Source of the DNA: Deltaproteobacteria bacterium
GTDB taxonomy: Bacteria; Desulfobacterota; GWC2-55-46; UBA9637
Reading direction: 5' to 3'
Length of the DNA stretch: 61,054 bases
Assembly: GCA_016219285.1 (NCBI GenBank)
Contig: JACRNJ010000038.1
Span: 1 to 61,054, forward strand
Shown here piece after piece: positions 1-61,054 of this stretch. How positions within the stretch are numbered: the first letter of the stretch is position 1; the number at the start of each line of letters is the position of its first letter. A program made the position numbers and the translations under genes. A model generated the notes under the pieces. It did no database searches. It was given only the letters and a program-made list of their open reading frames with translations, and was not told the DNA's origin.

Positions 1-114
1 ACTAAGGCTGAACTCAAAAATACGGTTAAACGCGTAATGAGGAGATTGCAGAAAATGCCGCATATTGTTAAAAGTTTCTTCCATGCCCCTTCCTGTGCAT
101 ATGCAATTTTATGA
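1..114 (+). pseudogene. C-terminal tail of a probable transposase
   Basis: Frame 1 is open from the window edge to a TGA at 112-114 and encodes 37 residues rich in Arg and Lys, including VKRVMRRLQKMP and KSFFHAPSCAYA. A basic helix followed by an SFF..P..YA-type ending is what I expect at the C-terminus of IS630-like DDE transposases, but this rests on memory of the family pattern and the catalytic region lies outside the window. It could instead be the end of an unrelated protein. The next gene starts ten bases downstream. Confidence 0.35.
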
Positions 115-123
115 GGCTTTGTC

Positions 124-339
124 ATGTTAGTTCTTAGTAAGCCCGGAAGTTATATGATAGTCTTGAAGACAGAAGATGGTCCTGCTGCCAAAATAAAAAT
201 AGACCTCAGTGGAGGCAAGACACATACCCTGAGGTTTGACCCTGTTTATGGTCCTCGTAAGTTCGGGCGTCCAAAGCATTTCCGTGAAGGGGTTGTAGAT
301 TATGAGGTAAATTTAGATGGTAATGAAATTTCAAAATAG
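124..339 (+). CDS. Small beta-rich protein of unknown function (71 aa)
   Basis: The product is short, without a signal peptide or membrane segment. It has alternating hydrophobic and polar residues typical of a small beta domain: a KPGSY.I.LK strand pair, a DLSGGKTHTLRFD strand, and a conserved-looking block FDPVYGPRKFGRPKHFREG. A second, degenerate copy lies at 1443-1649 and preserves the same FDPVYGP.KFGRPK block, so this is a real protein family rather than a chance frame. The N-terminus may be truncated, because similarity to the second copy starts almost at the ATG. I do not recognise the family and assign no function. The outer-membrane protein gene follows directly. Confidence 0.55.
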   Translation: MLVLSKPGSYMIVLKTEDGPAAKIKIDLSGGKTHTLRFDPVYGPRKFGRPKHFREGVVDYEVNLDGNEISK

Positions 340-355
340 CAATGGAGGTAATAAT

Positions 356-493
356 ATGTGTAAAAGATTAATCCTATTCAATGTATCTGTTGTAATATTT
401 GCCATTTTGTTTCTCGGGTTTTTCCAAAAGGTTGAAGCGCGGCATTTAAAACTCTATGGTATGCAAAGACCTGAGAAGGGGTTACATGGATGA
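356..493 (+). other. Detached signal-peptide reading frame of the outer-membrane protein at 490-1149
   Basis: An ATG at 356, preceded by AATGGAGGTA, opens a 45-codon frame with a positively charged start (MCKRL), a long hydrophobic core (FNVSVVIFAILFLGFF) and a VEAR cleavage-like site, ending in TGA at 491-493. The stop overlaps the ATG at 490 as ATGA. This looks like the secretion signal of the following beta-barrel protein, separated from it by a one-base frameshift. Alternatives are a sequencing error or a translationally coupled leader. Confidence 0.6.
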
Positions 494-1149
494 CATATAT
501 AAATGACTATATCCCATCTTCTTCTGTTCCTACGGCGACAGGAGATGTGGGGAATGTCATGTACCATGAAATTGAAATAGAGACCGGCATTACCGAGCGA
601 TGGTCTCAATCCATCTATTTTGACGGTGATAGCCAATCGGGAAGCCCTGTCGCAAGCGATAATAACTTCAGGGTCAACTTGATAAAGACTGAATTTAATA
701 TCTCTGTCTTTGAAAGCAGGTGGTTTGATTTTCGTCTGAACAATGAATGGGCATTTAAGTCAGGAAATTATACAGACCCTCTTTCACAGGAGAAATATTC
801 GGATAGTACTGAGTTGAGGACAATATTTTCAAAGTCTATAGACTCATTTGCTATTATTATCAGCCCCGGATTTTTCTACAGATATACAAATGACCCCTTG
901 GGACTAACTTATTTCTATGCAAATGCAATTCAGTATGGACTTTCAGATACGGTAACACTCGGATTGGAGTTTCACGGAGATTTAGGGGAAATGAAGACGG
1001 CTTCCGAACAGTCCCATTATATCGTCCCGAATATTGATATTGAACTACATAAAAATGCCCTTTTGAGCATTGGCGCAGGGGTTGGATTAAACGAACAGGC
1101 AGAAAAATATACCTTCAAAAATTCATTGCAGCTCAGTTATCAATGGTGA
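490..1149 (+). CDS. Outer-membrane beta-barrel protein, signal peptide frameshifted off
   Basis: The 219-aa product has no signal peptide of its own, but the upstream frame at 356-493 encodes one. The body alternates aromatic and polar strands (RWFDFRLNNEWAF, GFFYRYTND, GLTYFYANAI, VTLGLEFHGDLG, ALLSIGAGVGLN) and ends in LQLSYQW, a terminal aromatic strand typical of barrels inserted by the BAM complex. It resembles small outer-membrane proteins of unknown substrate that begin after cleavage with a WxxxNDYIPSS-like first strand. Whether it still reaches the membrane depends on the frameshift being real. Function unknown. Confidence 0.6.
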   Translation: MTYINDYIPSSSVPTATGDVGNVMYHEIEIETGITERWSQSIYFDGDSQSGSPVASDNNFRVNLIKTEFNISVFESRWFDFRLNNEWAFKSGNYTDPLSQEKYSDSTELRTIFSKSIDSFAIIISPGFFYRYTNDPLGLTYFYANAIQYGLSDTVTLGLEFHGDLGEMKTASEQSHYIVPNIDIELHKNALLSIGAGVGLNEQAEKYTFKNSLQLSYQW

Positions 1150-1256
1150 GTTTAAAAGAAAGTCTCAAGGATGTGGAAGATGTCGACTCCAAGCTGGACG
1201 AGGAAAGAGAAAGAGGGAAAGGGATTCACTATGTGCTTATGAAGAGGCTGAGGCTT

Positions 1257-1446
1257 AACCCAAAAAATGTAATTGCATTTTTTGACAAACGCAATCTTTG
1301 GCCAAATACTGCGTCAAAGCTGGCTGTCTAAATACTCACATACTTAAAACAGTATGCTCCGTTTTGTCCAACCAGCTTTCCCTTGTCTTTGACTCAAATC
1401 TTGCGTTTGCCCCGAAAAATAAAAACTAAATGCATTTTTCGGCTTA
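1257..1446 (+). repeat. Left copy of a dispersed composite repeat (direct part)
   Basis: This stretch matches 56742-56955 in the same orientation. Both contain AACCCAAAAAATG, CAAACGCAATCTTTGGCC, AAATACTGCGTC, AAATACTCACATAC, TTTTGTCCA, CTTTCCCTTG and CTCAAATCTTGCG. It starts with a hairpin of the CCCAAAAA/TTTTTGGG family. A shorter inverted relative lies at 23574-23700. It covers most of a 62-codon open frame that I do not believe is a gene. Confidence 0.7.
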
Positions 1447-1649
1447 AGCCAGGAAGCTACACCATAGCTTTGAAGTCAGAAGACAGCCGTTCCGCCAAAA
1501 CCAGAAGATAGCTTTCAGGGGGAAAGATATACACTTTGACCTTTGATCCTGTCTATGGGCCTTCGAAATTTGGACGTCCAAAATATTTACGGGAAGGAGT
1601 TATGGATTATACGATATACTTCGAAGAAGGGAAGCATTTAAAGGAATGA
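1443..1649 (+). pseudogene. Degenerate second copy of the small gene at 124-339
   Basis: In one frame this encodes KPGSYTIALKSED, then an in-frame TAG, then LSGGKIYTLTFDPVYGP, KFGRPKYLREGVMDY and a terminal TGA. It aligns along its length with the 71-aa protein at 124-339 (KPGSYMIVLKTED, LSGGKTHTLRFDPVYGP, KFGRPKHFREGVVDY). No start codon is present: the 5' end runs into the composite repeat. It is a duplicated, truncated and nonsense-mutated copy. Confidence 0.7.
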
Positions 1650-1683
1650 TGTTTTTTACACTGTTTTTTAAACAGTTTGATGA

Positions 1684-1720
1684 TGGCTGTTTTTTTGGGC
1701 AAAGCACCAAAAAAACAGCC
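1684..1720. terminator. U-rich hairpin after the small pseudogene
   Basis: Arms GGCTGTTTTTTT and AAAAAAACAGCC flank a short loop. The stem sits 35 bases after the pseudogene stop. It could end transcription of the 0-1.65 kb genes, or be another repeat hairpin. Confidence 0.4.
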
Positions 1721-1754
1721 CCCCAAATACCTTTGGATTTATTTTGGATTTTAT

Positions 1755-1978
1755 TCTGGCCTAAAAATAGACATTGATTTTTGGGGAAACCTGCAAGTTG
1801 CCTGCCAGACAACACACCCCTAAATCCCCTATCGAGAGGGGACTAAAGGGGTGTGTTATTCGCGACGAGCCGTATATTCACCGATACGGTGAGGAGTAAA
1901 AATTGGCCGATAACGAAGTATGGCAGGCAAATCGTAGGTTTGTAAAATAGCGAGTGTTTCAATCGCTATTTTACGGTC
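1755..1978 (+). repeat. Left copy of a dispersed composite repeat (inverted part)
   Basis: Its reverse complement matches 56990-57303. Shared blocks include GATTTTTGGGGAAACCTGCA, CAGACAACACACCCC, AGAGGGGACTAAAGGGGTGT, CGACGAGCCGTAT, ATACGGTGAGGAG and GCCGATAACGAAGTATGGC. An internal palindrome (ACACACCCCTAAATCCCC against GGGGACTAAAGGGGTGTGT) lies near its centre. The right copy carries two extra CCCTTGACA hairpins that are absent here, so the copies differ by small insertions. I see no open frame or transposase in it. Confidence 0.75.
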
Positions 1979-1989
1979 TGTATTTATTC

Positions 1990-2018
1990 TTGACACAGGG
2001 CGTAACTTAGGATAATAA
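1990..2018 (+). promoter_or_regulatory. Candidate sigma-70-type promoter of the cobalamin operon
   Basis: TTGACA at 1990-1995 is followed by GATAAT at 2011-2016 (spacer 15) or TAATAA at 2013-2018 (spacer 17). It lies about 20 bases before the B12 riboswitch, where the operon promoter is expected. Confidence 0.5.
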
Positions 2019-2036
2019 TAAAAGCACAATTTAATA

Positions 2037-2230
2037 CTGTATCAGGGTGACCCTTTAAAGAGGGTATAATAGGGAAGAGGGTGAAAGCCCCTCACGGACC
2101 CGCCACTGTAAACGGAGACGAAATCTGCACCAAGGCCACTGCCCCGATGTTACATCGGGGCGGGAAGGCGTCAGAGAGTAGGATGAACCGTAAGTCAGGA
2201 GACCTGCCAGGATATGCCTCACACAAGTCT
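2037..2230 (+). promoter_or_regulatory. Cobalamin (B12) riboswitch
   Basis: The segment carries the conserved parts of the adenosylcobalamin/cobalamin aptamer in order: GGTGAAAGCCCCTCACGG, the GCCACTGTAA core, a variable GC-rich hairpin (GCCCCGATG/CATCGGGGC), GGGAAGGCG, and the B12 box GATGAACCGTAAGTCAGGAG followed by ACCTGCC. Upstream is a promoter and downstream a terminator hairpin that abuts the ribosome binding site of the cbiX-cbiC gene. High cobalamin should therefore stop transcription of the whole cobalt/corrin operon. The aptamer is clear; its exact ends are approximate. Confidence 0.95.
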
Positions 2231-2240
2231 TCGATGGTAA

Positions 2241-2320
2241 ACCCTTGACAAATTATCTGTTTTGCTAATGCAAAACACTAAATCTGCTTTGTTAGACAAA
2301 GCAAATAATTTGTCAAGGGT
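2241..2320. repeat. Branched hairpin between riboswitch aptamer and terminator
   Basis: ACCCTTGACAAATTAT at 2241-2256 pairs perfectly with ATAATTTGTCAAGGGT at 2305-2320. Inside lie two smaller hairpins, GTTTTGC/GCAAAAC (about 2259-2276) and TGCTTTG/CAAAGCA (about 2285-2303), giving a three-way junction. The outer arms belong to the CCCTTGACA/TGTCAAGG hairpin family also seen at 24234, 57202 and 57232. It may be an inserted repeat lengthening the expression platform, or part of the switch. Confidence 0.6.
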
Positions 2321-2351
2321 AAAGAAGGTGAGGGTTAATGACGTTTATGTT

Positions 2352-2392
2352 AATCCCCGGTCTTTCACAAGTTGAAGGCCGGGGATTTTTAT
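2352..2392 (+). terminator. Rho-independent terminator of the B12 riboswitch
   Basis: AATCCCCGG pairs with CCGGGGATT around a loop and is followed by a T-rich run (TTTTTATTT). The stem ends two or three bases before the GGAAGGAG ribosome binding site of cbiX-cbiC, so termination here would silence the operon. Confidence 0.8.
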
Positions 2393-2407
2393 TTGGAAGG
2401 AGTTTTT

Positions 2408-3475
2408 ATGACGGCAGTTCTCGTTTTAGGCCATGGCAGTCCTGTGTCAAAGGCGAACAATACACTGCTTGAGATTGCGCGGGCTGTCAAGATAAAGGGC
2501 GGTTATGATATTGTCCAGCCGGCCTTTTTGCAGTTTGAGCATCCTGATTTTCATGAGGCAGTGGATATTTTAGTAAAGCAGGGAGCTATGAAGATAATTG
2601 TTCACCCGTATTTTCTTTACATGGGCTCTCATGTCACAAAAGACCTTCCGTTTGAGATAGAGACGGCAAAGAAGAAATACCCCAATCTGGAAATTTTTCT
2701 TGCGCCGCATCTTGGCTATCATGAAAAGTTGGTGGATGTGGCGGTGGAGAGGATTGAACAAGTCAGAAGTCAGAAGATAGAAGTCAAAATCTCACAGGTT
2801 TTTCCCGCATCTCACATCTCACATCTCACATCGCACATCGCAAACCAGCATCCCATTGAGGCTGAGAGTTTCCGCCTGATAGGCGAACAGATTGATGAAT
2901 CAAGATTTGATGCGACTAAACTGCCTATTGTTAAACGTCTCATCCATACCACTGCGGATTTTGAATATGCCGATTTGGTCAGGTTTGGCAATAATGCAAT
3001 TGAGGCAGGCATAGATGCAATTTTAAAAGGCACCGATATAATTACAGATGTGAGGATGATAGAGGCTGGAATAAGCAAGGAAAGGCTGAATAAGTTTGGC
3101 GGCAATATAAGATGTTTTGTTTCAGATGAAGATGTAATTGAGCAAGCAAAAAAATATAACATAACCAGGACTTCTGCGGCCATGCGAAAGGCCGCAGGCT
3201 TTATGGACGGCAGTATTGTTGCCATAGGCAATGCGCCTACTGCGCTTCTGGAACTCATAAAGATGATTAAAGAAGAGAAGGTAAGACCGTGTCTTGTTAT
3301 CGGCGTGCCAGTAGGTTTTGTTGACGCGGAGCAGTCAAAGGAAGAACTGATGAAACTGGCTCTCCCCTATATCTCTATCAAAGGCAAAAAAGGCGGCAGC
3401 ACTGTGGCTGTGGCTATTGTGAATGCGCTTCTGATGATAACAGAAGCTAATTTGCAAGTTACAAGTTGCAAGTAA
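2408..3475 (+). CDS. cbiXC: Sirohydrochlorin cobaltochelatase / cobalt-precorrin-8 methylmutase fusion
   Basis: Residues 1-120 are a short CbiX: GHGSP with His9 and HPYFLYMGSH with His75 are the two metal-handling histidines of the small class II chelatases, which insert Co2+ into sirohydrochlorin. Residues from about 145 are CbiC (HPIEAESFRLIGEQ, the catalytic IHTTADFEYA, GTDIITDVRMIEAGI, GVPVGFVDAEQSKE), which moves a methyl from C11 to C12 late in the pathway. So the fusion joins an early and a late step. The linker (about 119-144) is encoded by 7-bp repeats. I chose the ATG at 2408, which has GGAAGGAG upstream; a longer frame from TTG at 2372 would read through the terminator stem. First gene under the B12 riboswitch. 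Confidence 0.93.
   Translation: MTAVLVLGHGSPVSKANNTLLEIARAVKIKGGYDIVQPAFLQFEHPDFHEAVDILVKQGAMKIIVHPYFLYMGSHVTKDLPFEIETAKKKYPNLEIFLAPHLGYHEKLVDVAVERIEQVRSQKIEVKISQVFPASHISHLTSHIANQHPIEAESFRLIGEQIDESRFDATKLPIVKRLIHTTADFEYADLVRFGNNAIEAGIDAILKGTDIITDVRMIEAGISKERLNKFGGNIRCFVSDEDVIEQAKKYNITRTSAAMRKAAGFMDGSIVAIGNAPTALLELIKMIKEEKVRPCLVIGVPVGFVDAEQSKEELMKLALPYISIKGKKGGSTVAVAIVNALLMITEANLQVTSCK
2761..2843 (+). repeat. Heptad repeats encoding the CbiX-CbiC linker
   Basis: The stretch begins AGTCAGAAGTCAGAAG and continues with repeats of the 7-mer TCACATC (five or so, degenerate). It is in frame and translates to a low-complexity segment (EVKISQVFPASHISH) between the two enzyme domains. Confidence 0.75.
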
Positions 3476-3509
3476 AAACTTAAAACTTGAATCTTGTATC
3501 TTGCAACTA
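3450..3509. repeat. Inverted heptad repeats at the cbiXC stop codon
   Basis: The left arm TTGCAAGTTACAAGTTGCA and the right arm (ACTTGAATCTTGTATCTTGC and onward) are degenerate 7-bp repeats that are largely complementary, forming a hairpin. The cbiXC stop (3473-3475) falls inside it, so the last residues (NLQVTSCK) are repeat-encoded. Confidence 0.65.
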
Positions 3510-3520
3510 TTATTTAAACT

Positions 3521-4498
3521 ATGCACATCCCTGATGGATACTTAAGCCCAAAGACATGCGGTGTATTATATGCGGCAATGGCGCCGATCTGGTATCTGGC
3601 AGCCAGAAAGGTTCAAAAGATTTTACAGGCAAAACAGATACCGCTTCTTGCCCTCGGCGCTGCATTTACCTTTGTCATTATGATGTTAAACATCCCTATC
3701 CCAGGCGGCTCTACAGGCCACATGGTGGGCGGTGTTGTGGTTGCATCAGTGCTGGGGCCGTGGGCGGCGGTTATATCACTGTCTCTGGCGCTCACGATTC
3801 AAGCGCTTTTATTTGGCGATGGAGGCATTACAACACTTGGTGCTAATTGTTTTAATCTTGCCTTTATTATGCCGTTTACCGGGTATTATACATATCTCGT
3901 TCTATCTGCCGGTGATGCCAGCCAGAAAAGAAGATGGATTGCCTTATTTGTTGCGGGCTATATTGCAATGAACATGGCTGCGCTAACTACTGCAATTCAA
4001 CTTGGTATACAGCCTTATATAGCTCATTTGCCTGACGGAAGGCCGTTATATTTTCCATACCAGCTATCAGTTACTATACCTGCTATGGGTATGAGTCATA
4101 TTTTATTCTTCGGATTTATTGAGGCAATTGGTACTGCGATGGTTGTTTCCTATATATTGAAAATAAATAAGGCAATACTGTATAAGCCAGAAACTAACCC
4201 TTTAAGACCTCTCTGGATAGGGTTGGGCATACTAATAATATTTACCCCAGTGGGGCTTCTTGCGCATGGGTCTCCATGGGGCGAATGGGCATCAGAAGAA
4301 TTAATTACACTCATAGGATATGTGCCTGAAGGTATTCAAAGGCTAAAGGGGCTCTGGACCAGCATTATGCCTGATTATAATCTCCCTGGTTTTGATACCC
4401 CCCGGCAATCGGCCTTTGGTTATATTATTTCCGCTGCCATAGGGAGCGGTCTCATTATATTGATAATATATTTGGCAGGTAAAATGTGGAAAAGGTAA
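3521..4498 (+). CDS. cbiM: Energy-coupling factor cobalt transporter, substrate component CbiM (with C-terminal PDGLE/CbiN-like region)
   Basis: The protein starts MHIPDGYLS; the N-terminal Met-His of MHIPDG proteins coordinates the metal in the CbiM/NikM family. Several hydrophobic helices follow, with the conserved PGGSTGHMVGG and GDGGITTLGANCFNLA segments that line the Co2+ site. Residues about 280-325 (PDYNLPGFDTP, then a final helix and GKMWKR) resemble the CbiN/PDGLE extension that replaces a separate CbiN. With the next two genes (cbiQ, cbiO) it forms an ECF-type Co2+ importer in the inner membrane. 325 aa is normal for a CbiM carrying this extension. Confidence 0.9.
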   Translation: MHIPDGYLSPKTCGVLYAAMAPIWYLAARKVQKILQAKQIPLLALGAAFTFVIMMLNIPIPGGSTGHMVGGVVVASVLGPWAAVISLSLALTIQALLFGDGGITTLGANCFNLAFIMPFTGYYTYLVLSAGDASQKRRWIALFVAGYIAMNMAALTTAIQLGIQPYIAHLPDGRPLYFPYQLSVTIPAMGMSHILFFGFIEAIGTAMVVSYILKINKAILYKPETNPLRPLWIGLGILIIFTPVGLLAHGSPWGEWASEELITLIGYVPEGIQRLKGLWTSIMPDYNLPGFDTPRQSAFGYIISAAIGSGLIILIIYLAGKMWKR

Positions 4499-4566
4499 AC
4501 CCCGTTAGAAGGTTCAAAGAATGCATTTCTCCGGAAGGAAATTATGGGACTTTCTAACGGGGTAAA
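4498..4566. repeat. Inverted repeat spanning the cbiQ start
   Basis: ACCCCGTTAGAA at the left pairs with TTCTAACGGGGT at the right. The right arm encodes the first residues of CbiQ (MGLSNGV), so a hairpin element forms this gene's start region. Confidence 0.55.
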
Positions 4567-5446
4567 TATCCCGGAGTGGCTTAAAAAAACAGGGGAAGAT
4601 TTTTGCCCATCCTGTGCTATTGGCGGGGGGAAGGGTTTTATTGAAAAAAACATAGAGGCCATTGCCTCTTTTATAAAAGATGTTTTAGAGCCGGATGGCT
4701 TTGCAGATAAAAACGGCCTATTACAGCAAATTGACCCAAGGGCAAGACTTTTAGGCGTACTGTTATTCATGGTTGCAGCAACTCTTCTTAAGAACGCATT
4801 ATCAATTGTATTGCTTCTATCACTTGTGGTTTTTATAGCTCTTGCTTCGAGGGTTAATATAATGGTTTTATTGAAGAGGGTGCTGCCGGCGCTCATCTTT
4901 ACACTCATTCTCATTTTACCCACTGTATTTAATTTTGTAACCCCCGGTACTTCTGTTGTAACAATATATAAAGGGGAAACCTTTTATTTGTATATATCAA
5001 AACAAGGATTAGAAGGAATGGCAGTATTTTTATTGAGGGTATTGGCCATGGTTTCATTGTTGACTCTCTTTTTGCTTACCACAGGTTATCCGAATGTCTT
5101 CAGGGCGCTGCAAAGTTTTCCAATCCCCAAAATCTTTGTTATCGCCCTTTCCATGACATTCAGATATGTCATGGTTCTGATAAAAATTGCGGAAGACAGC
5201 CATTTTGCAAAAAAGGCAAGGACTATAAAACCGGTAACATTAAAACAAAGCCGCGACTGGCTGGCCTCAAGGATATGGCTTATCATGGAGCGGTCTATGG
5301 AGAGGGCAGAAGATGTTTACCTTGCCATGACAGCGCGGGGATTTGACGGCGACGTAAAGACCATGACCGTGTTTGAAATGAAAGGGATAGATTACGCGTG
5401 GATGGGGGTTTCAATATTTATATTTTTGTTATCGGCGCAATTGTAG
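4544..5446 (+). CDS. cbiQ: ECF cobalt transporter transmembrane component CbiQ
   Basis: After an unusual cytoplasmic N-terminus of about 60 residues containing CPSCAIGGG, the protein has the usual set of membrane helices and the cytoplasmic coupling region of EcfT/CbiQ proteins: FRYVMVLIKIAEDSHFAKKART and later RAEDVYLAMTARGFDG, the AMxARG coupling helix that contacts the ATPase. It scaffolds CbiM and CbiO. The N-terminal extension with two cysteines is longer than in most CbiQ proteins, and its first residues come from an inverted repeat. The gene ends in a last helix (IFLLSAQL) followed by a heptad-type inverted repeat before cbiO. Confidence 0.9.
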   Translation: MGLSNGVNIPEWLKKTGEDFCPSCAIGGGKGFIEKNIEAIASFIKDVLEPDGFADKNGLLQQIDPRARLLGVLLFMVAATLLKNALSIVLLLSLVVFIALASRVNIMVLLKRVLPALIFTLILILPTVFNFVTPGTSVVTIYKGETFYLYISKQGLEGMAVFLLRVLAMVSLLTLFLLTTGYPNVFRALQSFPIPKIFVIALSMTFRYVMVLIKIAEDSHFAKKARTIKPVTLKQSRDWLASRIWLIMERSMERAEDVYLAMTARGFDGDVKTMTVFEMKGIDYAWMGVSIFIFLLSAQL

Positions 5447-5515
5447 GCAAGAGGTTGAGGCCAAGGATAAGGTTGAAAAATTCCACCTTCTTAACCTCAG
5501 CCTTAACCTGTCTTT
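5447..5515. repeat. Degenerate inverted repeat between cbiQ and cbiO
   Basis: GGCAAGAGGTTGAGGCCAAG and TAAGGTTGAA on the left are roughly complementary to TTCTTAACCTCAGCCTTAAC on the right. It has the same style as the other 7-bp repeat hairpins of this window. Confidence 0.5.
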
Positions 5516-5520
5516 AGTTT

Positions 5521-6333
5521 ATGCCCGAGCCCATATTCAATATAGAACGTGTCTGTTATCGTTATGGCGGCAAATATATCGGCCTTAAAGATATAACCAT
5601 GCAGGTTCATAGCGGTGAAAGTCTGGCCATTCTGGGTGCCAACGGAAGCGGTAAGTCAACGTTGTTAAAGATTATGGCCGGCCTTGCGTTTCCAGAGGAC
5701 GGCTCAATAAACGCTTTAGGTAAACCTTTGACCCAAGATATATTGAGCGGAGAATTTGCCGGATTTTTCAGAAGCAAAGTAGGCTTTATATTTCAGGAGC
5801 CGGATGTTCAGATATTTTGCCCGACAGTGTGGGATGAGATTGCATTCGGCCCGCTGCAATTGGGCATAGAAAAGTCCGAAGTCCGACAGCGGGTTGATGA
5901 TACTCTGGACATGCTTGGTATCAAGGCATTAAAGGACAGGCAGCCGCATCATTTAAGCGGCGGAGAAAAAAAGAAGGTTGCAATTGGCTCTGTTCTTTCT
6001 CTGAATCCGGACATACTTCTTCTGGATGAACCTACAAACGGCCTTGATCCAAGGACGCAGGTCTGGCTTTTTGAGCTTTTAGAGGGGTTAAGGAAATTCA
6101 AAAAGACTATAATTATGGCGACCCATGATTTAAGCATCGTAGAAGATATTGCCGATAGGGTGATTGTGCTTAGCGAGAATCACACCATCGTGGCGGACAG
6201 CAAACCTGCTGAAGTTCTGCGGGATAAGGATATGCTGCTCAAGGTAAACATAATCCATGAGCATACCCACAGGCATGGAGATGTTGTACACATCCACAGC
6301 CACGGGCCTTTTGCACGGCATGATGAACATTAA
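5521..6333 (+). CDS. cbiO: ECF cobalt transporter ATPase CbiO with histidine-rich tail
   Basis: A complete ABC ATPase: Walker A GANGSGKST (39-47), Q-loop FQEPDVQIF (about 91-99), signature LSGGEKKK (145-152), Walker B ILLLDEPTNGLD (165-176) and switch histidine ATHDL. It powers Co2+ uptake by CbiMQ. The last ~25 residues (HEHTHRHGDVVHIHSHGP, then HDEH) contain nine histidines. Such tails are typical of metal-handling proteins and may buffer or sense Co2+ at the cytoplasmic face; this is inference. Inside the riboswitch operon, between cbiQ and a porin. Confidence 0.93.
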   Translation: MPEPIFNIERVCYRYGGKYIGLKDITMQVHSGESLAILGANGSGKSTLLKIMAGLAFPEDGSINALGKPLTQDILSGEFAGFFRSKVGFIFQEPDVQIFCPTVWDEIAFGPLQLGIEKSEVRQRVDDTLDMLGIKALKDRQPHHLSGGEKKKVAIGSVLSLNPDILLLDEPTNGLDPRTQVWLFELLEGLRKFKKTIIMATHDLSIVEDIADRVIVLSENHTIVADSKPAEVLRDKDMLLKVNIIHEHTHRHGDVVHIHSHGPFARHDEH

Positions 6334-6398
6334 AGGGCTTGACATTATTTTATAAAAGTATAATCATTTTCAAAATTTTAAGGTAAGGGGGTTGACGT

Positions 6399-7685
6399 AT
6401 GAAAAGACTTGTTTTTATGCTCATGGCTGGTTTATTTATATTTTTAAACCAGGCTATCGGGGCAGAGAAAAAAACAACATACGGCAGTGAACTGGAAGAA
6501 CTCAAAAAAAGAGTTGAAGACCTTGAGAAGAGGATGAAAGACACAGAGGTGGTTGACGAACTGGGGCATAGATTCCATCCGATTCATAGCATTTATGGTT
6601 TAAAGATAGGTGGTGGACTCACCATAACAGCTCAAGGGGTGGATTATAGGAATAATAGAAGCGCCGGTGCAATATCAGCAGATATTGCATTGGAATCCCC
6701 TGTTGGAAAAGATGGCAGGGCAATAGCTGTTTTGGATTTCCAAAGAGGACCGGGACTGCAGAATCTGCCTGCATTGCTTACTTCACCCAACGGCAATACC
6801 ACCGGTACTAACGCTGATATTGAATCATTTAGTAATAATACCAGCCATCTCCATATTACCCAGTTTTATTATGAGCACAATGTTGCTTCAAACCTTGTCG
6901 CTTCCATAGGCCAGCTTGATATTACAGGTTATTTTGACGCTAATGAATTTGCTAATAATGAAAGGACGCAGTTTTTCGCCAATCTGTTTGTGAATAATCC
7001 TACCATTGAATTCGGTGGTTCAGCGGATTTCTATAGCCCTGGTATAAGATTGACTTACGGGCCTTTTGAGGCTATGGATATAACAGCGGGTGTATTTGAA
7101 GGCAATGGCGACTACACAGATATGTTTGATAAACCCTTCTATATGGCTGAGATAAATTTCAAACTTATGCCTGCAGACAGTGAAGGAAACTACAGGATTT
7201 ATTACTGGGGCAGACATGGTCGCGATTATTTAACAAATACTGCGAATCCCGATGACACCACTCTTCTCAATGCGGGAAATAGCGGGGTAGGTTTAAGCAT
7301 AGACCAAGTCATCACAAGTGGAGCGGGCGTATGGTTGAGGGCAGGTGTTCAGAGCGAAAAGGTGGCGCAGTTTGACCGGCACATAAGCGGCGGCGTAAAT
7401 ATTAACGGTAAAGCATTCAACAGGCCAAACGATGTAATAGGGATTGGTTACGGTGCGACTTTTATAGGCAAGGATTATAAGGATTACCAAAAGAGATCTT
7501 CCGCCAACTTTGAGCCTGGAATAGAGCATTATATGGAGCTTTATTACAATATGGCAGTTAGCGATGCAGCGCAGTCCGCAGGGTTTCATATTTCTCCCGG
7601 TATACAATATGTAACGAATCCGGGAGGCAATGCCAATGCAAGCAAGTTATTTATATACGGCCTAAGGCTTCAGACATTTTTTTAG
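6399..7685 (+). CDS. OprB-like outer-membrane porin in the cobalt operon
   Basis: A signal peptide (MKRLVFMLMAGLFIFLNQAIGA) is followed by a short coiled coil (ELEELKKRVEDLEKRM) and then a large beta-barrel with a terminal aromatic strand (YGLRLQTFF). The barrel resembles the OprB carbohydrate-selective porin fold (AGVFEGNGDYTDMFDKPFY, GAGVWLRAGVQSE). The coiled coil could anchor to or measure the periplasm. Its place between the CbiMQO importer and CbtB suggests a route for Co2+ or a cobalt complex through the outer membrane, but the substrate is not visible in the sequence. Ribosome binding site AAGGGGG precedes the ATG. Confidence 0.75.
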   Translation: MKRLVFMLMAGLFIFLNQAIGAEKKTTYGSELEELKKRVEDLEKRMKDTEVVDELGHRFHPIHSIYGLKIGGGLTITAQGVDYRNNRSAGAISADIALESPVGKDGRAIAVLDFQRGPGLQNLPALLTSPNGNTTGTNADIESFSNNTSHLHITQFYYEHNVASNLVASIGQLDITGYFDANEFANNERTQFFANLFVNNPTIEFGGSADFYSPGIRLTYGPFEAMDITAGVFEGNGDYTDMFDKPFYMAEINFKLMPADSEGNYRIYYWGRHGRDYLTNTANPDDTTLLNAGNSGVGLSIDQVITSGAGVWLRAGVQSEKVAQFDRHISGGVNINGKAFNRPNDVIGIGYGATFIGKDYKDYQKRSSANFEPGIEHYMELYYNMAVSDAAQSAGFHISPGIQYVTNPGGNANASKLFIYGLRLQTFF

Positions 7686-7710
7686 TAAAAAAACGAAAGG
7701 AGGTTAAACT

Positions 7711-7887
7711 ATGGAAAGAATAGTTCAAGGAGAACAAAGTTTGTGGAGGACGCTTCTGCCTGCGCTTGTAATTGTGGGGGTGGCATTTGCAATGGTAGTC
7801 ATTGCATACGGTATGGAGTCTGTTGCACCGGGTGTGCATGACGTATTCCATGATTTCAGGCATACTATTGGAATGCCGTGCCACTAA
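7711..7887 (+). CDS. cbtB: CbtB-type small cobalt transport protein
   Basis: This 58-aa protein has one transmembrane helix (LLPALVIVGVAFAMVVIAYG, about 15-34) and a periplasm- or cytosol-facing tail with five histidines, including HDVFHDFRH and a terminal PCH. This is the architecture of CbtB, the small subunit of the B12-regulated CbtAB cobalt transporter. AAAGGAGG stands 7 bases before the ATG. The canonical partner CbtA is a larger membrane protein; the next gene is membrane-embedded but shorter. Confidence 0.75.
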   Translation: MERIVQGEQSLWRTLLPALVIVGVAFAMVVIAYGMESVAPGVHDVFHDFRHTIGMPCH

Positions 7888-7889
7888 AA

Positions 7890-7985
7890 ATAGACATTAG
7901 ACACCAGACATCAGACATCAGAATAAAAACTAAAGTCTAAAGTCTGGAGTCTGGAGTCTAAAGTCTGGAGTCTGAAGGCTGATTT
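7890..7985. repeat. Intergenic heptad repeats
   Basis: Left units (AGACATTAGACACCAGACAT) and right units (AAGTCTGGAGTCTGGAGTCT) are 7-bp repeats that are partly complementary. They fill the space between cbtB and the next gene, ending just before its GAGGAGG ribosome binding site. Confidence 0.7.
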
Positions 7986-7997
7986 GAGGAGGTATGT

Positions 7998-8414
7998 ATG
8001 GAAATTCAATCCATTGATTGGAAGAAAAGTATTACTTTAGGCGCCATATCTGGCATGATATGGGGCTGGGTTGCTATGGCCATTAATGCCTTAAGCGGGG
8101 CATTTCAGTTTGAAAGCAGCGTTTTGCAGAATCTTATTAACTTTGCAGCAGGCGGCGCTGTCTTTGGCATTGTTGTAAACGGATTTTTAACTATTTTGCA
8201 AAGATGGCTGCCTTTTCAGAATATCGTTGCAAACGCTGTTTTACTCTCCACTATCCTGTGGCTGTTGATTAGGATTGGGGGCATGTTCCTTTCATCTATT
8301 GAGCCGGAGAGGTATCATCTCATAACAGCCCAATCTATTCAGGGATTTGTTATGGCAATTGTTATGGGATGTATTTTAGGGATTTTGTGGAAGATAAACA
8401 AAAAAGGGGTTTGA
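7998..8414 (+). CDS. Four-helix membrane protein of unknown function in the cobalt operon
   Basis: The 138-aa product has a short charged N-terminus and about four hydrophobic segments (LGAISGMIWGWVAMAI, INFAAGGAVFGIVVNGFL, NAVLLSTILWLLIRI, GFVMAIVMGCILGIL), ending in KINKKGV. I see no signature motif. It takes the position where cbtA stands in CbtAB operons, but at 138 aa it is clearly shorter than CbtA. It may be an alternative cobalt-transport subunit. Ribosome binding site GAGGAGG at about 7985-7991. The end overlaps the cbiD frame. Confidence 0.6.
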   Translation: MEIQSIDWKKSITLGAISGMIWGWVAMAINALSGAFQFESSVLQNLINFAAGGAVFGIVVNGFLTILQRWLPFQNIVANAVLLSTILWLLIRIGGMFLSSIEPERYHLITAQSIQGFVMAIVMGCILGILWKINKKGV

Positions 8415-9622
8415 GAAAGGGGTATACAACGGGCGCTTGTGCGGCCGCTGCAAGCAAGGCAGCGGCCATTGCCTTTTTGACGGGTAGAAAACTCAAAGAT
8501 GTGCAAATAACATTACCCCTTGGGCAAATTATTACATTGCCGGTTCACAGATGTAAGATAGAAAAAGATAAGGCCTCGGCCTCAATTATAAAAGATGCCG
8601 GTGATGACCCTGATGTTACGAATGGGGCGGAGATAGTTGCAGAAGTTGGAAGTCAGAAGTTAGAAGTCAGAAGTGATAAGGCCTTTCAATTTACGATTTA
8701 CGATTTACGATTTACGATTTACGGCGGCAAAGGCATCGGCCTTGTTACCAAGCCTGGACTTGCTATACCAGTCGGCGAGCCTGCAATAAATCCAGTTCCA
8801 AGGAAGATGATTGAGGAAGCGCTGATAGAGACATTTACGATCTACGATTTACGAATTACGAATTTAAAATCGAAAATCGAAAATCGAAAATCGAAATTTT
8901 CGGTTACCCTCTCCATTCCGCATGGCGAAAAAATAGCACAAAAGACCATGAATGCCCGCCTTGGAATAATCGGCGGAATTTCGATTTTAGGAACAACAGG
9001 GATTGTTGAGCCGGTATCATTATCCGCATATTGTGATTCTATTACATGCGCCATTGATGTTGCGCTCTCATCAGGATGCAAAGAGGTTGTCTTTTCAACA
9101 GGCCGGAGCAGTGAAAAAATAGCCGAACAAATTCTCAAACTGCCGGAAGAGGCATTTATTCTGGTGGGCGATCATATGGGATTTGCGCTTCAAAAAGCAA
9201 GATGCAGGATGCAGGATGCAAAATGCAATAAAATTACTATTGCCGGGCAATTTGGAAAGTTTAGAGAACCAGGGTGGGCTGCGCCCGCCAATACATTGCG
9301 CAAAATTACCATTGTTGCTCAATTCGGGAAATTCAGCAAGCTTGCTGCAGGTCATTTTGAGACGCACTGTTCAGATTCAAGCATTGAGCTTGAGTTTCTG
9401 GCTAATCTTGCAATTGAGGCATGGGCAGAGAGAGACATTATTGAAAGTATAAAGAATGCGAATACAGCCAGACAGGTATTTTTTATGTTAAGAGAACAGG
9501 GATTGGAAGAGGTTTTTAAGACGATGTGTGAAAAGGTGAGAGATAATTCAGCCAAGATTGCAGGTCTTGAGATAGGATGTATTTTAATTGGATATAAAGG
9601 CGAGGTAGTCATTAAAATATGA
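8369..9622 (+). CDS. cbiD: Cobalt-precorrin-5B C1-methyltransferase CbiD, with repeat-encoded inserts
   Basis: CbiD methylates C1 using S-adenosylmethionine after CbiG. The family N-terminus KGYTTGACAAAASKAA is clear, as are GDDPDVTNGAEI, KGIGLVTKPGLAIPVGEPAINPVPRKMI and the C-terminal region KLAAGHFETHCSD. The protein (417 aa) is longer than the usual ~360-380 because of in-frame inserts: heptad repeats at about 8643-8721, 8832-8898 and 9198-9226, and a duplicated segment (KITIAGQFGKF, later KITIVAQFGKF) separated by a GC hairpin at 9269-9290. The frame opens at ATG 8369, overlapping the previous gene by 46 bases; a TTG at 8411, next to the conserved core, is the alternative start. Confidence 0.9.
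   Translation: MYFRDFVEDKQKRGLRKGYTTGACAAAASKAAAIAFLTGRKLKDVQITLPLGQIITLPVHRCKIEKDKASASIIKDAGDDPDVTNGAEIVAEVGSQKLEVRSDKAFQFTIYDLRFTIYGGKGIGLVTKPGLAIPVGEPAINPVPRKMIEEALIETFTIYDLRITNLKSKIENRKSKFSVTLSIPHGEKIAQKTMNARLGIIGGISILGTTGIVEPVSLSAYCDSITCAIDVALSSGCKEVVFSTGRSSEKIAEQILKLPEEAFILVGDHMGFALQKARCRMQDAKCNKITIAGQFGKFREPGWAAPANTLRKITIVAQFGKFSKLAAGHFETHCSDSSIELEFLANLAIEAWAERDIIESIKNANTARQVFFMLREQGLEEVFKTMCEKVRDNSAKIAGLEIGCILIGYKGEVVIKI
8643..8721 (+). repeat. Heptad repeats inside cbiD (first insert)
   Basis: GAAGTCAGAAGTTAGAAGTC units are followed by at least four copies of TTTACGA. It is in frame and encodes EVGSQKLEVRS then FTIYDLRFTIYG, just before the conserved GKGIGLVTKPG. Confidence 0.8.
8832..8898 (+). 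repeat. Heptad repeats inside cbiD (second insert)
   Basis: TTTACGATCTACGATTTACG units are followed by four AATCGAA-type units. The two halves are roughly complementary. It encodes FTIYDLRITNLKSKIENRKS in frame. Confidence 0.8.
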
Positions 9623-10941
9623 TTTACATAATCGGCCTCGGCATGGAAGGTAAATCAAGCCTTTCCCCAAGGGCATTGAAACTTATTGATAATACCAGTC
9701 TCCTGATTGGCGGCAGAAGGCACCTTGCCTCTTTCCCTGAGTTCAAAGGAAGAAAAATAGTTATTGGCTCAAATCTGGAAGATATCGCAAAGATTTTAAA
9801 TCGGAAATCGGAAATCGGAAATCGAAAATGGCCGGTTGTCCTTGCCACGGGCGACCCAAATTTTTTTGGAATTGCTGATTTTATAATAAATAGATTCGGC
9901 AAGGATGCGGTTGAGATAATTCCAAATATCAGCACAATGCAGGAGGCATTTGCAAAGATTAAAGAGAGCTGGAATGATGCAAGGTTTTTGAGCGTGCACG
10001 GGAGAAATAGAAGCCAGATATTAGATGCAAGATGCAAGATGCAAGATACAAGAAATACGGATAAGGAAAGCAGCATAGGATGGATTGTTGATGAAATAGT
10101 TTGCCATAATAAAATTGGCATTTTTACTGATACTGATAATACCCCTTCAAAGATTGCAAAGACATTGCTTGATAAAGGTATAAAAGAATATAAGGCGTAT
10201 GTATGCGAGGATTTAGGCACAGACAAGGAGAATATTACAGCAGGCGATTTAAAACAAATTGTCAAAAAAAGATTCTCTCCGCTCAATGTGATGGTGTTGA
10301 TAAAACAGTTTCAAGATGAAAGATGCAAGACGCAAGATATAAAATACAACCTGCAACCTACAACTTGCAACTATTCTTTTGGGATTTCCGATTCTTCATT
10401 TTCACACTCAAACGGCATGATAACCAAGGAAGAGATAAGGGTTGTAGCCATTTCAAAACTCAAACTCAAAGGTGACAGCACTGTATGGGATATCGGCGCT
10501 GGCTGCGGTTCAATATCCATTGAGGCAGCGCTGGTCTCAAACAAGGGGAAGGTTTTTGCAATTGAAAAAGAAAAATCTCGTGTAATGCATATTGAGAAAA
10601 ACAAGAAAAAGTTTGCGACATCAAATCTTGAGATTATCAATAGCAGCGCGCCTGATGCCCTTAAAGCCCTGCCCACCCCTGACGCTGTGTTCATAGGGGG
10701 CGGCGGAAAGGATGTTAGTAATATCATTAATGTTTGCTCAAAAAGGATAAAGCAAAGAGGAAGGATCGTTGTAAATGCTATAACACTTGAAACCCTTTCA
10801 AGCGCCGCTGAGTTTTTTAAAAAAACGGCATGGAATATGGAAACCACTGCCATAAATATTGCAAAGACAAAGGATGTTGCAAATCTGCATCTTTTTAATG
10901 CGCATAATCCGGTTTTTATCATTGCTGGAGAAAAACCATGA
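9619..10941 (+). CDS. cbiET: Precorrin-6Y methyltransferase, CbiE-CbiT fusion (CobL-like)
   Basis: The N-terminal ~200 residues are a tetrapyrrole methylase of CbiE type (IIGLGMEGKSSLSPRAL, GDPNFFGIADF). The C-terminal ~190 residues are CbiT, a Rossmann methyltransferase (GMITKEEIRVVAISKLKL, then the SAM loop WDIGAGCGSISIEAAL and FIGGGGKD). Together they methylate C5 and C15 and decarboxylate the acetate on ring C. Three repeat-encoded inserts interrupt it: at about 9797-9829 (KSEIGNRK), 10018-10050 (DARCKMQDTR) and 10311-10375 in the linker. The ATG overlaps the cbiD stop (ATGA), and its own stop overlaps cbiL the same way. Confidence 0.92.
   Translation: MIYIIGLGMEGKSSLSPRALKLIDNTSLLIGGRRHLASFPEFKGRKIVIGSNLEDIAKILNRKSEIGNRKWPVVLATGDPNFFGIADFIINRFGKDAVEIIPNISTMQEAFAKIKESWNDARFLSVHGRNRSQILDARCKMQDTRNTDKESSIGWIVDEIVCHNKIGIFTDTDNTPSKIAKTLLDKGIKEYKAYVCEDLGTDKENITAGDLKQIVKKRFSPLNVMVLIKQFQDERCKTQDIKYNLQPTTCNYSFGISDSSFSHSNGMITKEEIRVVAISKLKLKGDSTVWDIGAGCGSISIEAALVSNKGKVFAIEKEKSRVMHIEKNKKKFATSNLEIINSSAPDALKALPTPDAVFIGGGGKDVSNIINVCSKRIKQRGRIVVNAITLETLSSAAEFFKKTAWNMETTAINIAKTKDVANLHLFNAHNPVFIIAGEKP
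10311..10375 (+). repeat. Heptad repeats in the CbiE-CbiT linker
   Basis: GATGAAAGATGCAAGACGCA units are followed by CAACCTGCAACCTACAACTT units, partly complementary, encoding the low-complexity linker between the two domains. Confidence 0.7.
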
Positions 10942-11681
10942 TTGTTCCTAATCCCAGAGTTTCTGACTCCGAACGCAGAACAGGCATTCTTTATGGCGTG
11001 GGTGTTGGCCCAGGAGACCCGGATCTGTTGACAATAAAGGCTGTAAACATATTAAAGAAGGTTGGCATAATTGCGATACCAAAGTCAGGAGAAGAGGCTG
11101 GCAGCAAGGCATTATCCATCGTGGGAAAGGCGGTTGATTTAAAGGGAAAAGATATCGTTGAACTTGTCCTTCCAATGACAAAGGATAAGGATGTTCTGCT
11201 AAAGGCAAGAAGGGATGCGGCGCTACTTTTAGCTGAAAAGCTTGAAAACGGGTTTGATGTTGCCTGCATTACAATCGGAGATCCGTTATTTTACAGCACA
11301 TTCAGCTATCTGATTCCCCTTGTCAGGGAAAAGCTTCCGGAAACTCCTATTGATATAATTTCAGGTGTTTCATCTGTCATGGCCTGTGCGGCAGTGACAG
11401 TTACACCGCTTGCCGAGGCGGATGAAAGGCTGGCTGTGATTCCTGCCACATATGAGCTGGAAAAACTTAGGAATATTTTAAGAGATTTTGACACCGTTGT
11501 TTTAATGAAGGTGAATAAAACAATGGATAAAGTGCTTGCTGTATTAGAAGAACTTGATTTAAAAGACAATGCTGCCTTTGTTTCACGCGCAGGCTGGCCA
11601 GAAGAGGAGGTTGTAATGGATTTAGACAGTTTACGAGATAAGGCATTAGATTATTTTTCAATGGTGATTGTAAAGAAATGA
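10938..11681 (+). CDS. cbiL: Cobalt-factor II C20-methyltransferase CbiL
   Basis: A 247-aa tetrapyrrole methylase. GVGVGPGDPDLLTIKAVNIL is the SAM-binding N-terminal motif with the LxxKAxxxL pattern of CbiL/CobI, and ITIGDPLFYSTFSYL and ISGVSSVMACAA are the second and third family motifs. It adds the second methyl group of the pathway, at C20. Linked by four-base ATGA overlaps to cbiE-T before it and cbiF after it, so translation is probably coupled. Unlike its neighbours it carries no repeat insert. Confidence 0.93.
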   Translation: MIVPNPRVSDSERRTGILYGVGVGPGDPDLLTIKAVNILKKVGIIAIPKSGEEAGSKALSIVGKAVDLKGKDIVELVLPMTKDKDVLLKARRDAALLLAEKLENGFDVACITIGDPLFYSTFSYLIPLVREKLPETPIDIISGVSSVMACAAVTVTPLAEADERLAVIPATYELEKLRNILRDFDTVVLMKVNKTMDKVLAVLEELDLKDNAAFVSRAGWPEEEVVMDLDSLRDKALDYFSMVIVKK

Positions 11682-12508
11682 ATAAGCCAGCCGAAAGCGC
11701 AAAGAGGTTTCAAACTATCTATTTCATCGGTTCAGGTCCAGGCGACCCGGAACTCATTACTGTTAAAGGCAAAAGGCTTCTTAAAAAGGCGGATGTCATT
11801 GTCTATGCAGGCTCTCTTGTGAATGAAAAGGTTTTGCAGTATGCAAGAAAGGATGCGTTGGTTTACAACAGCGCCTCTATGACGCTGGATGAGATTATGA
11901 AAATAATGGTTAAGGCGGCAAAATCGGGCAAAAGGGTTGCAAGGCTGCATACAGGGGACCCGACTTTATACAGCGCTTTGCAGGAGCAGGCCTTTGTGCT
12001 GGAAAAATATGGCATACCATATAAAGTTATTCCAGGTGTGAGTTCTGCATTTGCCTCTGCCTGCGCATTAAAAAAAGAACTCACATTGCCTGAAATAACA
12101 CAGACTGCCATATTTACAAGGCTGGAAGGGAATACCATTGTCCCTGAAAAAGAAAAGTTATCTGAACTCTCAAAGCATAATGCAACTATGTGCATATTTT
12201 TAAGTGTTGGAATGATTGATAAGGTTGTTGATGAACTAAAAAAAGGCTATCCTGATAATACGCCTGCTGCTGTTGTCTATAGGGCAACATGGGAAGATGA
12301 GAAGATTGTGAGGGGAAGATTAAAGGACATTGCAAAAAAGGTGAATAGGGCAGGTATCAAAAGGCAGGCGATGATAATTGTGGGGAAAACATTAAATCCC
12401 TCCATCCCCCCTTTGACAAAGGGGGGTAAGGGGGGATTGCCTCCCACATCAAAACTTTATGATAAAGGATTTGAACATGGCTGCAGAAAAAAGAACAATA
12501 AATATTAA
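11678..12508 (+). CDS. cbiF: Cobalt-precorrin-4 C11-methyltransferase CbiF
   Basis: FIGSGPGDPELITVKGKRLL (SAM loop), VYAGSLVNEKVL, RLHTGDPTLYSAL and IPGVSSAFASACALKKELTLPEI are diagnostic of CbiF/CobM, which methylates C11. The enzyme proper ends near MIIVGKTL. The last ~27 residues (starting NPSIPPLTKGGKGGLP) come from an inserted GC palindrome (CCCCCCTTTG against CAAAGGGGGG) that carries the frame past the usual end and over the start of the next gene. ATGA overlap with cbiL. Confidence 0.93.
   Translation: MNKPAESAKRFQTIYFIGSGPGDPELITVKGKRLLKKADVIVYAGSLVNEKVLQYARKDALVYNSASMTLDEIMKIMVKAAKSGKRVARLHTGDPTLYSALQEQAFVLEKYGIPYKVIPGVSSAFASACALKKELTLPEITQTAIFTRLEGNTIVPEKEKLSELSKHNATMCIFLSVGMIDKVVDELKKGYPDNTPAAVVYRATWEDEKIVRGRLKDIAKKVNRAGIKRQAMIIVGKTLNPSIPPLTKGGKGGLPPTSKLYDKGFEHGCRKKNNKY
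12396..12440. repeat. GC-rich palindrome at the end of cbiF
   Basis: ATCCCTCCATCCCCCCTTTG and CAAAGGGGGGTAAGGGGGGA flank a short centre. The sequence is translated in frame as PPLTKGGKGG. The same style of insert is seen in cbiG, hsdM and hsdR. Confidence 0.7.
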
Positions 12509-12869
12509 ATATATTCTATTTTACTGGCTGCCTGCAGCGGCCTATATGGCATTTATATATTATCTGTCATCTGTATCTTATGATGATTTGCCGGTACCAG
12601 ACGTCTGGAATATTGATAAGGTAATACATCTTCTTGAATATGCCTTTCTTGCTGTTCTGTGGGCAAGGGCTATAAATGCAACCAAAAAAGATTACAGGGG
12701 ATTTACAATAGCCGCTTTTTTAATAACATTCGTTTATGGTATTTCTGATGAAATCCATCAGTTTTTTGTGCCCGGCAGGTTCTTTGACCCGTTTGACATT
12801 GCTGCTGACGGACTTGGCGCATTGGCTGGAATATTAGTATACAGATTAATTCAAAGGAGGATGACTTAA
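12477..12869 (+). CDS. VanZ-family membrane protein
   Basis: About 130 residues with four hydrophobic segments and the VanZ-like signature: SSVSYDDLPVP, DKVIHLLEYAFLAVLWARA near the second helix, and YGISDEIHQFFVPGRFFDPFDIAADGLGA. The H..EY and D.IHQ...P.R..D..D...N/D.LG patterns are the conserved features of this family, whose biochemical role is not settled. I take the ATG at 12477 (AAAGGA 7 bases upstream); an earlier ATG at 12459 lies inside cbiF. The stop is directly followed by the next ATG. Its place inside the cobalamin operon may be hitch-hiking. Confidence 0.75.
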   Translation: MAAEKRTINIKYILFYWLPAAAYMAFIYYLSSVSYDDLPVPDVWNIDKVIHLLEYAFLAVLWARAINATKKDYRGFTIAAFLITFVYGISDEIHQFFVPGRFFDPFDIAADGLGALAGILVYRLIQRRMT

Positions 12870-13586
12870 ATGCTTTTAGAGAATAGCACAATGGCTGAAT
12901 TTAAAAAAGGTATAAAAAAGACTAAAACACTGATTATCCCGTTCGGCACAGTTGAAGAGCATGGAGGCCATCTGCCGTTATCTACTGATACGATTCAGGT
13001 TTATGAGGTTGTTAAAGAGGCGGCGAGAAGAGTTATGGTTTTTGTTGCGCCGCCAGTTCACTATGGTGTTCTCACATCAACAAGAAAGCATCCAGGAAGC
13101 ATCGGCATATCGGCAAACAGTTTGAGAATGATAACAAGGGATATTATAAAATCAGCATATGATAAGGGTTTACGGAATTTTATCCTGATTTCAGGTCATG
13201 CTGGAAATATTCATATGTCTGCCTTGAGAGAGGCAGGCGAGGAGATGATAGATGAAATTGAAAACATTAGAATTGCAGTTATATCTGAGTATGACATGAT
13301 AAGGGGAGAGAGCGAAAGGTTTGTTGAAACAAAAGATGACGGCCATGCAGGCGAGATAGAAACTTCAAGGCTCTTATATCTTGCGCCGCAGTTGGTAAAA
13401 GGCAGGGCAAGAGAGGAATATCCTGAGTTGCCGAAACCATTTTTGGTAAGAGATAAAGTCAAATACTGGAAGGGCGGCGTGCATGGGAATCCGGCAAAGG
13501 CGACAAGGGAAAAGGGAGAAAAAATGTTTTTATTTTCTGTTGAGAGTGTTGTGGAGATTGTAAAAAAGATTGAGAAGATAAAATGA
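12870..13586 (+). CDS. Creatininase-family metal-dependent amidohydrolase
   Basis: The family metal ligands are all present: IPFGTVEEHGGHLPLSTD (Glu, His, Asp), LISGHAGN (His) and DGHAGEIETSRLL (Glu). Creatininase relatives hydrolyse cyclic or linear amides and include MftE and ArfB, which act in cofactor pathways. 238 aa is typical. It sits between cbiF and cbiG, its start abutting the VanZ stop and its own stop overlapping the cbiG start (ATGA), so it is co-translated with corrin genes. A role in corrin metabolism is possible but unproven from sequence. Confidence 0.85.
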   Translation: MLLENSTMAEFKKGIKKTKTLIIPFGTVEEHGGHLPLSTDTIQVYEVVKEAARRVMVFVAPPVHYGVLTSTRKHPGSIGISANSLRMITRDIIKSAYDKGLRNFILISGHAGNIHMSALREAGEEMIDEIENIRIAVISEYDMIRGESERFVETKDDGHAGEIETSRLLYLAPQLVKGRAREEYPELPKPFLVRDKVKYWKGGVHGNPAKATREKGEKMFLFSVESVVEIVKKIEKIK

Positions 13587-14686
13587 AACTGGCCATCTTT
13601 GCCATTACAAAAAACGGCATAAAATTTGCCAGGACTTTTTTTAGAAAAATTGACAAGGCTGCTCTTTTTACCAACCCAGTAGATTTTAAACAGGATGCGA
13701 AACTTGCCTTTAAAAAATATGATGGCCTGATTTTTATTATGGCTGCAGGCATTGTTGTCCGCACCATCGCCCCCCTTTTAAAGAACAAGGCAGAAGACCC
13801 GGCGGTTGTTGTAATGGATGAGAAGGGAAGATATGTCATAAGCCTCTTATCAGGGCATCTTGGTGGTGCAAATAATCTTGCCAGAGAGATTGCAAAGATG
13901 GTCGGCGGACAGTCTGTTATCACAACCGCAACAGATGTAAATAGTCTGCCGTGCATAGAGGATATTGCAGAGAAATTTAATCTGGCGATTGAGGATTTTA
14001 AGAAAATAAAGATGGTGAATTCAGCCATTGTGAATGGCAAGGCGATTGCGTTTATTGATGAAGATGTAAAGAGGCTGCAGGCGATAAGAGAATTTGCGGA
14101 CTCAAGGATTAAAGGAGTAAGGTTTCACAAGTCTGCTGCGCAAGCCCTCAAAAATAAAATAGATGCTTTGGTTGTGATAACGAATAAATGGCAAGCTGCC
14201 CCCTCCCCCAGCCCCCTCCCTCGAGGGGAGGGGAGACAAAATAAATTCCCTCTCCCCTATGGGGAGAGGGACAGGGTGAGGGGGTGGATGATATTGCGTC
14301 CCAGAGATATTGTTATCGGCATCGGTTGCGACAGAGGCGTCAAATTGAAAGAAGTGGAGGACTCATATTTCTCGGTATTGGAAAAATGGGATGTGTCCCC
14401 ATTATCGGTAAGAAATGTTGCGTCTATTGATGTAAAGAAGGATGAGAAAGGGCTTTTGAGATTTGCCAGGAAATATAATTTGAAAATAGATTTTTACTCA
14501 AAGGATGAACTGACAGATATGCCGCTTCCATCAGGTTTTTCCAGTTTTGTAATGGGAAAGGTCGGCGTAGGCGGCGTGTGCGAACCGGCGGCGCTAAAAT
14601 CAGCGGGGACAAAAAAGATATGGATAAGAAAACAAAAGATAGGACGTGTGACAATAGCAGCAGCAAAGGCTCCATTTGTATTGTAG
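13583..14686 (+). CDS. cbiG: Cobalt-precorrin-5A hydrolase CbiG, with palindromic insert
   Basis: CbiG opens the delta-lactone of cobalt-precorrin-5A and releases acetaldehyde, the ring-contraction step of the anaerobic route. Visible family blocks are FIMAAGIVVRTIAPLL, VVVMDEKGRYVISLLSGHLG and GANNLAREIA in the N-terminal half, and GIGCDRGVKLKEVED, VASIDVKKDEKGL and KVGVGGVCEPAAL in the C-terminal half. Between them, at about 14200-14285, an in-frame insert encodes PSPSPLPRGEG, FPLPYGERDRVRG and neighbours, from two GC palindromes. The inserted linker should be tolerated between domains. Confidence 0.92.
   Translation: MKLAIFAITKNGIKFARTFFRKIDKAALFTNPVDFKQDAKLAFKKYDGLIFIMAAGIVVRTIAPLLKNKAEDPAVVVMDEKGRYVISLLSGHLGGANNLAREIAKMVGGQSVITTATDVNSLPCIEDIAEKFNLAIEDFKKIKMVNSAIVNGKAIAFIDEDVKRLQAIREFADSRIKGVRFHKSAAQALKNKIDALVVITNKWQAAPSPSPLPRGEGRQNKFPLPYGERDRVRGWMILRPRDIVIGIGCDRGVKLKEVEDSYFSVLEKWDVSPLSVRNVASIDVKKDEKGLLRFARKYNLKIDFYSKDELTDMPLPSGFSSFVMGKVGVGGVCEPAALKSAGTKKIWIRKQKIGRVTIAAAKAPFVL
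14198..14286. repeat. Double GC-rich palindromic insert in cbiG
   Basis: CCCCCTCCCTCGAGGGGAGGG is one palindrome and CCCTCTCCCCTATGGGGAGA with GGG the second; ACAGGGTGAGGGGG closes it. It is in frame, with no stop, in the linker of CbiG. Confidence 0.7.
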
Positions 14687-15450
14687 GCATTGGACCAGGC
14701 GGCATTGAGCATCTCACCTTTAAGGCAAAAGAGACGTTGGAAAACTCCGATGTGGTAGTAGGCTATAAAACCTACATTGATTTAATCAAGAGACTTATTC
14801 CGAACAAAGAGATTTTTTCTACTGGCATGACCAGGGAAGTTGACCGGTGTCAGAAGGCTATTGAACTGGCCTTGCAGGGGAAAAAAGTGGCAGTGGTGTC
14901 CAGCGGAGATGCAGGGATTTATGGAATGGCAGGGCTGGTGCTTGAATTACTACAGGGGGCAGGGGTCAGGGGTCAGGGGTCAGAAGGAAAAAACAAATCT
15001 CAAATCTCAAATCTCAAATCTCAAATCTCTATCATTCCCGGCGTTCCTGCCTTTTGTGCTGCTGCGAGTCTGCTTGGCGCGCCCCTTATGCATGACTTTG
15101 CATCAATATCATTAAGCGACCTTTTGACGCCATGGGAGACGATAAAGAAGCGATTGGAAATGACCTCTATCTCTGATTTTGTTACCATTCTTTATAATCC
15201 AAAAAGTAAAACAAGGATTTCCCAGCTTGAAGAGGCTATTGCTATTATCTCATCTCACAGAAAAGAGAATACGCCTGTCGGCATAGTCAAAAACGCCACA
15301 AGAAAAAAAGAGGAAATAAAAATAACCACTTTAAAAGAAATGCCGTCGCACTATGATTTTATAGACATGACCACTATCGTGATTATCGGAAACAGCGCAA
15401 CATTTATTGCTAACGGCAAAATCATAACGCCAAGAGGGTATGATGTCTAA
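14620..15450 (+). CDS. cbiH: Cobalt-precorrin-3B C17-methyltransferase CbiH
   Basis: Tetrapyrrole methylase with the SAM loop CIVGIGPGGIEHLTFKAKE, VVGYKTYIDLI, STGMTREVDRC, VVSSGDAGIYGMAGLVLE, IPGVPAFCAAASLLGAPLMHDFASISLSDLLTPW and YNPKSKTR, all typical of CbiH/CobJ, which methylates C17 and drives ring contraction. A heptad insert (14961-15028) lies between the GDAGIYG motif and IPGVPAF, encoding a GVRGQGSEG...SQISNLKSQIS stretch. The ATG at 14620 overlaps cbiG by 67 bases; an earlier ATG in the frame is possible but would deepen the overlap. The end overlaps cbiP. Confidence 0.92.
   Translation: MDKKTKDRTCDNSSSKGSICIVGIGPGGIEHLTFKAKETLENSDVVVGYKTYIDLIKRLIPNKEIFSTGMTREVDRCQKAIELALQGKKVAVVSSGDAGIYGMAGLVLELLQGAGVRGQGSEGKNKSQISNLKSQISIIPGVPAFCAAASLLGAPLMHDFASISLSDLLTPWETIKKRLEMTSISDFVTILYNPKSKTRISQLEEAIAIISSHRKENTPVGIVKNATRKKEEIKITTLKEMPSHYDFIDMTTIVIIGNSATFIANGKIITPRGYDV
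14961..15028 (+). repeat. Heptad repeats inside cbiH
   Basis: GGGGTCA units (three) are followed by five units of AATCTCA. It is in frame and expands a loop of the methylase. Confidence 0.8.
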
Positions 15451-17008
15451 AGCGCGTCCTATCATGCTCCAAGGCACAGCCTCTCATGTGGGCAAGAGCA
15501 TCCTTGTTGCTGCGTTATGCCGCATATTTAAGGAGCATGGTTTGAAGGTTTCACCGTTTAAGGCGCAGAATATGGCTCTAAACTCATTCATTACAACTGA
15601 CGGCGGAGAGATAGGCAGGGCGCAGGCATTTCAGGCAGAGGCAGCTGGCATTCCGCCGAGTGTTGACATGAACCCAATCCTTTTAAAGCCAACATCTGAT
15701 ATGGGCAGTCAGGTGATTATTCACGGCAAGGTTTATGGCAATATGAAGGCCAAAGAGTATCACCGATTCAAGAAAGAGGCTGCGCAATATGTAATGGAGA
15801 GCTATAAAAAACTGGCTGCAAAAAACCATGTGATTGTTATTGAAGGCGCTGGAAGCCCTGCTGAAATAAACTTAAGGGAAAATGACATTGCAAATATGGG
15901 GTTGGCTGAGATGGTTGATGCGCCTGTAATTTTAATCGGAGATATTGACCGCGGCGGCGTATTTGCCTCGCTTGTTGGGACAATGGAGCTTTTAACCCCC
16001 TCTGAAAAACACAGGGTTAAAGGATTTATTATAAATAAGTTCAGGGGTGATATGGAGCTTTTAAAGCCAGGTCTCCAATTTCTTGAAGATAAAACAGGAC
16101 TGCCTGTCCTCGGCGTTGTGCCATATCTTAAAGATATAATTCTGCCGGATGAGGATGGAGTTGTATTGGAGGGACAAAAGATTTCGGATTTCGGATTTCG
16201 GATTTCGGATTTAAAATCGCAAATCGCAAATCGCAAATCGCAAATCGCAATTTCCATTATCAAACTTCCCCGTATCTCCAATTTTACGGATTTTGACCCG
16301 TTTCGTTTTGAGCCGGATGTTTCTCTTTACTATTTTACAGACCCTGTAGAAATGGATTATGCTGATGCAGTGATAATCCCTGGCAGCAAGAATACTTTAG
16401 AAGACCTTGAATGGTTGTGGAAGAGCGGCATTGCAGATGCGATTACAAATTATGCAAAACAGGGCGGCAGAGTCATCGGCATCTGCGGTGGTTTTCAAAT
16501 GCTTGGAAAGGCGGTAAAAGACCCTTATGGTACGGAATCTAACCTCGGAGAAATCAGAGGCCTCGGTTTATTGAATGTTGAGACAATTTTGGAAAGAGAG
16601 AAAAAGACCTATCAGGTGGAAGCAATGATAGATGCAAGATGCGAGATGCAAGATGCAAGAGTTAAAGGTTATGAAATACATATGGGTGAGACGGTTGGCG
16701 GGGAGCGGCCATTTTCAATCATAATAGATAGAAATAGTGCTTCGGTCAGCATAGAAGACGGCGCTGTGTCAAATGATGGCAAAATTTGGGGCACATACAT
16801 CCATGGCATATTTGACAATGATGAGTTCAGGACCGAACTGTTAAATGAGATTAGGGCCAAAAAAAGGCTGCGTATGCAAAGGATTATTTCCTTTCAAGAT
16901 GTAAAAAATAAAGGGATAAAAGAACTGGCAGAGGTTGTAAATAAAAGCATTGACACTCAAAAACTTTATTATACAATAGGCCGTTTTTCTGATTTATCAG
17001 GCTGCTGA
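15440..17008 (+). CDS. cbiP: Cobyric acid synthase CbiP
   Basis: CbiP amidates the side chains b, d, e and g of adenosylcobyrinate diamide. The N-terminal dethiobiotin-synthetase-like ATPase shows MLQGTASHVGKSILVAALCR and FKAQNMALNSF, then VIEGAGSPAEINL and DIDRGGVFASLVGT. The C-terminal glutamine amidotransferase shows VIIPGSKNTLEDL, the nucleophile region GRVIGICGGFQMLGK and the HGIFDNDEFR histidine. Heptad inserts at 16178-16252 and 16628-16660 encode FGFRISDLKSQIANRKSQIA and DARCEMQDAR. Last gene of the operon; CbiA, CbiB and nucleotide-loop genes are not in this window. Confidence 0.94.
   Translation: MMSKARPIMLQGTASHVGKSILVAALCRIFKEHGLKVSPFKAQNMALNSFITTDGGEIGRAQAFQAEAAGIPPSVDMNPILLKPTSDMGSQVIIHGKVYGNMKAKEYHRFKKEAAQYVMESYKKLAAKNHVIVIEGAGSPAEINLRENDIANMGLAEMVDAPVILIGDIDRGGVFASLVGTMELLTPSEKHRVKGFIINKFRGDMELLKPGLQFLEDKTGLPVLGVVPYLKDIILPDEDGVVLEGQKISDFGFRISDLKSQIANRKSQIAISIIKLPRISNFTDFDPFRFEPDVSLYYFTDPVEMDYADAVIIPGSKNTLEDLEWLWKSGIADAITNYAKQGGRVIGICGGFQMLGKAVKDPYGTESNLGEIRGLGLLNVETILEREKKTYQVEAMIDARCEMQDARVKGYEIHMGETVGGERPFSIIIDRNSASVSIEDGAVSNDGKIWGTYIHGIFDNDEFRTELLNEIRAKKRLRMQRIISFQDVKNKGIKELAEVVNKSIDTQKLYYTIGRFSDLSGC
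16178..16252 (+). repeat. Heptad repeats inside cbiP
   Basis: Four GATTTCG units are followed by five AATCGCA units. The halves are roughly complementary and in frame. Confidence 0.8.
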
Positions 17009-17050
17009 AAAACTCATCAACCGCCTTGTGGTTGTTGAGTTTTTCAACAA
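17004..17050 (+). terminator. Terminator hairpin after cbiP
   Basis: GAAAAACTCATCAACC pairs with GGTTGTTGAGTTTTTC across a seven-base loop. The stem is long and its right arm has the T-run. It overlaps the cbiP stop and ends the cobalamin operon. Confidence 0.7.
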
Positions 17051-17079
17051 GCTATAAGCTATCGGTATAGCTTTATCCC

Positions 17080-17109
17080 TTGACAACGATGACACAGTTT
17101 TTGTATATT
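17080..17109 (+). promoter_or_regulatory. Candidate promoter of the yceD-rpmF-fatty acid operon
   Basis: TTGACA at 17080-17085 and TATATT at 17104-17109 are separated by 18 bases. The site lies 20 bases before the ATG at 17130, directly after the cobalamin-operon terminator. Confidence 0.55.
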
Positions 17110-17129
17110 ATAAAACTCATAAAATTCCA

Positions 17130-17654
17130 ATGAAGGTGGATATACGCGATATACTTGAGGAGGGGTTGCATCTCAATATTGCAGAAAATGGCAGTGAATT
17201 GCAGCCTACCGCTAATAAGGTAGATTTTTTAATTCTGTCGCCTGTTTCTGCAAATCTTACACTGCTAAAATCAGATGAAGATGTATTTGTAAGAGGAGGT
17301 ATGGCGTCTGTCCTTAAGTTTAGCTGTGCCAGATGTTTGAAAGAATTTGAGCAGAAAATAAGTTCTAATATAGACGTTGTCTACTCAATTGCTCCTGAAC
17401 ATGGCTTAAAAGAGAAGGAACTCTCGATGGAAGAAACCAGCATCAACTATTTAAAAGGCGCTGAGATAGATATAAATGCAGTTCTTTTTGAGCAGCTTTC
17501 ATTAGATATACCAATGCAGCCTGTATGCGGACCTAATTGCAAAGGGCTCTGCCCGAAGTGCGGCGCAGATTTAAATCAGGGGAATTGCGGCTGCCATGCG
17601 ACAGATCATACAGATACAAGGTTTGCCAAGTTGAAACAACTCAAACTCAAATAA
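17130..17654 (+). CDS. yceD: YceD/DUF177 family protein, zinc-ribbon type
   Basis: The 174-aa protein carries FSCARCLKEF, the DUF177 signature, and a C-terminal cysteine cluster CGPNCKGLCPKCGADLNQG, then CGC, that probably binds zinc. YceD homologues almost always precede rpmF and are linked to 23S rRNA accumulation and ribosome assembly. Here too it comes just before rpmF and the plsX-fab genes. The start follows a candidate promoter by only ~20 bases, leaving a short leader. Confidence 0.88.
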   Translation: MKVDIRDILEEGLHLNIAENGSELQPTANKVDFLILSPVSANLTLLKSDEDVFVRGGMASVLKFSCARCLKEFEQKISSNIDVVYSIAPEHGLKEKELSMEETSINYLKGAEIDINAVLFEQLSLDIPMQPVCGPNCKGLCPKCGADLNQGNCGCHATDHTDTRFAKLKQLKLK

Positions 17655-17800
17655 AAAATGATTCACAGATTATAAAAACAAGATTACACAGATGACGGCA
17701 TTGCTGTCATTCTGAGGGCAAAACCATAAGAATCTCAAACCGAGATTCCTGTGGAATCGTATTCTAAAATCTGTGTAATCAGTTATTAAAGGAGAAAAAG
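17655..17800. repeat. Inverted repeats between yceD and rpmF
   Basis: GATTACACAGAT on the left pairs with ATCTGTGTAATC on the right, enclosing further short complementary pieces. It is of the same degenerate hairpin style as the heptad arrays. A GGAG ribosome binding site for rpmF follows. Confidence 0.5.
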
Positions 17801-17980
17801 ATGCCAAATCCTAAAAAGAGACATTCCAGGACAAGAAGAAATAACCGCAGAAGCCATGATGCACTGTCAAAGCCCGCCATTTCACTATGCCCTCAATGCG
17901 GAGAACCCAAGGCCCCTCATCATATCTGCCCTAACTGCGGCACATATAAAGGCAGAGAGGTCATAAAAAGCAAGGAGTAA
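17801..17980 (+). CDS. rpmF: 50S ribosomal protein L32
   Basis: A 59-aa basic protein: MPNPKKRHSRTRRNNRRSHD is the standard L32 N-terminus, followed by a zinc ribbon with two Cys pairs (CPQCGEPKAPH, then CPNCGTYKGREV). A component of the large ribosomal subunit. AAAGGAGAAAAAG precedes the ATG. Heptad repeats (GGTAACT units) separate it from plsX. Confidence 0.97.
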   Translation: MPNPKKRHSRTRRNNRRSHDALSKPAISLCPQCGEPKAPHHICPNCGTYKGREVIKSKE

Positions 17981-18028
17981 TTATCAGTGAACAGTGAGCG
18001 GTGAACAGCTATCAGCGAAAGACAAAAA

Positions 18029-18065
18029 CTGGTAACTGGTAACTGGTAACTGGTAACTGATAACC
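18029..18065. repeat. GGTAACT heptad repeats before plsX
   Basis: Four consecutive GGTAACT units and a fifth variant run up to the plsX ATG. No obvious ribosome binding site lies between the array and the start, so the array may provide or mask it. Confidence 0.8.
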
Positions 18066-18066
18066 G

Positions 18067-19119
18067 ATGAAGATAGCCGTTGATGCAATGGGTGGAGATT
18101 ACGCCCCTTCTGTTGTGGTAGAGGGCGCAGTGTTGGCTGCCGGAGAGCTTGATATCCCCTTAATACTGGTTGGCGATAAAACCAGAATTGAGGATGAACT
18201 TGTCAGGCATAAATGGCAAGGTCTTCCCCTCTCTATTAAGCATACCTCTCAAGTTGTCGGCATGGATGAATCCCCTGGTCAGGCAATTAGAAAAAAGAAG
18301 GATTCATCTATCAGGGTCTGCTTTGACCTGGTCAAGAACGGAGAAGCTAATGCTGTTGTGAGCGCAGGCAATTCGGGGGCTGCAATGGCCGCCGGCATAT
18401 TTGTGCTTAGAAATTTAAAAGGTGTTGACCGCCCTGCCATAGCAGTGATCCTGCCTACCAAGAAAGAACCTGTCATAGTATTGGATGCTGGCGGGAATGT
18501 TGACTGCAAGCCCATACATCTGGTTCAGTTTGCGCTTATGGGCTCTGTTTATGCCAAATATATACTCAAGAAAAATAACCCTAAGATTGGTCTCCTTTCA
18601 AACGGTGAAGAAGAAGGCAAGGGTAATGAACTTACAAGAGAAACCCATGAGATATTAAAAGATAGTTCTTTTAACTATCTTAACTATATTGGTTATGTAG
18701 AAGGCAGGGATATATTTTCAGGGGATTTGAATGTAGTAGTGTGCGACGGATTTGTGGGGAATGTGGTGCTTAAGGTGACCGAAGGCGTAGCCGAGGCGCT
18801 TACATCAATGCTTAAAAAAGAAATCATGGCAAGCATTTCTGCCAAGTTCGGATATCTGCTTGCTAAAGGCGCACTTGAAAATGTAAAAAAGAAGGTGGAC
18901 TATGCAGAATATGGCGGGGCGCCGCTTCTTGGCATAGATGGCATCGGCATCATAAGCCACGGCGCGTCTGATGCCAAAGCAATAAAAAATGCCATAAAGG
19001 TCGCATCTGAATGCGCCAAAAACAAGATTAACCGCCATCTATTAGAAGAACTTGAAAAAAGTCAGATTCTCCAGAAGCTCGGAGATCAAACGCCTCTGCG
19101 TTCTGCAGAAGAAGGATAG
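18067..19119 (+). CDS. plsX: Phosphate acyltransferase PlsX
   Basis: PlsX makes acyl-phosphate from acyl-ACP for membrane phospholipid synthesis. The protein begins [19 protein letters not shown] and contains [50 protein letters not shown] and [21 protein letters not shown], all family hallmarks. 350 aa is normal. It lies between rpmF and fabH, the classical arrangement, and no repeat interrupts it. Confidence 0.96.
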
Positions 19120-19127
19120 CGGTTCTG

Positions 19128-20102
19128 ATGATTAGAACAAGCATAATTGGAACAGGTTCTTATGTGCCTTCAAGGGTTATTAAAAATCAGGACCTTGAAC
19201 GTATGGTGGATACCAGCGATGAGTGGATTACCTCCAGAACAGGCATAAAGGAAAGAAGGATTGCAGATAGTGAAACTACAAATGAGATTGCCACAAAAAC
19301 TGCAAAAAATGCCCTTAAGGCAGCAGGCGTTTCCCCCAAAGAAATAGACCTGATTATTGTAGGCACAGTCACACCGGAGATGTTGTTCCCGTCCACTGCC
19401 TGCTTTGTGCAGGCTCATATTGGCGCCAACAGAGGGATCCCTGCCTTTGATATATCCGCGGCATGCTCCGGCTTCCTCTATGCATTAGATGCAGCAGATA
19501 AATACATACGGGCAGGAATCCACAAAAAGGCCTTGGTCATAGGGGTAGATCTGTTTTCTCATATTATTGATTGGAAGGACAGAAATACATGCATTCTGTT
19601 TGGAGACGGCGCCGGTGCTGTTGTGCTCTCCGGTGAAAAAGGCAAAAACGGCATACTCTCAACTCACATCCATGCTGATGGCCATTACTGGAAAATGCTG
19701 TATACCCCTCTTTGTTTAACCTCAAGCCCTTTTCACAATAAGCCTCATGAAAATTCCTTTTTAAGAATGCAAGGCAATGAAACATTCAAGATTGCAGTCA
19801 GGACAATGAGCGAAGTATGCCATGAGGCATTAGACCATAATGGGCTGAAGGTTGAGGATGTCTCGCTTTTAATTCCGCATCAGGCGAATATGCGCATAAT
19901 AAAGGCTACTGCAGAAAGATTGGGGCTGCCGGAAGAAAAGATTTACATAAACCTTGATAAATATGGCAATACATCTGCCGGCTCTATCCCTCTTGCCCTT
20001 GATGAGGCAGTTAAAAAGGGGGTTGTAAAAAAAGGAGATATTATACTTTTTGTTGCCTTTGGCGGCGGGTTTACATGGGCAGCGGCAGTGGTGAGGTGGT
20101 AA
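19128..20102 (+). CDS. fabH: 3-oxoacyl-ACP synthase III FabH
   Basis: Condenses acetyl-CoA with malonyl-ACP to start fatty-acid synthesis. The triad is visible: Cys in ISAACSGFLYALDAAD, His in IPHQANMRIIKATAERL and Asn in YGNTSAGSIPLALDEA. The N-terminus (IIGTGSYVPSRVIKNQDLE, DTSDEWITSRTGIKERR) is typical. 324 aa. Nine bases separate it from plsX, and the fabD start follows two bases after the stop. Confidence 0.96.
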   Translation: MIRTSIIGTGSYVPSRVIKNQDLERMVDTSDEWITSRTGIKERRIADSETTNEIATKTAKNALKAAGVSPKEIDLIIVGTVTPEMLFPSTACFVQAHIGANRGIPAFDISAACSGFLYALDAADKYIRAGIHKKALVIGVDLFSHIIDWKDRNTCILFGDGAGAVVLSGEKGKNGILSTHIHADGHYWKMLYTPLCLTSSPFHNKPHENSFLRMQGNETFKIAVRTMSEVCHEALDHNGLKVEDVSLLIPHQANMRIIKATAERLGLPEEKIYINLDKYGNTSAGSIPLALDEAVKKGVVKKGDIILFVAFGGGFTWAAAVVRW

Positions 20103-20104
20103 AG

Positions 20105-21079
20105 ATGATTTACGATTTACGATTTGCGAATGACGATTTAAAATCGAAAATTGCTTTTATCTTCCCCGGCCAGGGATCCCAGTGTCTTGGTATGGCAAAG
20201 GGATTCTACGATAGATATGCCGATGCAAAGAAGATTTTTCGAGAAGCCAGCGATACACTGCATCTTGATATGGCAAGGCTCTGTTTTGAAGGCCCTATTG
20301 AAGAGCTTAATCTTACGCAGAATACCCAGCCTGCCTTATTAACCGCAAGTATAGCAGCGCTTAAATGTTTGGAGCAGGAAGTTTCTATAAAACCCCAACT
20401 GCTGGCAGGCCACAGCCTTGGAGAATATACTGCCTTGGTTGCCTGCGGAGCATTGGATTTTAAGGATGCGGTCAGATTGGTTAACATGAGAGGAAGGTTT
20501 ATGCAGGATGCTGTACCGCAAGGTATTGGCGCTATGGCAGCCATACTTGGACTTACAAGAGAAATTGTAGAGGAGATTTGCAAAGAAACCAGCACAGAAA
20601 AAAGTATTGTTGTCCCTGCAAATTTTAACAGCCCGGAGCAGACCGTCATATCCGGCCATAAAGAGGCGGTTGAAAGAGCGTCTAATCTTGCAAGAGATAG
20701 AAAGGCAAAAAAGGTCATACCCTTGTCTGTAAGCGTCCCTTCTCATTCTCCGCTTATGAAGCCAGCATCCAAGAAACTTGCAAAAGAGCTGGACGGCATA
20801 AAAATTAAGACATTCAACACACCTGTAATTACAAATGTGGAGGCAGAACCCTTATTAGCAGAAACACGTGTCAAATGGCTTCTTGAAAAACAACTTTACA
20901 CCCCTGTCAGATGGGTTGAATCTATTAAAAGGATGCGGCAGGAAGGTGTAGAAACCATTATAGAAATCGGGCCTGGCAGGGTGCTAACAAGTCTTGTGAA
21001 GAGGATAGACAGCAGTATAAAGACAATAAACATAGAGAAACCGGAGGATATTGAAATGATAGTAGGGAGTAAGCAGTAA
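20105..21079 (+). CDS. fabD: Malonyl-CoA:ACP transacylase FabD with repeat-encoded N-terminus
   Basis: Moves malonyl from CoA to ACP. Core motifs: IAFIFPGQGSQCLGMAKG, the nucleophile GHSLGEYTALVACGAL, the Arg in VRLVNMRGRFMQ and SVPSHSPLMKPA. The native N-terminus of the family starts close to IAFIFPGQGSQ. Here the first ~15 residues (MIYDLRFANDDLKSK) are translated from TTTACGA-type heptad repeats, the same array type that sits inside cbiD. I use the ATG at 20105; a longer frame exists upstream but overlaps fabH. Confidence 0.95.
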   Translation: MIYDLRFANDDLKSKIAFIFPGQGSQCLGMAKGFYDRYADAKKIFREASDTLHLDMARLCFEGPIEELNLTQNTQPALLTASIAALKCLEQEVSIKPQLLAGHSLGEYTALVACGALDFKDAVRLVNMRGRFMQDAVPQGIGAMAAILGLTREIVEEICKETSTEKSIVVPANFNSPEQTVISGHKEAVERASNLARDRKAKKVIPLSVSVPSHSPLMKPASKKLAKELDGIKIKTFNTPVITNVEAEPLLAETRVKWLLEKQLYTPVRWVESIKRMRQEGVETIIEIGPGRVLTSLVKRIDSSIKTINIEKPEDIEMIVGSKQ

Positions 21080-21131
21080 GCAGTATGCAGTAAAGTTTTC
21101 TGCCTACTGCCTACTCCTTACTGCTTACTGT
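21062..21131. repeat. Inverted heptad repeats between fabD and fabG
   Basis: AGTAAGCAGTAAGCAGTATG on the left pairs with CTACTCCTTACTGCTTACTG on the right through 7-bp units. The fabD stop lies within the left arm. Confidence 0.75.
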
Positions 21132-21149
21132 ATTGAAAGGGGGTTTTTT

Positions 21150-21890
21150 ATGATTCTCAAAGATAAGGTTGCCCTTGTTACAGGCGCCGCACAGGGCATA
21201 GGGAAAGCCATAGCCTTAAGACTTGCAAGCAGCGGCGCTGATTTAGTCATCGTTGATATGAACCTTGAAAAGGCGCAGGAAACTGCTAAAGAAGTAGAGA
21301 ACCTTGGCAGAAGGGCAATAGCGCTCAAAACAAATGTGGCAAACCTTCAGGAGGCGGAGGCCATGGTGGATGAGACAGTTGCCAAGCTTGGGGCAATCCA
21401 TATATTGGTCAACAACGCCGGAATTACAAGAGACGCCCTTATCCTGAGAATGAAGGAAGAAGATTGGGATGCAGTAATTGATGTAAATCTAAAAGGTGTT
21501 TTTAACTGCACAAAGGCCGCTGTGAAGTATATGGCAAAGCAGAGATACGGGCGTATTGTAAATATTGCATCCATTGTTGGAGAGATGGGCAACGCAGGAC
21601 AGGCAAACTATTCTGCCAGCAAGGCAGCCGTTATAGCCCTTGCAAAGACAGTAGCAAGAGAATTTGCGTCAAGGAACATTACCTGCAATGCCATTGCCCC
21701 TGGTTTTATAGAGACAGCAATGACGCAGGCCTTGTCTTCCAAGGTAAGAGAGGAACTGGCAAAACAGATACCACTGGCCAGGCTTGGAATGCCTGAGGAT
21801 GTAGCTGAGGGTGTACTCTTTCTGGTCTCAGACGCTGCCAACTACATTACAGGGCAGGTTCTGAATATAAACGGCGGTATGTATATGTAG
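21150..21890 (+). CDS. fabG: 3-oxoacyl-ACP reductase FabG
   Basis: NADPH-dependent short-chain reductase of the elongation cycle. TGAAQGIGKAIALRLA is the cofactor loop, NNAGITRD the family stabilising motif, NIASIVGEMGNAGQANYSASKAA supplies Ser, Tyr and Lys of the catalytic site, and INGGMYM is the standard C-terminus. 246 aa. AAAGGGGG precedes the ATG. Confidence 0.96.
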   Translation: MILKDKVALVTGAAQGIGKAIALRLASSGADLVIVDMNLEKAQETAKEVENLGRRAIALKTNVANLQEAEAMVDETVAKLGAIHILVNNAGITRDALILRMKEEDWDAVIDVNLKGVFNCTKAAVKYMAKQRYGRIVNIASIVGEMGNAGQANYSASKAAVIALAKTVAREFASRNITCNAIAPGFIETAMTQALSSKVREELAKQIPLARLGMPEDVAEGVLFLVSDAANYITGQVLNINGGMYM

Positions 21891-21987
21891 AATACAGGGG
21901 CTGTCTCATTATCCTTTGACAAATTATTTAATTAAATGATATAGAGGATACACTCTGTAAAAATAAACAAAAACAAGGAGGTTTAAA

Positions 21988-22224
21988 ATGGTTCTAGAAA
22001 ATAAGGTTAAGAAAATTATAGTTGATCAGCTGGGTGTGACCGAGGAGGAGGTAAAATCAGAGGCATCTTTTGTTGACGACCTGGGAGCAGACTCGCTTGA
22101 TACCGTAGAAATGGTGATGGCATTTGAAGAGGAATTCAACATAGAGATACCTGACGATGATGCTGAAAAAATAAAGACCGTCAAGGATGCTGTTGATTAT
22201 ATAAATAAAAAGGCTGCAAAGTAG
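21988..22224 (+). CDS. acpP: Acyl carrier protein
   Basis: A 78-aa acidic protein with the phosphopantetheine attachment site [20 protein letters not shown] (Ser in DSLD). It carries growing acyl chains for the Fab enzymes encoded around it. A strong AAGGAGG lies upstream. The leader (21891-21987) holds CCTTTGACAAATTATTTAAT, related to the CCCTTGACA hairpin arms, but with no clear second arm. Confidence 0.97.
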
Positions 22225-22305
22225 TTTTTTAGAAGCGACCAGAGGCTAGAGACTAGCGGTTGGTAAAAGCTATCAACAATCTAGTCTCTAATTTTTTTCA
22301 AGAAA
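22225..22305. repeat. Inverted repeat between acpP and fabF
   Basis: GAGGCTAGAGACTAG on the left pairs partly with CAATCTAGTCTCTAAT on the right. It is a degenerate hairpin of the heptad type. Confidence 0.5.
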
Positions 22306-22311
22306 GATAAT

Positions 22312-23550
22312 ATGAAAAGACGCATCGTTATCACAGGAATAGGCATTATCAGCCCGCTTGGAACCGGCATAGAAAAAAACTGGAATGGGGTTGTTGAGGG
22401 CAAATCCGGCATAAGGCGGATTACCAGGTTTGATACCGCAAACTACCCTGTCAAGATAGCAGGCGAAGTTCCTGACTTTAATCCGGAAGAATTTATAGAG
22501 AAAAAAGAGATTAAAAAGATGGACACATTTATCCATTATGCAATAGCAGCAAGCATAATGGCTGCAAAAGATGCAGGATTAGAGATAACATCAGAAAATG
22601 CAGAAAGGGTCGGGGTTTATATAGGGTCAGGCATTGGCGGCCTCCCTGCTATAGAGCATTGGCATAACATCTTAAACGAAAAAGGTCCTAACAGAATAAC
22701 ACCATTTTTTATACCAATGGTCATTATAAACCTTGCATCAGGTCAAGTTTCTATACAGCTTGGGGCAAAAGGACCAAACAGTTGCGCAGTAACTGCATGC
22801 GCTACAGGTAATAATTCAATAGGAGATGCGTTTAAAATCATAGAGCGTGGAGATGCGGATGTAATGATCGCAGGCGGGACAGAGTCTGTCATATCCCCGC
22901 TTTGTGTTGCAGGATTTAGCGCCATGAAGGCTCTTTCCACAAGAAACCATGCACCTGAAAAAGCCAGCCGCCCATTTGATAAAGACAGGGACGGCTTTGT
23001 TTTGGGCGAAGGGGCAGGGATATTGGTTCTTGAAGAGATGGAGACCGCTAAAAAACGCGGCACAAGAATTTATGCTGAGATTATTGGTTACGGAATGACT
23101 GCCGATGCCTTTCATATAACAAATCCTGCGCCGGAAGGGGAAGGCGCTGTAAGGTGTATGACTATGGCTTTAAAATCGGCTGATGTAAATTTTGAAGATG
23201 TGGATTATATCAATGCCCACGGCACATCAACGCCTGTAGGTGATGCGGCTGAAACCATGGCGATAAAAAAAGTTTTTCAGGGACATGCAAAAAGACTTGC
23301 GGTAAGTTCTACAAAGAGCATGACAGGGCATTTACTCGGGGCTGCCGGAGGAATAGAAGCGGCAATAACAGTTCTTTCTATTTATAACAGCATAATGCCG
23401 CCGACCATAAATTATGAAACACCTGATGCCGCATGCGACTTAGACTATGTGCCAAATAAGGCAAGAGAAAGAAAAATAAATATAGCGATGTCAAACTCCT
23501 TTGGTTTTGGCGGAACCAATGCGACATTGGTGTTTAAAAAATTCACGTAG
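22312..23550 (+). CDS. fabF: 3-oxoacyl-ACP synthase II FabF
   Basis: Elongating condensing enzyme. Catalytic Cys in [18 protein letters not shown], histidines in [16 protein letters not shown] and [13 protein letters not shown], and the terminal [15 protein letters not shown] are all present. 412 aa. The fatty-acid operon ends here; the following gap holds a dispersed repeat before rpiB. Confidence 0.96.
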
Positions 23551-23573
23551 TTGCCCATTGATGGGCGTATTAA

Positions 23574-23700
23574 CCCGAAAAATGCATTTGGTTTTTATTT
23601 TTCGTGGCAAACGCAAGATTTGAGCCAAAGCCTGCCCCTGAAAGTTTCTATCAGGGGACTTCGTTTGCCAGAAAATGCAATTGCATTTTCTGGGTTAAAG
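23574..23700 (-). repeat. Inverted relative of the composite repeat, between fabF and rpiB
   Basis: CCCGAAAAATGCATTTGG, GGCAAACGCAAGATTTGAGC and TTTGCCAGAAAATGCAATTG resemble, in opposite orientation, the composite repeats at 1257-1446 and 56742-56955 (CTCAAATCTTGCGTTTGCC). Internal palindrome AAAATGCAATTGCATTTT. Confidence 0.6.
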
Positions 23701-23741
23701 ACGCAGATGAATCGGCAAACTACCAGCAGAAGGACAACACA

Positions 23742-24200
23742 TTGGAAACCATTGCTATCGCCAGCGACCATGCCGGCCTGGAATTGAAGGAAGATATAAA
23801 AATATTTTTAAAAGAAAAGGGATTTGATGTCCTTGACATGGGGACAAACGGCAGTGAATCGGTTGACTATCCAGATTACGGCATTCCTGTTGCCGAAAGG
23901 GTTTCCATAGGAGAGATTGAAAAAGGGATACTTATTTGCGGGACAGGCATTGGCATGTCAATAGTTGCAAATAAATTTTCAAATGTAAGGGCTGCCATAG
24001 TAAATGATGTATATTCTGCAAAGATGGCAAGAGAACACAACGATGCTAATATCCTCGTCATCGGCGGAAGGATTGCCGGTAAAGGACTTGCAAGGGAAAT
24101 GGTAAAAACGTGGCTTGAGGCAAAATTTGAAGGCGGCAGGCACCAGAAAAGGCTGGATAAGATAAAAGATATTGAGAAAGGGATGAAATATAAAATCTAA
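23742..24200 (+). CDS. rpiB: Ribose-5-phosphate isomerase B
   Basis: The protein starts LETIAIASDHAGLELKEDIK and carries the RpiB motifs GTNGSESVDYPDYGIPVAE, ILICGTGIGMSIVANKF (Cys of the active site) and NVRAAIVNDVYSAKMAREHNDANIL. I choose a TTG start at 23742 because AGAAGGA lies 7 bases upstream and gives the usual ~150 aa. The frame is open upstream to 23604, but that part is translated repeat. RpiB interconverts ribose 5-phosphate and ribulose 5-phosphate. It stands between fabF and glyA, an order seen in related phyla. Confidence 0.92.
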   Translation: METIAIASDHAGLELKEDIKIFLKEKGFDVLDMGTNGSESVDYPDYGIPVAERVSIGEIEKGILICGTGIGMSIVANKFSNVRAAIVNDVYSAKMAREHNDANILVIGGRIAGKGLAREMVKTWLEAKFEGGRHQKRLDKIKDIEKGMKYKI

Positions 24201-24400
24201 ATCCTAATGTCTAAATCCTAATTTCTAATAAATCCTTGACAGGAAGAATATCTGTCAAGGATAAAATGTCAAATGTCAAAAAAACATTGAAAATTTAGTC
24301 ATTGGACATTTCATTAGAAATTAGATATTTGGATTTGGAAATTTTGAATTTGTTTGGAATTTCGTATTTTGGATTTAGGATTTATATTTAGCAGAGAGGG
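24200..24400. repeat. AT-rich heptad repeats and a CCTTGACA hairpin before glyA
   Basis: Left units (AAATCCTAATGTCTAAATCC) and right units (TTTGGATTTAGGATTTATAT) are largely complementary across 200 bases. Inside, CCTTGACAGG/CTGTCAAGG (24234-24262) is a separate hairpin of the CCCTTGACA family. The glyA ribosome binding site (GAGAGGG) follows. Confidence 0.7.
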
Positions 24401-24402
24401 AA

Positions 24403-25689
24403 ATGATGTCCACTTTAAAACAATTTGACCCTGAAATCTATGACGCAATACGGCTTGAAACAGAGCGGCAGGAGTATAAACTTGAGCTTATTGCCTCTGA
24501 AAATATGGTAAGCGAAGCTGTGCTTGAGGCCCTTGGCAACGTTATGACAAACAAATATGCAGAGGGGTATCCTGGCAAGAGATATTACGGAGGCTGCGAG
24601 TTTGTTGATATTGCAGAAAACCTTGCCATTGAAAGGGCTAAAAAATTATTTGGCTGCGACCATGTGAATGTCCAACCCCATTCAGGCTCGCAGGCAAACA
24701 TGGCTGTGTATATGTCGGTTTTAAAACCCGGAGACACCGTTCTGGGAATGAACCTTTCCCACGGCGGACACCTTACCCACGGAAGCCCTGTCAATTTCTC
24801 AGGCCAGCTTTACAACATTATTTTTTACGGTGTCAGGAAAGACAATCACAGAATTGATTACGACCAGGTTCGGGACCTCGCAAAGCAGCACAAACCAAAG
24901 ATGATTGTTGTTGGCGCCAGTGCATATCCCAGAATTATAGATTTTAAGGCATTCAGAGAGATTGCGGATGAGGTTGGCGCTGTAGTTATGGTTGATATTG
25001 CCCATATTGCAGGGCTTGTTGTTACAGGATTGCATCCAAGCCCTGTGCCGTATGCAGAATTTGTTACAACCACAACACACAAGACACTCCGGGGTCCGAG
25101 GGCCGGCATGATCATGTGCCGGGCTGATTATGCAAAGCCTGTGGATAAGCAGATATTTCCAGGCATACAGGGCGGCCCTCTTATGAATGTGATTGCAGCA
25201 AAGGCTGTTGCATTAAAAGAGGCGCTTCTTCCCTCTTTCAAAGAATATCAAAAACAGATTCTTGCAAATGCAAAGACCCTTGCCAACGAGCTTATCAGCA
25301 AAGACTATGACCTTGTTTCAGGCGGAACAGACAATCACCTTATGCTGGTTGATTTGACAAAAAAGGACATTACCGGAAAAGAGGCAGAAGAGGCCCTTGT
25401 AAAGGCAGGCATTACGGTCAATAAAAATACAATTCCGTTTGAAACCAGAAGCCCGTTTGTAACAAGCGGCATAAGGATTGGAACACCTGCTGCAACCACA
25501 AAGGGGATGAAAGAGGCTGAAATGAAGGTCATTGCCGGTTTCATAGATAATGCCCTCAAGAATAGAGCCGATGAGGCAAAGCTATCTTCCATCAAGGCCG
25601 ATGTAAAGAAGCTCTGCGAGAGATTTCCTTTTTATAAGGATAGATTGAAGAACTATATTTTTATTATAAACCGTAACTCAAGGCTTTAG
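24403..25689 (+). CDS. glyA: Serine hydroxymethyltransferase
   Basis: PLP enzyme converting serine and tetrahydrofolate to glycine and methylene-tetrahydrofolate. Visible: [63 protein letters not shown] and the PLP lysine in [14 protein letters not shown]. The C-terminus is normal to about residue 420; the last residues (NRNSRL) are encoded by a hairpin repeat that now supplies the stop codon. An ATG at 24406 is an equally likely start. Confidence 0.96.
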
Positions 25690-25722
25690 CCTTGAAACTT
25701 CAAACCTAAAGGTTTGAGTTGC
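25676..25722 (+). terminator. Compound hairpin ending glyA
   Basis: CAAGGCTTTAGCCTTG and AAACCTAAAGGTTT are two small palindromes nested in outer arms ACTCAA/TTGAGT. The glyA stop falls inside the first. It may terminate transcription or be a repeat insertion; a clear T-run is lacking. Confidence 0.5.
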
Positions 25723-25815
25723 TAATTACTTTTCTATGATTTGCAATTTAGCAGTAACTACTTAAGTAAGATATACCCTTCTGACTACAACAACCTCACC
25801 GGACTAAATTATTGC

Positions 25816-26853
25816 ATGCCAAACCGTTTCCTAATCCACATAGACATGGATGCCTTCTTTGCTTCCGTAGAATTAAAAAAACATCCGGAGTTAAAAGGCA
25901 AACCCGTTATCGTGGGCGGCGATGGCGACCCCACAAAAAGGGGCGTTGTATCTGCCGCATCGTATGAGGCGCGCAAATTTGGGATAAGGTCAGGTATGCC
26001 TCTCAGGACTGCGTCTAAAAGATGCCCTCAGGCGGTCTTTCTGCCTGTAGACTTTGAAGCGTATGAAAACGAATCTGAAAAGTTCATGACAATAATCAGA
26101 GAATACACGTCGCTCATAGAATCGTTCGGCCTTGATGAGGCATTTATGGATGTTACAGAATGCAGCAAGAGCGCCCTTGATATAGCGAGGGAGATAAAGA
26201 AGAGGATTAAGGAAGAGCTTGGCCTTACAGCATCAGTAGGCATAGCGCCAAATAAACTTCTTGCAAAGATGGCAAGCGAAATGAATAAACCCAATGGCTT
26301 CACCGTAATAAGAGAAAAGGATATAATCAAAATACTTTCCCCTCTCTCTGTAAGAAAATTGTGGGGGGTTGGAGAAAAAACAGAAAAGAGGCTTCATGAG
26401 CTTGGTATAAAAACAATTGGTGAATTGGCAAAGCTCCCTGTTCAGCATCTGGAGGTAAATTTCGGAAAATCCTTTGGAAGGATGCTCTATGAATACTCTC
26501 ACGGCATGGATGATAGCCCTGTTGTGCCGTTTTACGAGCCGAGTTCATTTTCCAGAGAGGTTACCTTTCAGCAAGATACGAGGGATTTGTATCTCATAAA
26601 AGAAACCTTGTTTGAGCTTGCAAAGGATGTGACAGACGGAATGAAATATGATAAATACAAAGCAAAAACCGTAACCCTGAAGATTCGCTACAAAGACTTC
26701 CACACCATAACAAGGGCAAAGTCAGTGGAAGAACCGAGCGATTCCTTCAATGATATATGGACAGCAGCTTTAGGGGTGTTGAACAAAATAGATTTTCAAA
26801 AAGAGGTAAGGCTTGTCGGGGTGAAGGTCTCGGGGTTAACACGCCAAGCCTGA
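25816..26853 (+). CDS. dinB: DNA polymerase IV
   Basis: Y-family translesion polymerase. IHIDMDAFFASVE and ESFGLDEAFMDVT hold the catalytic acidic residues; KGVVSAASYEARKFGIRSGMP-like finger region (RGVVSAASYEARKFGIRSGM), LTASVGIAPNKLLAKMAS and the helix-hairpin-helix KLWGVGEKTEKRLHELGI follow. 345 aa from ATG 25816. The frame is open further to a TTG at 25741, but those 25 residues are not family-like. The true start has only a weak ribosome binding site. It is the last plus-strand gene before the minus-strand island. Confidence 0.93.
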   Translation: MPNRFLIHIDMDAFFASVELKKHPELKGKPVIVGGDGDPTKRGVVSAASYEARKFGIRSGMPLRTASKRCPQAVFLPVDFEAYENESEKFMTIIREYTSLIESFGLDEAFMDVTECSKSALDIAREIKKRIKEELGLTASVGIAPNKLLAKMASEMNKPNGFTVIREKDIIKILSPLSVRKLWGVGEKTEKRLHELGIKTIGELAKLPVQHLEVNFGKSFGRMLYEYSHGMDDSPVVPFYEPSSFSREVTFQQDTRDLYLIKETLFELAKDVTDGMKYDKYKAKTVTLKIRYKDFHTITRAKSVEEPSDSFNDIWTAALGVLNKIDFQKEVRLVGVKVSGLTRQA

Positions 26854-26870
26854 TATTCAGGGTCTAACAC

Positions 26871-27542
26871 CTATAAAATAACCGCTGCCTTATTTTCCTT
26901 CAACCACTTCTCCCTTTTCTCATAATCGTGAAGAATGGTTTTTACTTTGCTCCAAAACTTTTTTGCATGACTTTTTTCTTCCAGATGAACCAATTCATGA
27001 ACTATCACATAATCCACCACTTCAAGCGGTGTCATGATAAGCCGCCAGCTAAAATTGAGCGTGCCTCTTGGTCCGCAAGAGACCCATCTCCTTTTAGCGC
27101 CGGTAATCTTTATTGATGTCGGCTTGTATCCGGTCAGTTTTGCATACCATTCGCAACGTTCTTTTATTTTTTCAAGGGCGCGTTCTTTATACCAAGTAAT
27201 TAACGTTTCCTTTGCCTCCGGCAGCCTATTTCTCGAAATCCGCAGGGTATCCTTCAACTCAATGTCGGTTAGCAAATCATCCACAATCTCAAGTTTGTAA
27301 TTCCTCCCCAAAAACAAAAAGCCTTCTCCTCTGACAAATTCCTTTGGCTTTACTATCGGTCTTTCCCTTATCTCTTCCTGCTTCCTATTTATCCAGAAAC
27401 GTTTTCTCTCAATCAACTTCTGAATGTATTCAAGCGGTGTAAAGAAAGGGGCGCGCACCACAAGTGCGGTATCTTGTGTTATTACAAGGGCAATAGTTTT
27501 TCTATGAGACCTTATTACCTTGTCTATTTTAATCTCGTCCAT
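26871..27542 (-). CDS. YgjP/WLM-type zinc metallopeptidase-like protein
   Basis: The C-terminal third has VIVHELVHLEEKSHAKKFW, the HExxH site with a third ligand downstream (HAKKFW), typical of the YgjP-like metal-dependent hydrolase family. The N-terminal part (IRSHRKTIALVITQDTALVVRAP) and the KRRWVSCGPRGTLNFSWRLI block also belong to this family. 223 aa is the usual length. These proteins often neighbour restriction or defence genes, and here the neighbour upstream is a Res helicase. Substrate unknown. Confidence 0.88.
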   Translation of the reverse strand: MDEIKIDKVIRSHRKTIALVITQDTALVVRAPFFTPLEYIQKLIERKRFWINRKQEEIRERPIVKPKEFVRGEGFLFLGRNYKLEIVDDLLTDIELKDTLRISRNRLPEAKETLITWYKERALEKIKERCEWYAKLTGYKPTSIKITGAKRRWVSCGPRGTLNFSWRLIMTPLEVVDYVIVHELVHLEEKSHAKKFWSKVKTILHDYEKREKWLKENKAAVIL

Positions 27543-27555
27543 ACGTTCCTTTACC

Positions 27556-27590
27556 CAAAAAATACAGTTGTATTTTTTGGCATTACTTTT
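27556..27590. repeat. CCCAAAAA/TTTTTGGG family hairpin
   Basis: ACCCAAAAAATAC and GTATTTTTTGG flank a short centre (AGTT). It is one of about eight copies in the window and lies between two minus-strand genes. Confidence 0.55.
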
Positions 27591-27762
27591 TTCTATACAC
27601 GTTTATTCCTATCTTAATATTCTCATGTTCAGGCACTGTAACATTACCTTCGGTAGTTGCAATTATTGTAGTCTTCCCGGAAGCAGAGGGACCAAACTCC
27701 TTTTTCAAATCTACCTTGATGGTGAGCATGTCTCCCTGAACCTGCATATCAATATTCTTCAT
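27583..27762 (-). CDS. Small conserved-looking protein of unknown function (59 aa)
   Basis: The start ATG at 27762 is preceded by AAAGGAGGG. The product, beginning MKNIDMQVQGDMLTIKVDL, is compact and beta-rich, with a polar turn FGPSASGKTTIIATTEG and ending NVYRKK. SGKT here is not a P-loop, because the upstream glycines are missing. I recall similar small proteins annotated only as hypothetical. It lies between the metallopeptidase and Res genes on the same strand. Confidence 0.65.
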   Translation of the reverse strand: MKNIDMQVQGDMLTIKVDLKKEFGPSASGKTTIIATTEGNVTVPEHENIKIGINVYRKK

Positions 27763-27852
27763 AAAATAACCCTCCTTTTGTGAAACTAATTTTGGCAAAC
27801 TGAAAGTCTTTTCTATTCTGCCGCAGCCACGCAGAGTGGGGTTGCCATTATC

Positions 27853-30453
27853 CTATAAAAAGCAAGCCCTGAATTCATCTTCAAATTCGGTTTTCTTGAA
27901 CGCCTCATTATAGAAAGGCATTCCCCATACAGTGTATTTCTTTGATTTCCATAACACACTTATCTGATGCTTCTCTTTTAACGATTTCAGAAATTTCTCT
28001 TTCCATTCGTCATATTTCAGCAAGTGTTCGCCTTTCGGTTCAATGAACACTTGATAGTGCAGTGAAATATCCGAATCTTTCTTTTTGAGAAATAGAACAA
28101 AGTCAGGCTCAATCGGTTGACCGTCATCAAAGTCATAAATCTGGAAATGCCGCTCATTGCGGACAAGGAAGATTTCACCCCACTTCAATTTCAAGGCGTC
28201 ATAAGTTTTATCAATGAATTTTATAAGGTATTTTTCCTCGGAGGTCCCGTAATTTTCTTTGAAGGCATACCATTCTTTACCGCTCAAATCTAATTGGAGC
28301 GCTGTGTTTGATGCCTGACTTTGAGGAACCCCATACTCCTGATCGCCTCCTTCTTTCACAAAAATATTCAATGTCTTATCCTTGAATATCTTTGAAACAG
28401 GATTGGGTAAGAATTCCGGCGTCCCTTGATATTCTACTTTATCGGATTCAAGGCTTTGACTGATTTTATCAAGAATAGAAACCGTGATTTTCAGCTTTTC
28501 ATTTGGCGTCAATGAGGCAATCTGCCCTTCCTCTCCCTCCACTTCTACTCTTATCTTTTTGAGATAACTCTCAGAAGGAATAAACTCATGAATAGATTTA
28601 ACATTTGGGAGAAAAGATTTTAGATTGTGAAACCTGTAAAACTCCAGTTTTGCGATTGCTTTTTTTATTACATTAAAGCCGAAGTCTTCAAGCATATAAT
28701 CTCTTTGCTTTGTCTTTTTGGAAGAAGATGCGACATTATCAAATATTGCCGTTGATTCAACCGCGCCTGAAAACAAGTTCACATGAAAGATATGCTCTTT
28801 AATGGTATTTGGCAAAGCAGAAAGACCGGAGCGGTCATACTTAATCTGTTTATTCAGGAAAATAAGCCCGTTCTTATAAAAATCAGACTCTTTAAAATCC
28901 ATTTTCAATTCAAGCTGAATTTCCTTTGTCTCTTTAGCCTTTATGCCTATTTCCTGAAGCGCGGTATTCAACTCCTGAATATATTTTGGATTGTATGCGC
29001 TGTGGTAATAAAGCTCCTCGCAAATGCGGAGTTCGTTCTGAATATCGGAGTCATATTTCCTCTGAAATTTTGGCTGTGTTTGTTCAATCTGAAAAGGACA
29101 ATACCTCGCCCCTCGCCCGATAAGCTGCGCCTCTGATATGGTCGTGTTCCCCGGCTTCCCTGCTTTTGCATCCCGTGTATCATAAAGCCTGACGATATCA
29201 AAGAGGTTGAGGACATCCCACCCTTCGTTCAGTTTATCTACGGCAAAAACCGCGCGGTATTCGTTGTTTTCATTTTCGAGTGTATTGACGGCAATCTGTT
29301 TTTCTTCGCTTTCTTCCTTGCTGTTGACCTCAATACATTTTTCCTTAGAAAAATCGTTCTTCAGTTCTTCAATCAGGTTTTCTACGGTGATACCATTTTC
29401 TTTAAAGTATGCAAAACACCTTTTTAAAGTCGGTTCCGTGCTTTTTTCTATCGCTGCAATATCCGCTCTTTTCAGATTCTTAATCGTGCCTGCAAATTCC
29501 TCGTAAAAACCCTTGCTCTCGGCAATGGTTTTAGACTTGAAGAGGATGACAGGCTTAATTCGCTTTCTATTCTTTTCAAAAACCTTTCTCCGATACTGGC
29601 TTAAGATTAGAGACTGCAATGCCCGCTGAATTAAAGGAACATCGGACTGCAACACCTTGACTTCCTTTGAATAGCCGTCTATGCGGAATTGCTTGAGCGG
29701 ATAATCGCAGAGGATTTTATTGGAATACTTTGAGGTTATTTCCGGCACTGAAAAATCCACTGTCGCAGTAAATTCCAGAAGGATATTTTCAGGATTAGAG
29801 CGGAAAATCCGGCTTACCGTTCCTTCCCATGAAATGATTTCTTCCTGTTCCTCTTTGTTCAGTTTGCCTCTTTTCGTTTCCACGTTGATATGATGCGCCT
29901 CGTCTGAAATGAGGACGATTTTTTTATCCTGAAAGTCATCATAGGTAATAGAGTTTTCACGCGGGGTGTTCAGGCGGGAGTGCAGCCCCTGAATTGTGGA
30001 AAAGGCGATATTTATATCTTCTCCATTGGCAGCCTGAAAATTATCCACTTCTTTAATTGATACTTTTTTACCGCCGAATGCGATAGTCTCGGCAAAAAGA
30101 TATTTAGAAGAAAGCGGATTTAAGAAGTTTTCGCGGGTTTTATTTATAATGTTGGCGCTGTTCACAAAGAACAAAAAGTTCCGGTAGCCCTGTTTGTAAA
30201 GGTGAAGGATTGCCCCCGCCATAATCAGGGTCTTTCCGCTCCCTGTTGCCATGTGAAAAAGTAGCTGCGCGGGCTTTTGCCGGAGCCTGTCGTTGGAAAG
30301 ATAATAGAGAAAACGACCGAAGGCTTGATTTTGATATGGACGAAGTTCAAAAGCCGTATTTAGATTATTTTTTAAATCAAGCGGGACTTCAGGCAAAGAT
30401 ATTCCAGACTGAATATTTGCTGAAATAATCTGCTCAAGAGTTAATGCACTCAT
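27853..30453 (-). CDS. Type III-like restriction subunit (Res): DEAD/DEAH helicase with C-terminal nuclease
   Basis: Superfamily 2 helicase: RPYQNQAF, Walker A HMATGSGKTLIMAG (about 70-83), VLISDEAHHIN, EFTATVDFS, and the second RecA domain ending in TTISEAQLIGRGARYCPF. Near residue 790, EPDFVLFLKKK followed by YQVFIEPKGEHLLKYDEW fits a PD-(D/E)xK nuclease, as in type III Res subunits. I take the ATG at 30453 because it overlaps the HEPN stop as ATGA. A Res subunit normally needs a Mod partner for DNA recognition, but no intact mod lies here (see the remnant at 31150-31299). It may be non-functional or have another role. Confidence 0.87.
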   Translation of the reverse strand: MSALTLEQIISANIQSGISLPEVPLDLKNNLNTAFELRPYQNQAFGRFLYYLSNDRLRQKPAQLLFHMATGSGKTLIMAGAILHLYKQGYRNFLFFVNSANIINKTRENFLNPLSSKYLFAETIAFGGKKVSIKEVDNFQAANGEDINIAFSTIQGLHSRLNTPRENSITYDDFQDKKIVLISDEAHHINVETKRGKLNKEEQEEIISWEGTVSRIFRSNPENILLEFTATVDFSVPEITSKYSNKILCDYPLKQFRIDGYSKEVKVLQSDVPLIQRALQSLILSQYRRKVFEKNRKRIKPVILFKSKTIAESKGFYEEFAGTIKNLKRADIAAIEKSTEPTLKRCFAYFKENGITVENLIEELKNDFSKEKCIEVNSKEESEEKQIAVNTLENENNEYRAVFAVDKLNEGWDVLNLFDIVRLYDTRDAKAGKPGNTTISEAQLIGRGARYCPFQIEQTQPKFQRKYDSDIQNELRICEELYYHSAYNPKYIQELNTALQEIGIKAKETKEIQLELKMDFKESDFYKNGLIFLNKQIKYDRSGLSALPNTIKEHIFHVNLFSGAVESTAIFDNVASSSKKTKQRDYMLEDFGFNVIKKAIAKLEFYRFHNLKSFLPNVKSIHEFIPSESYLKKIRVEVEGEEGQIASLTPNEKLKITVSILDKISQSLESDKVEYQGTPEFLPNPVSKIFKDKTLNIFVKEGGDQEYGVPQSQASNTALQLDLSGKEWYAFKENYGTSEEKYLIKFIDKTYDALKLKWGEIFLVRNERHFQIYDFDDGQPIEPDFVLFLKKKDSDISLHYQVFIEPKGEHLLKYDEWKEKFLKSLKEKHQISVLWKSKKYTVWGMPFYNEAFKKTEFEDEFRACFL

Positions 30454-30839
30454 TTCATCCACTCCAGAACAAAGTCCTTTACTTTCAGGGCGAGGTTATA
30501 TGCTTCCTTCGCTTCTTCAATATCCGGAATATAAAAATCATCAGGATAACGAAATTCCACCGCATATTCCGTCAATATATCCCCAGCTTTCAGAGCCGAA
30601 AATGTCGCATCAAAAGTAATACATGTCAGCACAAGCCTTTCTATCTTATGCGTTTTTTCAGGTTCAATATCTTTGAAAACCAGATATGCCTTTAAGTATT
30701 TCTCTGCCGACTGTTGAGCATGAAAGCAAATAGCATCTGTAACGGGGTTATCGGTTTTCAGGTCTTTACCAGCAATAGTAATATCGTTATCCGCTTTGAT
30801 AATCCATTGTTTAACTTTTTCATTCATCATTTCTGCCAT
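30450..30839 (-). CDS. HEPN-domain protein (toxin of a HEPN/MNT pair)
   Basis: A 129-aa all-helical protein: KADNDITIAGKDL, CFHAQQSAEKYLKAYLVF and YAVEFRYPDDFY are the conserved HEPN blocks. HEPN proteins are typically ribonucleases or their binding partners, controlled by a nucleotidyltransferase that AMPylates them. The gene overlaps the MNT gene upstream by 13 bases and the Res gene downstream by an ATGA, so all three are translationally coupled. Whether it is a toxin or a Res accessory is open. Alternative ATG starts at 30830 and 30827. Confidence 0.85.
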   Translation of the reverse strand: MAEMMNEKVKQWIIKADNDITIAGKDLKTDNPVTDAICFHAQQSAEKYLKAYLVFKDIEPEKTHKIERLVLTCITFDATFSALKAGDILTEYAVEFRYPDDFYIPDIEEAKEAYNLALKVKDFVLEWMK

Positions 30840-31150
30840 ATTATTTTCCCTTCCCTGTTAATAACCCGTGAAAGAGTTGGAGACAGCATATCTGCGGTGT
30901 ACTTCTTTTGATATTTTAATAGAACATCGGCATTGTATCCGGCCAGCGCAATATCCCATCGCAAATCTGCGAGGGTTTTCAGTTTTTCTTTCCGTTCATA
31001 TTCCCTGTTTGTTAGTATTAGAAAATCAATATCGCTTTCCGCCTGCGCATCGCCTCTGGCATAACTTCCAAAAAGAATAACCGCGACAGCGTCCTGTATG
31101 TCCCTGATAATAATATTTTTTATAGCCGTAACATCTTTTTCCGTGTACAT
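30827..31150 (-). CDS. MNT-type minimal nucleotidyltransferase (antitoxin of a HEPN/MNT pair)
   Basis: LFGSYARGDAQAESDIDFLIL is the catalytic GSxxRG...SDIDxxV motif of the polymerase beta-like minimal nucleotidyltransferases. These proteins AMPylate and silence their HEPN partner. Length 107 aa is usual. Its ATG overlaps the stop of the Mod remnant as TAATG, which suggests it once was coupled to mod. The downstream partners are HEPN and Res. Confidence 0.85.
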   Translation of the reverse strand: MYTEKDVTAIKNIIIRDIQDAVAVILFGSYARGDAQAESDIDFLILTNREYERKEKLKTLADLRWDIALAGYNADVLLKYQKKYTADMLSPTLSRVINREGKIIWQK

Positions 31151-31299
31151 TATTTTTCTCCGTAAAATATTCTATTCAGTTTTTTGTCCGTATCCGATAT
31201 TTTATAATCCTCGTCGTCTATCTCGCTGTAATGGACATAAAGTTGATTCTTATCCAGCAATTCTATAAGGAACCGCCTTTGCTCGTCATTTATTTTGTC
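31150..31299 (-). pseudogene. C-terminal remnant of a type III Mod-like DNA methyltransferase
   Basis: Reading right to left from 31299, a 49-codon frame without a start codon encodes DEQRRFLIELLDKNQLYVHY and then SEIDDEDYKISDTDKKLNRI and FYGEK, stopping at TAA. This wording closely matches what I recall of the extreme C-terminus of adenine-specific Mod methyltransferases that accompany HrgA and Res. A stop codon directly precedes it, so the catalytic part is missing: the gap between hrgA and MNT is only ~140 bases. This is best read as an internal deletion of mod. Identification rests on motif memory. Confidence 0.5.
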
Positions 31300-32249
31300 T
31301 TATTTCTAATTTCCTTAATATGGTTTTCTGGGTTTTCAACTACTGAGTCATATTCGGATTTATGAATTCTTTTTGATTCAAAGTCAATTTTTACATCCTG
31401 AATAAACCTTTGAAAATCCGTATTTTGTTCACAGAGCTTATTCATTGTTTCCCAATCAAGATAAGGTTTTATTCTGGCTGGGAAAAGCACAGATGACGAA
31501 TCAAAATCGTCTAAATCAATTTTAATAATACCAATGCCAAATGACATTGTTAGTCGTTCAAGTTCAGCTAAAAGGTCATCGTCTTCCGTTATATCGGCAG
31601 CAATCAAATATCCTTCATTTGCCCATGACGAGTTAGATACAGCTTGAAAATATGACTCTCTATAATTCGAACGATTGAGCGATTTTTTTACTTCAAAAGA
31701 AAATATTTTTAAAACATTGTTATCTGATATTCGATTAAATTCTATTAAATGAGGATTCCAGTCATCTAAAGGCAGATAGAAACCAACTAAATCTGGATGG
31801 ACCCATTCATTTAAACCTGTTTTCTTTGATTTTTCATGGTAAATGGTTTTGGTAAAAATGTTCCTGCCTCGATTAAATGACGGATTTGCGTAAGCGAAAT
31901 ATGTAACCAAAGGATGTAAGTCTCTTTCGTCAAAATGATCCTTTTCTTTTTTTGGCTTTAAATCCTCACGTGTAATTATTTGCTCAATGTTTTTGGGTAA
32001 TTCATGAATTCTTGATTTGAGAAAAAACTTCGCAGGATTTTTACCTACTTTTACAAATATTGACTTTTCATTATCTTTGACGTCAACATATAAACGAGCG
32101 CCTAAAGTTTGCCAAGGAGTTTTCCCAGAGATTCGTACCTTACTATGTAAATTATGCTCATTGCCTTTTTCCCATATCTCCTGATATGTCAGAGGCTTAT
32201 CCGATGTCTTTAGAATATCTTCAGCAAGATTTAAAAAAGTATATATCAT
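31290..32249 (-). CDS. hrgA: HrgA-like restriction-associated protein (HARE-HTH plus nuclease-like domain)
   Basis: The N-terminal ~75 residues (LNLAEDILKTSDKPLTYQEI, TPWQTLGARLYVDVKDN) form a HARE-HTH winged helix, common in restriction enzymes and chromatin proteins. The C-terminal part (LHPLVTYFAYANPSF, EWVHPDLVGFYLPLDDW, KIFSFEVKKSLNRSNYRESY) has the D...ExK arrangement of a PD-(D/E)xK nuclease fold. This is the architecture of HrgA, named in Helicobacter. Here it heads the minus-strand Mod(remnant)-MNT-HEPN-Res cluster. 319 aa, apparently intact. Confidence 0.8.
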   Translation of the reverse strand: MIYTFLNLAEDILKTSDKPLTYQEIWEKGNEHNLHSKVRISGKTPWQTLGARLYVDVKDNEKSIFVKVGKNPAKFFLKSRIHELPKNIEQIITREDLKPKKEKDHFDERDLHPLVTYFAYANPSFNRGRNIFTKTIYHEKSKKTGLNEWVHPDLVGFYLPLDDWNPHLIEFNRISDNNVLKIFSFEVKKSLNRSNYRESYFQAVSNSSWANEGYLIAADITEDDDLLAELERLTMSFGIGIIKIDLDDFDSSSVLFPARIKPYLDWETMNKLCEQNTDFQRFIQDVKIDFESKRIHKSEYDSVVENPENHIKEIRNKTK

Positions 32250-32309
32250 GCTTCCTCCGTTTTTCCTGTATTATAGTACAAAATAGCTTTGTTTTCAGAA
32301 AACCTGACT

Positions 32310-32412
32310 GATTTATTTTCACCTCACCTCTCGCAATCCCAACCCCTTTACCCTTCACCGTCCCTGCGGAACCTCTCCCCTCAGCCCTTCTATCTTCCTC
32401 ATCCGGCGGGCA
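32310..32412 (-). repeat. Toxin-antitoxin array repeat, copy 1
   Basis: Core shared with the copies at 33136, 34702 and 35480: CAATCCCAACCCCTTTACCC, TTCACCGTCCCTGCGGAACC, CAGCCCTTCTATCTTCCTCA, TCCGGCGGGC, preceded by ATTTATT and CCTCACC. It lies between hrgA and the first toxin-antitoxin pair. Confidence 0.85.
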
Positions 32413-32465
32413 TTGCCTACCCTACTATTGACCTCTTCCATCATCGTTTCCGCATTTGGCAGGGT

Positions 32466-32759
32466 TCAGATATAGACAACTTCCCTCAACACCATCTTCC
32501 TTATCTCTGGCTTTAAAGCCCGTTTCATCACCAGATCGACATTTGCATCAAGAAGGTCGGAAAGGTAGTTTTTTAAATGGACAAACGATATCAGATCGGT
32601 AGCCTTCTGGAATTCTATAAGTACATCAATATCGCTTGTGTCTTTTTGTTCTCCGGCAACGCAAGAACCAAAGAGACCTATTTCGCTGATGCCATACTCT
32701 TCTTTTAATTCGTTCTTATGCTCTTTTAAAATTCTTTTCAGGTCTTCAACCTTTTTCAT
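32466..32759 (-). CDS. mntA: MNT-type nucleotidyltransferase antitoxin (MntA-like)
   Basis: IGLFGSCVAGEQKDTSDIDVLIEF carries the minimal nucleotidyltransferase motif; the second Arg/Gly of the usual GSxARG is replaced by VAGEQ, a tolerable variant. Length 97 aa. It overlaps the hepT-like gene by 14 bases and is flanked by array repeats 1 and 2. In this family MntA tri-AMPylates HepT to neutralise it. Confidence 0.85.
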   Translation of the reverse strand: MKKVEDLKRILKEHKNELKEEYGISEIGLFGSCVAGEQKDTSDIDVLIEFQKATDLISFVHLKNYLSDLLDANVDLVMKRALKPEIRKMVLREVVYI

Positions 32760-33102
32760 TGCCTGTCTCCTTTAGCACTTTTTCTATAAGGGGCTTGATT
32801 TGCGATATCTTCTCCGTTACAGTCAACCACACAGTTTCAATGTCAACACCAAAATAAGCATGAATCAGGACATCCCTCATGCCAGCCATATCTTGCCAGG
32901 GGACACCCGTATATTTCTGACGGAGATTGTCCGGCACATGCTTTGTCGCTTCGCCTATAACTTCTAATGCCCTTATGACAGCATAGGCTGTCTTATCGTC
33001 ATTTTGAAAGACTTCATAGTCCATGCTGCCGACAAAACCTTGGGCCTTGTTCATAGCATCCAGTATATCTTGAAGATAATCCTTGTAACTCCGATCTACC
33101 AT
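32746..33102 (-). CDS. hepT: HepT-like HEPN ribonuclease toxin
   Basis: DYLQDILDAMNKAQGFV at the N-terminus, AYAVIRALEVIGEATKHVPD in the middle and MRDVLIHAYFGVDIETVW near residue 85 are the HepT signature; RDVLIHAY holds the R-x4-6-H catalytic pair of HEPN RNases and the tyrosine modified by MntA. 118 aa. The gene is upstream of, and overlaps, its MNT partner, the usual order toxin then antitoxin. Confidence 0.88.
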   Translation of the reverse strand: MVDRSYKDYLQDILDAMNKAQGFVGSMDYEVFQNDDKTAYAVIRALEVIGEATKHVPDNLRQKYTGVPWQDMAGMRDVLIHAYFGVDIETVWLTVTEKISQIKPLIEKVLKETGNEKG

Positions 33103-33135
33103 ATAACCTCATTGATCTTAGAAAAAATGGGTCTG

Positions 33136-33238
33136 ATTTTTCCCCTCCACCCCTCGCAATCCCAACCCCTTTATCCTTCACCGTCCCTGCGGAACATCTT
33201 CCAGCAGCCCTTCTATCTCTCTCATCCGGTGGGCTATG
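33136..33238 (-). repeat. Toxin-antitoxin array repeat, copy 2
   Basis: Same core as copy 1 (CAATCCCAACCCCTTTATCC, TTCACCGTCCCTGCGGAAC, CAGCCCTTCTATCTCTCTCA, TCCGGTGGGC) in the same orientation, with ATTTTTCCCCTCCACC at its left edge. Confidence 0.85.
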
Positions 33239-33255
33239 ACAGCCTTTCTGGCACC

Positions 33256-33807
33256 TCACGCCAGACCTAACTTTTCCATCAGCCTTTCGAGCCTTTTATC
33301 AACTCTTGCCCTCTTTGCCAGATTACGCAATCTTTTTAAATCATACTCGGCTTCGACTAAAAGCTTTGATGCATCTGCGATGTCTTGAAAGCTACCCGCC
33401 TTCAGCTTAAGCGCTATCAAACCTTCCGGCCTGACCAGAGGAATGGAGACGCCCTTCAACACCTCAACCGCCATGCCTTCTTTAACTATCTCCGCTTCCC
33501 ATTTCCTGATTGCAAATATTATATCAACAGGAACCTCTTCAGTTGATATGGCCTTTATGCAGAATTTTATATCATCTTCCGGGCCTCCTATTTCGAGGCT
33601 TCCTTTAAAACCTGATGTTAAGAGCTTCTTCAGGACTTCTTCAATTGTGGAGCGGTTAGTAACAGATAAATCAGCCAGTATATCTATGTCCTTTGTCGCC
33701 CTTGGCGCAACCCAGCCGCCGACAGCCAACCCGCCTATAAGGGCATACGCTTTTACGTCTCCGGTATGTCCAAGAATTTTGATTATCTCTTTGAGGGTCT
33801 TTTCCAT
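33256..33807 (-). CDS. AbiEii-like nucleotidyltransferase
   Basis: ALIGGLAVGGWVAPRATKDIDILAD is a nucleotidyltransferase signature of the type found in AbiEii/MenT and MJ1435-like toxins: GG..V, R.T.DID. VPVDIIFAIRKWE and IPLVRPEGLIALKLKAGSFQDIADASKLL follow, as in that family. 183 aa. It overlaps the next upstream gene by 25 bases, forming a pair. Whether it is toxin (tRNA-modifying) or antitoxin cannot be read from sequence. Confidence 0.8.
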   Translation of the reverse strand: MEKTLKEIIKILGHTGDVKAYALIGGLAVGGWVAPRATKDIDILADLSVTNRSTIEEVLKKLLTSGFKGSLEIGGPEDDIKFCIKAISTEEVPVDIIFAIRKWEAEIVKEGMAVEVLKGVSIPLVRPEGLIALKLKAGSFQDIADASKLLVEAEYDLKRLRNLAKRARVDKRLERLMEKLGLA

Positions 33808-33971
33808 ACGAGTTCTTCCGAAAGCCGGATGGACTCTTTAAGTCTTTCGGCTACTGTTTTCCGGGTAACAGACTTTAGCAGCACATCAATCCTTACTCCT
33901 TTTCTGTCAGGAAATAATTCATCATAGATGCTCATAATCTCATCAAAACCTAACACCTTGCTTTTTCTCAT
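33783..33971 (-). CDS. Small partner of the nucleotidyltransferase (62 aa)
   Basis: A charged, probably helical protein, MRKSKVLGFDEIMSIYDELF and so on, ending ELVWKRPSKR. No recognised motif. It is upstream of and overlaps the nucleotidyltransferase by 25 bases, so it is probably the other half of a two-gene toxin-antitoxin module. Its function is inferred only from position. Confidence 0.6.
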   Translation of the reverse strand: MRKSKVLGFDEIMSIYDELFPDRKGVRIDVLLKSVTRKTVAERLKESIRLSEELVWKRPSKR

Positions 33972-33985
33972 ATTTACACCTTATC

Positions 33986-34408
33986 TTAATTTAATCCCTT
34001 AAATATCCTGACACCGCACTTTAGCGCGGCCCTTCTTAATGCCTTGTCCTGTGTGGCTATGGGCGCGCCTTCGCGCATGGCAAGCTCAAGATATGATGCA
34101 TCGTAAGAGGACAACTTATGCTCTCTGGCAAGCTGAAGAGTTTCGGAAAGGGCATGCCTTGAGGTTTGAACATCCACGTGGATGGGCAAAGAGCCGAGCA
34201 GGCTGATAAACCGCGCCGCCCTTGCCTCAGTGCTTCTGCCTCTCCTTTCGGATACGATGAGCGTATTTGCAACCTCAAGAGGCCATACCGATGGCACGAT
34301 ACATTCATATTTGCCGAGACTTTCCAGAACGGCTTCCGTGTAGGAACTCGCCTCATCTTCAAAATACCATGCCATAACCACGGAATTGTCTATAACCAGC
34401 GATTTCAC
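33986..34408 (-). CDS. vapC: VapC-family PIN-domain toxin
   Basis: PIN-domain ribonuclease with acidic metal ligands in LVIDNSVVMAWYFED (Asp6), WPLEVANTL (Glu), LSSYDASYLELAMR (Asp) and PIATQDKALRRAA (Asp). 140 aa, normal. It overlaps the Phd-like antitoxin gene by four bases (ATGA-type) in the expected antitoxin-then-toxin order on the minus strand. Confidence 0.92.
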   Translation of the reverse strand: MKSLVIDNSVVMAWYFEDEASSYTEAVLESLGKYECIVPSVWPLEVANTLIVSERRGRSTEARAARFISLLGSLPIHVDVQTSRHALSETLQLAREHKLSSYDASYLELAMREGAPIATQDKALRRAALKCGVRIFKGLN

Positions 34409-34632
34409 CTGCGCCCCTCTTCGATCATCTTCCTGATGGTTATGCCGCTCGTGTATCCTTTATTAAACCGCTTCAACTCATCTATAACTGTCCGCAAATC
34501 TTTCTTTTTGGGAGGCTCCACCGGAACCAGCAGGGCTATGGGCGAGCCGTGTTTGGTAATGGTGTATTGTTCTCCTTTTTTGACCCTCTCCAGTATTTGA
34601 GCCAAATGGGTCTTGGCTTCGTAAGCGCTCAT
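34405..34632 (-). CDS. Phd/YefM-family antitoxin
   Basis: SAYEAKTHLAQILERVKKGE and YTITKHGSPIALLVP are the DNA-binding fold of Phd/YefM antitoxins. The C-terminal LRTVIDELKRFNKGYTSGIT probably wraps the PIN toxin. 75 aa. It should repress its own operon and neutralise VapC. Confidence 0.9.
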   Translation of the reverse strand: MSAYEAKTHLAQILERVKKGEQYTITKHGSPIALLVPVEPPKKKDLRTVIDELKRFNKGYTSGITIRKMIEEGRR

Positions 34633-34701
34633 AAAGCATCCGCTTATGCAATCCGTAAGAAATGAGGGACATCCATGATAAGCAGGGGGAAAGGCGACTG
34701 C

Positions 34702-34803
34702 TTTATTCCCCTCACCCTCGTCACCCCAACCCCTTTACCCTTCACCATCCCTGCGGAACCTTTCTACCAGCCTTTCCATCTTCCTCATCCGGCAAGCACA
34801 GTC
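34702..34803 (-). repeat. Toxin-antitoxin array repeat, copy 3
   Basis: CCCCAACCCCTTTACCC, TTCACCATCCCTGCGGAACC, CAGCCTTTCCATCTTCCTCA and TCCGGCAAGC match the other copies in the same orientation, with TTTATTCCCCTCACCC at the left edge. Confidence 0.85.
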
Positions 34804-34821
34804 CATCCTACGCCGCTGCTT

Positions 34822-35207
34822 TTAAATGACAGGAAGGATTCCAGATGTTGCTATTTCTTCGTCTTCTGTAAGTATGCTTACTTCCTCTCTCAATATATTC
34901 TTGTAAACAAGACCTGTCCCAACTATCAAAGCATCGTGGATATTGAGGCTGTCAGGCATCTTTTCAACAATGTCTTCGTCCACAGGGTAAACAACGCAGT
35001 TTCAGATTCACTGAGGTATTCTAAAACCATATCGAAATCTATATTGATACGTTTGATTGAAATGAGGCGCTTGATATCTGCAAGCACAATGGCGGGAAAG
35101 ACAAAGTTGTTGCCTTTGTTTATAAGAATTTGACGGCGCTGCGGCTTTAATCTATTGTTCTTATCTAAAAACCATATAAGTATATGGGTGTCAACAATAT
35201 AGGTCAT
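34822..35207 (-). pseudogene. PIN-domain toxin gene broken by a frameshift
   Basis: The first ~80 codons encode a PIN start: YIVDTHILIWFLDKN, VFPAIVLADIKRLIS and YLSESETALF. The frame then shifts near 34985; in the next frame the protein continues PVDEDIVEKMPDSLNIHDAL, GTGLVYKNI, VSILTEDEEI and stops at TAA (34822-34824). The C-terminal half, with the catalytic Asp residues of HDAL and TEDEE, is therefore out of frame. It overlaps its probable antitoxin by four bases. Either a real inactivation or a sequencing error. Confidence 0.75.
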
Positions 35208-35392
35208 ATCTTGTTCTTAAAGGAGTATTCATATTTTTTGATCTCTTCAAGAGATATATCCATTTTACCCTCATAGACTCCATATAAATCCGATAAGAAC
35301 TTTCCTTTTTTAGGAGCAATAATTTTCGACTTCAGCGCCTTCAATTGCTGCTCCAGACTTTCAATCTGCAGTTTCATTACTGCTTCTTTCAT
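35204..35392 (-). CDS. Putative antitoxin of the adjacent PIN toxin
   Basis: 62 residues: MKLQIESLEQQLKALKSK is a coiled-coil-like stretch and LYGVYEGKMDISLEEIKKYE the C-terminal part. LYG.YEG..D.S.EEI is a pattern that I recall from antitoxins paired with PIN proteins. Four-base overlap with the PIN gene and AAGGAGGTC upstream. An internal ATG 18 bases downstream is an alternative start. Confidence 0.7.
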   Translation of the reverse strand: MKEAVMKLQIESLEQQLKALKSKIIAPKKGKFLSDLYGVYEGKMDISLEEIKKYEYSFKNKI

Positions 35393-35479
35393 AAAACAGA
35401 CCTCCTTACTTGCTGCTTTATAAATTCTATATCATAATATTGGCTTATTCTATAGCTAAAAAAGAAAGGCGAGCCAGAT

Positions 35480-35578
35480 TTATTCCTCTCACCCCTTGCA
35501 ATCCCAACCCCTTTACCCTTCACCGTCCCTGTTGAACCTCTCCACAGCCCTTCTATCTCTCTCATCCTGTGGCAAGGC
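35480..35578 (-). repeat. Toxin-antitoxin array repeat, copy 4
   Basis: CAATCCCAACCCCTTTACCC, TTCACCGTCCCTGTTGAACC, CAGCCCTTCTATCTCTCTCA and TCCTGTGGCAAGG, preceded by ATTTATTCCTCTCACC. It ends four bases before the stop codon of the next gene. Confidence 0.85.
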
Positions 35579-35581
35579 AGC

Positions 35582-35884
35582 TTATTTTTTATAATTCCTC
35601 AATATCCTCTCCCTATCTTCACTTTCCTTATCCACCTTATAATAAATCTCAATAAACTCTATCCAGTCCTCTTCTCCGTGATATGCATAGATGACCCTTA
35701 TCCACGATTGCACACCCTTCCCTTTCAGCGCCTTGCAGGCTAATTTATTGGCTTTGTATATTTTCGTGGAATGGATGCCACCGATAGAAACATTCGAGGG
35801 CAAGCCAAGATTGGATATGTGAAAAATAGCCCCGCTGTCAATATTTTGCTTGTGAAAGGCATTGAGAGCAACCTTTATAAACAT
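35582..35884 (-). CDS. Possible orphan RelE/HigB-like toxin (100 aa)
   Basis: The C-terminal half, RVIYAYHGEEDWIEFIEIY and KVDKESEDRERI, resembles the final strand and helix of RelE-like mRNA interferases in pattern only. The N-terminal part (KVALNAFHKQNIDSGAIFH) is not diagnostic. The frame is open upstream for ~16 codons without a start, so the 5' end may be truncated; I chose the ATG at 35884. No antitoxin gene lies upstream, where a plus-strand promoter starts. Confidence 0.45.
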   Translation of the reverse strand: MFIKVALNAFHKQNIDSGAIFHISNLGLPSNVSIGGIHSTKIYKANKLACKALKGKGVQSWIRVIYAYHGEEDWIEFIEIYYKVDKESEDRERILRNYKK

Positions 35885-35930
35885 TCGCAAATCCTCTGCG
35901 AGCGATGAGAACCGCTTAATTAATTTTCAA

Positions 35931-35958
35931 TTGACAATAAAAAAATTTCGTGTATATT
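35931..35958 (+). promoter_or_regulatory. Candidate promoter of the long DksA-like gene
   Basis: TTGACA (35931-35936) and TATATT (35953-35958) are 16 bases apart, 12 bases before the ATG at 35971, giving a very short leader. Confidence 0.55.
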
Positions 35959-35970
35959 ACATAACCCATT

Positions 35971-36573
35971 ATGGCGAACTCAAAGAAAAAGAAACTAAAG
36001 GTAGAAACAAAGAAAGTTGCAACAAAAATAAAAAAGGCTAAACCTATGAGCAACTCAAGGGGCAAACAAAAAAACATTGCAAGAAAAAGCAGTGAAAAAT
36101 CCACTGTCAAAGTTTTGCCAAAGCATACGCCGCCTGCCAACCTCAGACCGAAGGGGTCTTTTAAAAAAGAAATTACAAAAAAACTTCTAAAGGCCAAAGA
36201 AGAGCTGCTGGCAGAAGTAGCTGAAAAGATAAAGAATGAGAGCAATTCTCTTAAATTAGAGATTGGTGATATTTACGACATTGCAAGCAATGAGAGGGAT
36301 AGAGAATTAACCCTCATACTTGGCGACAGAGACAGGGAAAAGCTGGCAGAGATAGAAGAAGCCCTTATACGTATTGAAAATGGAAGTTACGGGCTTTGCG
36401 ATGAATGCGGCGAATCTATAACCGAAGGAAGGCTTATGGCCATGCCTTTTACAAAAGTCTGCATAGATTGCAAATCAAAAGATGAAAGAGAAAAAGGCGC
36501 CAGAAAACGGTATGAGGAAGAACATGGGCTGCCCATGCTGGAAAAGACAGAAGTCGAAGAAGAAGAATTTTAA
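35971..36573 (+). CDS. DksA/TraR-type zinc-finger protein with lysine-rich N-terminal tail
   Basis: Residues about 110-185 form the DksA-type coiled coil and zinc finger: ERDRELTLILGDRDREKLAE, ALIRIENGSYGLCDECGESI and VCIDCKSKDE (CxxC...CxxC). The first ~65 residues are a basic low-complexity tail (KKKKLKVETKKVATKIKKAK, then KQKNIARKSSEKSTVK) not found in ordinary DksA; it could bind nucleic acid. Such proteins bind the RNA polymerase secondary channel or act as regulators. A second, short relative lies at 60261-60629. Confidence 0.85.
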   Translation: MANSKKKKLKVETKKVATKIKKAKPMSNSRGKQKNIARKSSEKSTVKVLPKHTPPANLRPKGSFKKEITKKLLKAKEELLAEVAEKIKNESNSLKLEIGDIYDIASNERDRELTLILGDRDREKLAEIEEALIRIENGSYGLCDECGESITEGRLMAMPFTKVCIDCKSKDEREKGARKRYEEEHGLPMLEKTEVEEEEF

Positions 36574-36729
36574 CTGCGGTTGGAAACCTTTCAATCTTAA
36601 AATTTGAACCATTATTGCATTTTTACAAACCCGTTTGAGTTTACTGTTGAAAGCACAATATTGTATCTCTCTCTAATTTGGGAACCTCCCTTTCTAACGA
36701 AGTAAATCTATCTAAACCCATTTTCATTC

Positions 36730-37779
36730 ATGAGCAATCACAAAAAGAATAGCGATAAGAAGGCGCTTACTATTGCAATAACCGTGCTGGTTTTTACAAT
36801 TACCGCAATAGCTATTTATAACAAAAAACCTTCGGAGATAAAATATACCAGAACCCTTATGGGGACTATTATAGAGATTACTCTTGTGGGCGATGATGAG
36901 GTAAGATTGAACAGGGCGGCAGAGGCTGCGTTTGATGAGATTAAAAGGTTTGAAAATATAATGAGCTATTACAAAAAGGATAGCGATGTTGACAGGATAA
37001 ATGCATCGGCAGGAAAAAAGGCTGCGGCAATTTCCAATGAAACGCTTGAGGTAATAGAAACATCCCTGAATGTATCTCGAATTACAAACGGCGCATTTGA
37101 TATAACCATGGGCGTCTTGGGAAAGGTCTGGCATTTTACAAAAGATGATAAAGGAGAACTGACTACACCATCCACCAAAGAGGTTAAAAGGCTTCTTCCG
37201 CTTATAGATTTTCATAGTATAATAGTTGATAAAAAAAATTCTACGGTCAAACTGGCAAAACAGGGAATGAAGATAAACCTTGGCGGCATTGCAAAAGGGT
37301 ATATCATTGGCAGGGCAGCTGAGGTATTAAAGAAACTTGGCATTAAAAGAGGGATTATACATGCGGGCGGCGATATGGCGATGTTTAATGAACCGGCCAG
37401 CGCTCCATGGCTTATAGGCATTCAGGACCCGCGCAATAAGGATAAGATTATTGGCGCCGTCAAAGTTTCTAATAAAGCAGTCAGCACATCAGGCGATTAC
37501 GAACGATTTTTTATAAAAGACGGCAAGAGATACCACCACATCATGGACCCGGCCACCGGTTTTCCAGCCAACAAATCAATGGCTGTGACAATTGTAGCAG
37601 ATGACCCAACTACTGCAGATGCCCTATCAACCGCAGTATTTATAATGGGGCCAGATAAAGGCATGAAGCTGATTCAAGAACTTCCTGTTGTGGAAGGATT
37701 GATAATAGGGGCGGATGGGAAGGTAACAATATCTTCTGGCCTAAAGGGGAAGGTGGACATTTTTGAAAAACAAAACTGA
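36730..37779 (+). CDS. apbE: FAD:protein FMN transferase ApbE
   Basis: ApbE attaches FMN covalently to threonine of flavoproteins such as RnfG/NqrC. Visible blocks: MGTIIEITLVGDD, GAFDITMGVLGKVWHF, KINLGGIAKGYIIGRAAEVL, IIHAGGDMAMF and HHIMDPATGFPANKSMAVT with the Mg2+ ligands. An N-terminal hydrophobic segment (LTIAITVLVFTITAIAI) anchors it to the inner membrane, facing the periplasm; there is no lipobox cysteine. The 3' end overlaps the next frame by 17 bases. Confidence 0.92.
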   Translation: MSNHKKNSDKKALTIAITVLVFTITAIAIYNKKPSEIKYTRTLMGTIIEITLVGDDEVRLNRAAEAAFDEIKRFENIMSYYKKDSDVDRINASAGKKAAAISNETLEVIETSLNVSRITNGAFDITMGVLGKVWHFTKDDKGELTTPSTKEVKRLLPLIDFHSIIVDKKNSTVKLAKQGMKINLGGIAKGYIIGRAAEVLKKLGIKRGIIHAGGDMAMFNEPASAPWLIGIQDPRNKDKIIGAVKVSNKAVSTSGDYERFFIKDGKRYHHIMDPATGFPANKSMAVTIVADDPTTADALSTAVFIMGPDKGMKLIQELPVVEGLIIGADGKVTISSGLKGKVDIFEKQN

Positions 37780-38191
37780 AAACTTGCCTCTCATGTTTCA
37801 GGATAGGGTGGAAGAATTTAAAAACAAGCCTGCCCTTTTAAAGCAGGATAAATATATAAAGGATGTCGTCATTTTTGGCGATAAAAAACCTCATCTTGTT
37901 GCCCTGATAGTTCCAGAACTGGAAAGATTAAAGGAATATTGCAATGGTATGAAAATTTCATATGATAATGATAAAGAACTGATAAATGACAGAAGGATTT
38001 ACAGGTTTTATGAAGATATAATCCACAAGATGCTAAAGGATTTGGCAAGATTTGAGCAGATAAGAAGATTTGCCCTGATACCCGAATTTACACAAGATGC
38101 CGGCGAACTTACCCCCACCTTGAAGATAAAAAGACAGGTTGTGGAGGAAAAGTATAAAGATGTTGTAGATGAATTGTATGCTGCATTGTAG
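37763..38191 (+). pseudogene. Internally deleted long-chain acyl-CoA synthetase
   Basis: The first ~27 residues (NLPLMFQDRVEEFKNKPALL) match the extreme N-terminus of AMP-forming acyl-CoA ligases. Without a frameshift the sequence continues DKYIKDVVIFGDKKPHLVAL, IVPELERLKEY, MLKDLARFEQIRRFALIPE and GELTPTLKIKRQVVEEKY, the C-terminal domain. The central ~430-470 residues, including the P-loop and adenylation core, are missing. The 142-aa frame is intact, but such a protein could not activate a fatty acid. Either a clean in-frame deletion or an assembly collapse. Confidence 0.75.
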
Positions 38192-38198
38192 GCTGAAC

Positions 38199-38335
38199 CC
38201 AAAAACATTGATTTTTGGGACAAACCCTCACGAGCCATTGGCTCACAAAGGAGGATGAAAATAGTAGGGTGGGCTTTGCCCACCATTACAAAGGACAATG
38301 TTTACGATGGGCACAGCCCACCCTACGAGTCTATA
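38199..38335. repeat. Hairpin repeats in the gap before the nicotinate phosphoribosyltransferase
   Basis: CCCAAAAACATTGATTTTTGGG (in two arms of about 8) is followed by GTAGGGTGGGCTTTGCCCAC at 38264-38284, whose outer arms pair with GTGGGC-type sequence at 38307-38329 (GGGCACAGCCCACCCTAC). Two independent hairpin families lie side by side. Confidence 0.65.
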
Positions 38336-38380
38336 CAAATCAATAGGTTATAAATGTATTTTCGGAGTAAACCAATGTTT

Positions 38381-39570
38381 TTATTTAACCGGCAATAACG
38401 ATACGTTCCCAAGCTGCTTTACAACATGCTCCCTGAGAGCCTTTGGCTTTGGCAACTTTCTTACAACCTTTCCTTTGTGAATCAATGGCTGCAAAAGTCC
38501 TTGGTAATTTCCACCGCAAGCGCATTTCTTGTTCCCAATCTCCTGCTTGGGAACACCTTTTAAAGGAGCGATTTTGTCATTGCCGCATTTTCTGCACCTG
38601 AGAATATCTTTTGCGCCTGACCATTTGCCCCTCTTTGCCATGGGCTTGCCTTGTATCTCCATTATATCCATTGCAAAGTCCACAACCGGCGCATTGCTTA
38701 TGCATGTGCCAACGCCAAAGGCATCTACTAATGGTTTAAGCTCCATAACCTCCTTTTCATCAAGCCCGCCGCTGGCAAAGAGCTTTACATCTTTAAATCC
38801 GCGCAAATCCAGCTCCCAACGCACCTCTTCAAAGATGCGGTAGAAATTTCCCCTCCTTGACGCAGGTGTATCAAGCCTTACTGCATAGAGCCTTCCCTTC
38901 ATTGCCTCTGCAACACGGATTGCCTCAAATTTTTCATCATTAAATGTATCAATGAGCGCAACCCGTTTCACCTTTTTATCTATCACTTCATCAAATGCCT
39001 TTATCGCTTCAACAGTATCTCCGAGAATCAGTATCAGGGCATGAGGCATGGTGCCCATCGGGTCCGTCTCAATAAGCTCTGCGCTTAAAATAACTGCAAC
39101 TCCGTCGCACCCGCCTATGTATGCGGCGCGTTCTATCATTGGCGCAACCGCAGGGTGCATCCTGCGGTTGCGCCAAAGCTCACCACCATCCTTTCGCCGG
39201 CAGCAAGCCTTATCCGCGCCGCCTTTGTTGCAACACCTGTTGCCTGACATATAAGCCCGAGCATGGCTGTTTCAAACACAGAAAAATCCGTATACATCCC
39301 CTCTATCTCCATAACAGGCTCAAAGGGTTTGAAGATAGCGCCTTCGTTAAATGTTCGGATATTTACAGGTTTTCCTTGCATTAAATAAGCAACCTCTTCT
39401 ATGCCAGCCAGCACAGCCCACTGCCAGTCATTAGGAAGATTTTTTGCAAAAAACTCAGCCCTTACCCATTTATCAATACCTTTTTTATTAAGTATCTCTA
39501 CGGTTCTGGCAAAATATACATCAGTTGTTTTGCCAGATTTTATATCCTTTGGGTCTGCTATATGGAACAT
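38381..39570 (-). pseudogene. pncB: Nicotinate phosphoribosyltransferase, frameshifted
   Basis: The upstream frame encodes HIADPKDIKSGKTTDVYFAR, WAVLAGIEEVAYLMQGKP, SVFETAMLGLICQATGVATK and AGERMVVSFGA. The downstream frame continues RRMHPAVAPMIERAAYIGGC, DTFNDEKFEAIRVAEAM, LFASGGLDEKEVMELKPLVD and a C-terminal cysteine cluster (CRKCGNDKI, KKCACGGNYQ). One missing base near 39160, inside a palindrome (GGCGCAACCGCAGG against CCTGCGGTTGCGCC), separates them. The enzyme makes nicotinate mononucleotide for NAD salvage. ATG 39570 with GGGAGG is the likely start. The indel may be a sequencing error at the hairpin. Confidence 0.85.
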
Positions 39571-39582
39571 AAGGCCTCCCAT

Positions 39583-39971
39583 ATAATATCTGTCGTCTAA
39601 AAAATAAAACCTTTCCTTTTAAATCAGAATAATATCTCTTTGCATATAAACTCAATCAGTTTCTTAACTTCATCTCTTTTCTTTGTATCTGTAACATCAG
39701 TCTATTGCCTTATTTATCTTTTCCAATCTCTTTAGGTTTCGGTTATTTCCCATTGCTTGCTAATGATATGTCTGCAAATGTCATATTCGTATCAAACTGT
39801 TTGTATCCCATCCTTATCCCCTTTTTTGAGATGTGTTTTGGGAATTATTATAACAGAATTATGCGTGATTTTGTCAAGTGGTTTCAATGATTTACCTTAA
39901 AACGTTGGAAATGTGTTGAAAAAATTGCGGTAGTGATATATTCTGATTAGTATAAAAACGGTATATTTTAT
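39583..39971. other. Intergenic region between divergent genes
   Basis: About 390 AT-rich bases hold no convincing gene. Minus-strand promoter candidate at 39847-39877. Toward the right end, GATATATT (about 39931-39938) and a TTGAAA upstream could serve the U32 gene. No repeats recognised. Confidence 0.5.
39847..39877 (-). promoter_or_regulatory. Candidate promoter of the nicotinate phosphoribosyltransferase gene
   Basis: On the minus strand, TTGACA (39877-39872) is followed after 19 bases by TATAAT (39852-39847). Both boxes are perfect but the spacer is two bases longer than ideal. Confidence 0.4.
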
Positions 39972-40973
39972 ATGAAAAAAATAGAGCTTATCTGCCCGGC
40001 AGGAAATCTTCCTTCATTAAAGGCCGCAATTGACAACGGCGCCGATGTAGTTTACACAGGGTTTAACGACGCCACCAATGCCCGCAATTTTGAGGGGCTG
40101 AATTTTACCCACGATGAATTGAGACAAGGCATTGATTATGCCAACAAGCTGGGAAAAAAGGTTTATCTTGCGGTCAACACATTTCCGCAGATGGATACTT
40201 ATCAGCAGTGGTATAAATCTGTTGACAATGCAATTAAATTAAATGCAGATGCCATTATCATTGCAAATCTTGGCATATTAAAATATGCAAGGGATAAATA
40301 TCCTCATGTAAATATCCATCTGAGCGTTCAGGCAAGCAGCTCAAATTACGAATCCATAAATTTCTACAAAAAACACTTTGGCATAAAAAGGGTAGTTTTG
40401 CCAAGGGTTCTGACCGTGCGCGCGATCAAGGACTTAAGAGCCAAGACAGATGTAGAACTTGAGGTGTTTGCCCTGGGAGGGCTATGCATAAACATAGAGG
40501 GGAGGTGTTATCTTTCCAGCTTTGTTACCGGCGCATCGACTAATACGGAAGGCGCATGCTCGCCATCAAGATTTGTGAGATTTATAAACCAAGACAAAAA
40601 GCTCAAGATTACTTTAAATGATGTTGTTTTAAATGAACTCGGACAAGATGAAACCTCGCCATATCCCACCTGCTGTAAAGGCCGTTATGTTACCGAGTCC
40701 GGCGAATACAGCTATGCCTTTGAAGAACCTGAATCTCTGAATATCCTTGAAATAATTCCAAGGATAATAGACGCAGACGTTGATGCCTTGAAGATCGAAG
40801 GCCGACAAAGGACAAAGGCATATGTGGCTGCCATGACAAAGGTCATGAGGGAAGCAGTAGATTCATACTACGCAAACCCAGATGGCTTTAGGGTTAAACA
40901 AGACTGGCTACTGAAGACAAATGCTACTTTTGAGGGAAGTAAACCGGCGCTGGGGTGCTATGTGGAGAAATAA
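39972..40973 (+). CDS. ubiU: U32-family protein, UbiU-like
   Basis: Starts KKIELICPAGNLPSLKAAID; ADVVYTGFNDATNARNF and IHLSVQASSSNYESINFY follow. Cysteines in GGLCINIEGRCYLSSF and YPTCCKGRYV give the four-cysteine pattern that binds a 4Fe-4S cluster in UbiU, the anaerobic ubiquinone hydroxylation factor, and in the related U32 proteins RlhA and TrhP. UbiU acts with UbiV, which is not adjacent here, so tRNA/rRNA hydroxylation or another quinone-related role remains possible. 333 aa matches UbiU. Confidence 0.8.
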   Translation: MKKIELICPAGNLPSLKAAIDNGADVVYTGFNDATNARNFEGLNFTHDELRQGIDYANKLGKKVYLAVNTFPQMDTYQQWYKSVDNAIKLNADAIIIANLGILKYARDKYPHVNIHLSVQASSSNYESINFYKKHFGIKRVVLPRVLTVRAIKDLRAKTDVELEVFALGGLCINIEGRCYLSSFVTGASTNTEGACSPSRFVRFINQDKKLKITLNDVVLNELGQDETSPYPTCCKGRYVTESGEYSYAFEEPESLNILEIIPRIIDADVDALKIEGRQRTKAYVAAMTKVMREAVDSYYANPDGFRVKQDWLLKTNATFEGSKPALGCYVEK

Positions 40974-41038
40974 AAAACAATAAGTCGTAAGAATCTTGTC
41001 CTTTATCTTGTTTGTTAGGCCTGTCCCGGTTAAGCAGA

Positions 41039-41773
41039 ATGGAAAATTTCTCTCTCATTTCAAGTCTAAAATCCATGCTTATTCTCTTTACGTTATTATT
41101 ATTTGCAGGATGCGCATCTCGTCCGCCTCAGGGGTATTATACAAAGCAAGGAACTCAAAGGGCATATCAAATTGACGGCAAGTGGTACTCTCCCGTTGAT
41201 TCATCAGATGGGTATGAAGAAGAGGGAATTGCATCATGGTATGGCAAGGACTTTCACGGCAAAAAGACCTCAAATGGAGAAACCTATAACATGTATGCCA
41301 TGACTGCCGCCCACAAGACTCTTCCCCTGAACACCTATGTAAAGGTCACAAGGCTTGATAATGGAAAAGAGGCCATTGTCAGGGTCAATGACAGGGGGCC
41401 TTTTGTGAAAGGGAGGATTATTGACCTTTCTTACAAAGCAGCCTCGGAAGTGGGCATTGCAGAGAGCGGCACTGCCAAAGTTAAGATAGCAGCTCTTGGA
41501 GATACTGTTGGGGATAAGCTTGTAACAAAGGATTACCAAAAAGGGAACTTTATGGTGCAGGTAGGCGCATTCACGGTAAAATCCAATGCAATAAATCTGA
41601 GGGGCAGCCTGCTTAAGCGCTACAGCAATGTTTCAATAACCGAATACAACAGGGGCGATATGATTTTTTACAGGGTCAGGGTTGGCGGAGCAGCCGTTTT
41701 GAAAGAGGCTGAAAGGCTTAAAAACAGGATAGAAGCACAAGGGGTGGGGCCTACTTTCGTGGTAGCGGATTAA
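41039..41773 (+). CDS. rlpA: RlpA-like lipoprotein (septal lytic transglycosylase with SPOR domain)
   Basis: A lipoprotein signal with lipobox LLLFAGC is followed by the double-psi beta-barrel: [36 protein letters not shown] and [18 protein letters not shown], holding the catalytic His and Asp of RlpA, which cleaves denuded peptidoglycan at the septum. The C-terminal ~75 residues ([27 protein letters not shown]) are a SPOR domain that targets the septum. I chose the ATG at 41039; a TTG at 41012 extends it by nine residues. Confidence 0.92.
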
Positions 41774-42729
41774 GGATGGAGATTCCCATATCCATTCAAC
41801 ATTAACCTTATCTCCCAGTTTCTCAAATTCCTTATCGCCGGTAACCATCGGATAATCCATGCGCAGCGCAAGGGCAGCGGCAAAACAATTGCCAAAGGCT
41901 ATGGCATGGTTTGCCTTGAATTGCGCCGCCTGATACGCGATGCCTTTGTCTACATCAACCAACCCGATGGGCAATTGTTCCATGATAAGCAAAGCCTCCT
42001 CCGCCTTTTCTTTTCCCTTGGAGCGATACAGAGAATAGTAGACCTCGCCCCAGTTGATAATGCTCATAGCAAGGCGGATTCTGCCGTTTTCAGCCTGCTC
42101 CAGAATCCGCTCCACTTTTGCCGCCCCGGCTTCATCCTCAAAATCTTTCAAGCCCCTGAAAATTTCATTCGCCTTTGAGTAGTATCTGTAAGAATCATCT
42201 GTCCTGCCTAACACCCGCGATGCGCCCCCAAGACCGCATAGGCAATAGCCAATGCCTGATGTATCTTTCATGGCTGTAAATCTGCTTATCGCCTGCTTAA
42301 ATGTTTGTATGGCCTTTTCCAAATCCCCCTTTATCCTGTAAGCCCTGCCTTTGCCCAGAGCAGAAAGGCAAGCCCTGCCTTATCCTTTGCTATTTCATAG
42401 ATGCGCTGGCTCTTGGCAAATATACTTAAGACTTGCTTATGTCTTCCAATACCCCGCAAAGTGAGACCGAGGCCGACCAGAGAATCTGCGGCAAGGCCTT
42501 TATCGGAAACGGCAATGGCAATTTTATGGGTGTGCTCGTAGCTTTTTTTCGCCTTCTCATACGCCACAACCATTCTGTAACAGTCTCCAAGGGCAAGAAG
42601 ACATGACAGTTGTGCACTGGTAAAAGGATTGCTTAACTCCTTTGCTTTAATATACAGGTCTATTGCTTCATTGAATTGAGAGGCTTATCTTCTTTTCTCA
42701 GCCTGCTGAAATGTTTGTGTAAAATTCAT
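41633..42729 (-). pseudogene. Decayed TPR protein fused to a PIN-domain toxin remnant
   Basis: From ATG 42729 (GGAGGATAAAT upstream) the frame reads MNFTQTFQQAEKRR and meets a TAA, then continues in frame ASQFNEAIDLYIKAKELSN, LLALGDCYRMVVAYEKAK, a TPR series. A frameshift near 42350 is followed by GKGRAYRIKGDLEKAIQTFK and further TPRs. After EIFRGLKD the sequence becomes a PIN domain lacking its first strand: EAGAAKVERILEQAENGRIR, MSIINWGEVYYSLYRS, HAIAFGNCFAAALAL, MVTGDKEFEKLG. Past VEWIW the frame runs antisense into rlpA, so the native stop is lost. Confidence 0.7.
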
Positions 42730-42892
42730 ATTTATCCTCCAAAATTATAGTCTACAATCAAACCAATCCACCGCTTTTAGACTAAGACTTTTAGACTAAG
42801 AACCTATAGACTTTTTGCCTGTTTTCAGATAGCTTATATAAGACGCAAAAAATTTGCAATTATTTTAATGTATCACAATACATTTCCGCTTT

Positions 42893-44590
42893 ATGATAAA
42901 ACAAAAAGAGACCTCCCTGCCTGTGCAGACAGGTAAAAAGAAAACCTCCAACGGCGGCAACCTCGGCTTTGAGGAAAAGCTCTGGCAGGCTGCGGATAAG
43001 ATGCGTGGACATATGGATCCCGCAGAGTATAAGCATGTAGTCCTTGGTCTCATATTTCTCAAATACATCTCCGATGCCTTTGAAGAAAGGCGCAGACAGT
43101 TGGAATCATCGGCAAAAGACCCATCAAGCGAATACTATGTTAAAGACCCTGAGGCAAGGTATGGCATTGTAGAAGATAGGGATGAATATCTCTCTGAGAA
43201 TATCTTCTGGGTTCCAAAAGATGCCCGTTGGACATATCTTCAGGCGAATGCCAAACAGCCTACCATAGGCAAAATCATTGATGATGCAATGGTTGTTATT
43301 GAGAAAGAAAATCCAAAATTAAAAGGTGTCCTGCCAAAAGATTATGCTCGCCCTACCCTTGATAAACATACCCTCGGCGAACTCATAGACCTTATTGCAA
43401 CAATCGGGCTCGGCGATGCAGAAAGCCGTTCAAAGGATATTCTTGGCCGTGTGTATGAATATTTTCTTGGCCGCTTTGCATCAGCAGAGGGCAAGGGCGG
43501 TGGTGAATTCTATACCCCTCAATCGGTCGTAAAAATCCTTGTTGAAATGATAGAGCCATACAAAGGCAGGGTGTATGACCCTTGCTGCGGCTCAGGCGGT
43601 ATGTTTGTCCAGTCAGAAAAATTTGTAGAAGCCCATGGCGGCAGAAAAGGCGATATTTCCATATATGGTCAGGAATCCAACCCTACAACATGGCGCCTCT
43701 GCAATATGAACCTTGCTATAAGAGGAATTGAAGGCAATATCGGTCATCACCACGCAGATACATTCAGGCAGGACATTCAAAAAGACCTTAGGGCAGACTT
43801 CATCCTTGCAAATCCACCTTTTAATGTAAGCGACTGGAAAGGGGAATTACTCAGAGACGATGTGCGATGGAAATATGGCGCTCCACCAGTGGGCAATGCC
43901 AATTTTGCATGGGTTCAGCACTTCATACATCATCTCTCGCCAAACGGCATTGCAGGCTTTGTCCTTGCAAATGGCTCTATGTCTTCAAACCAGTCAGGGG
44001 AAGGAGAAATCCGCAAAAATATAATTGAGGCTGATTTGGTTGACTGCATGGTAGCCCTGCCTGGCCAACTTTTCTATACAACGCCGATTCCTGCCTGTCT
44101 CTGGTTTATCACACGGAATAAGAAAAACAGCAGGTTTAGAGACCGAAGGGGAGAAACTTTATTCATAGACGCTCGCAAGATGGGGCATTTGATAGATAGA
44201 ACCCACAGGGAATTTTCTGATGATGAGATAAAAAGAATTGCACAGACTTATCACTCATGGCGCTCATCAACTTCTCTTCACACTGCTGGAGAGGGCACCG
44301 AAAAAGCACCCTCTCCCCTTGCGGGAGAGGGTTGGGGTGAGGGGTATATTTACAAAGACATCCCCGGCTTCTGCAAAAGTGCTAATATTGAAGAAATCCG
44401 CTCCCACGGTTATGTCCTCACACCCGGAAGATATGTGGGCGCTGAAGACATAGAAGAAGACGATGAGCCATTTAATGAGAAAATGAAGCGGCTGACAGCA
44501 AAATTGGAAGAAGAGTTTGCAGAAAGTGTAAAACTTGAGGGGTTGATAAGGGCTAATCTTCACAATTTATTTAAAAAAGAGGTGTTGTGA
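42893..44590 (+). CDS. hsdM: Type I restriction-modification methyltransferase subunit HsdM
   Basis: N6-adenine methyltransferase: [20 protein letters not shown] leads into the catalytic domain, with the SAM motif [18 protein letters not shown] and the catalytic [12 protein letters not shown]. The N-terminal helical domain ([37 protein letters not shown]) is standard. With HsdS it recognises and methylates DNA, and with HsdR it cleaves unmodified DNA. At 44293-44345 an in-frame GC palindrome insert encodes [16 protein letters not shown] before a C-terminal helical region. 565 aa. Confidence 0.95.
44293..44345. repeat. GC-rich palindromic insert in hsdM
   Basis: CCCTCTCCCCTTGCGGGAGA with GGGTTGGGGTGAGGG following: CTCTCCC pairs with GGGAGAG. 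It is in frame, of the same family as inserts in cbiG and hsdR. Confidence 0.75.
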
Positions 44591-44680
44591 CAAGTTGAAT
44601 GGACACAACTTGCTTTGTGTAAAGTGAAATTAGGTTTTACTTTACACAAAATATAGGTGGTCACAGTTTGTGACCACTTG
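44590..44680. repeat. Three successive inverted repeats upstream of the ORF6N gene
   Basis: CAAGTTG/CAACTTG (44590-44611), TTTGTGTAAAGT/ACTTTACACAAA (44614-44650) and GTGGTCACA/TGTGACCAC (44657-44677). All are perfect arms. The third resembles a palindrome inside the next gene. They may be operators or hairpins ending hsdM. Confidence 0.7.
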
Positions 44681-44723
44681 TTAGCCTGAGGGCAACCAAT
44701 ATTTAACCGGAAATGGAGGGCAG

Positions 44724-45242
44724 ATGACAATATTGACTCCTGTTGAAGCAATTGAAAGAAAGATATATCTTGTTCGTGGTAATAAGGTCATGCTTGACAG
44801 CGACCTTGCAGAGCTCTATGGCGTTGCTACAAAAGTATTGCTGCAGGCAGTTAAGCGCAACTTGAAACGTTTCCCTTCAGATTTCATGTTTCAGCTTAAT
44901 TATCAGCAGGTTGCAGCTTTAAGGTCACAAATTGTGACCTTAAAGAAAGGCCGAGGACAACACAGAAAGTATCCACCTTATGTTTTCACCGAACAGGGCG
45001 TTGCCATGCTTTCATCAGTACTCAACAGCGAAAGAGCAATTGAGGTCAACATTCATATAATGCGAGCCTTTGTCAAACTGCGGGAAATGATCTCTACGAA
45101 TAAAGAACTCGCTCATAAATTAGCACAGCTTGAACGGAAGATAGAAAAACATGACGATGAAATAAAAGCTATTTTCAATGCTATTCGGCAGCTTATGATT
45201 CCGCCTGAGCCAAAGAAAAGGAAGATTGGATTTCTTAAATAA
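44724..45242 (+). CDS. ORF6N/KilA-N-type DNA-binding protein
   Basis: The N-terminal ~90 residues hold the ORF6N domain: EAIERKIYLVRGNKVMLDSD, LAELYGVATKVLLQAVKRN, RFPSDFMFQLN and YVFTEQGVAMLSSVLNSERA. A C-terminal coiled coil follows (ELAHKLAQLERKIEKHDDEI). ORF6N is a DNA-binding domain common in phages and near type I restriction loci. It lies between hsdM and hsdS, same strand, with GGAGGGCAG before the ATG. Its coding sequence contains a perfect 25-bp palindrome (44919-44943). Probably a regulator. Confidence 0.88.
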   Translation: MTILTPVEAIERKIYLVRGNKVMLDSDLAELYGVATKVLLQAVKRNLKRFPSDFMFQLNYQQVAALRSQIVTLKKGRGQHRKYPPYVFTEQGVAMLSSVLNSERAIEVNIHIMRAFVKLREMISTNKELAHKLAQLERKIEKHDDEIKAIFNAIRQLMIPPEPKKRKIGFLK

Positions 45243-45288
45243 GATGAAAATGCCAAAACACGCATGGGAAATTTGAAGGGGTTGGGGA

Positions 45289-45366
45289 ATGGGAGATAAA
45301 GTTAAGACCATAAAAATACCTACAGGTTACGCCGTAATCGTCCAGCAGGTTGCTGGACAAAAATAG
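45289..45366 (+). other. Short duplicated hsdS start region
   Basis: TTGGGGAATGGGAGATAAAG here closely repeats ATTAGGAATGGGAGATAAG at the hsdS start. The 25-codon frame starts MGDKVKTIKIPTGYAVIV and stops at TAG. It is either the trace of a deleted hsdS or a local duplication. Confidence 0.4.
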
Positions 45367-45382
45367 GTGTGGAGAATTAGGA

Positions 45383-46552
45383 ATGGGAGATAAGTGGAAG
45401 GAAATGACATTGGGAGATTTTGCCCCGTTTTTATATGGGAAAGGATTGCCTGAAAAATCACGCCATCAAAGTGGCCATATACCAGTTTTTGGTTCTAATG
45501 GTGTTATAGGAATGCACAACGAGGTTTTAGTTAATAATGCAGGAGTTATTATTGGTAGGAAAGGTACAGTTGGTGCTGTTCATTTTTCTAAAAGTCCATT
45601 TTGGCCTATTGATACGACTTTTTATATAGAAAGCAAGCCTGAAAGAGAAATCCGTTATGTCTATTATTTGCTCCGTTCTTTGGGGTTAGAACATATGAAC
45701 GCTGACAGTGCAGTTCCTGGATTAAACCGTAATGCTGCACATTCAAGGACAATTTTTATTCCCCCTCTCCCTGAACAAAAGGCCATTGCCTCAATCCTCG
45801 GCGCGATGGATGATAAGATTGAGTTGAACAGAAAGATGAACGAGACGCTTGAGGCTATGGCAAGGGCGCTCTTCAAGTCGTGGTTTGTGGACTTCGACCC
45901 CATCCCCGGCCTCGGCCATCATAAAGAATGGCAGGACTCCCCGCTCGGCAAGATTCCGAAGGGGTGGAGGGTAAAAAACCTTGATGAGATAGCAAACTAT
46001 CTAAATGGATTAGCACTACAGAAATTCCCGCCAGAAGATGATGAATTTCTGCCGGTGATAAAAATAGCACAATTAAGAAAAGACAGTACCGAAGGTAGTG
46101 ATAAAGCAAGTGCTAAAATTGACCCTGCCTATGTGGTTAAGGATGGAGATGTATTATTTTCATGGTCTGGTAGTCTTGAAGTAGTTATTTGGTGTGGAGG
46201 GTGCGGTGCTTTAAATCAGCACCTTTTTAAAGTAACATCAAATCTGTATCCAAGATGGTTTTATTATTTATGGACAAAGCAGTATTTGCCGGATTTTCAA
46301 ACCATTGCAGCAGGTAAAGCAACAACGATGGGACACATCCAGCGTCATCATCTTGCAGCAGCGAAGGTGCTTGTCCCTCCACCTAATCTTTTGAAAGCAA
46401 TGGACACGATAATGTCTCCATTAATAGAAAATAAGATTGTAAATAGCGTTCAATCTCGCACTCTCACCTCTATCCGTGACGCCTTGCTGCCGAAGCTGTT
46501 GTCAGGGGAGATAAGGGTGAAGGATGCGGAGATGTTTGTGGAGACGGTGTGA
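45383..46552 (+). CDS. hsdS: Type I restriction specificity subunit HsdS
   Basis: Two target-recognition domains separated by a conserved helical spacer: TRD1 (GDFAPFLYGKGLPEKS, VIIGRKGTVGAVHFSKSPFW), spacer PPLPEQKAIASILGAMDDKI, ELNRKMNETLEAMARALFKSW with FVDFDP, then TRD2 (GWRVKNLDEIANYLNGLALQ, GDVLFSWSGSLEV) and a second conserved C-terminal stretch ending LPKLLSGEIRVKD. I start at ATG 45383 (AGGA just upstream). It sets the DNA target of the HsdM/HsdR complex. 389 aa. Confidence 0.94.
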   Translation: MGDKWKEMTLGDFAPFLYGKGLPEKSRHQSGHIPVFGSNGVIGMHNEVLVNNAGVIIGRKGTVGAVHFSKSPFWPIDTTFYIESKPEREIRYVYYLLRSLGLEHMNADSAVPGLNRNAAHSRTIFIPPLPEQKAIASILGAMDDKIELNRKMNETLEAMARALFKSWFVDFDPIPGLGHHKEWQDSPLGKIPKGWRVKNLDEIANYLNGLALQKFPPEDDEFLPVIKIAQLRKDSTEGSDKASAKIDPAYVVKDGDVLFSWSGSLEVVIWCGGCGALNQHLFKVTSNLYPRWFYYLWTKQYLPDFQTIAAGKATTMGHIQRHHLAAAKVLVPPPNLLKAMDTIMSPLIENKIVNSVQSRTLTSIRDALLPKLLSGEIRVKDAEMFVETV

Positions 46553-47136
46553 TGGACAATAAAAACCCAAAACCTTCTCTCATCCCCCCTCACGGCGGAT
46601 ACCGCAAGCTGAAATCCTATCAGACTGCGGAGATTGTCTATGATGCCACTGTGGTATTTTGTAATCGTTTCATTGATAAGCGGTCTCGGACGCATGACCA
46701 GATGGTGCAGGCGGCGCGCAGTGGCGTGCAAAACATTGCCGAGGGGAGTATGGCATCAGCAACCTCAAAGAAGACCGAACTCAAGCTAACCGGTGTTGCC
46801 CGTGCAAGTCTGGAAGAACTGCTCCTTGATTATCAAGCCTTTCTTCGGCAGCGGGGTTTGCGCATTTGGGCAAAGGATTCAGCGGAGGCTCTTGCAGTGA
46901 GGAGAAAATATCAGTCGACTGGTTCGGACAGGTCTGACAAGTCTGACGCACCAGACCCTTATGGCATTGCGACAGCTTCGCCTGAGGTTGCGGCGAACAC
47001 GCTGATTTGTCTGATTAACCAAGCCAGTTATCTTTTGGGCAGGCAGTTACAGAAACTTGAACAACAATTCCTTACTGAGGGCGGATTCACTGAAAGGCTT
47101 TATCATGCGCGGCAGCAGGCAAGGACAAAGACTTGA
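46552..47136 (+). CDS. Four-helix-bundle protein in the type I restriction operon
   Basis: The product shows [58 protein letters not shown] and [20 protein letters not shown], matching the 23S rRNA-intervening-sequence/four-helix-bundle family. Members occur as suffix proteins in restriction loci with unknown role. The ATG overlaps the hsdS stop (TGATG) and its stop overlaps hsdR, so it is co-translated with both. A Ser/Asp-rich linker ([15 protein letters not shown]) precedes the last helix. Confidence 0.88.
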
Positions 47137-50100
47137 ATATTACCGAATCCATTATTGAACAGGCAACGCTTGATTGGTTCAAGGGGTTGGGATACTCCAT
47201 CCTCAATGGGCCGGATATTGCTCCCTGTGAGTTGTTATCTGAGCGTAAAAGTTACAGTGATGTAATTCTGGAAAACAGGCTCCGCTCTGCACTGGCAAAA
47301 ATCAATCCCTCTATACCTGCTGAGGCAATAGAGGATGCCTTCCGTAAATTAACGGGGGCTGTTCATGAATCACCTCTGCTATCTGCAAATAATCAACGGT
47401 TTCATAAAATGCTTACTGATGGTATTCCAGTGGAATACCGACGGCAACCCTCACCCCCACCCTCTCCCAGTGGGAGAGGGAGAAGCGAAGCGGAGGGTGA
47501 GGGTATCGTGGGCGAAGAAATCATCCACGATATAGTCTGGCTTATAGACTTTGAAAAGCCTGATAACAACGACTGGCTAACAGTAAATCAGTTTACTGTA
47601 GTTGAGGGACAAAGTAACAGACGGCCTGATATCGTTGTCTTTCTGAATGGTCTTCCATTAGGAGTCATTGAACTTAAAAATCCTGCTGATGAGAATGCAA
47701 CTATTAAGGATGCATTTAATCAATTGCAGACATATAAAAATGAGATACCCTCTCTTTTCCATTATAACGGGATACTCGTTGTTTCTGATGGCATAGAGTC
47801 AAGGGCAGGGACTTTGACTTCTGACTGGGAATGGTTTCTGCCATGGCGGACAATAACAGGAGAAGACCTTGCCCCAAAAGGTCTGCCTGAGATTGAGGTG
47901 ATGATTAAGGGAATCTTTGAGAGGCGGAGATTACTTGATTTGCTAAGATACTTCCTTGTCTTTGAAGTTGACGGCTCTGAGATTGTAAAGAAGATGGCGG
48001 CATATCATCAATTTCATGCAGTTAATAAAGCGGTTGAATATACTGTAAAGGCGTCTTCTCCAAATGGCGACAAACGTGTTGGCGTTATATGGCATACACA
48101 GGGGAGCGGGAAAAGCCTTACTATGGCATTTTATGCAGGAAAGGTTATTCAGCGCCCTGCGATGGAAAATCCAACCCTTGTCCTCTTAACAGACCGCAAT
48201 GACCTTGACGACCAGTTGTTCGGGACTTTTTCAAGATGCAGGGACTTGCTCCGCCAAACGCCTGTTCAGGCTGAAAGCAGGGGGCATTTAAAAGAACTCC
48301 TTCAGACAGCATCAGGCGGCGTGGTGTTCACAACCATCCAGAAATTTCTGCCTGAAAAAAATAGCGACTTTCCAAAATTATCTGATAGAAGAAATATTGT
48401 TGTTATTGCTGATGAGGCGCACCGCAGTCAATATGACTTTATAGATGGTTTTGCGCGGCATATGAGAAATGCGTTTCCCAATGCGTCATTTATCGGGTTT
48501 ACCGGCACGCCGCTGGAACTGTCAGACAGAAGCACGCCTGCTGTTTTTGGCGATTATATCAGCGTCTATGATATACAGCAGGCAGCTGAGGATGGCGCTA
48601 CAGTGCGCATCTTTTATGAGGCAAGGCTTGCAAAGATTGAACTGAAAGAGGAAGAACGTCCAAAGATAGACCCTGAATTTGAAGAGGTAACGGAAAATGA
48701 AGAAATCACAACAAAGGAAAAACTCAAGCGGAAATGGGCGCAATTGGAGGCAATGGTTGGGACAGAGAAAAGAATAGGATTAGTGGCAAAGGATATTGTG
48801 GGGCATTTTGAGAGCAGGCTTGATGCTATGGACGGCAAGGGCATGATTGTCTGCATGAGCAGGCGCATCTGTGTTGATTTATATAATGCCCTTATAAAAC
48901 TTAGACCCGGGTGGCATAACGAGGATGATGCTCAGGGGTTTTTAAAGGTTGTTATGACAGGCTCTGCCTCTGACCCTGTCCAGTGGCAGCAACATATCAG
49001 AAACAAGGCGCGGAGAGAGAAACTGGCAAATTATTTCAGAAAAAAGCCTGAGCATCCTTTTAAGCTCGTAATTGTCCGTGATATGTGGCTGACCGGCTTT
49101 GATGTCCCCTGCCTTCACACTATGTATATTGACAAACCCATGCGCGGGCATGGGCTTATGCAGGCTATTGCAAGGGTGAACAGGGTATTTAAAGATAAGC
49201 CGGGCGGACTTGTTGTTGATTATCTCGGCATAGCCGATGAACTGAAAAAGGCGCTTTCTGACTACACTGAAAGAAACCGTGAAATGACAGGCATACCGCA
49301 GGATGAGGCAGTGGCTGTAATGCTTGAGAAATATGAGATTATCTCATCAATAATGCACAGATTTGATTATTCAGGATTTTTTAGAGGAGCTCCTGCTGAA
49401 AAAATCACTATTGTAAAAGGGGCTATGGAGCATATCCTCTCCCTTGATGACGGAAGAAAGAGGTTTATGCAGGCTGTTACAGAGCTTTCAAAGGCATTTG
49501 CCCTTTCAGTTCCGCATGAAAAGACAATTGAAATCAGGGACGGTGTCGGATTTTTTCAAACTGTTCGCTCTGCGCTTGCAAAAAACACTACTGACGGAGG
49601 CAAAAGCCCGGATATGCTTGATTCTGCTGTGAGGCAGATTGTTTCAAAGGCTGTTGCTTCTGATGGGGTTATTGATATTTTTGCCTCTGCCGGCTTGAAG
49701 AAACCAGACATATCAATACTTTCTGATGAATTTCTGGAAGAGGTCCGTCATATGCCCCAACGGAACCTTGCGCTTGAAGTCTTAAAGAAGCTGCTTAATG
49801 ATGAAATTAAGGCAAGGACAAAAAGGAATCTTATGCAGTCAAGGTCGTTTGCCGAGATGCTTGAGCAGACAATCAGAAAATATCAGAACCGCACAATAAC
49901 TGCGGCTCAGGTAATTTTGGAGCTTATTGAGCTTGCAAAAGAAATGCGTGAGGCGCACAAGAGAGGCGAGAAACTGAATCTTACAGAAGATGAGCTGGCA
50001 TTCTATGATGCGCTTGAGACTAATGACAGCGCAGTAAAGGTGCTTGGAGATGAGACGCTGAGAAATATAGCAAGGGAGCTGGTTAAAACTGTGCGAAGGA

Positions 50101-50264
50101 ATGTTACAATAGACTGGACTGTTAAGGAGGGCGTAAAGGCGAAGTTAAGAACGATGGTCAAACGAATTTTGCGAAAATATGGCTATCCTCCTGACAAACA
50201 GGAGCAAGCGACAAAAACAGTGTTGGAGCAGGCAGAGTTGCTTTGTGCTGATTGGGCAGCATGA
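47133..50264 (+). CDS. hsdR: Type I restriction endonuclease subunit HsdR
   Basis: A 1043-aa motor nuclease. The N-terminal nuclease site is [20 protein letters not shown] (D...ExK). The helicase shows [16 protein letters not shown] (Walker A), [26 protein letters not shown] (DEAH), IGFTGTPLE, and [20 protein letters not shown] with [11 protein letters not shown] in the second RecA domain; the C-terminal helical domain binds HsdM. TTG start at 47133 (AAGGA upstream), overlapping the previous stop. An in-frame GC palindrome (47445-47505; [19 protein letters not shown]) interrupts the N-terminal domain. Confidence 0.95.
47445..47505. repeat. GC-rich palindromic insert in hsdR
   Basis: ACCCTCACCCCCACCCTCTC pairs with GGGAGAGGGAGAAG and GGAGGGTGAGGGT around CAGT. 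It is in frame. Confidence 0.75.
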
Positions 50265-50285
50265 TTTATTTTGGGGATATTTAAT

Positions 50286-51365
50286 ATGAAAGACACCATA
50301 TCCATCGGCCATGGCGGGGGGGGAAGGCTTGCGAGGGATTTGATAAAGAATCTCTTTTTAAAACATCTTAATAACCCGAAACTTGCACCCCTTGGCGATT
50401 CGGCTGTATTTGAACTGAACGGCTCAAAACTTGCCTTAACTACCGATTCCTTTGTGGTAAAGCCTATTTTCTTCCCCGGCGGTGACATAGGAAAGCTCGC
50501 TGTATGCGGCACGGTAAATGACCTGTCAGTTGTCGGGGCAAGGCCGTTATACCTTTCATGTGGAATTATTATCGAAGAGGGCTTTTCATTGAAGGATTTG
50601 GAGGCTATCACGTTGTCCATCAAAGAGTCTGCTGATAAGGCAGGCGTAGAGGTTATAACAGGTGATACAAAGGTTATAGAAAAAAGTCAAAGAGTAAAAG
50701 AGCCTGCCACTGCAGGCCTGCCCCCGAATGGTTCTATCGGGGGCAGTAAGCAGGGGTCAGAGAGTCAAAGCAATATCTATATAAATACAGCAGGTATTGG
50801 CATTGTTGAAAACAGCATAGAACTCAGCATAGACAAGATTGCTGTTGGCGACAAGATAATATTAAGCGGCACTCTTGGCGATCACGGTATAGCAGTGCTT
50901 TCCAAGAGAGAGGGTTTTGATTTTGAATCAACAATAGAAAGCGATTGCGCTGCATTAAATGGACTCATAGAGAAGATATTAAAGGCCGGCCTCATCAAAT
51001 TTATGCGCGACCCAACACGGGGTGGGCTGGCAGCAATCTTAAATGAGATTGCAGAAGATGGAAACCTGAGGATTGTAATTAATGAGGAGGCAATACCTGT
51101 AAGGGATGATGTAAAAGGAATTTGCGAAATGCTCGGCCTTGACCCATTTTATATTGCAAATGAGGGAAAGGTTGTTATTGTTTCGGCAAAAGATGATGCT
51201 GAGAATATCTTAAGGGTGTTGCGTAATGACTCTCTTGGCCAAAACGCATCTATAATCGGCGAAGTTGCTGGCAAAGAGAAGCACGGTGTTTATCTTAAAA
51301 CACCATACGGCGGGACAAGGATTCTGGATATGCCGGTTGACGACCCATTGCCGAGAATCTGCTGA
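50286..51365 (+). CDS. hypE: Hydrogenase maturation protein HypE
   Basis: HypE dehydrates a thiocarboxamide on its C-terminal cysteine to thiocyanate, the source of CN ligands for [NiFe]-hydrogenase. Motifs: ISIGHGGGGRLARDLI, ALTTDSFVVKPIFFPGGDIG, GTVNDLSVVGARPLYLSCG, FMRDPTRGGLAAILNEIA and the modified cysteine in the final PRIC. The ATG at 50286 begins MKDTIS. A repeat insert at about 50680-50770 encodes ATAGLPPNGSIGGSKQG inside the GDTKV...INTAGIG loop. No other hyp gene is in the window. Confidence 0.94.
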   Translation: MKDTISIGHGGGGRLARDLIKNLFLKHLNNPKLAPLGDSAVFELNGSKLALTTDSFVVKPIFFPGGDIGKLAVCGTVNDLSVVGARPLYLSCGIIIEEGFSLKDLEAITLSIKESADKAGVEVITGDTKVIEKSQRVKEPATAGLPPNGSIGGSKQGSESQSNIYINTAGIGIVENSIELSIDKIAVGDKIILSGTLGDHGIAVLSKREGFDFESTIESDCAALNGLIEKILKAGLIKFMRDPTRGGLAAILNEIAEDGNLRIVINEEAIPVRDDVKGICEMLGLDPFYIANEGKVVIVSAKDDAENILRVLRNDSLGQNASIIGEVAGKEKHGVYLKTPYGGTRILDMPVDDPLPRIC

Positions 51366-51436
51366 TTTTAGATCTACGATTTGCGAATTACGATTTAAAA
51401 ATCTAAAATCCCAAATCTAAAATCGTAAATTTCATT
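51366..51436. repeat. Inverted heptad repeats between hypE and livG
   Basis: GATCTACGATTTGCGAATTA units on the left, CCAAATCTAAAATCGTAAAT on the right, complementary. They fill the whole gap up to the livG ATG, with no separate ribosome binding site visible. Confidence 0.7.
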
Positions 51437-51438
51437 TT

Positions 51439-52194
51439 ATGCTTCTTCAAACCCAAAACCTCACCAAGACCTTTGGCGGACTCACTGCCATTGACAGCAT
51501 TGACCTGTCAATAAAACAGGGAGAGATTGTCAGCCTTATCGGACCGAATGGCGCCGGCAAAACCACCTTTTTTAACTGCATTACAGGTATGTATCATCCT
51601 ACAAAGGGCGAGATTGTCTTTAACGACGAAAAAATACACGGCCTTAAACCGCATACCATAACCTCAAAAGGGATTGCGCGCACATTCCAGAATATAAGGC
51701 TCTTTCCCGAGATGACAGCTTTGGAGAATGTGGTGGTCGGCGGCTATAAAAAAGGGACTTATGGCATTAAAGGCGCAATACTCAAAGGCAAAGATGTCAT
51801 CAATGAAGAAAGAGACCTGTCATCTAATGCCCTTGCCTTCCTGGATTTTGTAGGCCTGAGAAAAAAGGCAAGTCTTTGGGCAAGAAGTCTGCCCTACGGA
51901 GACCAGAGGCGGCTTGAGATAGCAAGGGCGTTGGCAGGTGAACCTTCTCTACTCCTTTTGGATGAGCCTGCAGCAGGGATGAACCCAAAGGAGACAGAGG
52001 CTTTGATGGAGCTTATACGGCTCATACGGAATAAAGGCATTACAATATTTTTAATTGAACATGACATGAAGGTTGTTATGGGCATATCAGACAGGGTTTC
52101 TGTGCTTGACTATGGCGTAAAGATTGCTGATGGCCTGCCTAAAGAGGTAAGAAGGGATAAAAAGGTTATTGAGGCTTATCTGGGAAAAGAATGA
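51439..52194 (+). CDS. livG: Branched-chain amino acid ABC transporter ATPase LivG
   Basis: ABC ATPase of LivG type: Walker A GPNGAGKTTFFNCITG, GIARTFQNIRLFPEMTALEN (Q-loop), LPYGDQRRLEIARAL (signature, PYG instead of SGG, typical of LivG), LLLLDEPAAGMNP and LIEHDMKVVMGI. 251 aa. Paired with livF; the permease genes livH/livM and binding protein are not seen nearby, so the importer is incomplete within the window. Confidence 0.93.
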   Translation: MLLQTQNLTKTFGGLTAIDSIDLSIKQGEIVSLIGPNGAGKTTFFNCITGMYHPTKGEIVFNDEKIHGLKPHTITSKGIARTFQNIRLFPEMTALENVVVGGYKKGTYGIKGAILKGKDVINEERDLSSNALAFLDFVGLRKKASLWARSLPYGDQRRLEIARALAGEPSLLLLDEPAAGMNPKETEALMELIRLIRNKGITIFLIEHDMKVVMGISDRVSVLDYGVKIADGLPKEVRRDKKVIEAYLGKE

Positions 52195-52196
52195 AA

Positions 52197-52282
52197 ATAG
52201 ATATGCGATGTGGGATACGAGATGTGAGAGGTAAGACGAAATAATCGCATATCACAAATCACACATCGCACATCGCAAAAAT
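52197..52282. repeat. Inverted heptad repeats between livG and livF
   Basis: GATATGCGATGTGGGATACG units on the left; CACAAATCACACATCGCACA on the right, complementary with the GCGATGTG units. Confidence 0.7.
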
Positions 52283-52283
52283 T

Positions 52284-53000
52284 ATGCTTAAACTAAACAA
52301 CATATATGCTTCCTATGGAAATATAGACGTCCTCAAAGGTATTTCAATGGAGATTGCTCGGAATGAGATTGTTGCCATTATAGGTGCAAATGGCGCCGGC
52401 AAGTCAACTATGCTCAATACTATTTCAGGAATTCTGCGCGCTAAGCAAGGCAGCATAGAATTTCTCGGCAAAAACATAGATAATCTGCCTCCGCATACTA
52501 TCGTTGAAATGGGAATATCGCAGGCGCCGGAGGGGAGAAGAATATTCCCACAATTGACTGTTATGGAAAATCTGGAGATGGGGGCGTACAGCAGAAATTT
52601 CAAATTTCAAATTTCAAATTTCAAAAGTGAACTGGAAAAGATATTTCAATACTTCCCGATATTGAAAGAGAGGTTGAAGCAGACTGGCGGCACTTTGAGC
52701 GGAGGTGAGCAGCAGATGCTGGCAATAGCAAGGGCTCTTATGGCTCGACCTAAACTGCTTTTATTGGATGAACCATCACTGGGATTGGCGCCCATGATGG
52801 TTGAGAAGATTTTTGAAATAATAGAGAAAATAAACAAAGAAGGTGTGACTGTCATGCTTGTGGAACAAAATGCCAATGCAGCGCTAATGCTTGCAAATAA
52901 AGGGTATGTGCTTGAGACAGGAATGTTTGTCATGCATGATGACGCCGGCGCCCTATTGAAGAGTCCGCAGCTAAGGGCTGCATATCTTGGAGAGGGTTAA
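52284..53000 (+). CDS. livF: Branched-chain amino acid ABC transporter ATPase LivF
   Basis: ABC ATPase with Walker A GANGAGKSTMLNTISG, QAPEGRRIFPQLTVMENLEM, TLSGGEQQMLAIARALM (signature), LLLLDEPSLGLAPMM and LVEQNANAAL, all LivF features. A short heptad repeat (52594-52626, TTTCAAA units) adds FKFQISNFKS between the Q-loop region and the helical subdomain. 238 aa. LivG and LivF energise a high-affinity amino-acid importer whose membrane parts must lie elsewhere. Confidence 0.93.
   Translation: MLKLNNIYASYGNIDVLKGISMEIARNEIVAIIGANGAGKSTMLNTISGILRAKQGSIEFLGKNIDNLPPHTIVEMGISQAPEGRRIFPQLTVMENLEMGAYSRNFKFQISNFKSELEKIFQYFPILKERLKQTGGTLSGGEQQMLAIARALMARPKLLLLDEPSLGLAPMMVEKIFEIIEKINKEGVTVMLVEQNANAALMLANKGYVLETGMFVMHDDAGALLKSPQLRAAYLGEG
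52594..52626 (+). repeat. Heptad repeats inside livF
   Basis: Four TTTCAAA units in frame, inserted after NLEMGAYSR. Confidence 0.75.
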
Positions 53001-53191
53001 GGCAGGTTCATACTGGAGAACCATCCATCTGCTACGTCTCTCACATACCCAAAGTAGTTGGCCGATTCATCGGCGCTTTTAAATATGCCCAATAAATTGT
53101 GCAGCTACAATGCATCCATACAATTTTTGAGTGTGAGCTGGTACCGGCGCAATTCCTTGTCAACCCATTGTGTATATGTTAGCATTTCTTT

Positions 53192-55867
53192 ATGCAGGTA
53201 ATCACATCCCATGTAAATGCAGATTTTGACACACTCGCATCCATGCTTGCCGCAAAAAAGCTTTATCCCGATGCAGTGCTTACCTTCCCGGGATCCCTTG
53301 AAAAGAATTTAAGGGACTTTTTTGAAAAATCCTCATTCCATCTATTTGAGGTGGAAAAGATAAAAAATATCAAAATGGATGAGATTACAAGACTCATCCT
53401 TGTTGATATAAGACAGGCCGCAAGGATTGGCAAGTTTGCAGAGATTATAAACAGACCCGGCCTCGATATCCATATCTACGACCACCACCCCAAATCCCCG
53501 GATGATATTCACGGCTCAGTGGAGGTAACGCATCATTATGGCGCCACCACCACCATCTTAACATTGATAATTAAACAGAAAACCATTCCGCTCACCCCGG
53601 AAGAGGCCACTATCCTTATGGTGGGGATATATGAGGACACAGGCTCTTTAACCTTTTCCTCCACTACCGTAGAGGATTACGAGGCGGCGGCATTTCTCCT
53701 TTCCAATGGCGCTAACTTAAATTTTGTATCAGATATGATTACCAGGGAGCTTACCGCGGAGCAAGTCTCTCTTTTGAACGACCTTTTGCAATCGGCAACA
53801 ACGTATTCCATTGATGGTATTGACGTGGTGATTGCAGAGGCCTCTGCTGATAAATATATGGGAGATATTGCTGTTCTTGTACATCGGCTCAAGGATATTG
53901 AAAATATAAACTGCCTCTTTGTCCTCGTTAGTATGGAAAATCGAATCCACCTGATTGCAAGGAGCAGGCTCAAAGGGGTAAATGTAGGCGAGATTGCACA
54001 GGCGCTGGGCGGTGGCGGTCATCCAACAGCTGCATCTGCCACATTAAAAGATATTACCCTGATTCAGGCACGGGAAAGGCTTATAACAGTTTTAAAGTAT
54101 AAGATTACGCCAAAAAGATTTGCAAGGGATATAATGTCCAGTCCTCCCATAACCCTTTCGCAAGACGCCTCTATAAATGATGCAAAAGATACAGTTCTCA
54201 GATATGGAATAAATGCGATACCTGTGGTTAGAGGCGAAAAGGTTTTAGGCATTATCACAAGACAGGTGGTTGAAAAGGCTGCATATCACGGTTTAAAGGA
54301 TGTATCTGTAAAAGAATATATGAGCACGGAGTTTGAGACGGTTTCTCCTTCCGCAGCCATACCAGAGGTTCAGGAGGCAATTATAGGGCATCATCAAAGG
54401 CTTTTACCAGTTATGGATGGCGGGAAGATTGCAGGCATTATAACCCGCACAGACCTTTTAAGACTGCTTCACGAAGAGCTAAAAATAGAACCGTATTCTG
54501 CCGAAGAGGCGCCTCTCAAAAGGCACAAGACCGTTGCAAGACTCATGGAGGAGCAACTGCCTGAGAAGGCGGCGGATATTTTAAGAGATGCAGGCAATGT
54601 GGCCGAGGAACTCGGTTACAAGGCATATGCCGTTGGCGGCTTTGTAAGGGATTTAATATTGAGATATGAAAATCTGGATATTGATATAGTGATAGAAGGC
54701 GACGGCATTGCGTTCGCCAATGCCTTTGCAAAGAGATTCGGATGCAAGGTAAAAAGCCATGAAAGATTTGGAACAGCGGTTGTGATATTTCCTGACGGAT
54801 TTAAGATTGATATAGCAACTGCACGGCTTGAGTATTATGAAAAACCCGGCGCCCTGCCAACCGTTGAATTATCGTCTCTCAAGCTTGATTTATACAGAAG
54901 GGATTTTACTATCAACACATTAGCCGCTCTGCTGAATCCGAGAAATTTTGGAGAGTTGATAGATTTTTTTGGCGCCCAACGTGATATAAAGGAGAAGACC
55001 ATACGGGTTTTACATAACTTAAGTTTTGTTGAAGACCCGACAAGGGTTTTCAGGGCCATCCGGTTTGAGCAAAGGTATGGTTTTGTCATGGCAAAGCATA
55101 CGCAGAGCCTTATAAAAAATGCAGTCAAATTAAATCTTCTGCAACGGATAAGCGGCGAAAGGCTTTTAAATGAGCTCAAGGCTATATTTGAAGAGGAGAA
55201 CTTTCTGCGCGCGGTTTATCGCATTAAGGAATTTGACCTCATAAAGTTTATTCATCCTGCTATCAGTCTTAATAATGAAGAGATGGCGCTTTTGGAAAGG
55301 GCAAAGGATGTTTTGTCGTGGTATCAATTGCTTTATAGGGAGGAAAAGGTAGAGGCATGGCTTGTGCTGTTTCTTGCTATAAGCGACCAACTCAAGGATG
55401 ATGAAATATTAGAAGTTGGGAAAAGGGTTGGTATTACCGGTAAACATAGGGTAGATGTATTGCAGAGCAGGGCTGAAGCAGTCAAGGCATTAAATATGCT
55501 GCAGATGAAACTTACCCCTGCAAGTCTTAAGCAGGGGAAGACCATGAGGTCCAGCGAGATTTATCATCTCCTGAAACCGCTTCCCATGGAAGATGTTTTA
55601 TATATCATGGCAAAAACAAAGGTGAATGATGCAAAGAAGGCAATCTCAAATTTCATAACACACTTGAAAGAATGCAAAACCATGCTCCACGGAAACGACC
55701 TCAAACGATTAGGCGTGACGGAAGGGCCAATCTACAGCAAAATACTGAACATGTTGCTTGAAAAAAGGCTGGATGAAAAGATAAAGACAAAGGGTGATGA
55801 AGAAAAGATGGTGAAGGAAATAATGTCAAAGTCTCAAAGTGTCAGAATGTCAGAGCAAAAACTTTGA
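53192..55867 (+). CDS. DHH-CBS-CBS-tRNA nucleotidyltransferase (A-adding/CCA enzyme)
   Basis: Residues 1-300 are a DHH/DHHA1 phosphoesterase (SHVNADFDTLASMLAAK, IYDHHPKSPDD, ALGGGGHPTAASA). About 310-430 hold two CBS domains (IMSSPPITLSQDASINDAKD, YMSTEFETVSPSAAIPEVQE). About 465-620 are the nucleotidyltransferase head: AYAVGGFVRDLILRYENLDI and DIVIEGDGIAF with catalytic Asp residues, RRDFTINTLA. The C-terminus (residues 620-891) is the RNA-binding region. This four-part fusion is found as an A-adding or CCA-adding enzyme in deep-branching and deltaproteobacterial lineages. The last residues (SKSQSVRMSEQKL) are repeat-encoded. Confidence 0.93.
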   Translation: MQVITSHVNADFDTLASMLAAKKLYPDAVLTFPGSLEKNLRDFFEKSSFHLFEVEKIKNIKMDEITRLILVDIRQAARIGKFAEIINRPGLDIHIYDHHPKSPDDIHGSVEVTHHYGATTTILTLIIKQKTIPLTPEEATILMVGIYEDTGSLTFSSTTVEDYEAAAFLLSNGANLNFVSDMITRELTAEQVSLLNDLLQSATTYSIDGIDVVIAEASADKYMGDIAVLVHRLKDIENINCLFVLVSMENRIHLIARSRLKGVNVGEIAQALGGGGHPTAASATLKDITLIQARERLITVLKYKITPKRFARDIMSSPPITLSQDASINDAKDTVLRYGINAIPVVRGEKVLGIITRQVVEKAAYHGLKDVSVKEYMSTEFETVSPSAAIPEVQEAIIGHHQRLLPVMDGGKIAGIITRTDLLRLLHEELKIEPYSAEEAPLKRHKTVARLMEEQLPEKAADILRDAGNVAEELGYKAYAVGGFVRDLILRYENLDIDIVIEGDGIAFANAFAKRFGCKVKSHERFGTAVVIFPDGFKIDIATARLEYYEKPGALPTVELSSLKLDLYRRDFTINTLAALLNPRNFGELIDFFGAQRDIKEKTIRVLHNLSFVEDPTRVFRAIRFEQRYGFVMAKHTQSLIKNAVKLNLLQRISGERLLNELKAIFEEENFLRAVYRIKEFDLIKFIHPAISLNNEEMALLERAKDVLSWYQLLYREEKVEAWLVLFLAISDQLKDDEILEVGKRVGITGKHRVDVLQSRAEAVKALNMLQMKLTPASLKQGKTMRSSEIYHLLKPLPMEDVLYIMAKTKVNDAKKAISNFITHLKECKTMLHGNDLKRLGVTEGPIYSKILNMLLEKRLDEKIKTKGDEEKMVKEIMSKSQSVRMSEQKL

Positions 55868-55895
55868 CCCTTTGACTCGCTGACCTTAGAAGGAG
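55826..55895. repeat. Inverted heptad repeats at the end of the CCA-enzyme gene
   Basis: GTCAAAGTCTCAAAGTGTCA on the left, ACTTTGACCCTTTGACTCGC on the right, complementary. The stop codon lies between the arms. Confidence 0.65.
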
Positions 55896-56234
55896 GAATC
55901 ATGCCCCAGTCAGAGGTCGTTAGGTGGGCGGTGGGGTCAGACTTAACAATTGACATATTTTCCGCATTGACGATATAAGCCTGATGTCTGATGGATAAGT
56001 AGGCATTTTCATAAAGACAAGTAGAAATAAGATGACAGAACTATTTTCTACCTTTGATGAGGTTTTAAAATAGCAATTAATGGTTAATGGGACAACGGTT
56101 CCCATATTCTTTTTGCCATCCTACTTTATTCTTATGTTTGATGATTTTTTTGAAAATAAAGGAAACACCCCTTCTCTCACCATATAATAAGCCATACTTT
56201 TATATTGCTTTCATAGCTAAGTCTATAGTATATT
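55896..56234. other. Gene-poor gap before brnT
   Basis: A strong AAGGAGGAATC precedes an ATG at 55901 that opens a 25-codon frame (MPQSEVVRWAVGSDLTIDIF) ending at TAA. I do not recognise it. GGGGTCAGACTTAACAATTG resembles flanking sequence that I associate with IS200-like or RAYT transposases, but no transposase frame is present. The remainder is AT-rich; TATAGTATATT before the brnT ATG could be its -10 region. Confidence 0.35.
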
Positions 56235-56528
56235 ATGCCTATAGAAAAAGCCCGCTTTGAGTGGGATGAGGAGAAAGATAAGGAAAACCAAGCAAAGCAC
56301 AATATCTCCTTTTCACTGGCTCAGAGGGCATTTCTTGATCCTAACCATGTGATTGTTGAAGATATTAACCACAGCAGGGGAGAAGACCGTTTTTACTGTA
56401 TTGGCCGCGTCGGTGAGGGAATTATTACGGTTAGATTCACATACAGAGATAATATTATCCGCATCCATGGCGCGGGATATTGGAGAAAGGGGAGGAGGAT
56501 ATATGAAGAGCAAAATAAAATATACTGA
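56235..56528 (+). CDS. brnT: BrnT-family ribonuclease toxin
   Basis: FEWDEEKDKENQAKHNISF is the BrnT signature (WDxxKxxxNxxKHxxxF), followed by AQRAFLDPNHVIVED, RFYCIGRVGEGIITVRFTYR and a terminal RRIYEEQ. BrnT folds like RelE and cleaves RNA. 97 aa. It overlaps brnA by 26 bases, in the normal toxin-then-antitoxin order. Confidence 0.92.
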   Translation: MPIEKARFEWDEEKDKENQAKHNISFSLAQRAFLDPNHVIVEDINHSRGEDRFYCIGRVGEGIITVRFTYRDNIIRIHGAGYWRKGRRIYEEQNKIY

Positions 56529-56742
56529 CGAACCTATGGGTAAACTGAGAGTTGTTAAAGACTTTCTTCCCCCACCGGATCAGCTGATATTAAAAGAGGA
56601 AAATGTTAAAGTGACTATTGCTTTGAAAAAATCGAGCATTGATTTTTTTAAGGAGGAGGCAAAGAAGCAGCATACCTCCTATCAGAAAATGATTAGGCAG
56701 GTTATAGATTGGTATACAGCACATTACAAAAAAAACGCCTAA
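56503..56742 (+). CDS. brnA: BrnA-family antitoxin
   Basis: Starts MKSKIKYTDEPMGKLRVV; the C-terminal half VTIALKKSSIDFFKEEAKKQ with SYQKMIRQVIDWYTAHY is the ribbon-helix-helix of BrnA. 79 aa from ATG 56503 (GGGGAGGAGG upstream). It binds BrnT and represses the operon. The composite repeat begins exactly at its stop codon. Confidence 0.9.
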   Translation: MKSKIKYTDEPMGKLRVVKDFLPPPDQLILKEENVKVTIALKKSSIDFFKEEAKKQHTSYQKMIRQVIDWYTAHYKKNA

Positions 56743-56955
56743 CCCAAAAAATGCAGTTGCATTTTTGGGCAAACGCAATCTTTGGCCAAATACTGCGTCC
56801 GTGGCACCTATTGAGGAGCAATGGGTCGGGCTGTACAAATACTCACATACGTAGAAGATTATGCCGTTTTGTCCACCTATCTTTCCCTTGCCCAAAAGGA
56901 TAATTTGTCAAGGGCTTGTCTTTGGCTCAAATCTTGCGCTTGCCCCGTTAGAAGT
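56742..56955 (+). repeat. Right copy of the dispersed composite repeat (direct part)
   Basis: Matches 1257-1446 in the same orientation. Relative to the left copy it carries an extra piece at about 56889-56915 (CCCAAAAGGATAATTTGTCA with AGGGCTTG) between CTTTCCCTTG and TCTTTG, an apparent hairpin insertion. Confidence 0.7.
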
Positions 56956-56989
56956 CTACGATTTAAAGTCAAATCATTGAATGGCCGTA

Positions 56990-57303
56990 AAATAGCGATT
57001 GAAACACCCGCTATTTTACATCTTCCACTTGCAATTGCTTCGCAGCAAGTGGAGCCAGCCGATTTGGCCGCCATACTTCGTTATCGGCGCATTTTTTCTC
57101 CTCACCGTATTGATGACATACGGCTCGTCGTAAATAACACACCCCTTTAGTCCCCTCTCGAGAGGGGATTTAGGGGTGTGTTGTCTGACAGGCAACTTGC
57201 CCTTGACAGGTGAAACGTCTGTCAAGGACTTGCCCTTGACTAAACTAAAGTTTTGTCAAGGACTTGCAGGTTTCCCCAAAAATCAAAGTCTATTTTTGGG
57301 AGC
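56990..57303 (-). repeat. Right copy of the dispersed composite repeat (inverted part)
   Basis: The reverse complement matches 1755-1978. It contains the palindrome ACACACCCCTTTAGTCCCC / GGGGATTTAGGGGTGTGT, plus two CCTTGACA/TGTCAAGG hairpins at 57202-57229 and 57232-57262 and a CAATTGCTTCGCAGC segment that are lacking in the left copy. It ends eight bases before the tRNA gene. Confidence 0.75.
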
Positions 57304-57311
57304 TGAGGATT

Positions 57312-57387
57312 TGGTGGAGGGTGCCGGGATCGAACCGGCGACCTTCACGTTGCGAACGTGACGCTCTCCCAACTGAGCTAACCCCCC
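57312..57387 (-). tRNA. tRNA-Ala (anticodon CGC), CCA encoded
   Basis: On the minus strand the acceptor GGGGGGT pairs with ACCCTCC, giving the G3:U70 wobble pair that identifies alanine tRNAs. The D stem is GCTC/GAGC; the anticodon stem TCACG/CGTGA encloses the loop TTCGCAA, so the anticodon is CGC (reads GCG). The T arm is GCCGG-TTCGATC-CCGGC. The discriminator A is followed by an encoded CCA. Confidence 0.96.
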
Positions 57388-57443
57388 GTTTAAAGACAGT
57401 TATTAATCGTTAGTTGCGAGTGTAAGGCAAAACTTTTTCACTA

Positions 57444-57809
57444 TCATTTTCTACCGGTGTTCAGTATATCCTTTATAGTTGTTTTTAATTCTTTCAGGTC
57501 AGAAGATTTAACCACATAGGCATCAGATGCCCATGTGCCGAATTCCTGCTTATAGTGATGGTAGGCGGTAGATAAGATTACCGGTAGGTTTTTCCACCTT
57601 TCTTTAATTCGTCTGAGCACCTCTATGCCATCCATTCCCGGCATCTTTATATCAAGGACTATGAGGTCAAACCTATCTTTCTCCAGTTTGGCAAGGGCTT
57701 CTTCCCCTGATGCTGCCAGATGGACATCCAGCCCTTCATCCCCCAGTTCTTCCTTGTATAAAAGCCTTATCCCTTCTTCATCATCTACTACAAGGATTTT
57801 TTCGCTCAT
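57444..57809 (-). CDS. Single-domain response regulator (CheY-like)
   Basis: Receiver domain: ILVVDDEEGIRLL (acidic pair), FDLIVLDIKMPGMDGIEVLR with the phospho-acceptor Asp, PVILSTAYHHY (Thr/Ser switch) and VVKSSDLKELK with the conserved Lys. There is no output domain. 121 aa from ATG 57809 (GGGAGG upstream). It is downstream of the histidine kinase on the same strand and is probably its partner. An earlier in-frame ATG at 57821 overlaps the ribosome binding site. Confidence 0.92.
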   Translation of the reverse strand: MSEKILVVDDEEGIRLLYKEELGDEGLDVHLAASGEEALAKLEKDRFDLIVLDIKMPGMDGIEVLRRIKERWKNLPVILSTAYHHYKQEFGTWASDAYVVKSSDLKELKTTIKDILNTGRK

Positions 57810-57871
57810 AATGCCTCCCATGCAATAGTCTAAGAGGTTAATGGGCTGATAAACCGCACCCTTTTAACCTT

Positions 57872-59110
57872 TCACTTTTTTAGCTGTTCGCTATTCACTG
57901 CCAGCTGTTCACAAATTGTTGCAACAGGGAGTTTTATGACAAATGTTACTCCAACCCCCATTTTATTGTTTACCTCTATAATGCCTTTATGGTTTGTTAT
58001 TATAGTATGTGTTATGGCAAGGCCAAGCCCTGTGCCTGTTTCTTTGGTGGTGTAAAATGGATTAAAGATATTACCCATTATTTTAGGATCAATCCCGCCG
58101 CCTGTATCACAAACCTCTGTTACTATCCAGTTGTCTTTATGCCTGGTTTGTATTGTAAGCGTCCCGCCATTTGCCATTGCCTGTATAGCATTGGCCATAA
58201 GATTATTGAAGACCAGCCTCAACTGTTGACGGTCAGCCTCTATTTTGGGCAGATTGAGAGCAACATCTCTTACGACGGTGATGTTGTGTCTTTTAAAATC
58301 ATCTTCAAAAAATAGCGCGGCATCTTCTATAATATTATTTATATCTTCTGTTGAAAATTCACACCCATCTTTTTTTGAAAAATGGACTATCCCGTCCATG
58401 AGTTTTTCAAGCCTTTCAACCCCTTTTATGATTCTGTTAGCATACATAAATTGAGAAGAGTCCGGGTTTAATTGCTGATGAAGTCTTTTGGCAAAGCCGC
58501 CGATAGACATAAGCGGGTTTCTTATTTCATGGGTAAGTGTTGCTGCCATCTCTCCAAGCGCAAGCAATTTTTCCGCATGAATCAGTCTTGCCTGCATATC
58601 CTTCATCTTTGTATTGGTATGTGTCAGGTTAATAATACACTCGTAATTTTTGATAGCTGTGGAAAGTTGAAGCGCAATCACATCCAGCAGTTTCTTTTTT
58701 TTAGGAGATATGCTTTTTTTCTCTCTGCTTTTCAGATAAAGTATTCCATAAAAAATATCATCCTTTACTGGGCAACAAATAACAGTTGCAAAGCCTAGCG
58801 CACCCTGGTCAAAAACCCCTCGCCATAATTCTTTATTTGGCTGTGAATGGGTGGCGAATATAGGTTTCCCATGCTTCATAGCCAAACCAGGCAGGCCTTC
58901 ATCTTTATTGTATTCTTGCTGGCAGCCCAGCTTGTTTCCAATTGCCACAGCAAGGTTTAGCTTTCTTTCCTCCCTGTCCAGCAGATATACAGCGCACTGG
59001 TCAAAGGCAAAAAAATTTAAAAGCAGAGCGCCAACATTTTCCAGCCGTTTTTCAAGAGGTTCTTCGGAATCTGTAAATTCTATGATTTTAGAAAGGATGT
59101 TGTAGCCCAT
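57872..59110 (-). CDS. GAF-domain sensor histidine kinase (soluble)
   Basis: Residues 1-165 form a GAF-type sensor (FFAFDQCAVYLLDREERKLN, DEGLPGLAMKHGKPIF, ICCPVKDDIFYGILYLKS). A HisKA dimerisation helix follows with the phospho-acceptor in TLTHEIRNPLMSIGGF (about 195), then HATPase_c: NNLMANAIQAMANGG (N box), CDTGGGIDPKIMGNIFNPFY and GTGLGLAITHTII. No membrane segments, so it senses a cytoplasmic signal. The last residues (EQLAVNSEQLKK) come from a heptad-like GAACAGCT repeat. Confidence 0.93.
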   Translation of the reverse strand: MGYNILSKIIEFTDSEEPLEKRLENVGALLLNFFAFDQCAVYLLDREERKLNLAVAIGNKLGCQQEYNKDEGLPGLAMKHGKPIFATHSQPNKELWRGVFDQGALGFATVICCPVKDDIFYGILYLKSREKKSISPKKKKLLDVIALQLSTAIKNYECIINLTHTNTKMKDMQARLIHAEKLLALGEMAATLTHEIRNPLMSIGGFAKRLHQQLNPDSSQFMYANRIIKGVERLEKLMDGIVHFSKKDGCEFSTEDINNIIEDAALFFEDDFKRHNITVVRDVALNLPKIEADRQQLRLVFNNLMANAIQAMANGGTLTIQTRHKDNWIVTEVCDTGGGIDPKIMGNIFNPFYTTKETGTGLGLAITHTIITNHKGIIEVNNKMGVGVTFVIKLPVATICEQLAVNSEQLKK

Positions 59111-59188
59111 ATTCGGATTTACGAATTACAATTTGCGATTTATGATTTAACTGCTCACATTCGAAAATCGAAAACCGTAAATCGTAAA
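59108..59188. repeat. Inverted heptad repeats between galT and the kinase
   Basis: CGGATTTACGAATTACAATT on the left and GAAAATCGAAAACCGTAAAT with CGTAAATTA on the right: 7-bp units in complementary arms. Confidence 0.7.
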
Positions 59189-60187
59189 TTACACCTTCGC
59201 CTCTCTTAAAAACTTAGCCGCCTCCTCAGGCGGGGTTGGATTGATGTAGAAACCAGAGCCCCACTCAAAGCCTGCTACTTTTGCCAGAGTAGGCATTATC
59301 TCAAAATGCCAGTGGTAGTGCTGACTGCCTCCATCTTTTAATGGCGATGTGTGTAATATAAAATTATAGGGTGGATAGTTCAGAACCTTGTCCATCCTTT
59401 TTAGTGTATTGGAAAAGAGCTTGGAGAGGTTTTCATATTCGTGCTTTTGTGAGTTCTCAAATGTGGATTCATGCTTTTTAGGAAGTATCCATGTCTCAAA
59501 AGGAGCCTTTGGAGCATACGGGGTTATTGCAATGAAATCCTGATTCTCGGATACAATGCGCACCCCCTGCATTATCTCCTGGCGAATGATGTCGCAAAAG
59601 ACGCATCTCTCTTTGTAATTGTAATATTCCAGCGAGCCATCCAGTTCTTCTGCAACCCTTTTGGGGATGATGGGCAGGGCTATAAGCTGTGAATGGGTAT
59701 GCTCAAGAGAGGCGCCTGCAGCCTCGCCGTGATTCTTAAATATAAGGATATAGCGAAACCTTGGGTCTTTTTTAAGATCTATGATTCTATCCCTGTATGC
59801 CCACAGCACATCTTCAAACTGTTTTTCTGATATGCTTGATAGGGAGTCCTTATGATTAGTGGATTCAATAATTACCTCATGCGCTCCCACGCCGTTCATC
59901 TTGTCGTATACGCCGTCGCCTTCCCTGTTAAGTTCGCCTTCTATGCGGAGGGCCGGGTATTTATTCGGCACAACCCTTAAAGTCCAGCCGCCTGTATTTG
60001 GTTTTGAGGTATTTGGTCTGTAAGCTAGTATTTCCTGAGGGGTTTTATCTTCATTTCCTGGACAGAACGGGCAAAAACCGTTTTTGGTGGGAGTGTGTTG
60101 AACTAAGAATTCTGACGGCCGTTTACCTCTTTCTGTTGAAATGATTACCCATCTTCCGATTATAGGGTCTTTTCTCAGTTCCGGCAT
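59189..60187 (-). CDS. galT: Galactose-1-phosphate uridylyltransferase
   Basis: ELRKDPIIGRWVIISTERGK and FCPFCPGNEDKTP (zinc site) begin the protein. NHGEAAGASLEHTHSQLIAL carries the first HxH-like site, CVFCDIIRQE a second Cys pair, and QHYHWHFEIMPTL the C-terminal histidines. GalT swaps UMP between UDP-glucose and galactose 1-phosphate; related enzymes act as ADP-glucose-type transferases, so substrate should be stated with care. ATG 60187 (GGAG upstream) is preferred to an in-frame start 39 bases earlier. 332 aa. Confidence 0.88.
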   Translation of the reverse strand: MPELRKDPIIGRWVIISTERGKRPSEFLVQHTPTKNGFCPFCPGNEDKTPQEILAYRPNTSKPNTGGWTLRVVPNKYPALRIEGELNREGDGVYDKMNGVGAHEVIIESTNHKDSLSSISEKQFEDVLWAYRDRIIDLKKDPRFRYILIFKNHGEAAGASLEHTHSQLIALPIIPKRVAEELDGSLEYYNYKERCVFCDIIRQEIMQGVRIVSENQDFIAITPYAPKAPFETWILPKKHESTFENSQKHEYENLSKLFSNTLKRMDKVLNYPPYNFILHTSPLKDGGSQHYHWHFEIMPTLAKVAGFEWGSGFYINPTPPEEAAKFLREAKV

Positions 60188-60260
60188 TGTCGCTTCGCTC
60201 CAAAAATGCGCATTGAAATGCATCAATTTTGCATTTTTCAGTTTTCATTTTGCAATTTGT

Positions 60261-60629
60261 TTAGTGGGCATTTCTCTGTTTTTCCTGCGCCTCTTCTTCT
60301 TCTTTGCATCTTATGCAGGAGGTCGTAACAGGTCTTACCTCAAGTCTTTTTTCCGATATTTCCTCGCCGCATATTTCACAGATTCCGTAAGCGCCGTCAT
60401 CTATCCTTTTTATGGCCTCATGAATCTTTGCGATAAGCCTTCTTTCCCTGTCCTTGACTCGCAGCAAGAAATTCCTGTTAGTCTCATGAGAGGCCCTGTC
60501 AGTCGGATCCGGAAATCCTTCTTCATCTGTGCTGCTAAGCACTGTTACAGCCTTTCCGGCCTCTGCGAGCAATTCCTCTAGTTTTGTATTGAGTAGATTC
60601 TTAAAAAATTCTAGTTTTTCTTTTTCCAT
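60261..60629 (-). CDS. DksA/TraR-family zinc-finger transcription factor
   Basis: A 122-aa helical protein with DPTDRASHETNRNFLLRVKD, the coiled-coil tip region containing the DxTDRAS pattern of DksA, and the zinc finger ICEICGEEISEKRL, TTSCIRCKEEEE. DksA proteins bind RNA polymerase and adjust promoter choice with ppGpp. First gene of the minus-strand galT-kinase-regulator series. A longer relative with a basic tail is at 35971. Confidence 0.93.
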   Translation of the reverse strand: MEKEKLEFFKNLLNTKLEELLAEAGKAVTVLSSTDEEGFPDPTDRASHETNRNFLLRVKDRERRLIAKIHEAIKRIDDGAYGICEICGEEISEKRLEVRPVTTSCIRCKEEEEAQEKQRNAH

Positions 60630-60669
60630 CGCTAAAAAGTATACCTAAAACAGGAACTGATGTAAATAA

Positions 60670-60692
60670 AAAACAGGGATCCCAAAAATTGA
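60670..60692. repeat. CCCAAAAA/TTTTTGGG family hairpin
   Basis: CCCAAAAATTGATTTTTGGG, an eight-base stem with a short loop. It lies in the divergent gap between the DksA-like gene and the hisD frame, followed by GATATTCAATAGCTATCTTACGG, which resembles the end of the composite repeat. Confidence 0.55.
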
Positions 60693-60736
60693 TTTTTGGG
60701 TAAACTTGCCAGATATTCAATAGCTATCTTACGGCT

Positions 60737-61054
60737 ATGGCATCTGCTATTTCATGTATCACAAACCATGCTATATTGCCAGACTACTCCGCAGCTAAAT
60801 CCGTCACCTTGAAATATTTTCTCAAATATATTCTCCCTTTTAACAATCTGACGATTCGCCCCTCTTTATTGAAGAGTTACTACATCCATGAAAAGGAAAA
60901 TTCAGCCGAAGCAGCAGATATATCAAACAGGATTGCCCCAGAGCATCTGGAGCTTTTTATAGAAAGGCCGTTTGAGCTGTTAAAAAAGATTAGAAACGCA
61001 GGCGCAATCTTTTTAGGCCGCAACACCCCTGAATCCTTGGGCGATTATATGGCA
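60737..61054 (+). CDS. hisD: Histidinol dehydrogenase fragment, running off the window
   Basis: From about 60896 the frame encodes SAEAADISNRIAPEHLELFI, ERPFELLKKIRNAGAIFLGR and NTPESLGDYMA, an unmistakable HisD segment (the IAPEHLEL motif and the GAIFLG..TPE..GDY loop). It is cut by the window end before GPNHVLPT. Upstream the frame is open to an ATG at 60737, but those ~50 residues (MASAISCITNHAILPDYS...) do not resemble the HisD N-terminus, and ~330 residues expected before this point are missing. So it is a truncated or rearranged gene. Confidence 0.7.
   Translation, partial: MASAISCITNHAILPDYSAAKSVTLKYFLKYILPFNNLTIRPSLLKSYYIHEKENSAEAADISNRIAPEHLELFIERPFELLKKIRNAGAIFLGRNTPESLGDYMA

Follow-up and report, generated by a model that had tools for sequence, protein, structure and literature searches.

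The 142-codon open reading frame (the ‘stub’) that follows apbE in the window, the whole 61,054-nucleotide stretch of a Deltaproteobacteria bacterium contig analyzed here, is very probably a recent deletion pseudogene of a long-chain acyl-CoA synthetase gene, and it is probably non-functional. The stub starts with TTG, overlaps the 3’ end of apbE by 17 bp, and fuses in frame the first ~26 residues of the synthetase to the last ~116 (Table 1). Pfam detected AMP-binding_C_3 (PF23562) in the stub and nothing else, and in particular no AMP-binding core (PF00501), which is present in the orthologue from G004, a genome of the same genus. The PF23562 match spans profile positions 21–122 of 124, versus 2–122 in the intact G004 ligase, and the C-terminal part of the stub corresponds to positions 471–583 of the 585-position FadD11 ligase model of NCBIfam. 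The stub has lost the adenylation core and the hinge, and its C-terminal domain lacks the first part. The preliminary description had presented the gene as an acyl-CoA synthetase reduced to its two ends and overlapping apbE, and both points are borne out, residues 1–26 being the N-terminus and residues ~27–142 the C-terminus of the enzyme. Its statement that the product contains only the mobile C-terminal domain differs in one detail from what is seen, in that this domain is itself truncated, with the hinge and its first part gone. Rfam gave no matches across positions 30000–45000 of the window.

Table 1 Coordinates of the stub, its parts, and the adjoining genes in the window.
Feature	Positions	Strand	Basis or remark
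apbE (FAD:protein FMN transferase)	36730..37779	+	ORF; PF02424, E = 5.7e-90; gene order as in G004
Acyl-CoA synthetase stub, 142 aa, in-frame internal deletion	37763..38191	+	ORF, Pfam, protein and DNA comparison with G004
Stub N-terminal piece, codons 1–26	37763..37840	+	TTG start shared with the intact G004 gene
Deletion-junction zone, opening with the shared CCCTT; 1,326 bp absent relative to G004	37833..37852	+	
Stub C-terminal piece, truncated AMP-binding_C_3, ELTPTLKIKR segment kept	37841..38191	+	Pfam, alignment
pncB (nicotinate phosphoribosyltransferase), convergent, broken into two ORFs by a frameshift at 39141–39174	38381..39582	-	Neighbor, outside the stub

In G004, an intact ligase of 584 aa (counted from the TTG start of an open frame of 586 codons, and 442 more than in the stub) occupies the same position after apbE with the same start and the same overlap, and pncB adjoins it on the opposite strand as in the window. 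This FadD11-like protein (contig C67, PF00501 and PF23562) matches stub residues 1–30 at 63% identity and residues 24–142 at 87%, whereas the stub is without 442 internal codons, with which the entire PF00501 core and also the hinge are gone. The intact same-genus orthologue polarizes the loss of the core as a deletion, in agreement with the earlier claim that the ATP-binding core was removed without a frame break.

Matches to the stub were found in 19 of the 59 genomes searched, the window’s own genome (G000) included, hence in 18 relatives, of which G004 is the closest. A ligase at the apbE–pncB locus was seen only in the lineage of G000 and G004: apbE and pncB are convergent with no ligase between them in G005, G006, and G007 (contig C41), G001 and G003 have no ligase after apbE and carry 900–916-aa proteins with the same domains elsewhere, and in G002 (62% complete) neither the stub nor apbE has a match. 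Separately, apbE and pncB are each present twice in G007, and its locus on contig C39 (L032) is nearly identical to the G003 locus L026, pointing to C39 as contamination from a G003-like species.

When the DNA of the stub is aligned with G004, similarity is good up to about CCTGCCCTTTTAA, is interrupted by one large gap, and is good again from TATATAAAGG; the missing segment is exactly 442 codons, or 1,326 bp. The G004 copies of the two break ends, CCCTTTTAAG and CCCTTCTGCG, share CCCTT flush with the break and are identical at 7 of 10 positions, and two breakpoints drawn at random in this gene have flush homology of 5 bp or more in 0.6% of cases. The two repeat copies lie 1,326 bp apart in G004, a multiple of three, and hence in the same codon phase, so recombination between them preserves the frame and the open ORF calls for no special explanation. 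The shared repeat is observed, and from it we infer that the deletion probably arose by slippage (slipped mispairing) or by microhomology end-joining. Deletions between short direct repeats can give rise to bacterial pseudogenes, and the stub likewise reflects one deletion, specific to its lineage and seen in one species only, at a place where a short sequence is shared. It differs from such cases in that repeats in the same codon phase kept its frame, and is otherwise ordinary. A hairpin-like match at 37829–37847, a possible trigger of the deletion, is a consensus match (two terminator-like sites found versus 0.8 expected) and was set aside.

Taken together, these comparisons suggest the following course of events. 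The ancestor carried, as G004 shows, an intact synthetase gene of ~584 codons between apbE and pncB that overlapped the end of apbE; a single deletion, of ~1,326 bp by comparison, then took out its middle; and the ends were probably joined where the ALL and TLL codons carry short sequences that resemble each other, with the frame surviving. From what is known of the family, a product without the adenylation core and the hinge would not be able to act as an acyl-CoA synthetase. Translation of the stub from the conserved TTG start may nonetheless continue.

The apparent deletion could also be a collapse or misjoin in the assembly, with the true genome carrying a full-length gene, since this is a draft genome (2.28 Mb in 84 contigs, 99.16% complete) and the pncB frameshift nearby, at a perfect hairpin, could be an artefact too. 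We consider this very improbable. Homology of 5–7 bases is too short to mislead assemblers that work with k-mers or overlaps, and the break ends share only CCCTT and scattered matches (7 of 10), about 5–7 identical bases. Moreover, no second or orphan copy of the ligase core was found in the 2.28 Mb assembly by the PF00501 search, whose single match is a 644-aa gene on contig C4, or with the full G004 protein, which matched the two stub ends and this C4 paralogue and nothing else. Elsewhere in the genome, then, the gene has no intact copy.

The neighboring pncB carries a +2 frameshift, which breaks the gene precisely where a perfect 14-bp inverted repeat encloses a 6-base loop, and the damage to this second gene was counted in favor of the pseudogene reading. 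At the frameshift site, all seven aligned loci of relatives (of nine main matches) are 2 bp shorter and their repeat is imperfect; the frameshift resembles either a quasipalindrome template-switch mutation or an artefact of the assembly. The interval from the stub to pncB contains, at 38264–38330, a further inverted repeat, TAGGGTGGGC...GCCCACCCTA, each arm of which occurs once in the window.

The C-terminal piece has no stop codon, differs from G004 at 11 of 112 residues, and has a dN/dS of 0.145 (dS 0.32, dN 0.046), compared with 0.21 for apbE (dS 0.47, dN 0.099). We simulated a branch of which a fraction f was unconstrained, under eight settings (dS of 0.32 or 0.47, each with omega of 0.05, 0.10, 0.145, or 0.21), and recorded the probability of 11 or fewer differences with no stop. 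At f = 0.3 this was 0.158 (dS 0.32, omega 0.05), 0.043 (dS 0.32, omega 0.10), and at most 0.013 in the remaining six settings, and at f = 0.5 it was at most 0.005 in all eight. Unconstrained evolution over more than about 20–30% of the branch is therefore unlikely under most of the settings tried, implying that the pseudogene, if it is one, must be young. The remnant appears to carry the mark of purifying selection, a pattern which, coming from one genome, would fit either a recent deletion or a constrained product. The replaced residues that could be assigned, polarized by eye with an outgroup, fall about three on the stub branch and two on the G004 branch, a sample too small to decide the matter and taken from an alignment of 16 proteins in which G025 and G020 were ignored as mis-chosen frames. 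At 37973–38032, a run of 20 stub codons has no synonymous change relative to G004, while the adjacent blocks have dS of 0.25–0.67; this sample is small as well. A young deletion would be expected to be polymorphic, and the assembly might show the deleted allele of a population in which other cells keep the gene; we regard such a mixture of strains as extremely unlikely, and the assembly contains no full-length allele or core fragment.

The preliminary description had proposed a rare, stable mini-protein that could still interact with partners. A truncated C-terminal domain kept by selection might bind, for example, CoA, AMP, or an apbE-linked partner, and the open frame, the low dN/dS of the C-terminal piece, and the apbE overlap conserved in G004 are in keeping with this; nevertheless, we judge it very unlikely, as the same dN/dS is expected if the gene was intact over most of the branch, and the hinge and the first 20 positions of the PF23562 profile are gone. 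A structure model built with 13 sequences (mean pLDDT 76.8, pTM 0.71) folds residues ~21–110 with good confidence, and in the PDB it best matches adenylation domains from carboxylic acid reductases (E = 2.1e-5 and 2.8e-4), two results that also speak for a mini-protein. Residues 1–18 and 112–121 have a pLDDT below 50, however, and the latter lie in the ELTPTLKIKR stretch. A PDB sequence search with the stub alone gave no match at E ≤ 0.01. The model indicates that the remnant could fold, but folding is no evidence of function.

The same fusion of N- and C-terminal ends, which the preliminary description had advised looking for in relatives, was not confirmed a second time among 59 relatives, 63 genomes of the class, and 395 of the phylum (own genome counted in each). 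The stub had matches in 19 of the class genomes and in at least 227 of the phylum genomes. Among the phylum matches listed, four frames besides the stub were shorter than 250 aa; three (G189, G304, G343) run into contig ends and the fourth (G093) is a frameshift split, leaving no short form in another species among these matches. The G093 synthetase (contig C41, split into 371 and 240 aa) resembles the stub in having the C-terminal domain at the end of a short ORF, but its core is still encoded just upstream whereas that of the stub is deleted. G037 has a 208-aa frame near a contig start; frames of 313 aa in G018 (a weak match), 321 aa in G317, 343 aa in G038, and 409 aa in G324 also occur, lying beyond the four that were checked. 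A scan of genome contigs with the stub returned a single distant relative, and among the titles and abstract openings found in literature searches none mentioned a fusion of this kind. A recent deletion is more likely than constraint on the product, because the catalytic parts are missing, a pathway enzyme is missing (see below), and there is no confirmed second example. For the proposal of a stable, interacting protein we found no positive support, and it is hardly to be expected that the deletion made a new, selected 142-aa protein that is translated with ApbE and has a role other than fatty-acid activation.

A similar deletion had also been reported for mod in the same stretch. It was not found: no PF01555 (N6_N4 methylase) match at E ≤ 0.1 is present on the contig, in a search that a core-less mod would escape. 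The window does contain a type I HsdM/S/R set and, on the minus strand at 27853–34632, a ResIII protein (27853–30462) followed by a toxin-antitoxin-type run of HEPN with an MntA-like protein, a nucleotidyltransferase with HepT, an AbiEii-like protein, and PIN with Phd/YefM.

The pathway enzyme in question is acyl-CoA dehydrogenase (PF00441), which acts next after the ligase in fatty-acid degradation and for which the 99%-complete G000 gave no match, whereas six of the seven other genomes of the family have one to three (all six at least 82% complete; the exception is 62% complete). No other FadD-type ligase was found in the G000 assembly, and a 436-aa PF00501 protein of G004 is absent from it. 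The gene was probably free to go in a lineage that would no longer degrade fatty acids. However, in the sister family of the same order (G008–G010), all three genomes lack the dehydrogenase and all three keep a ligase of the stub’s type, implying no tight link between the two losses, and the connection between them in G000 is suggestive only.

The stub is also a warning for automatic annotation, in which an in-frame deletion can look like a domain-only gene. Apart from this and from what it says about fatty-acid use, the case is ordinary gene decay. As a very probable pseudogene, it would record one step by which a bacterial lineage loses the use of fatty acids, with an ancestor-like intact allele in the sister species.
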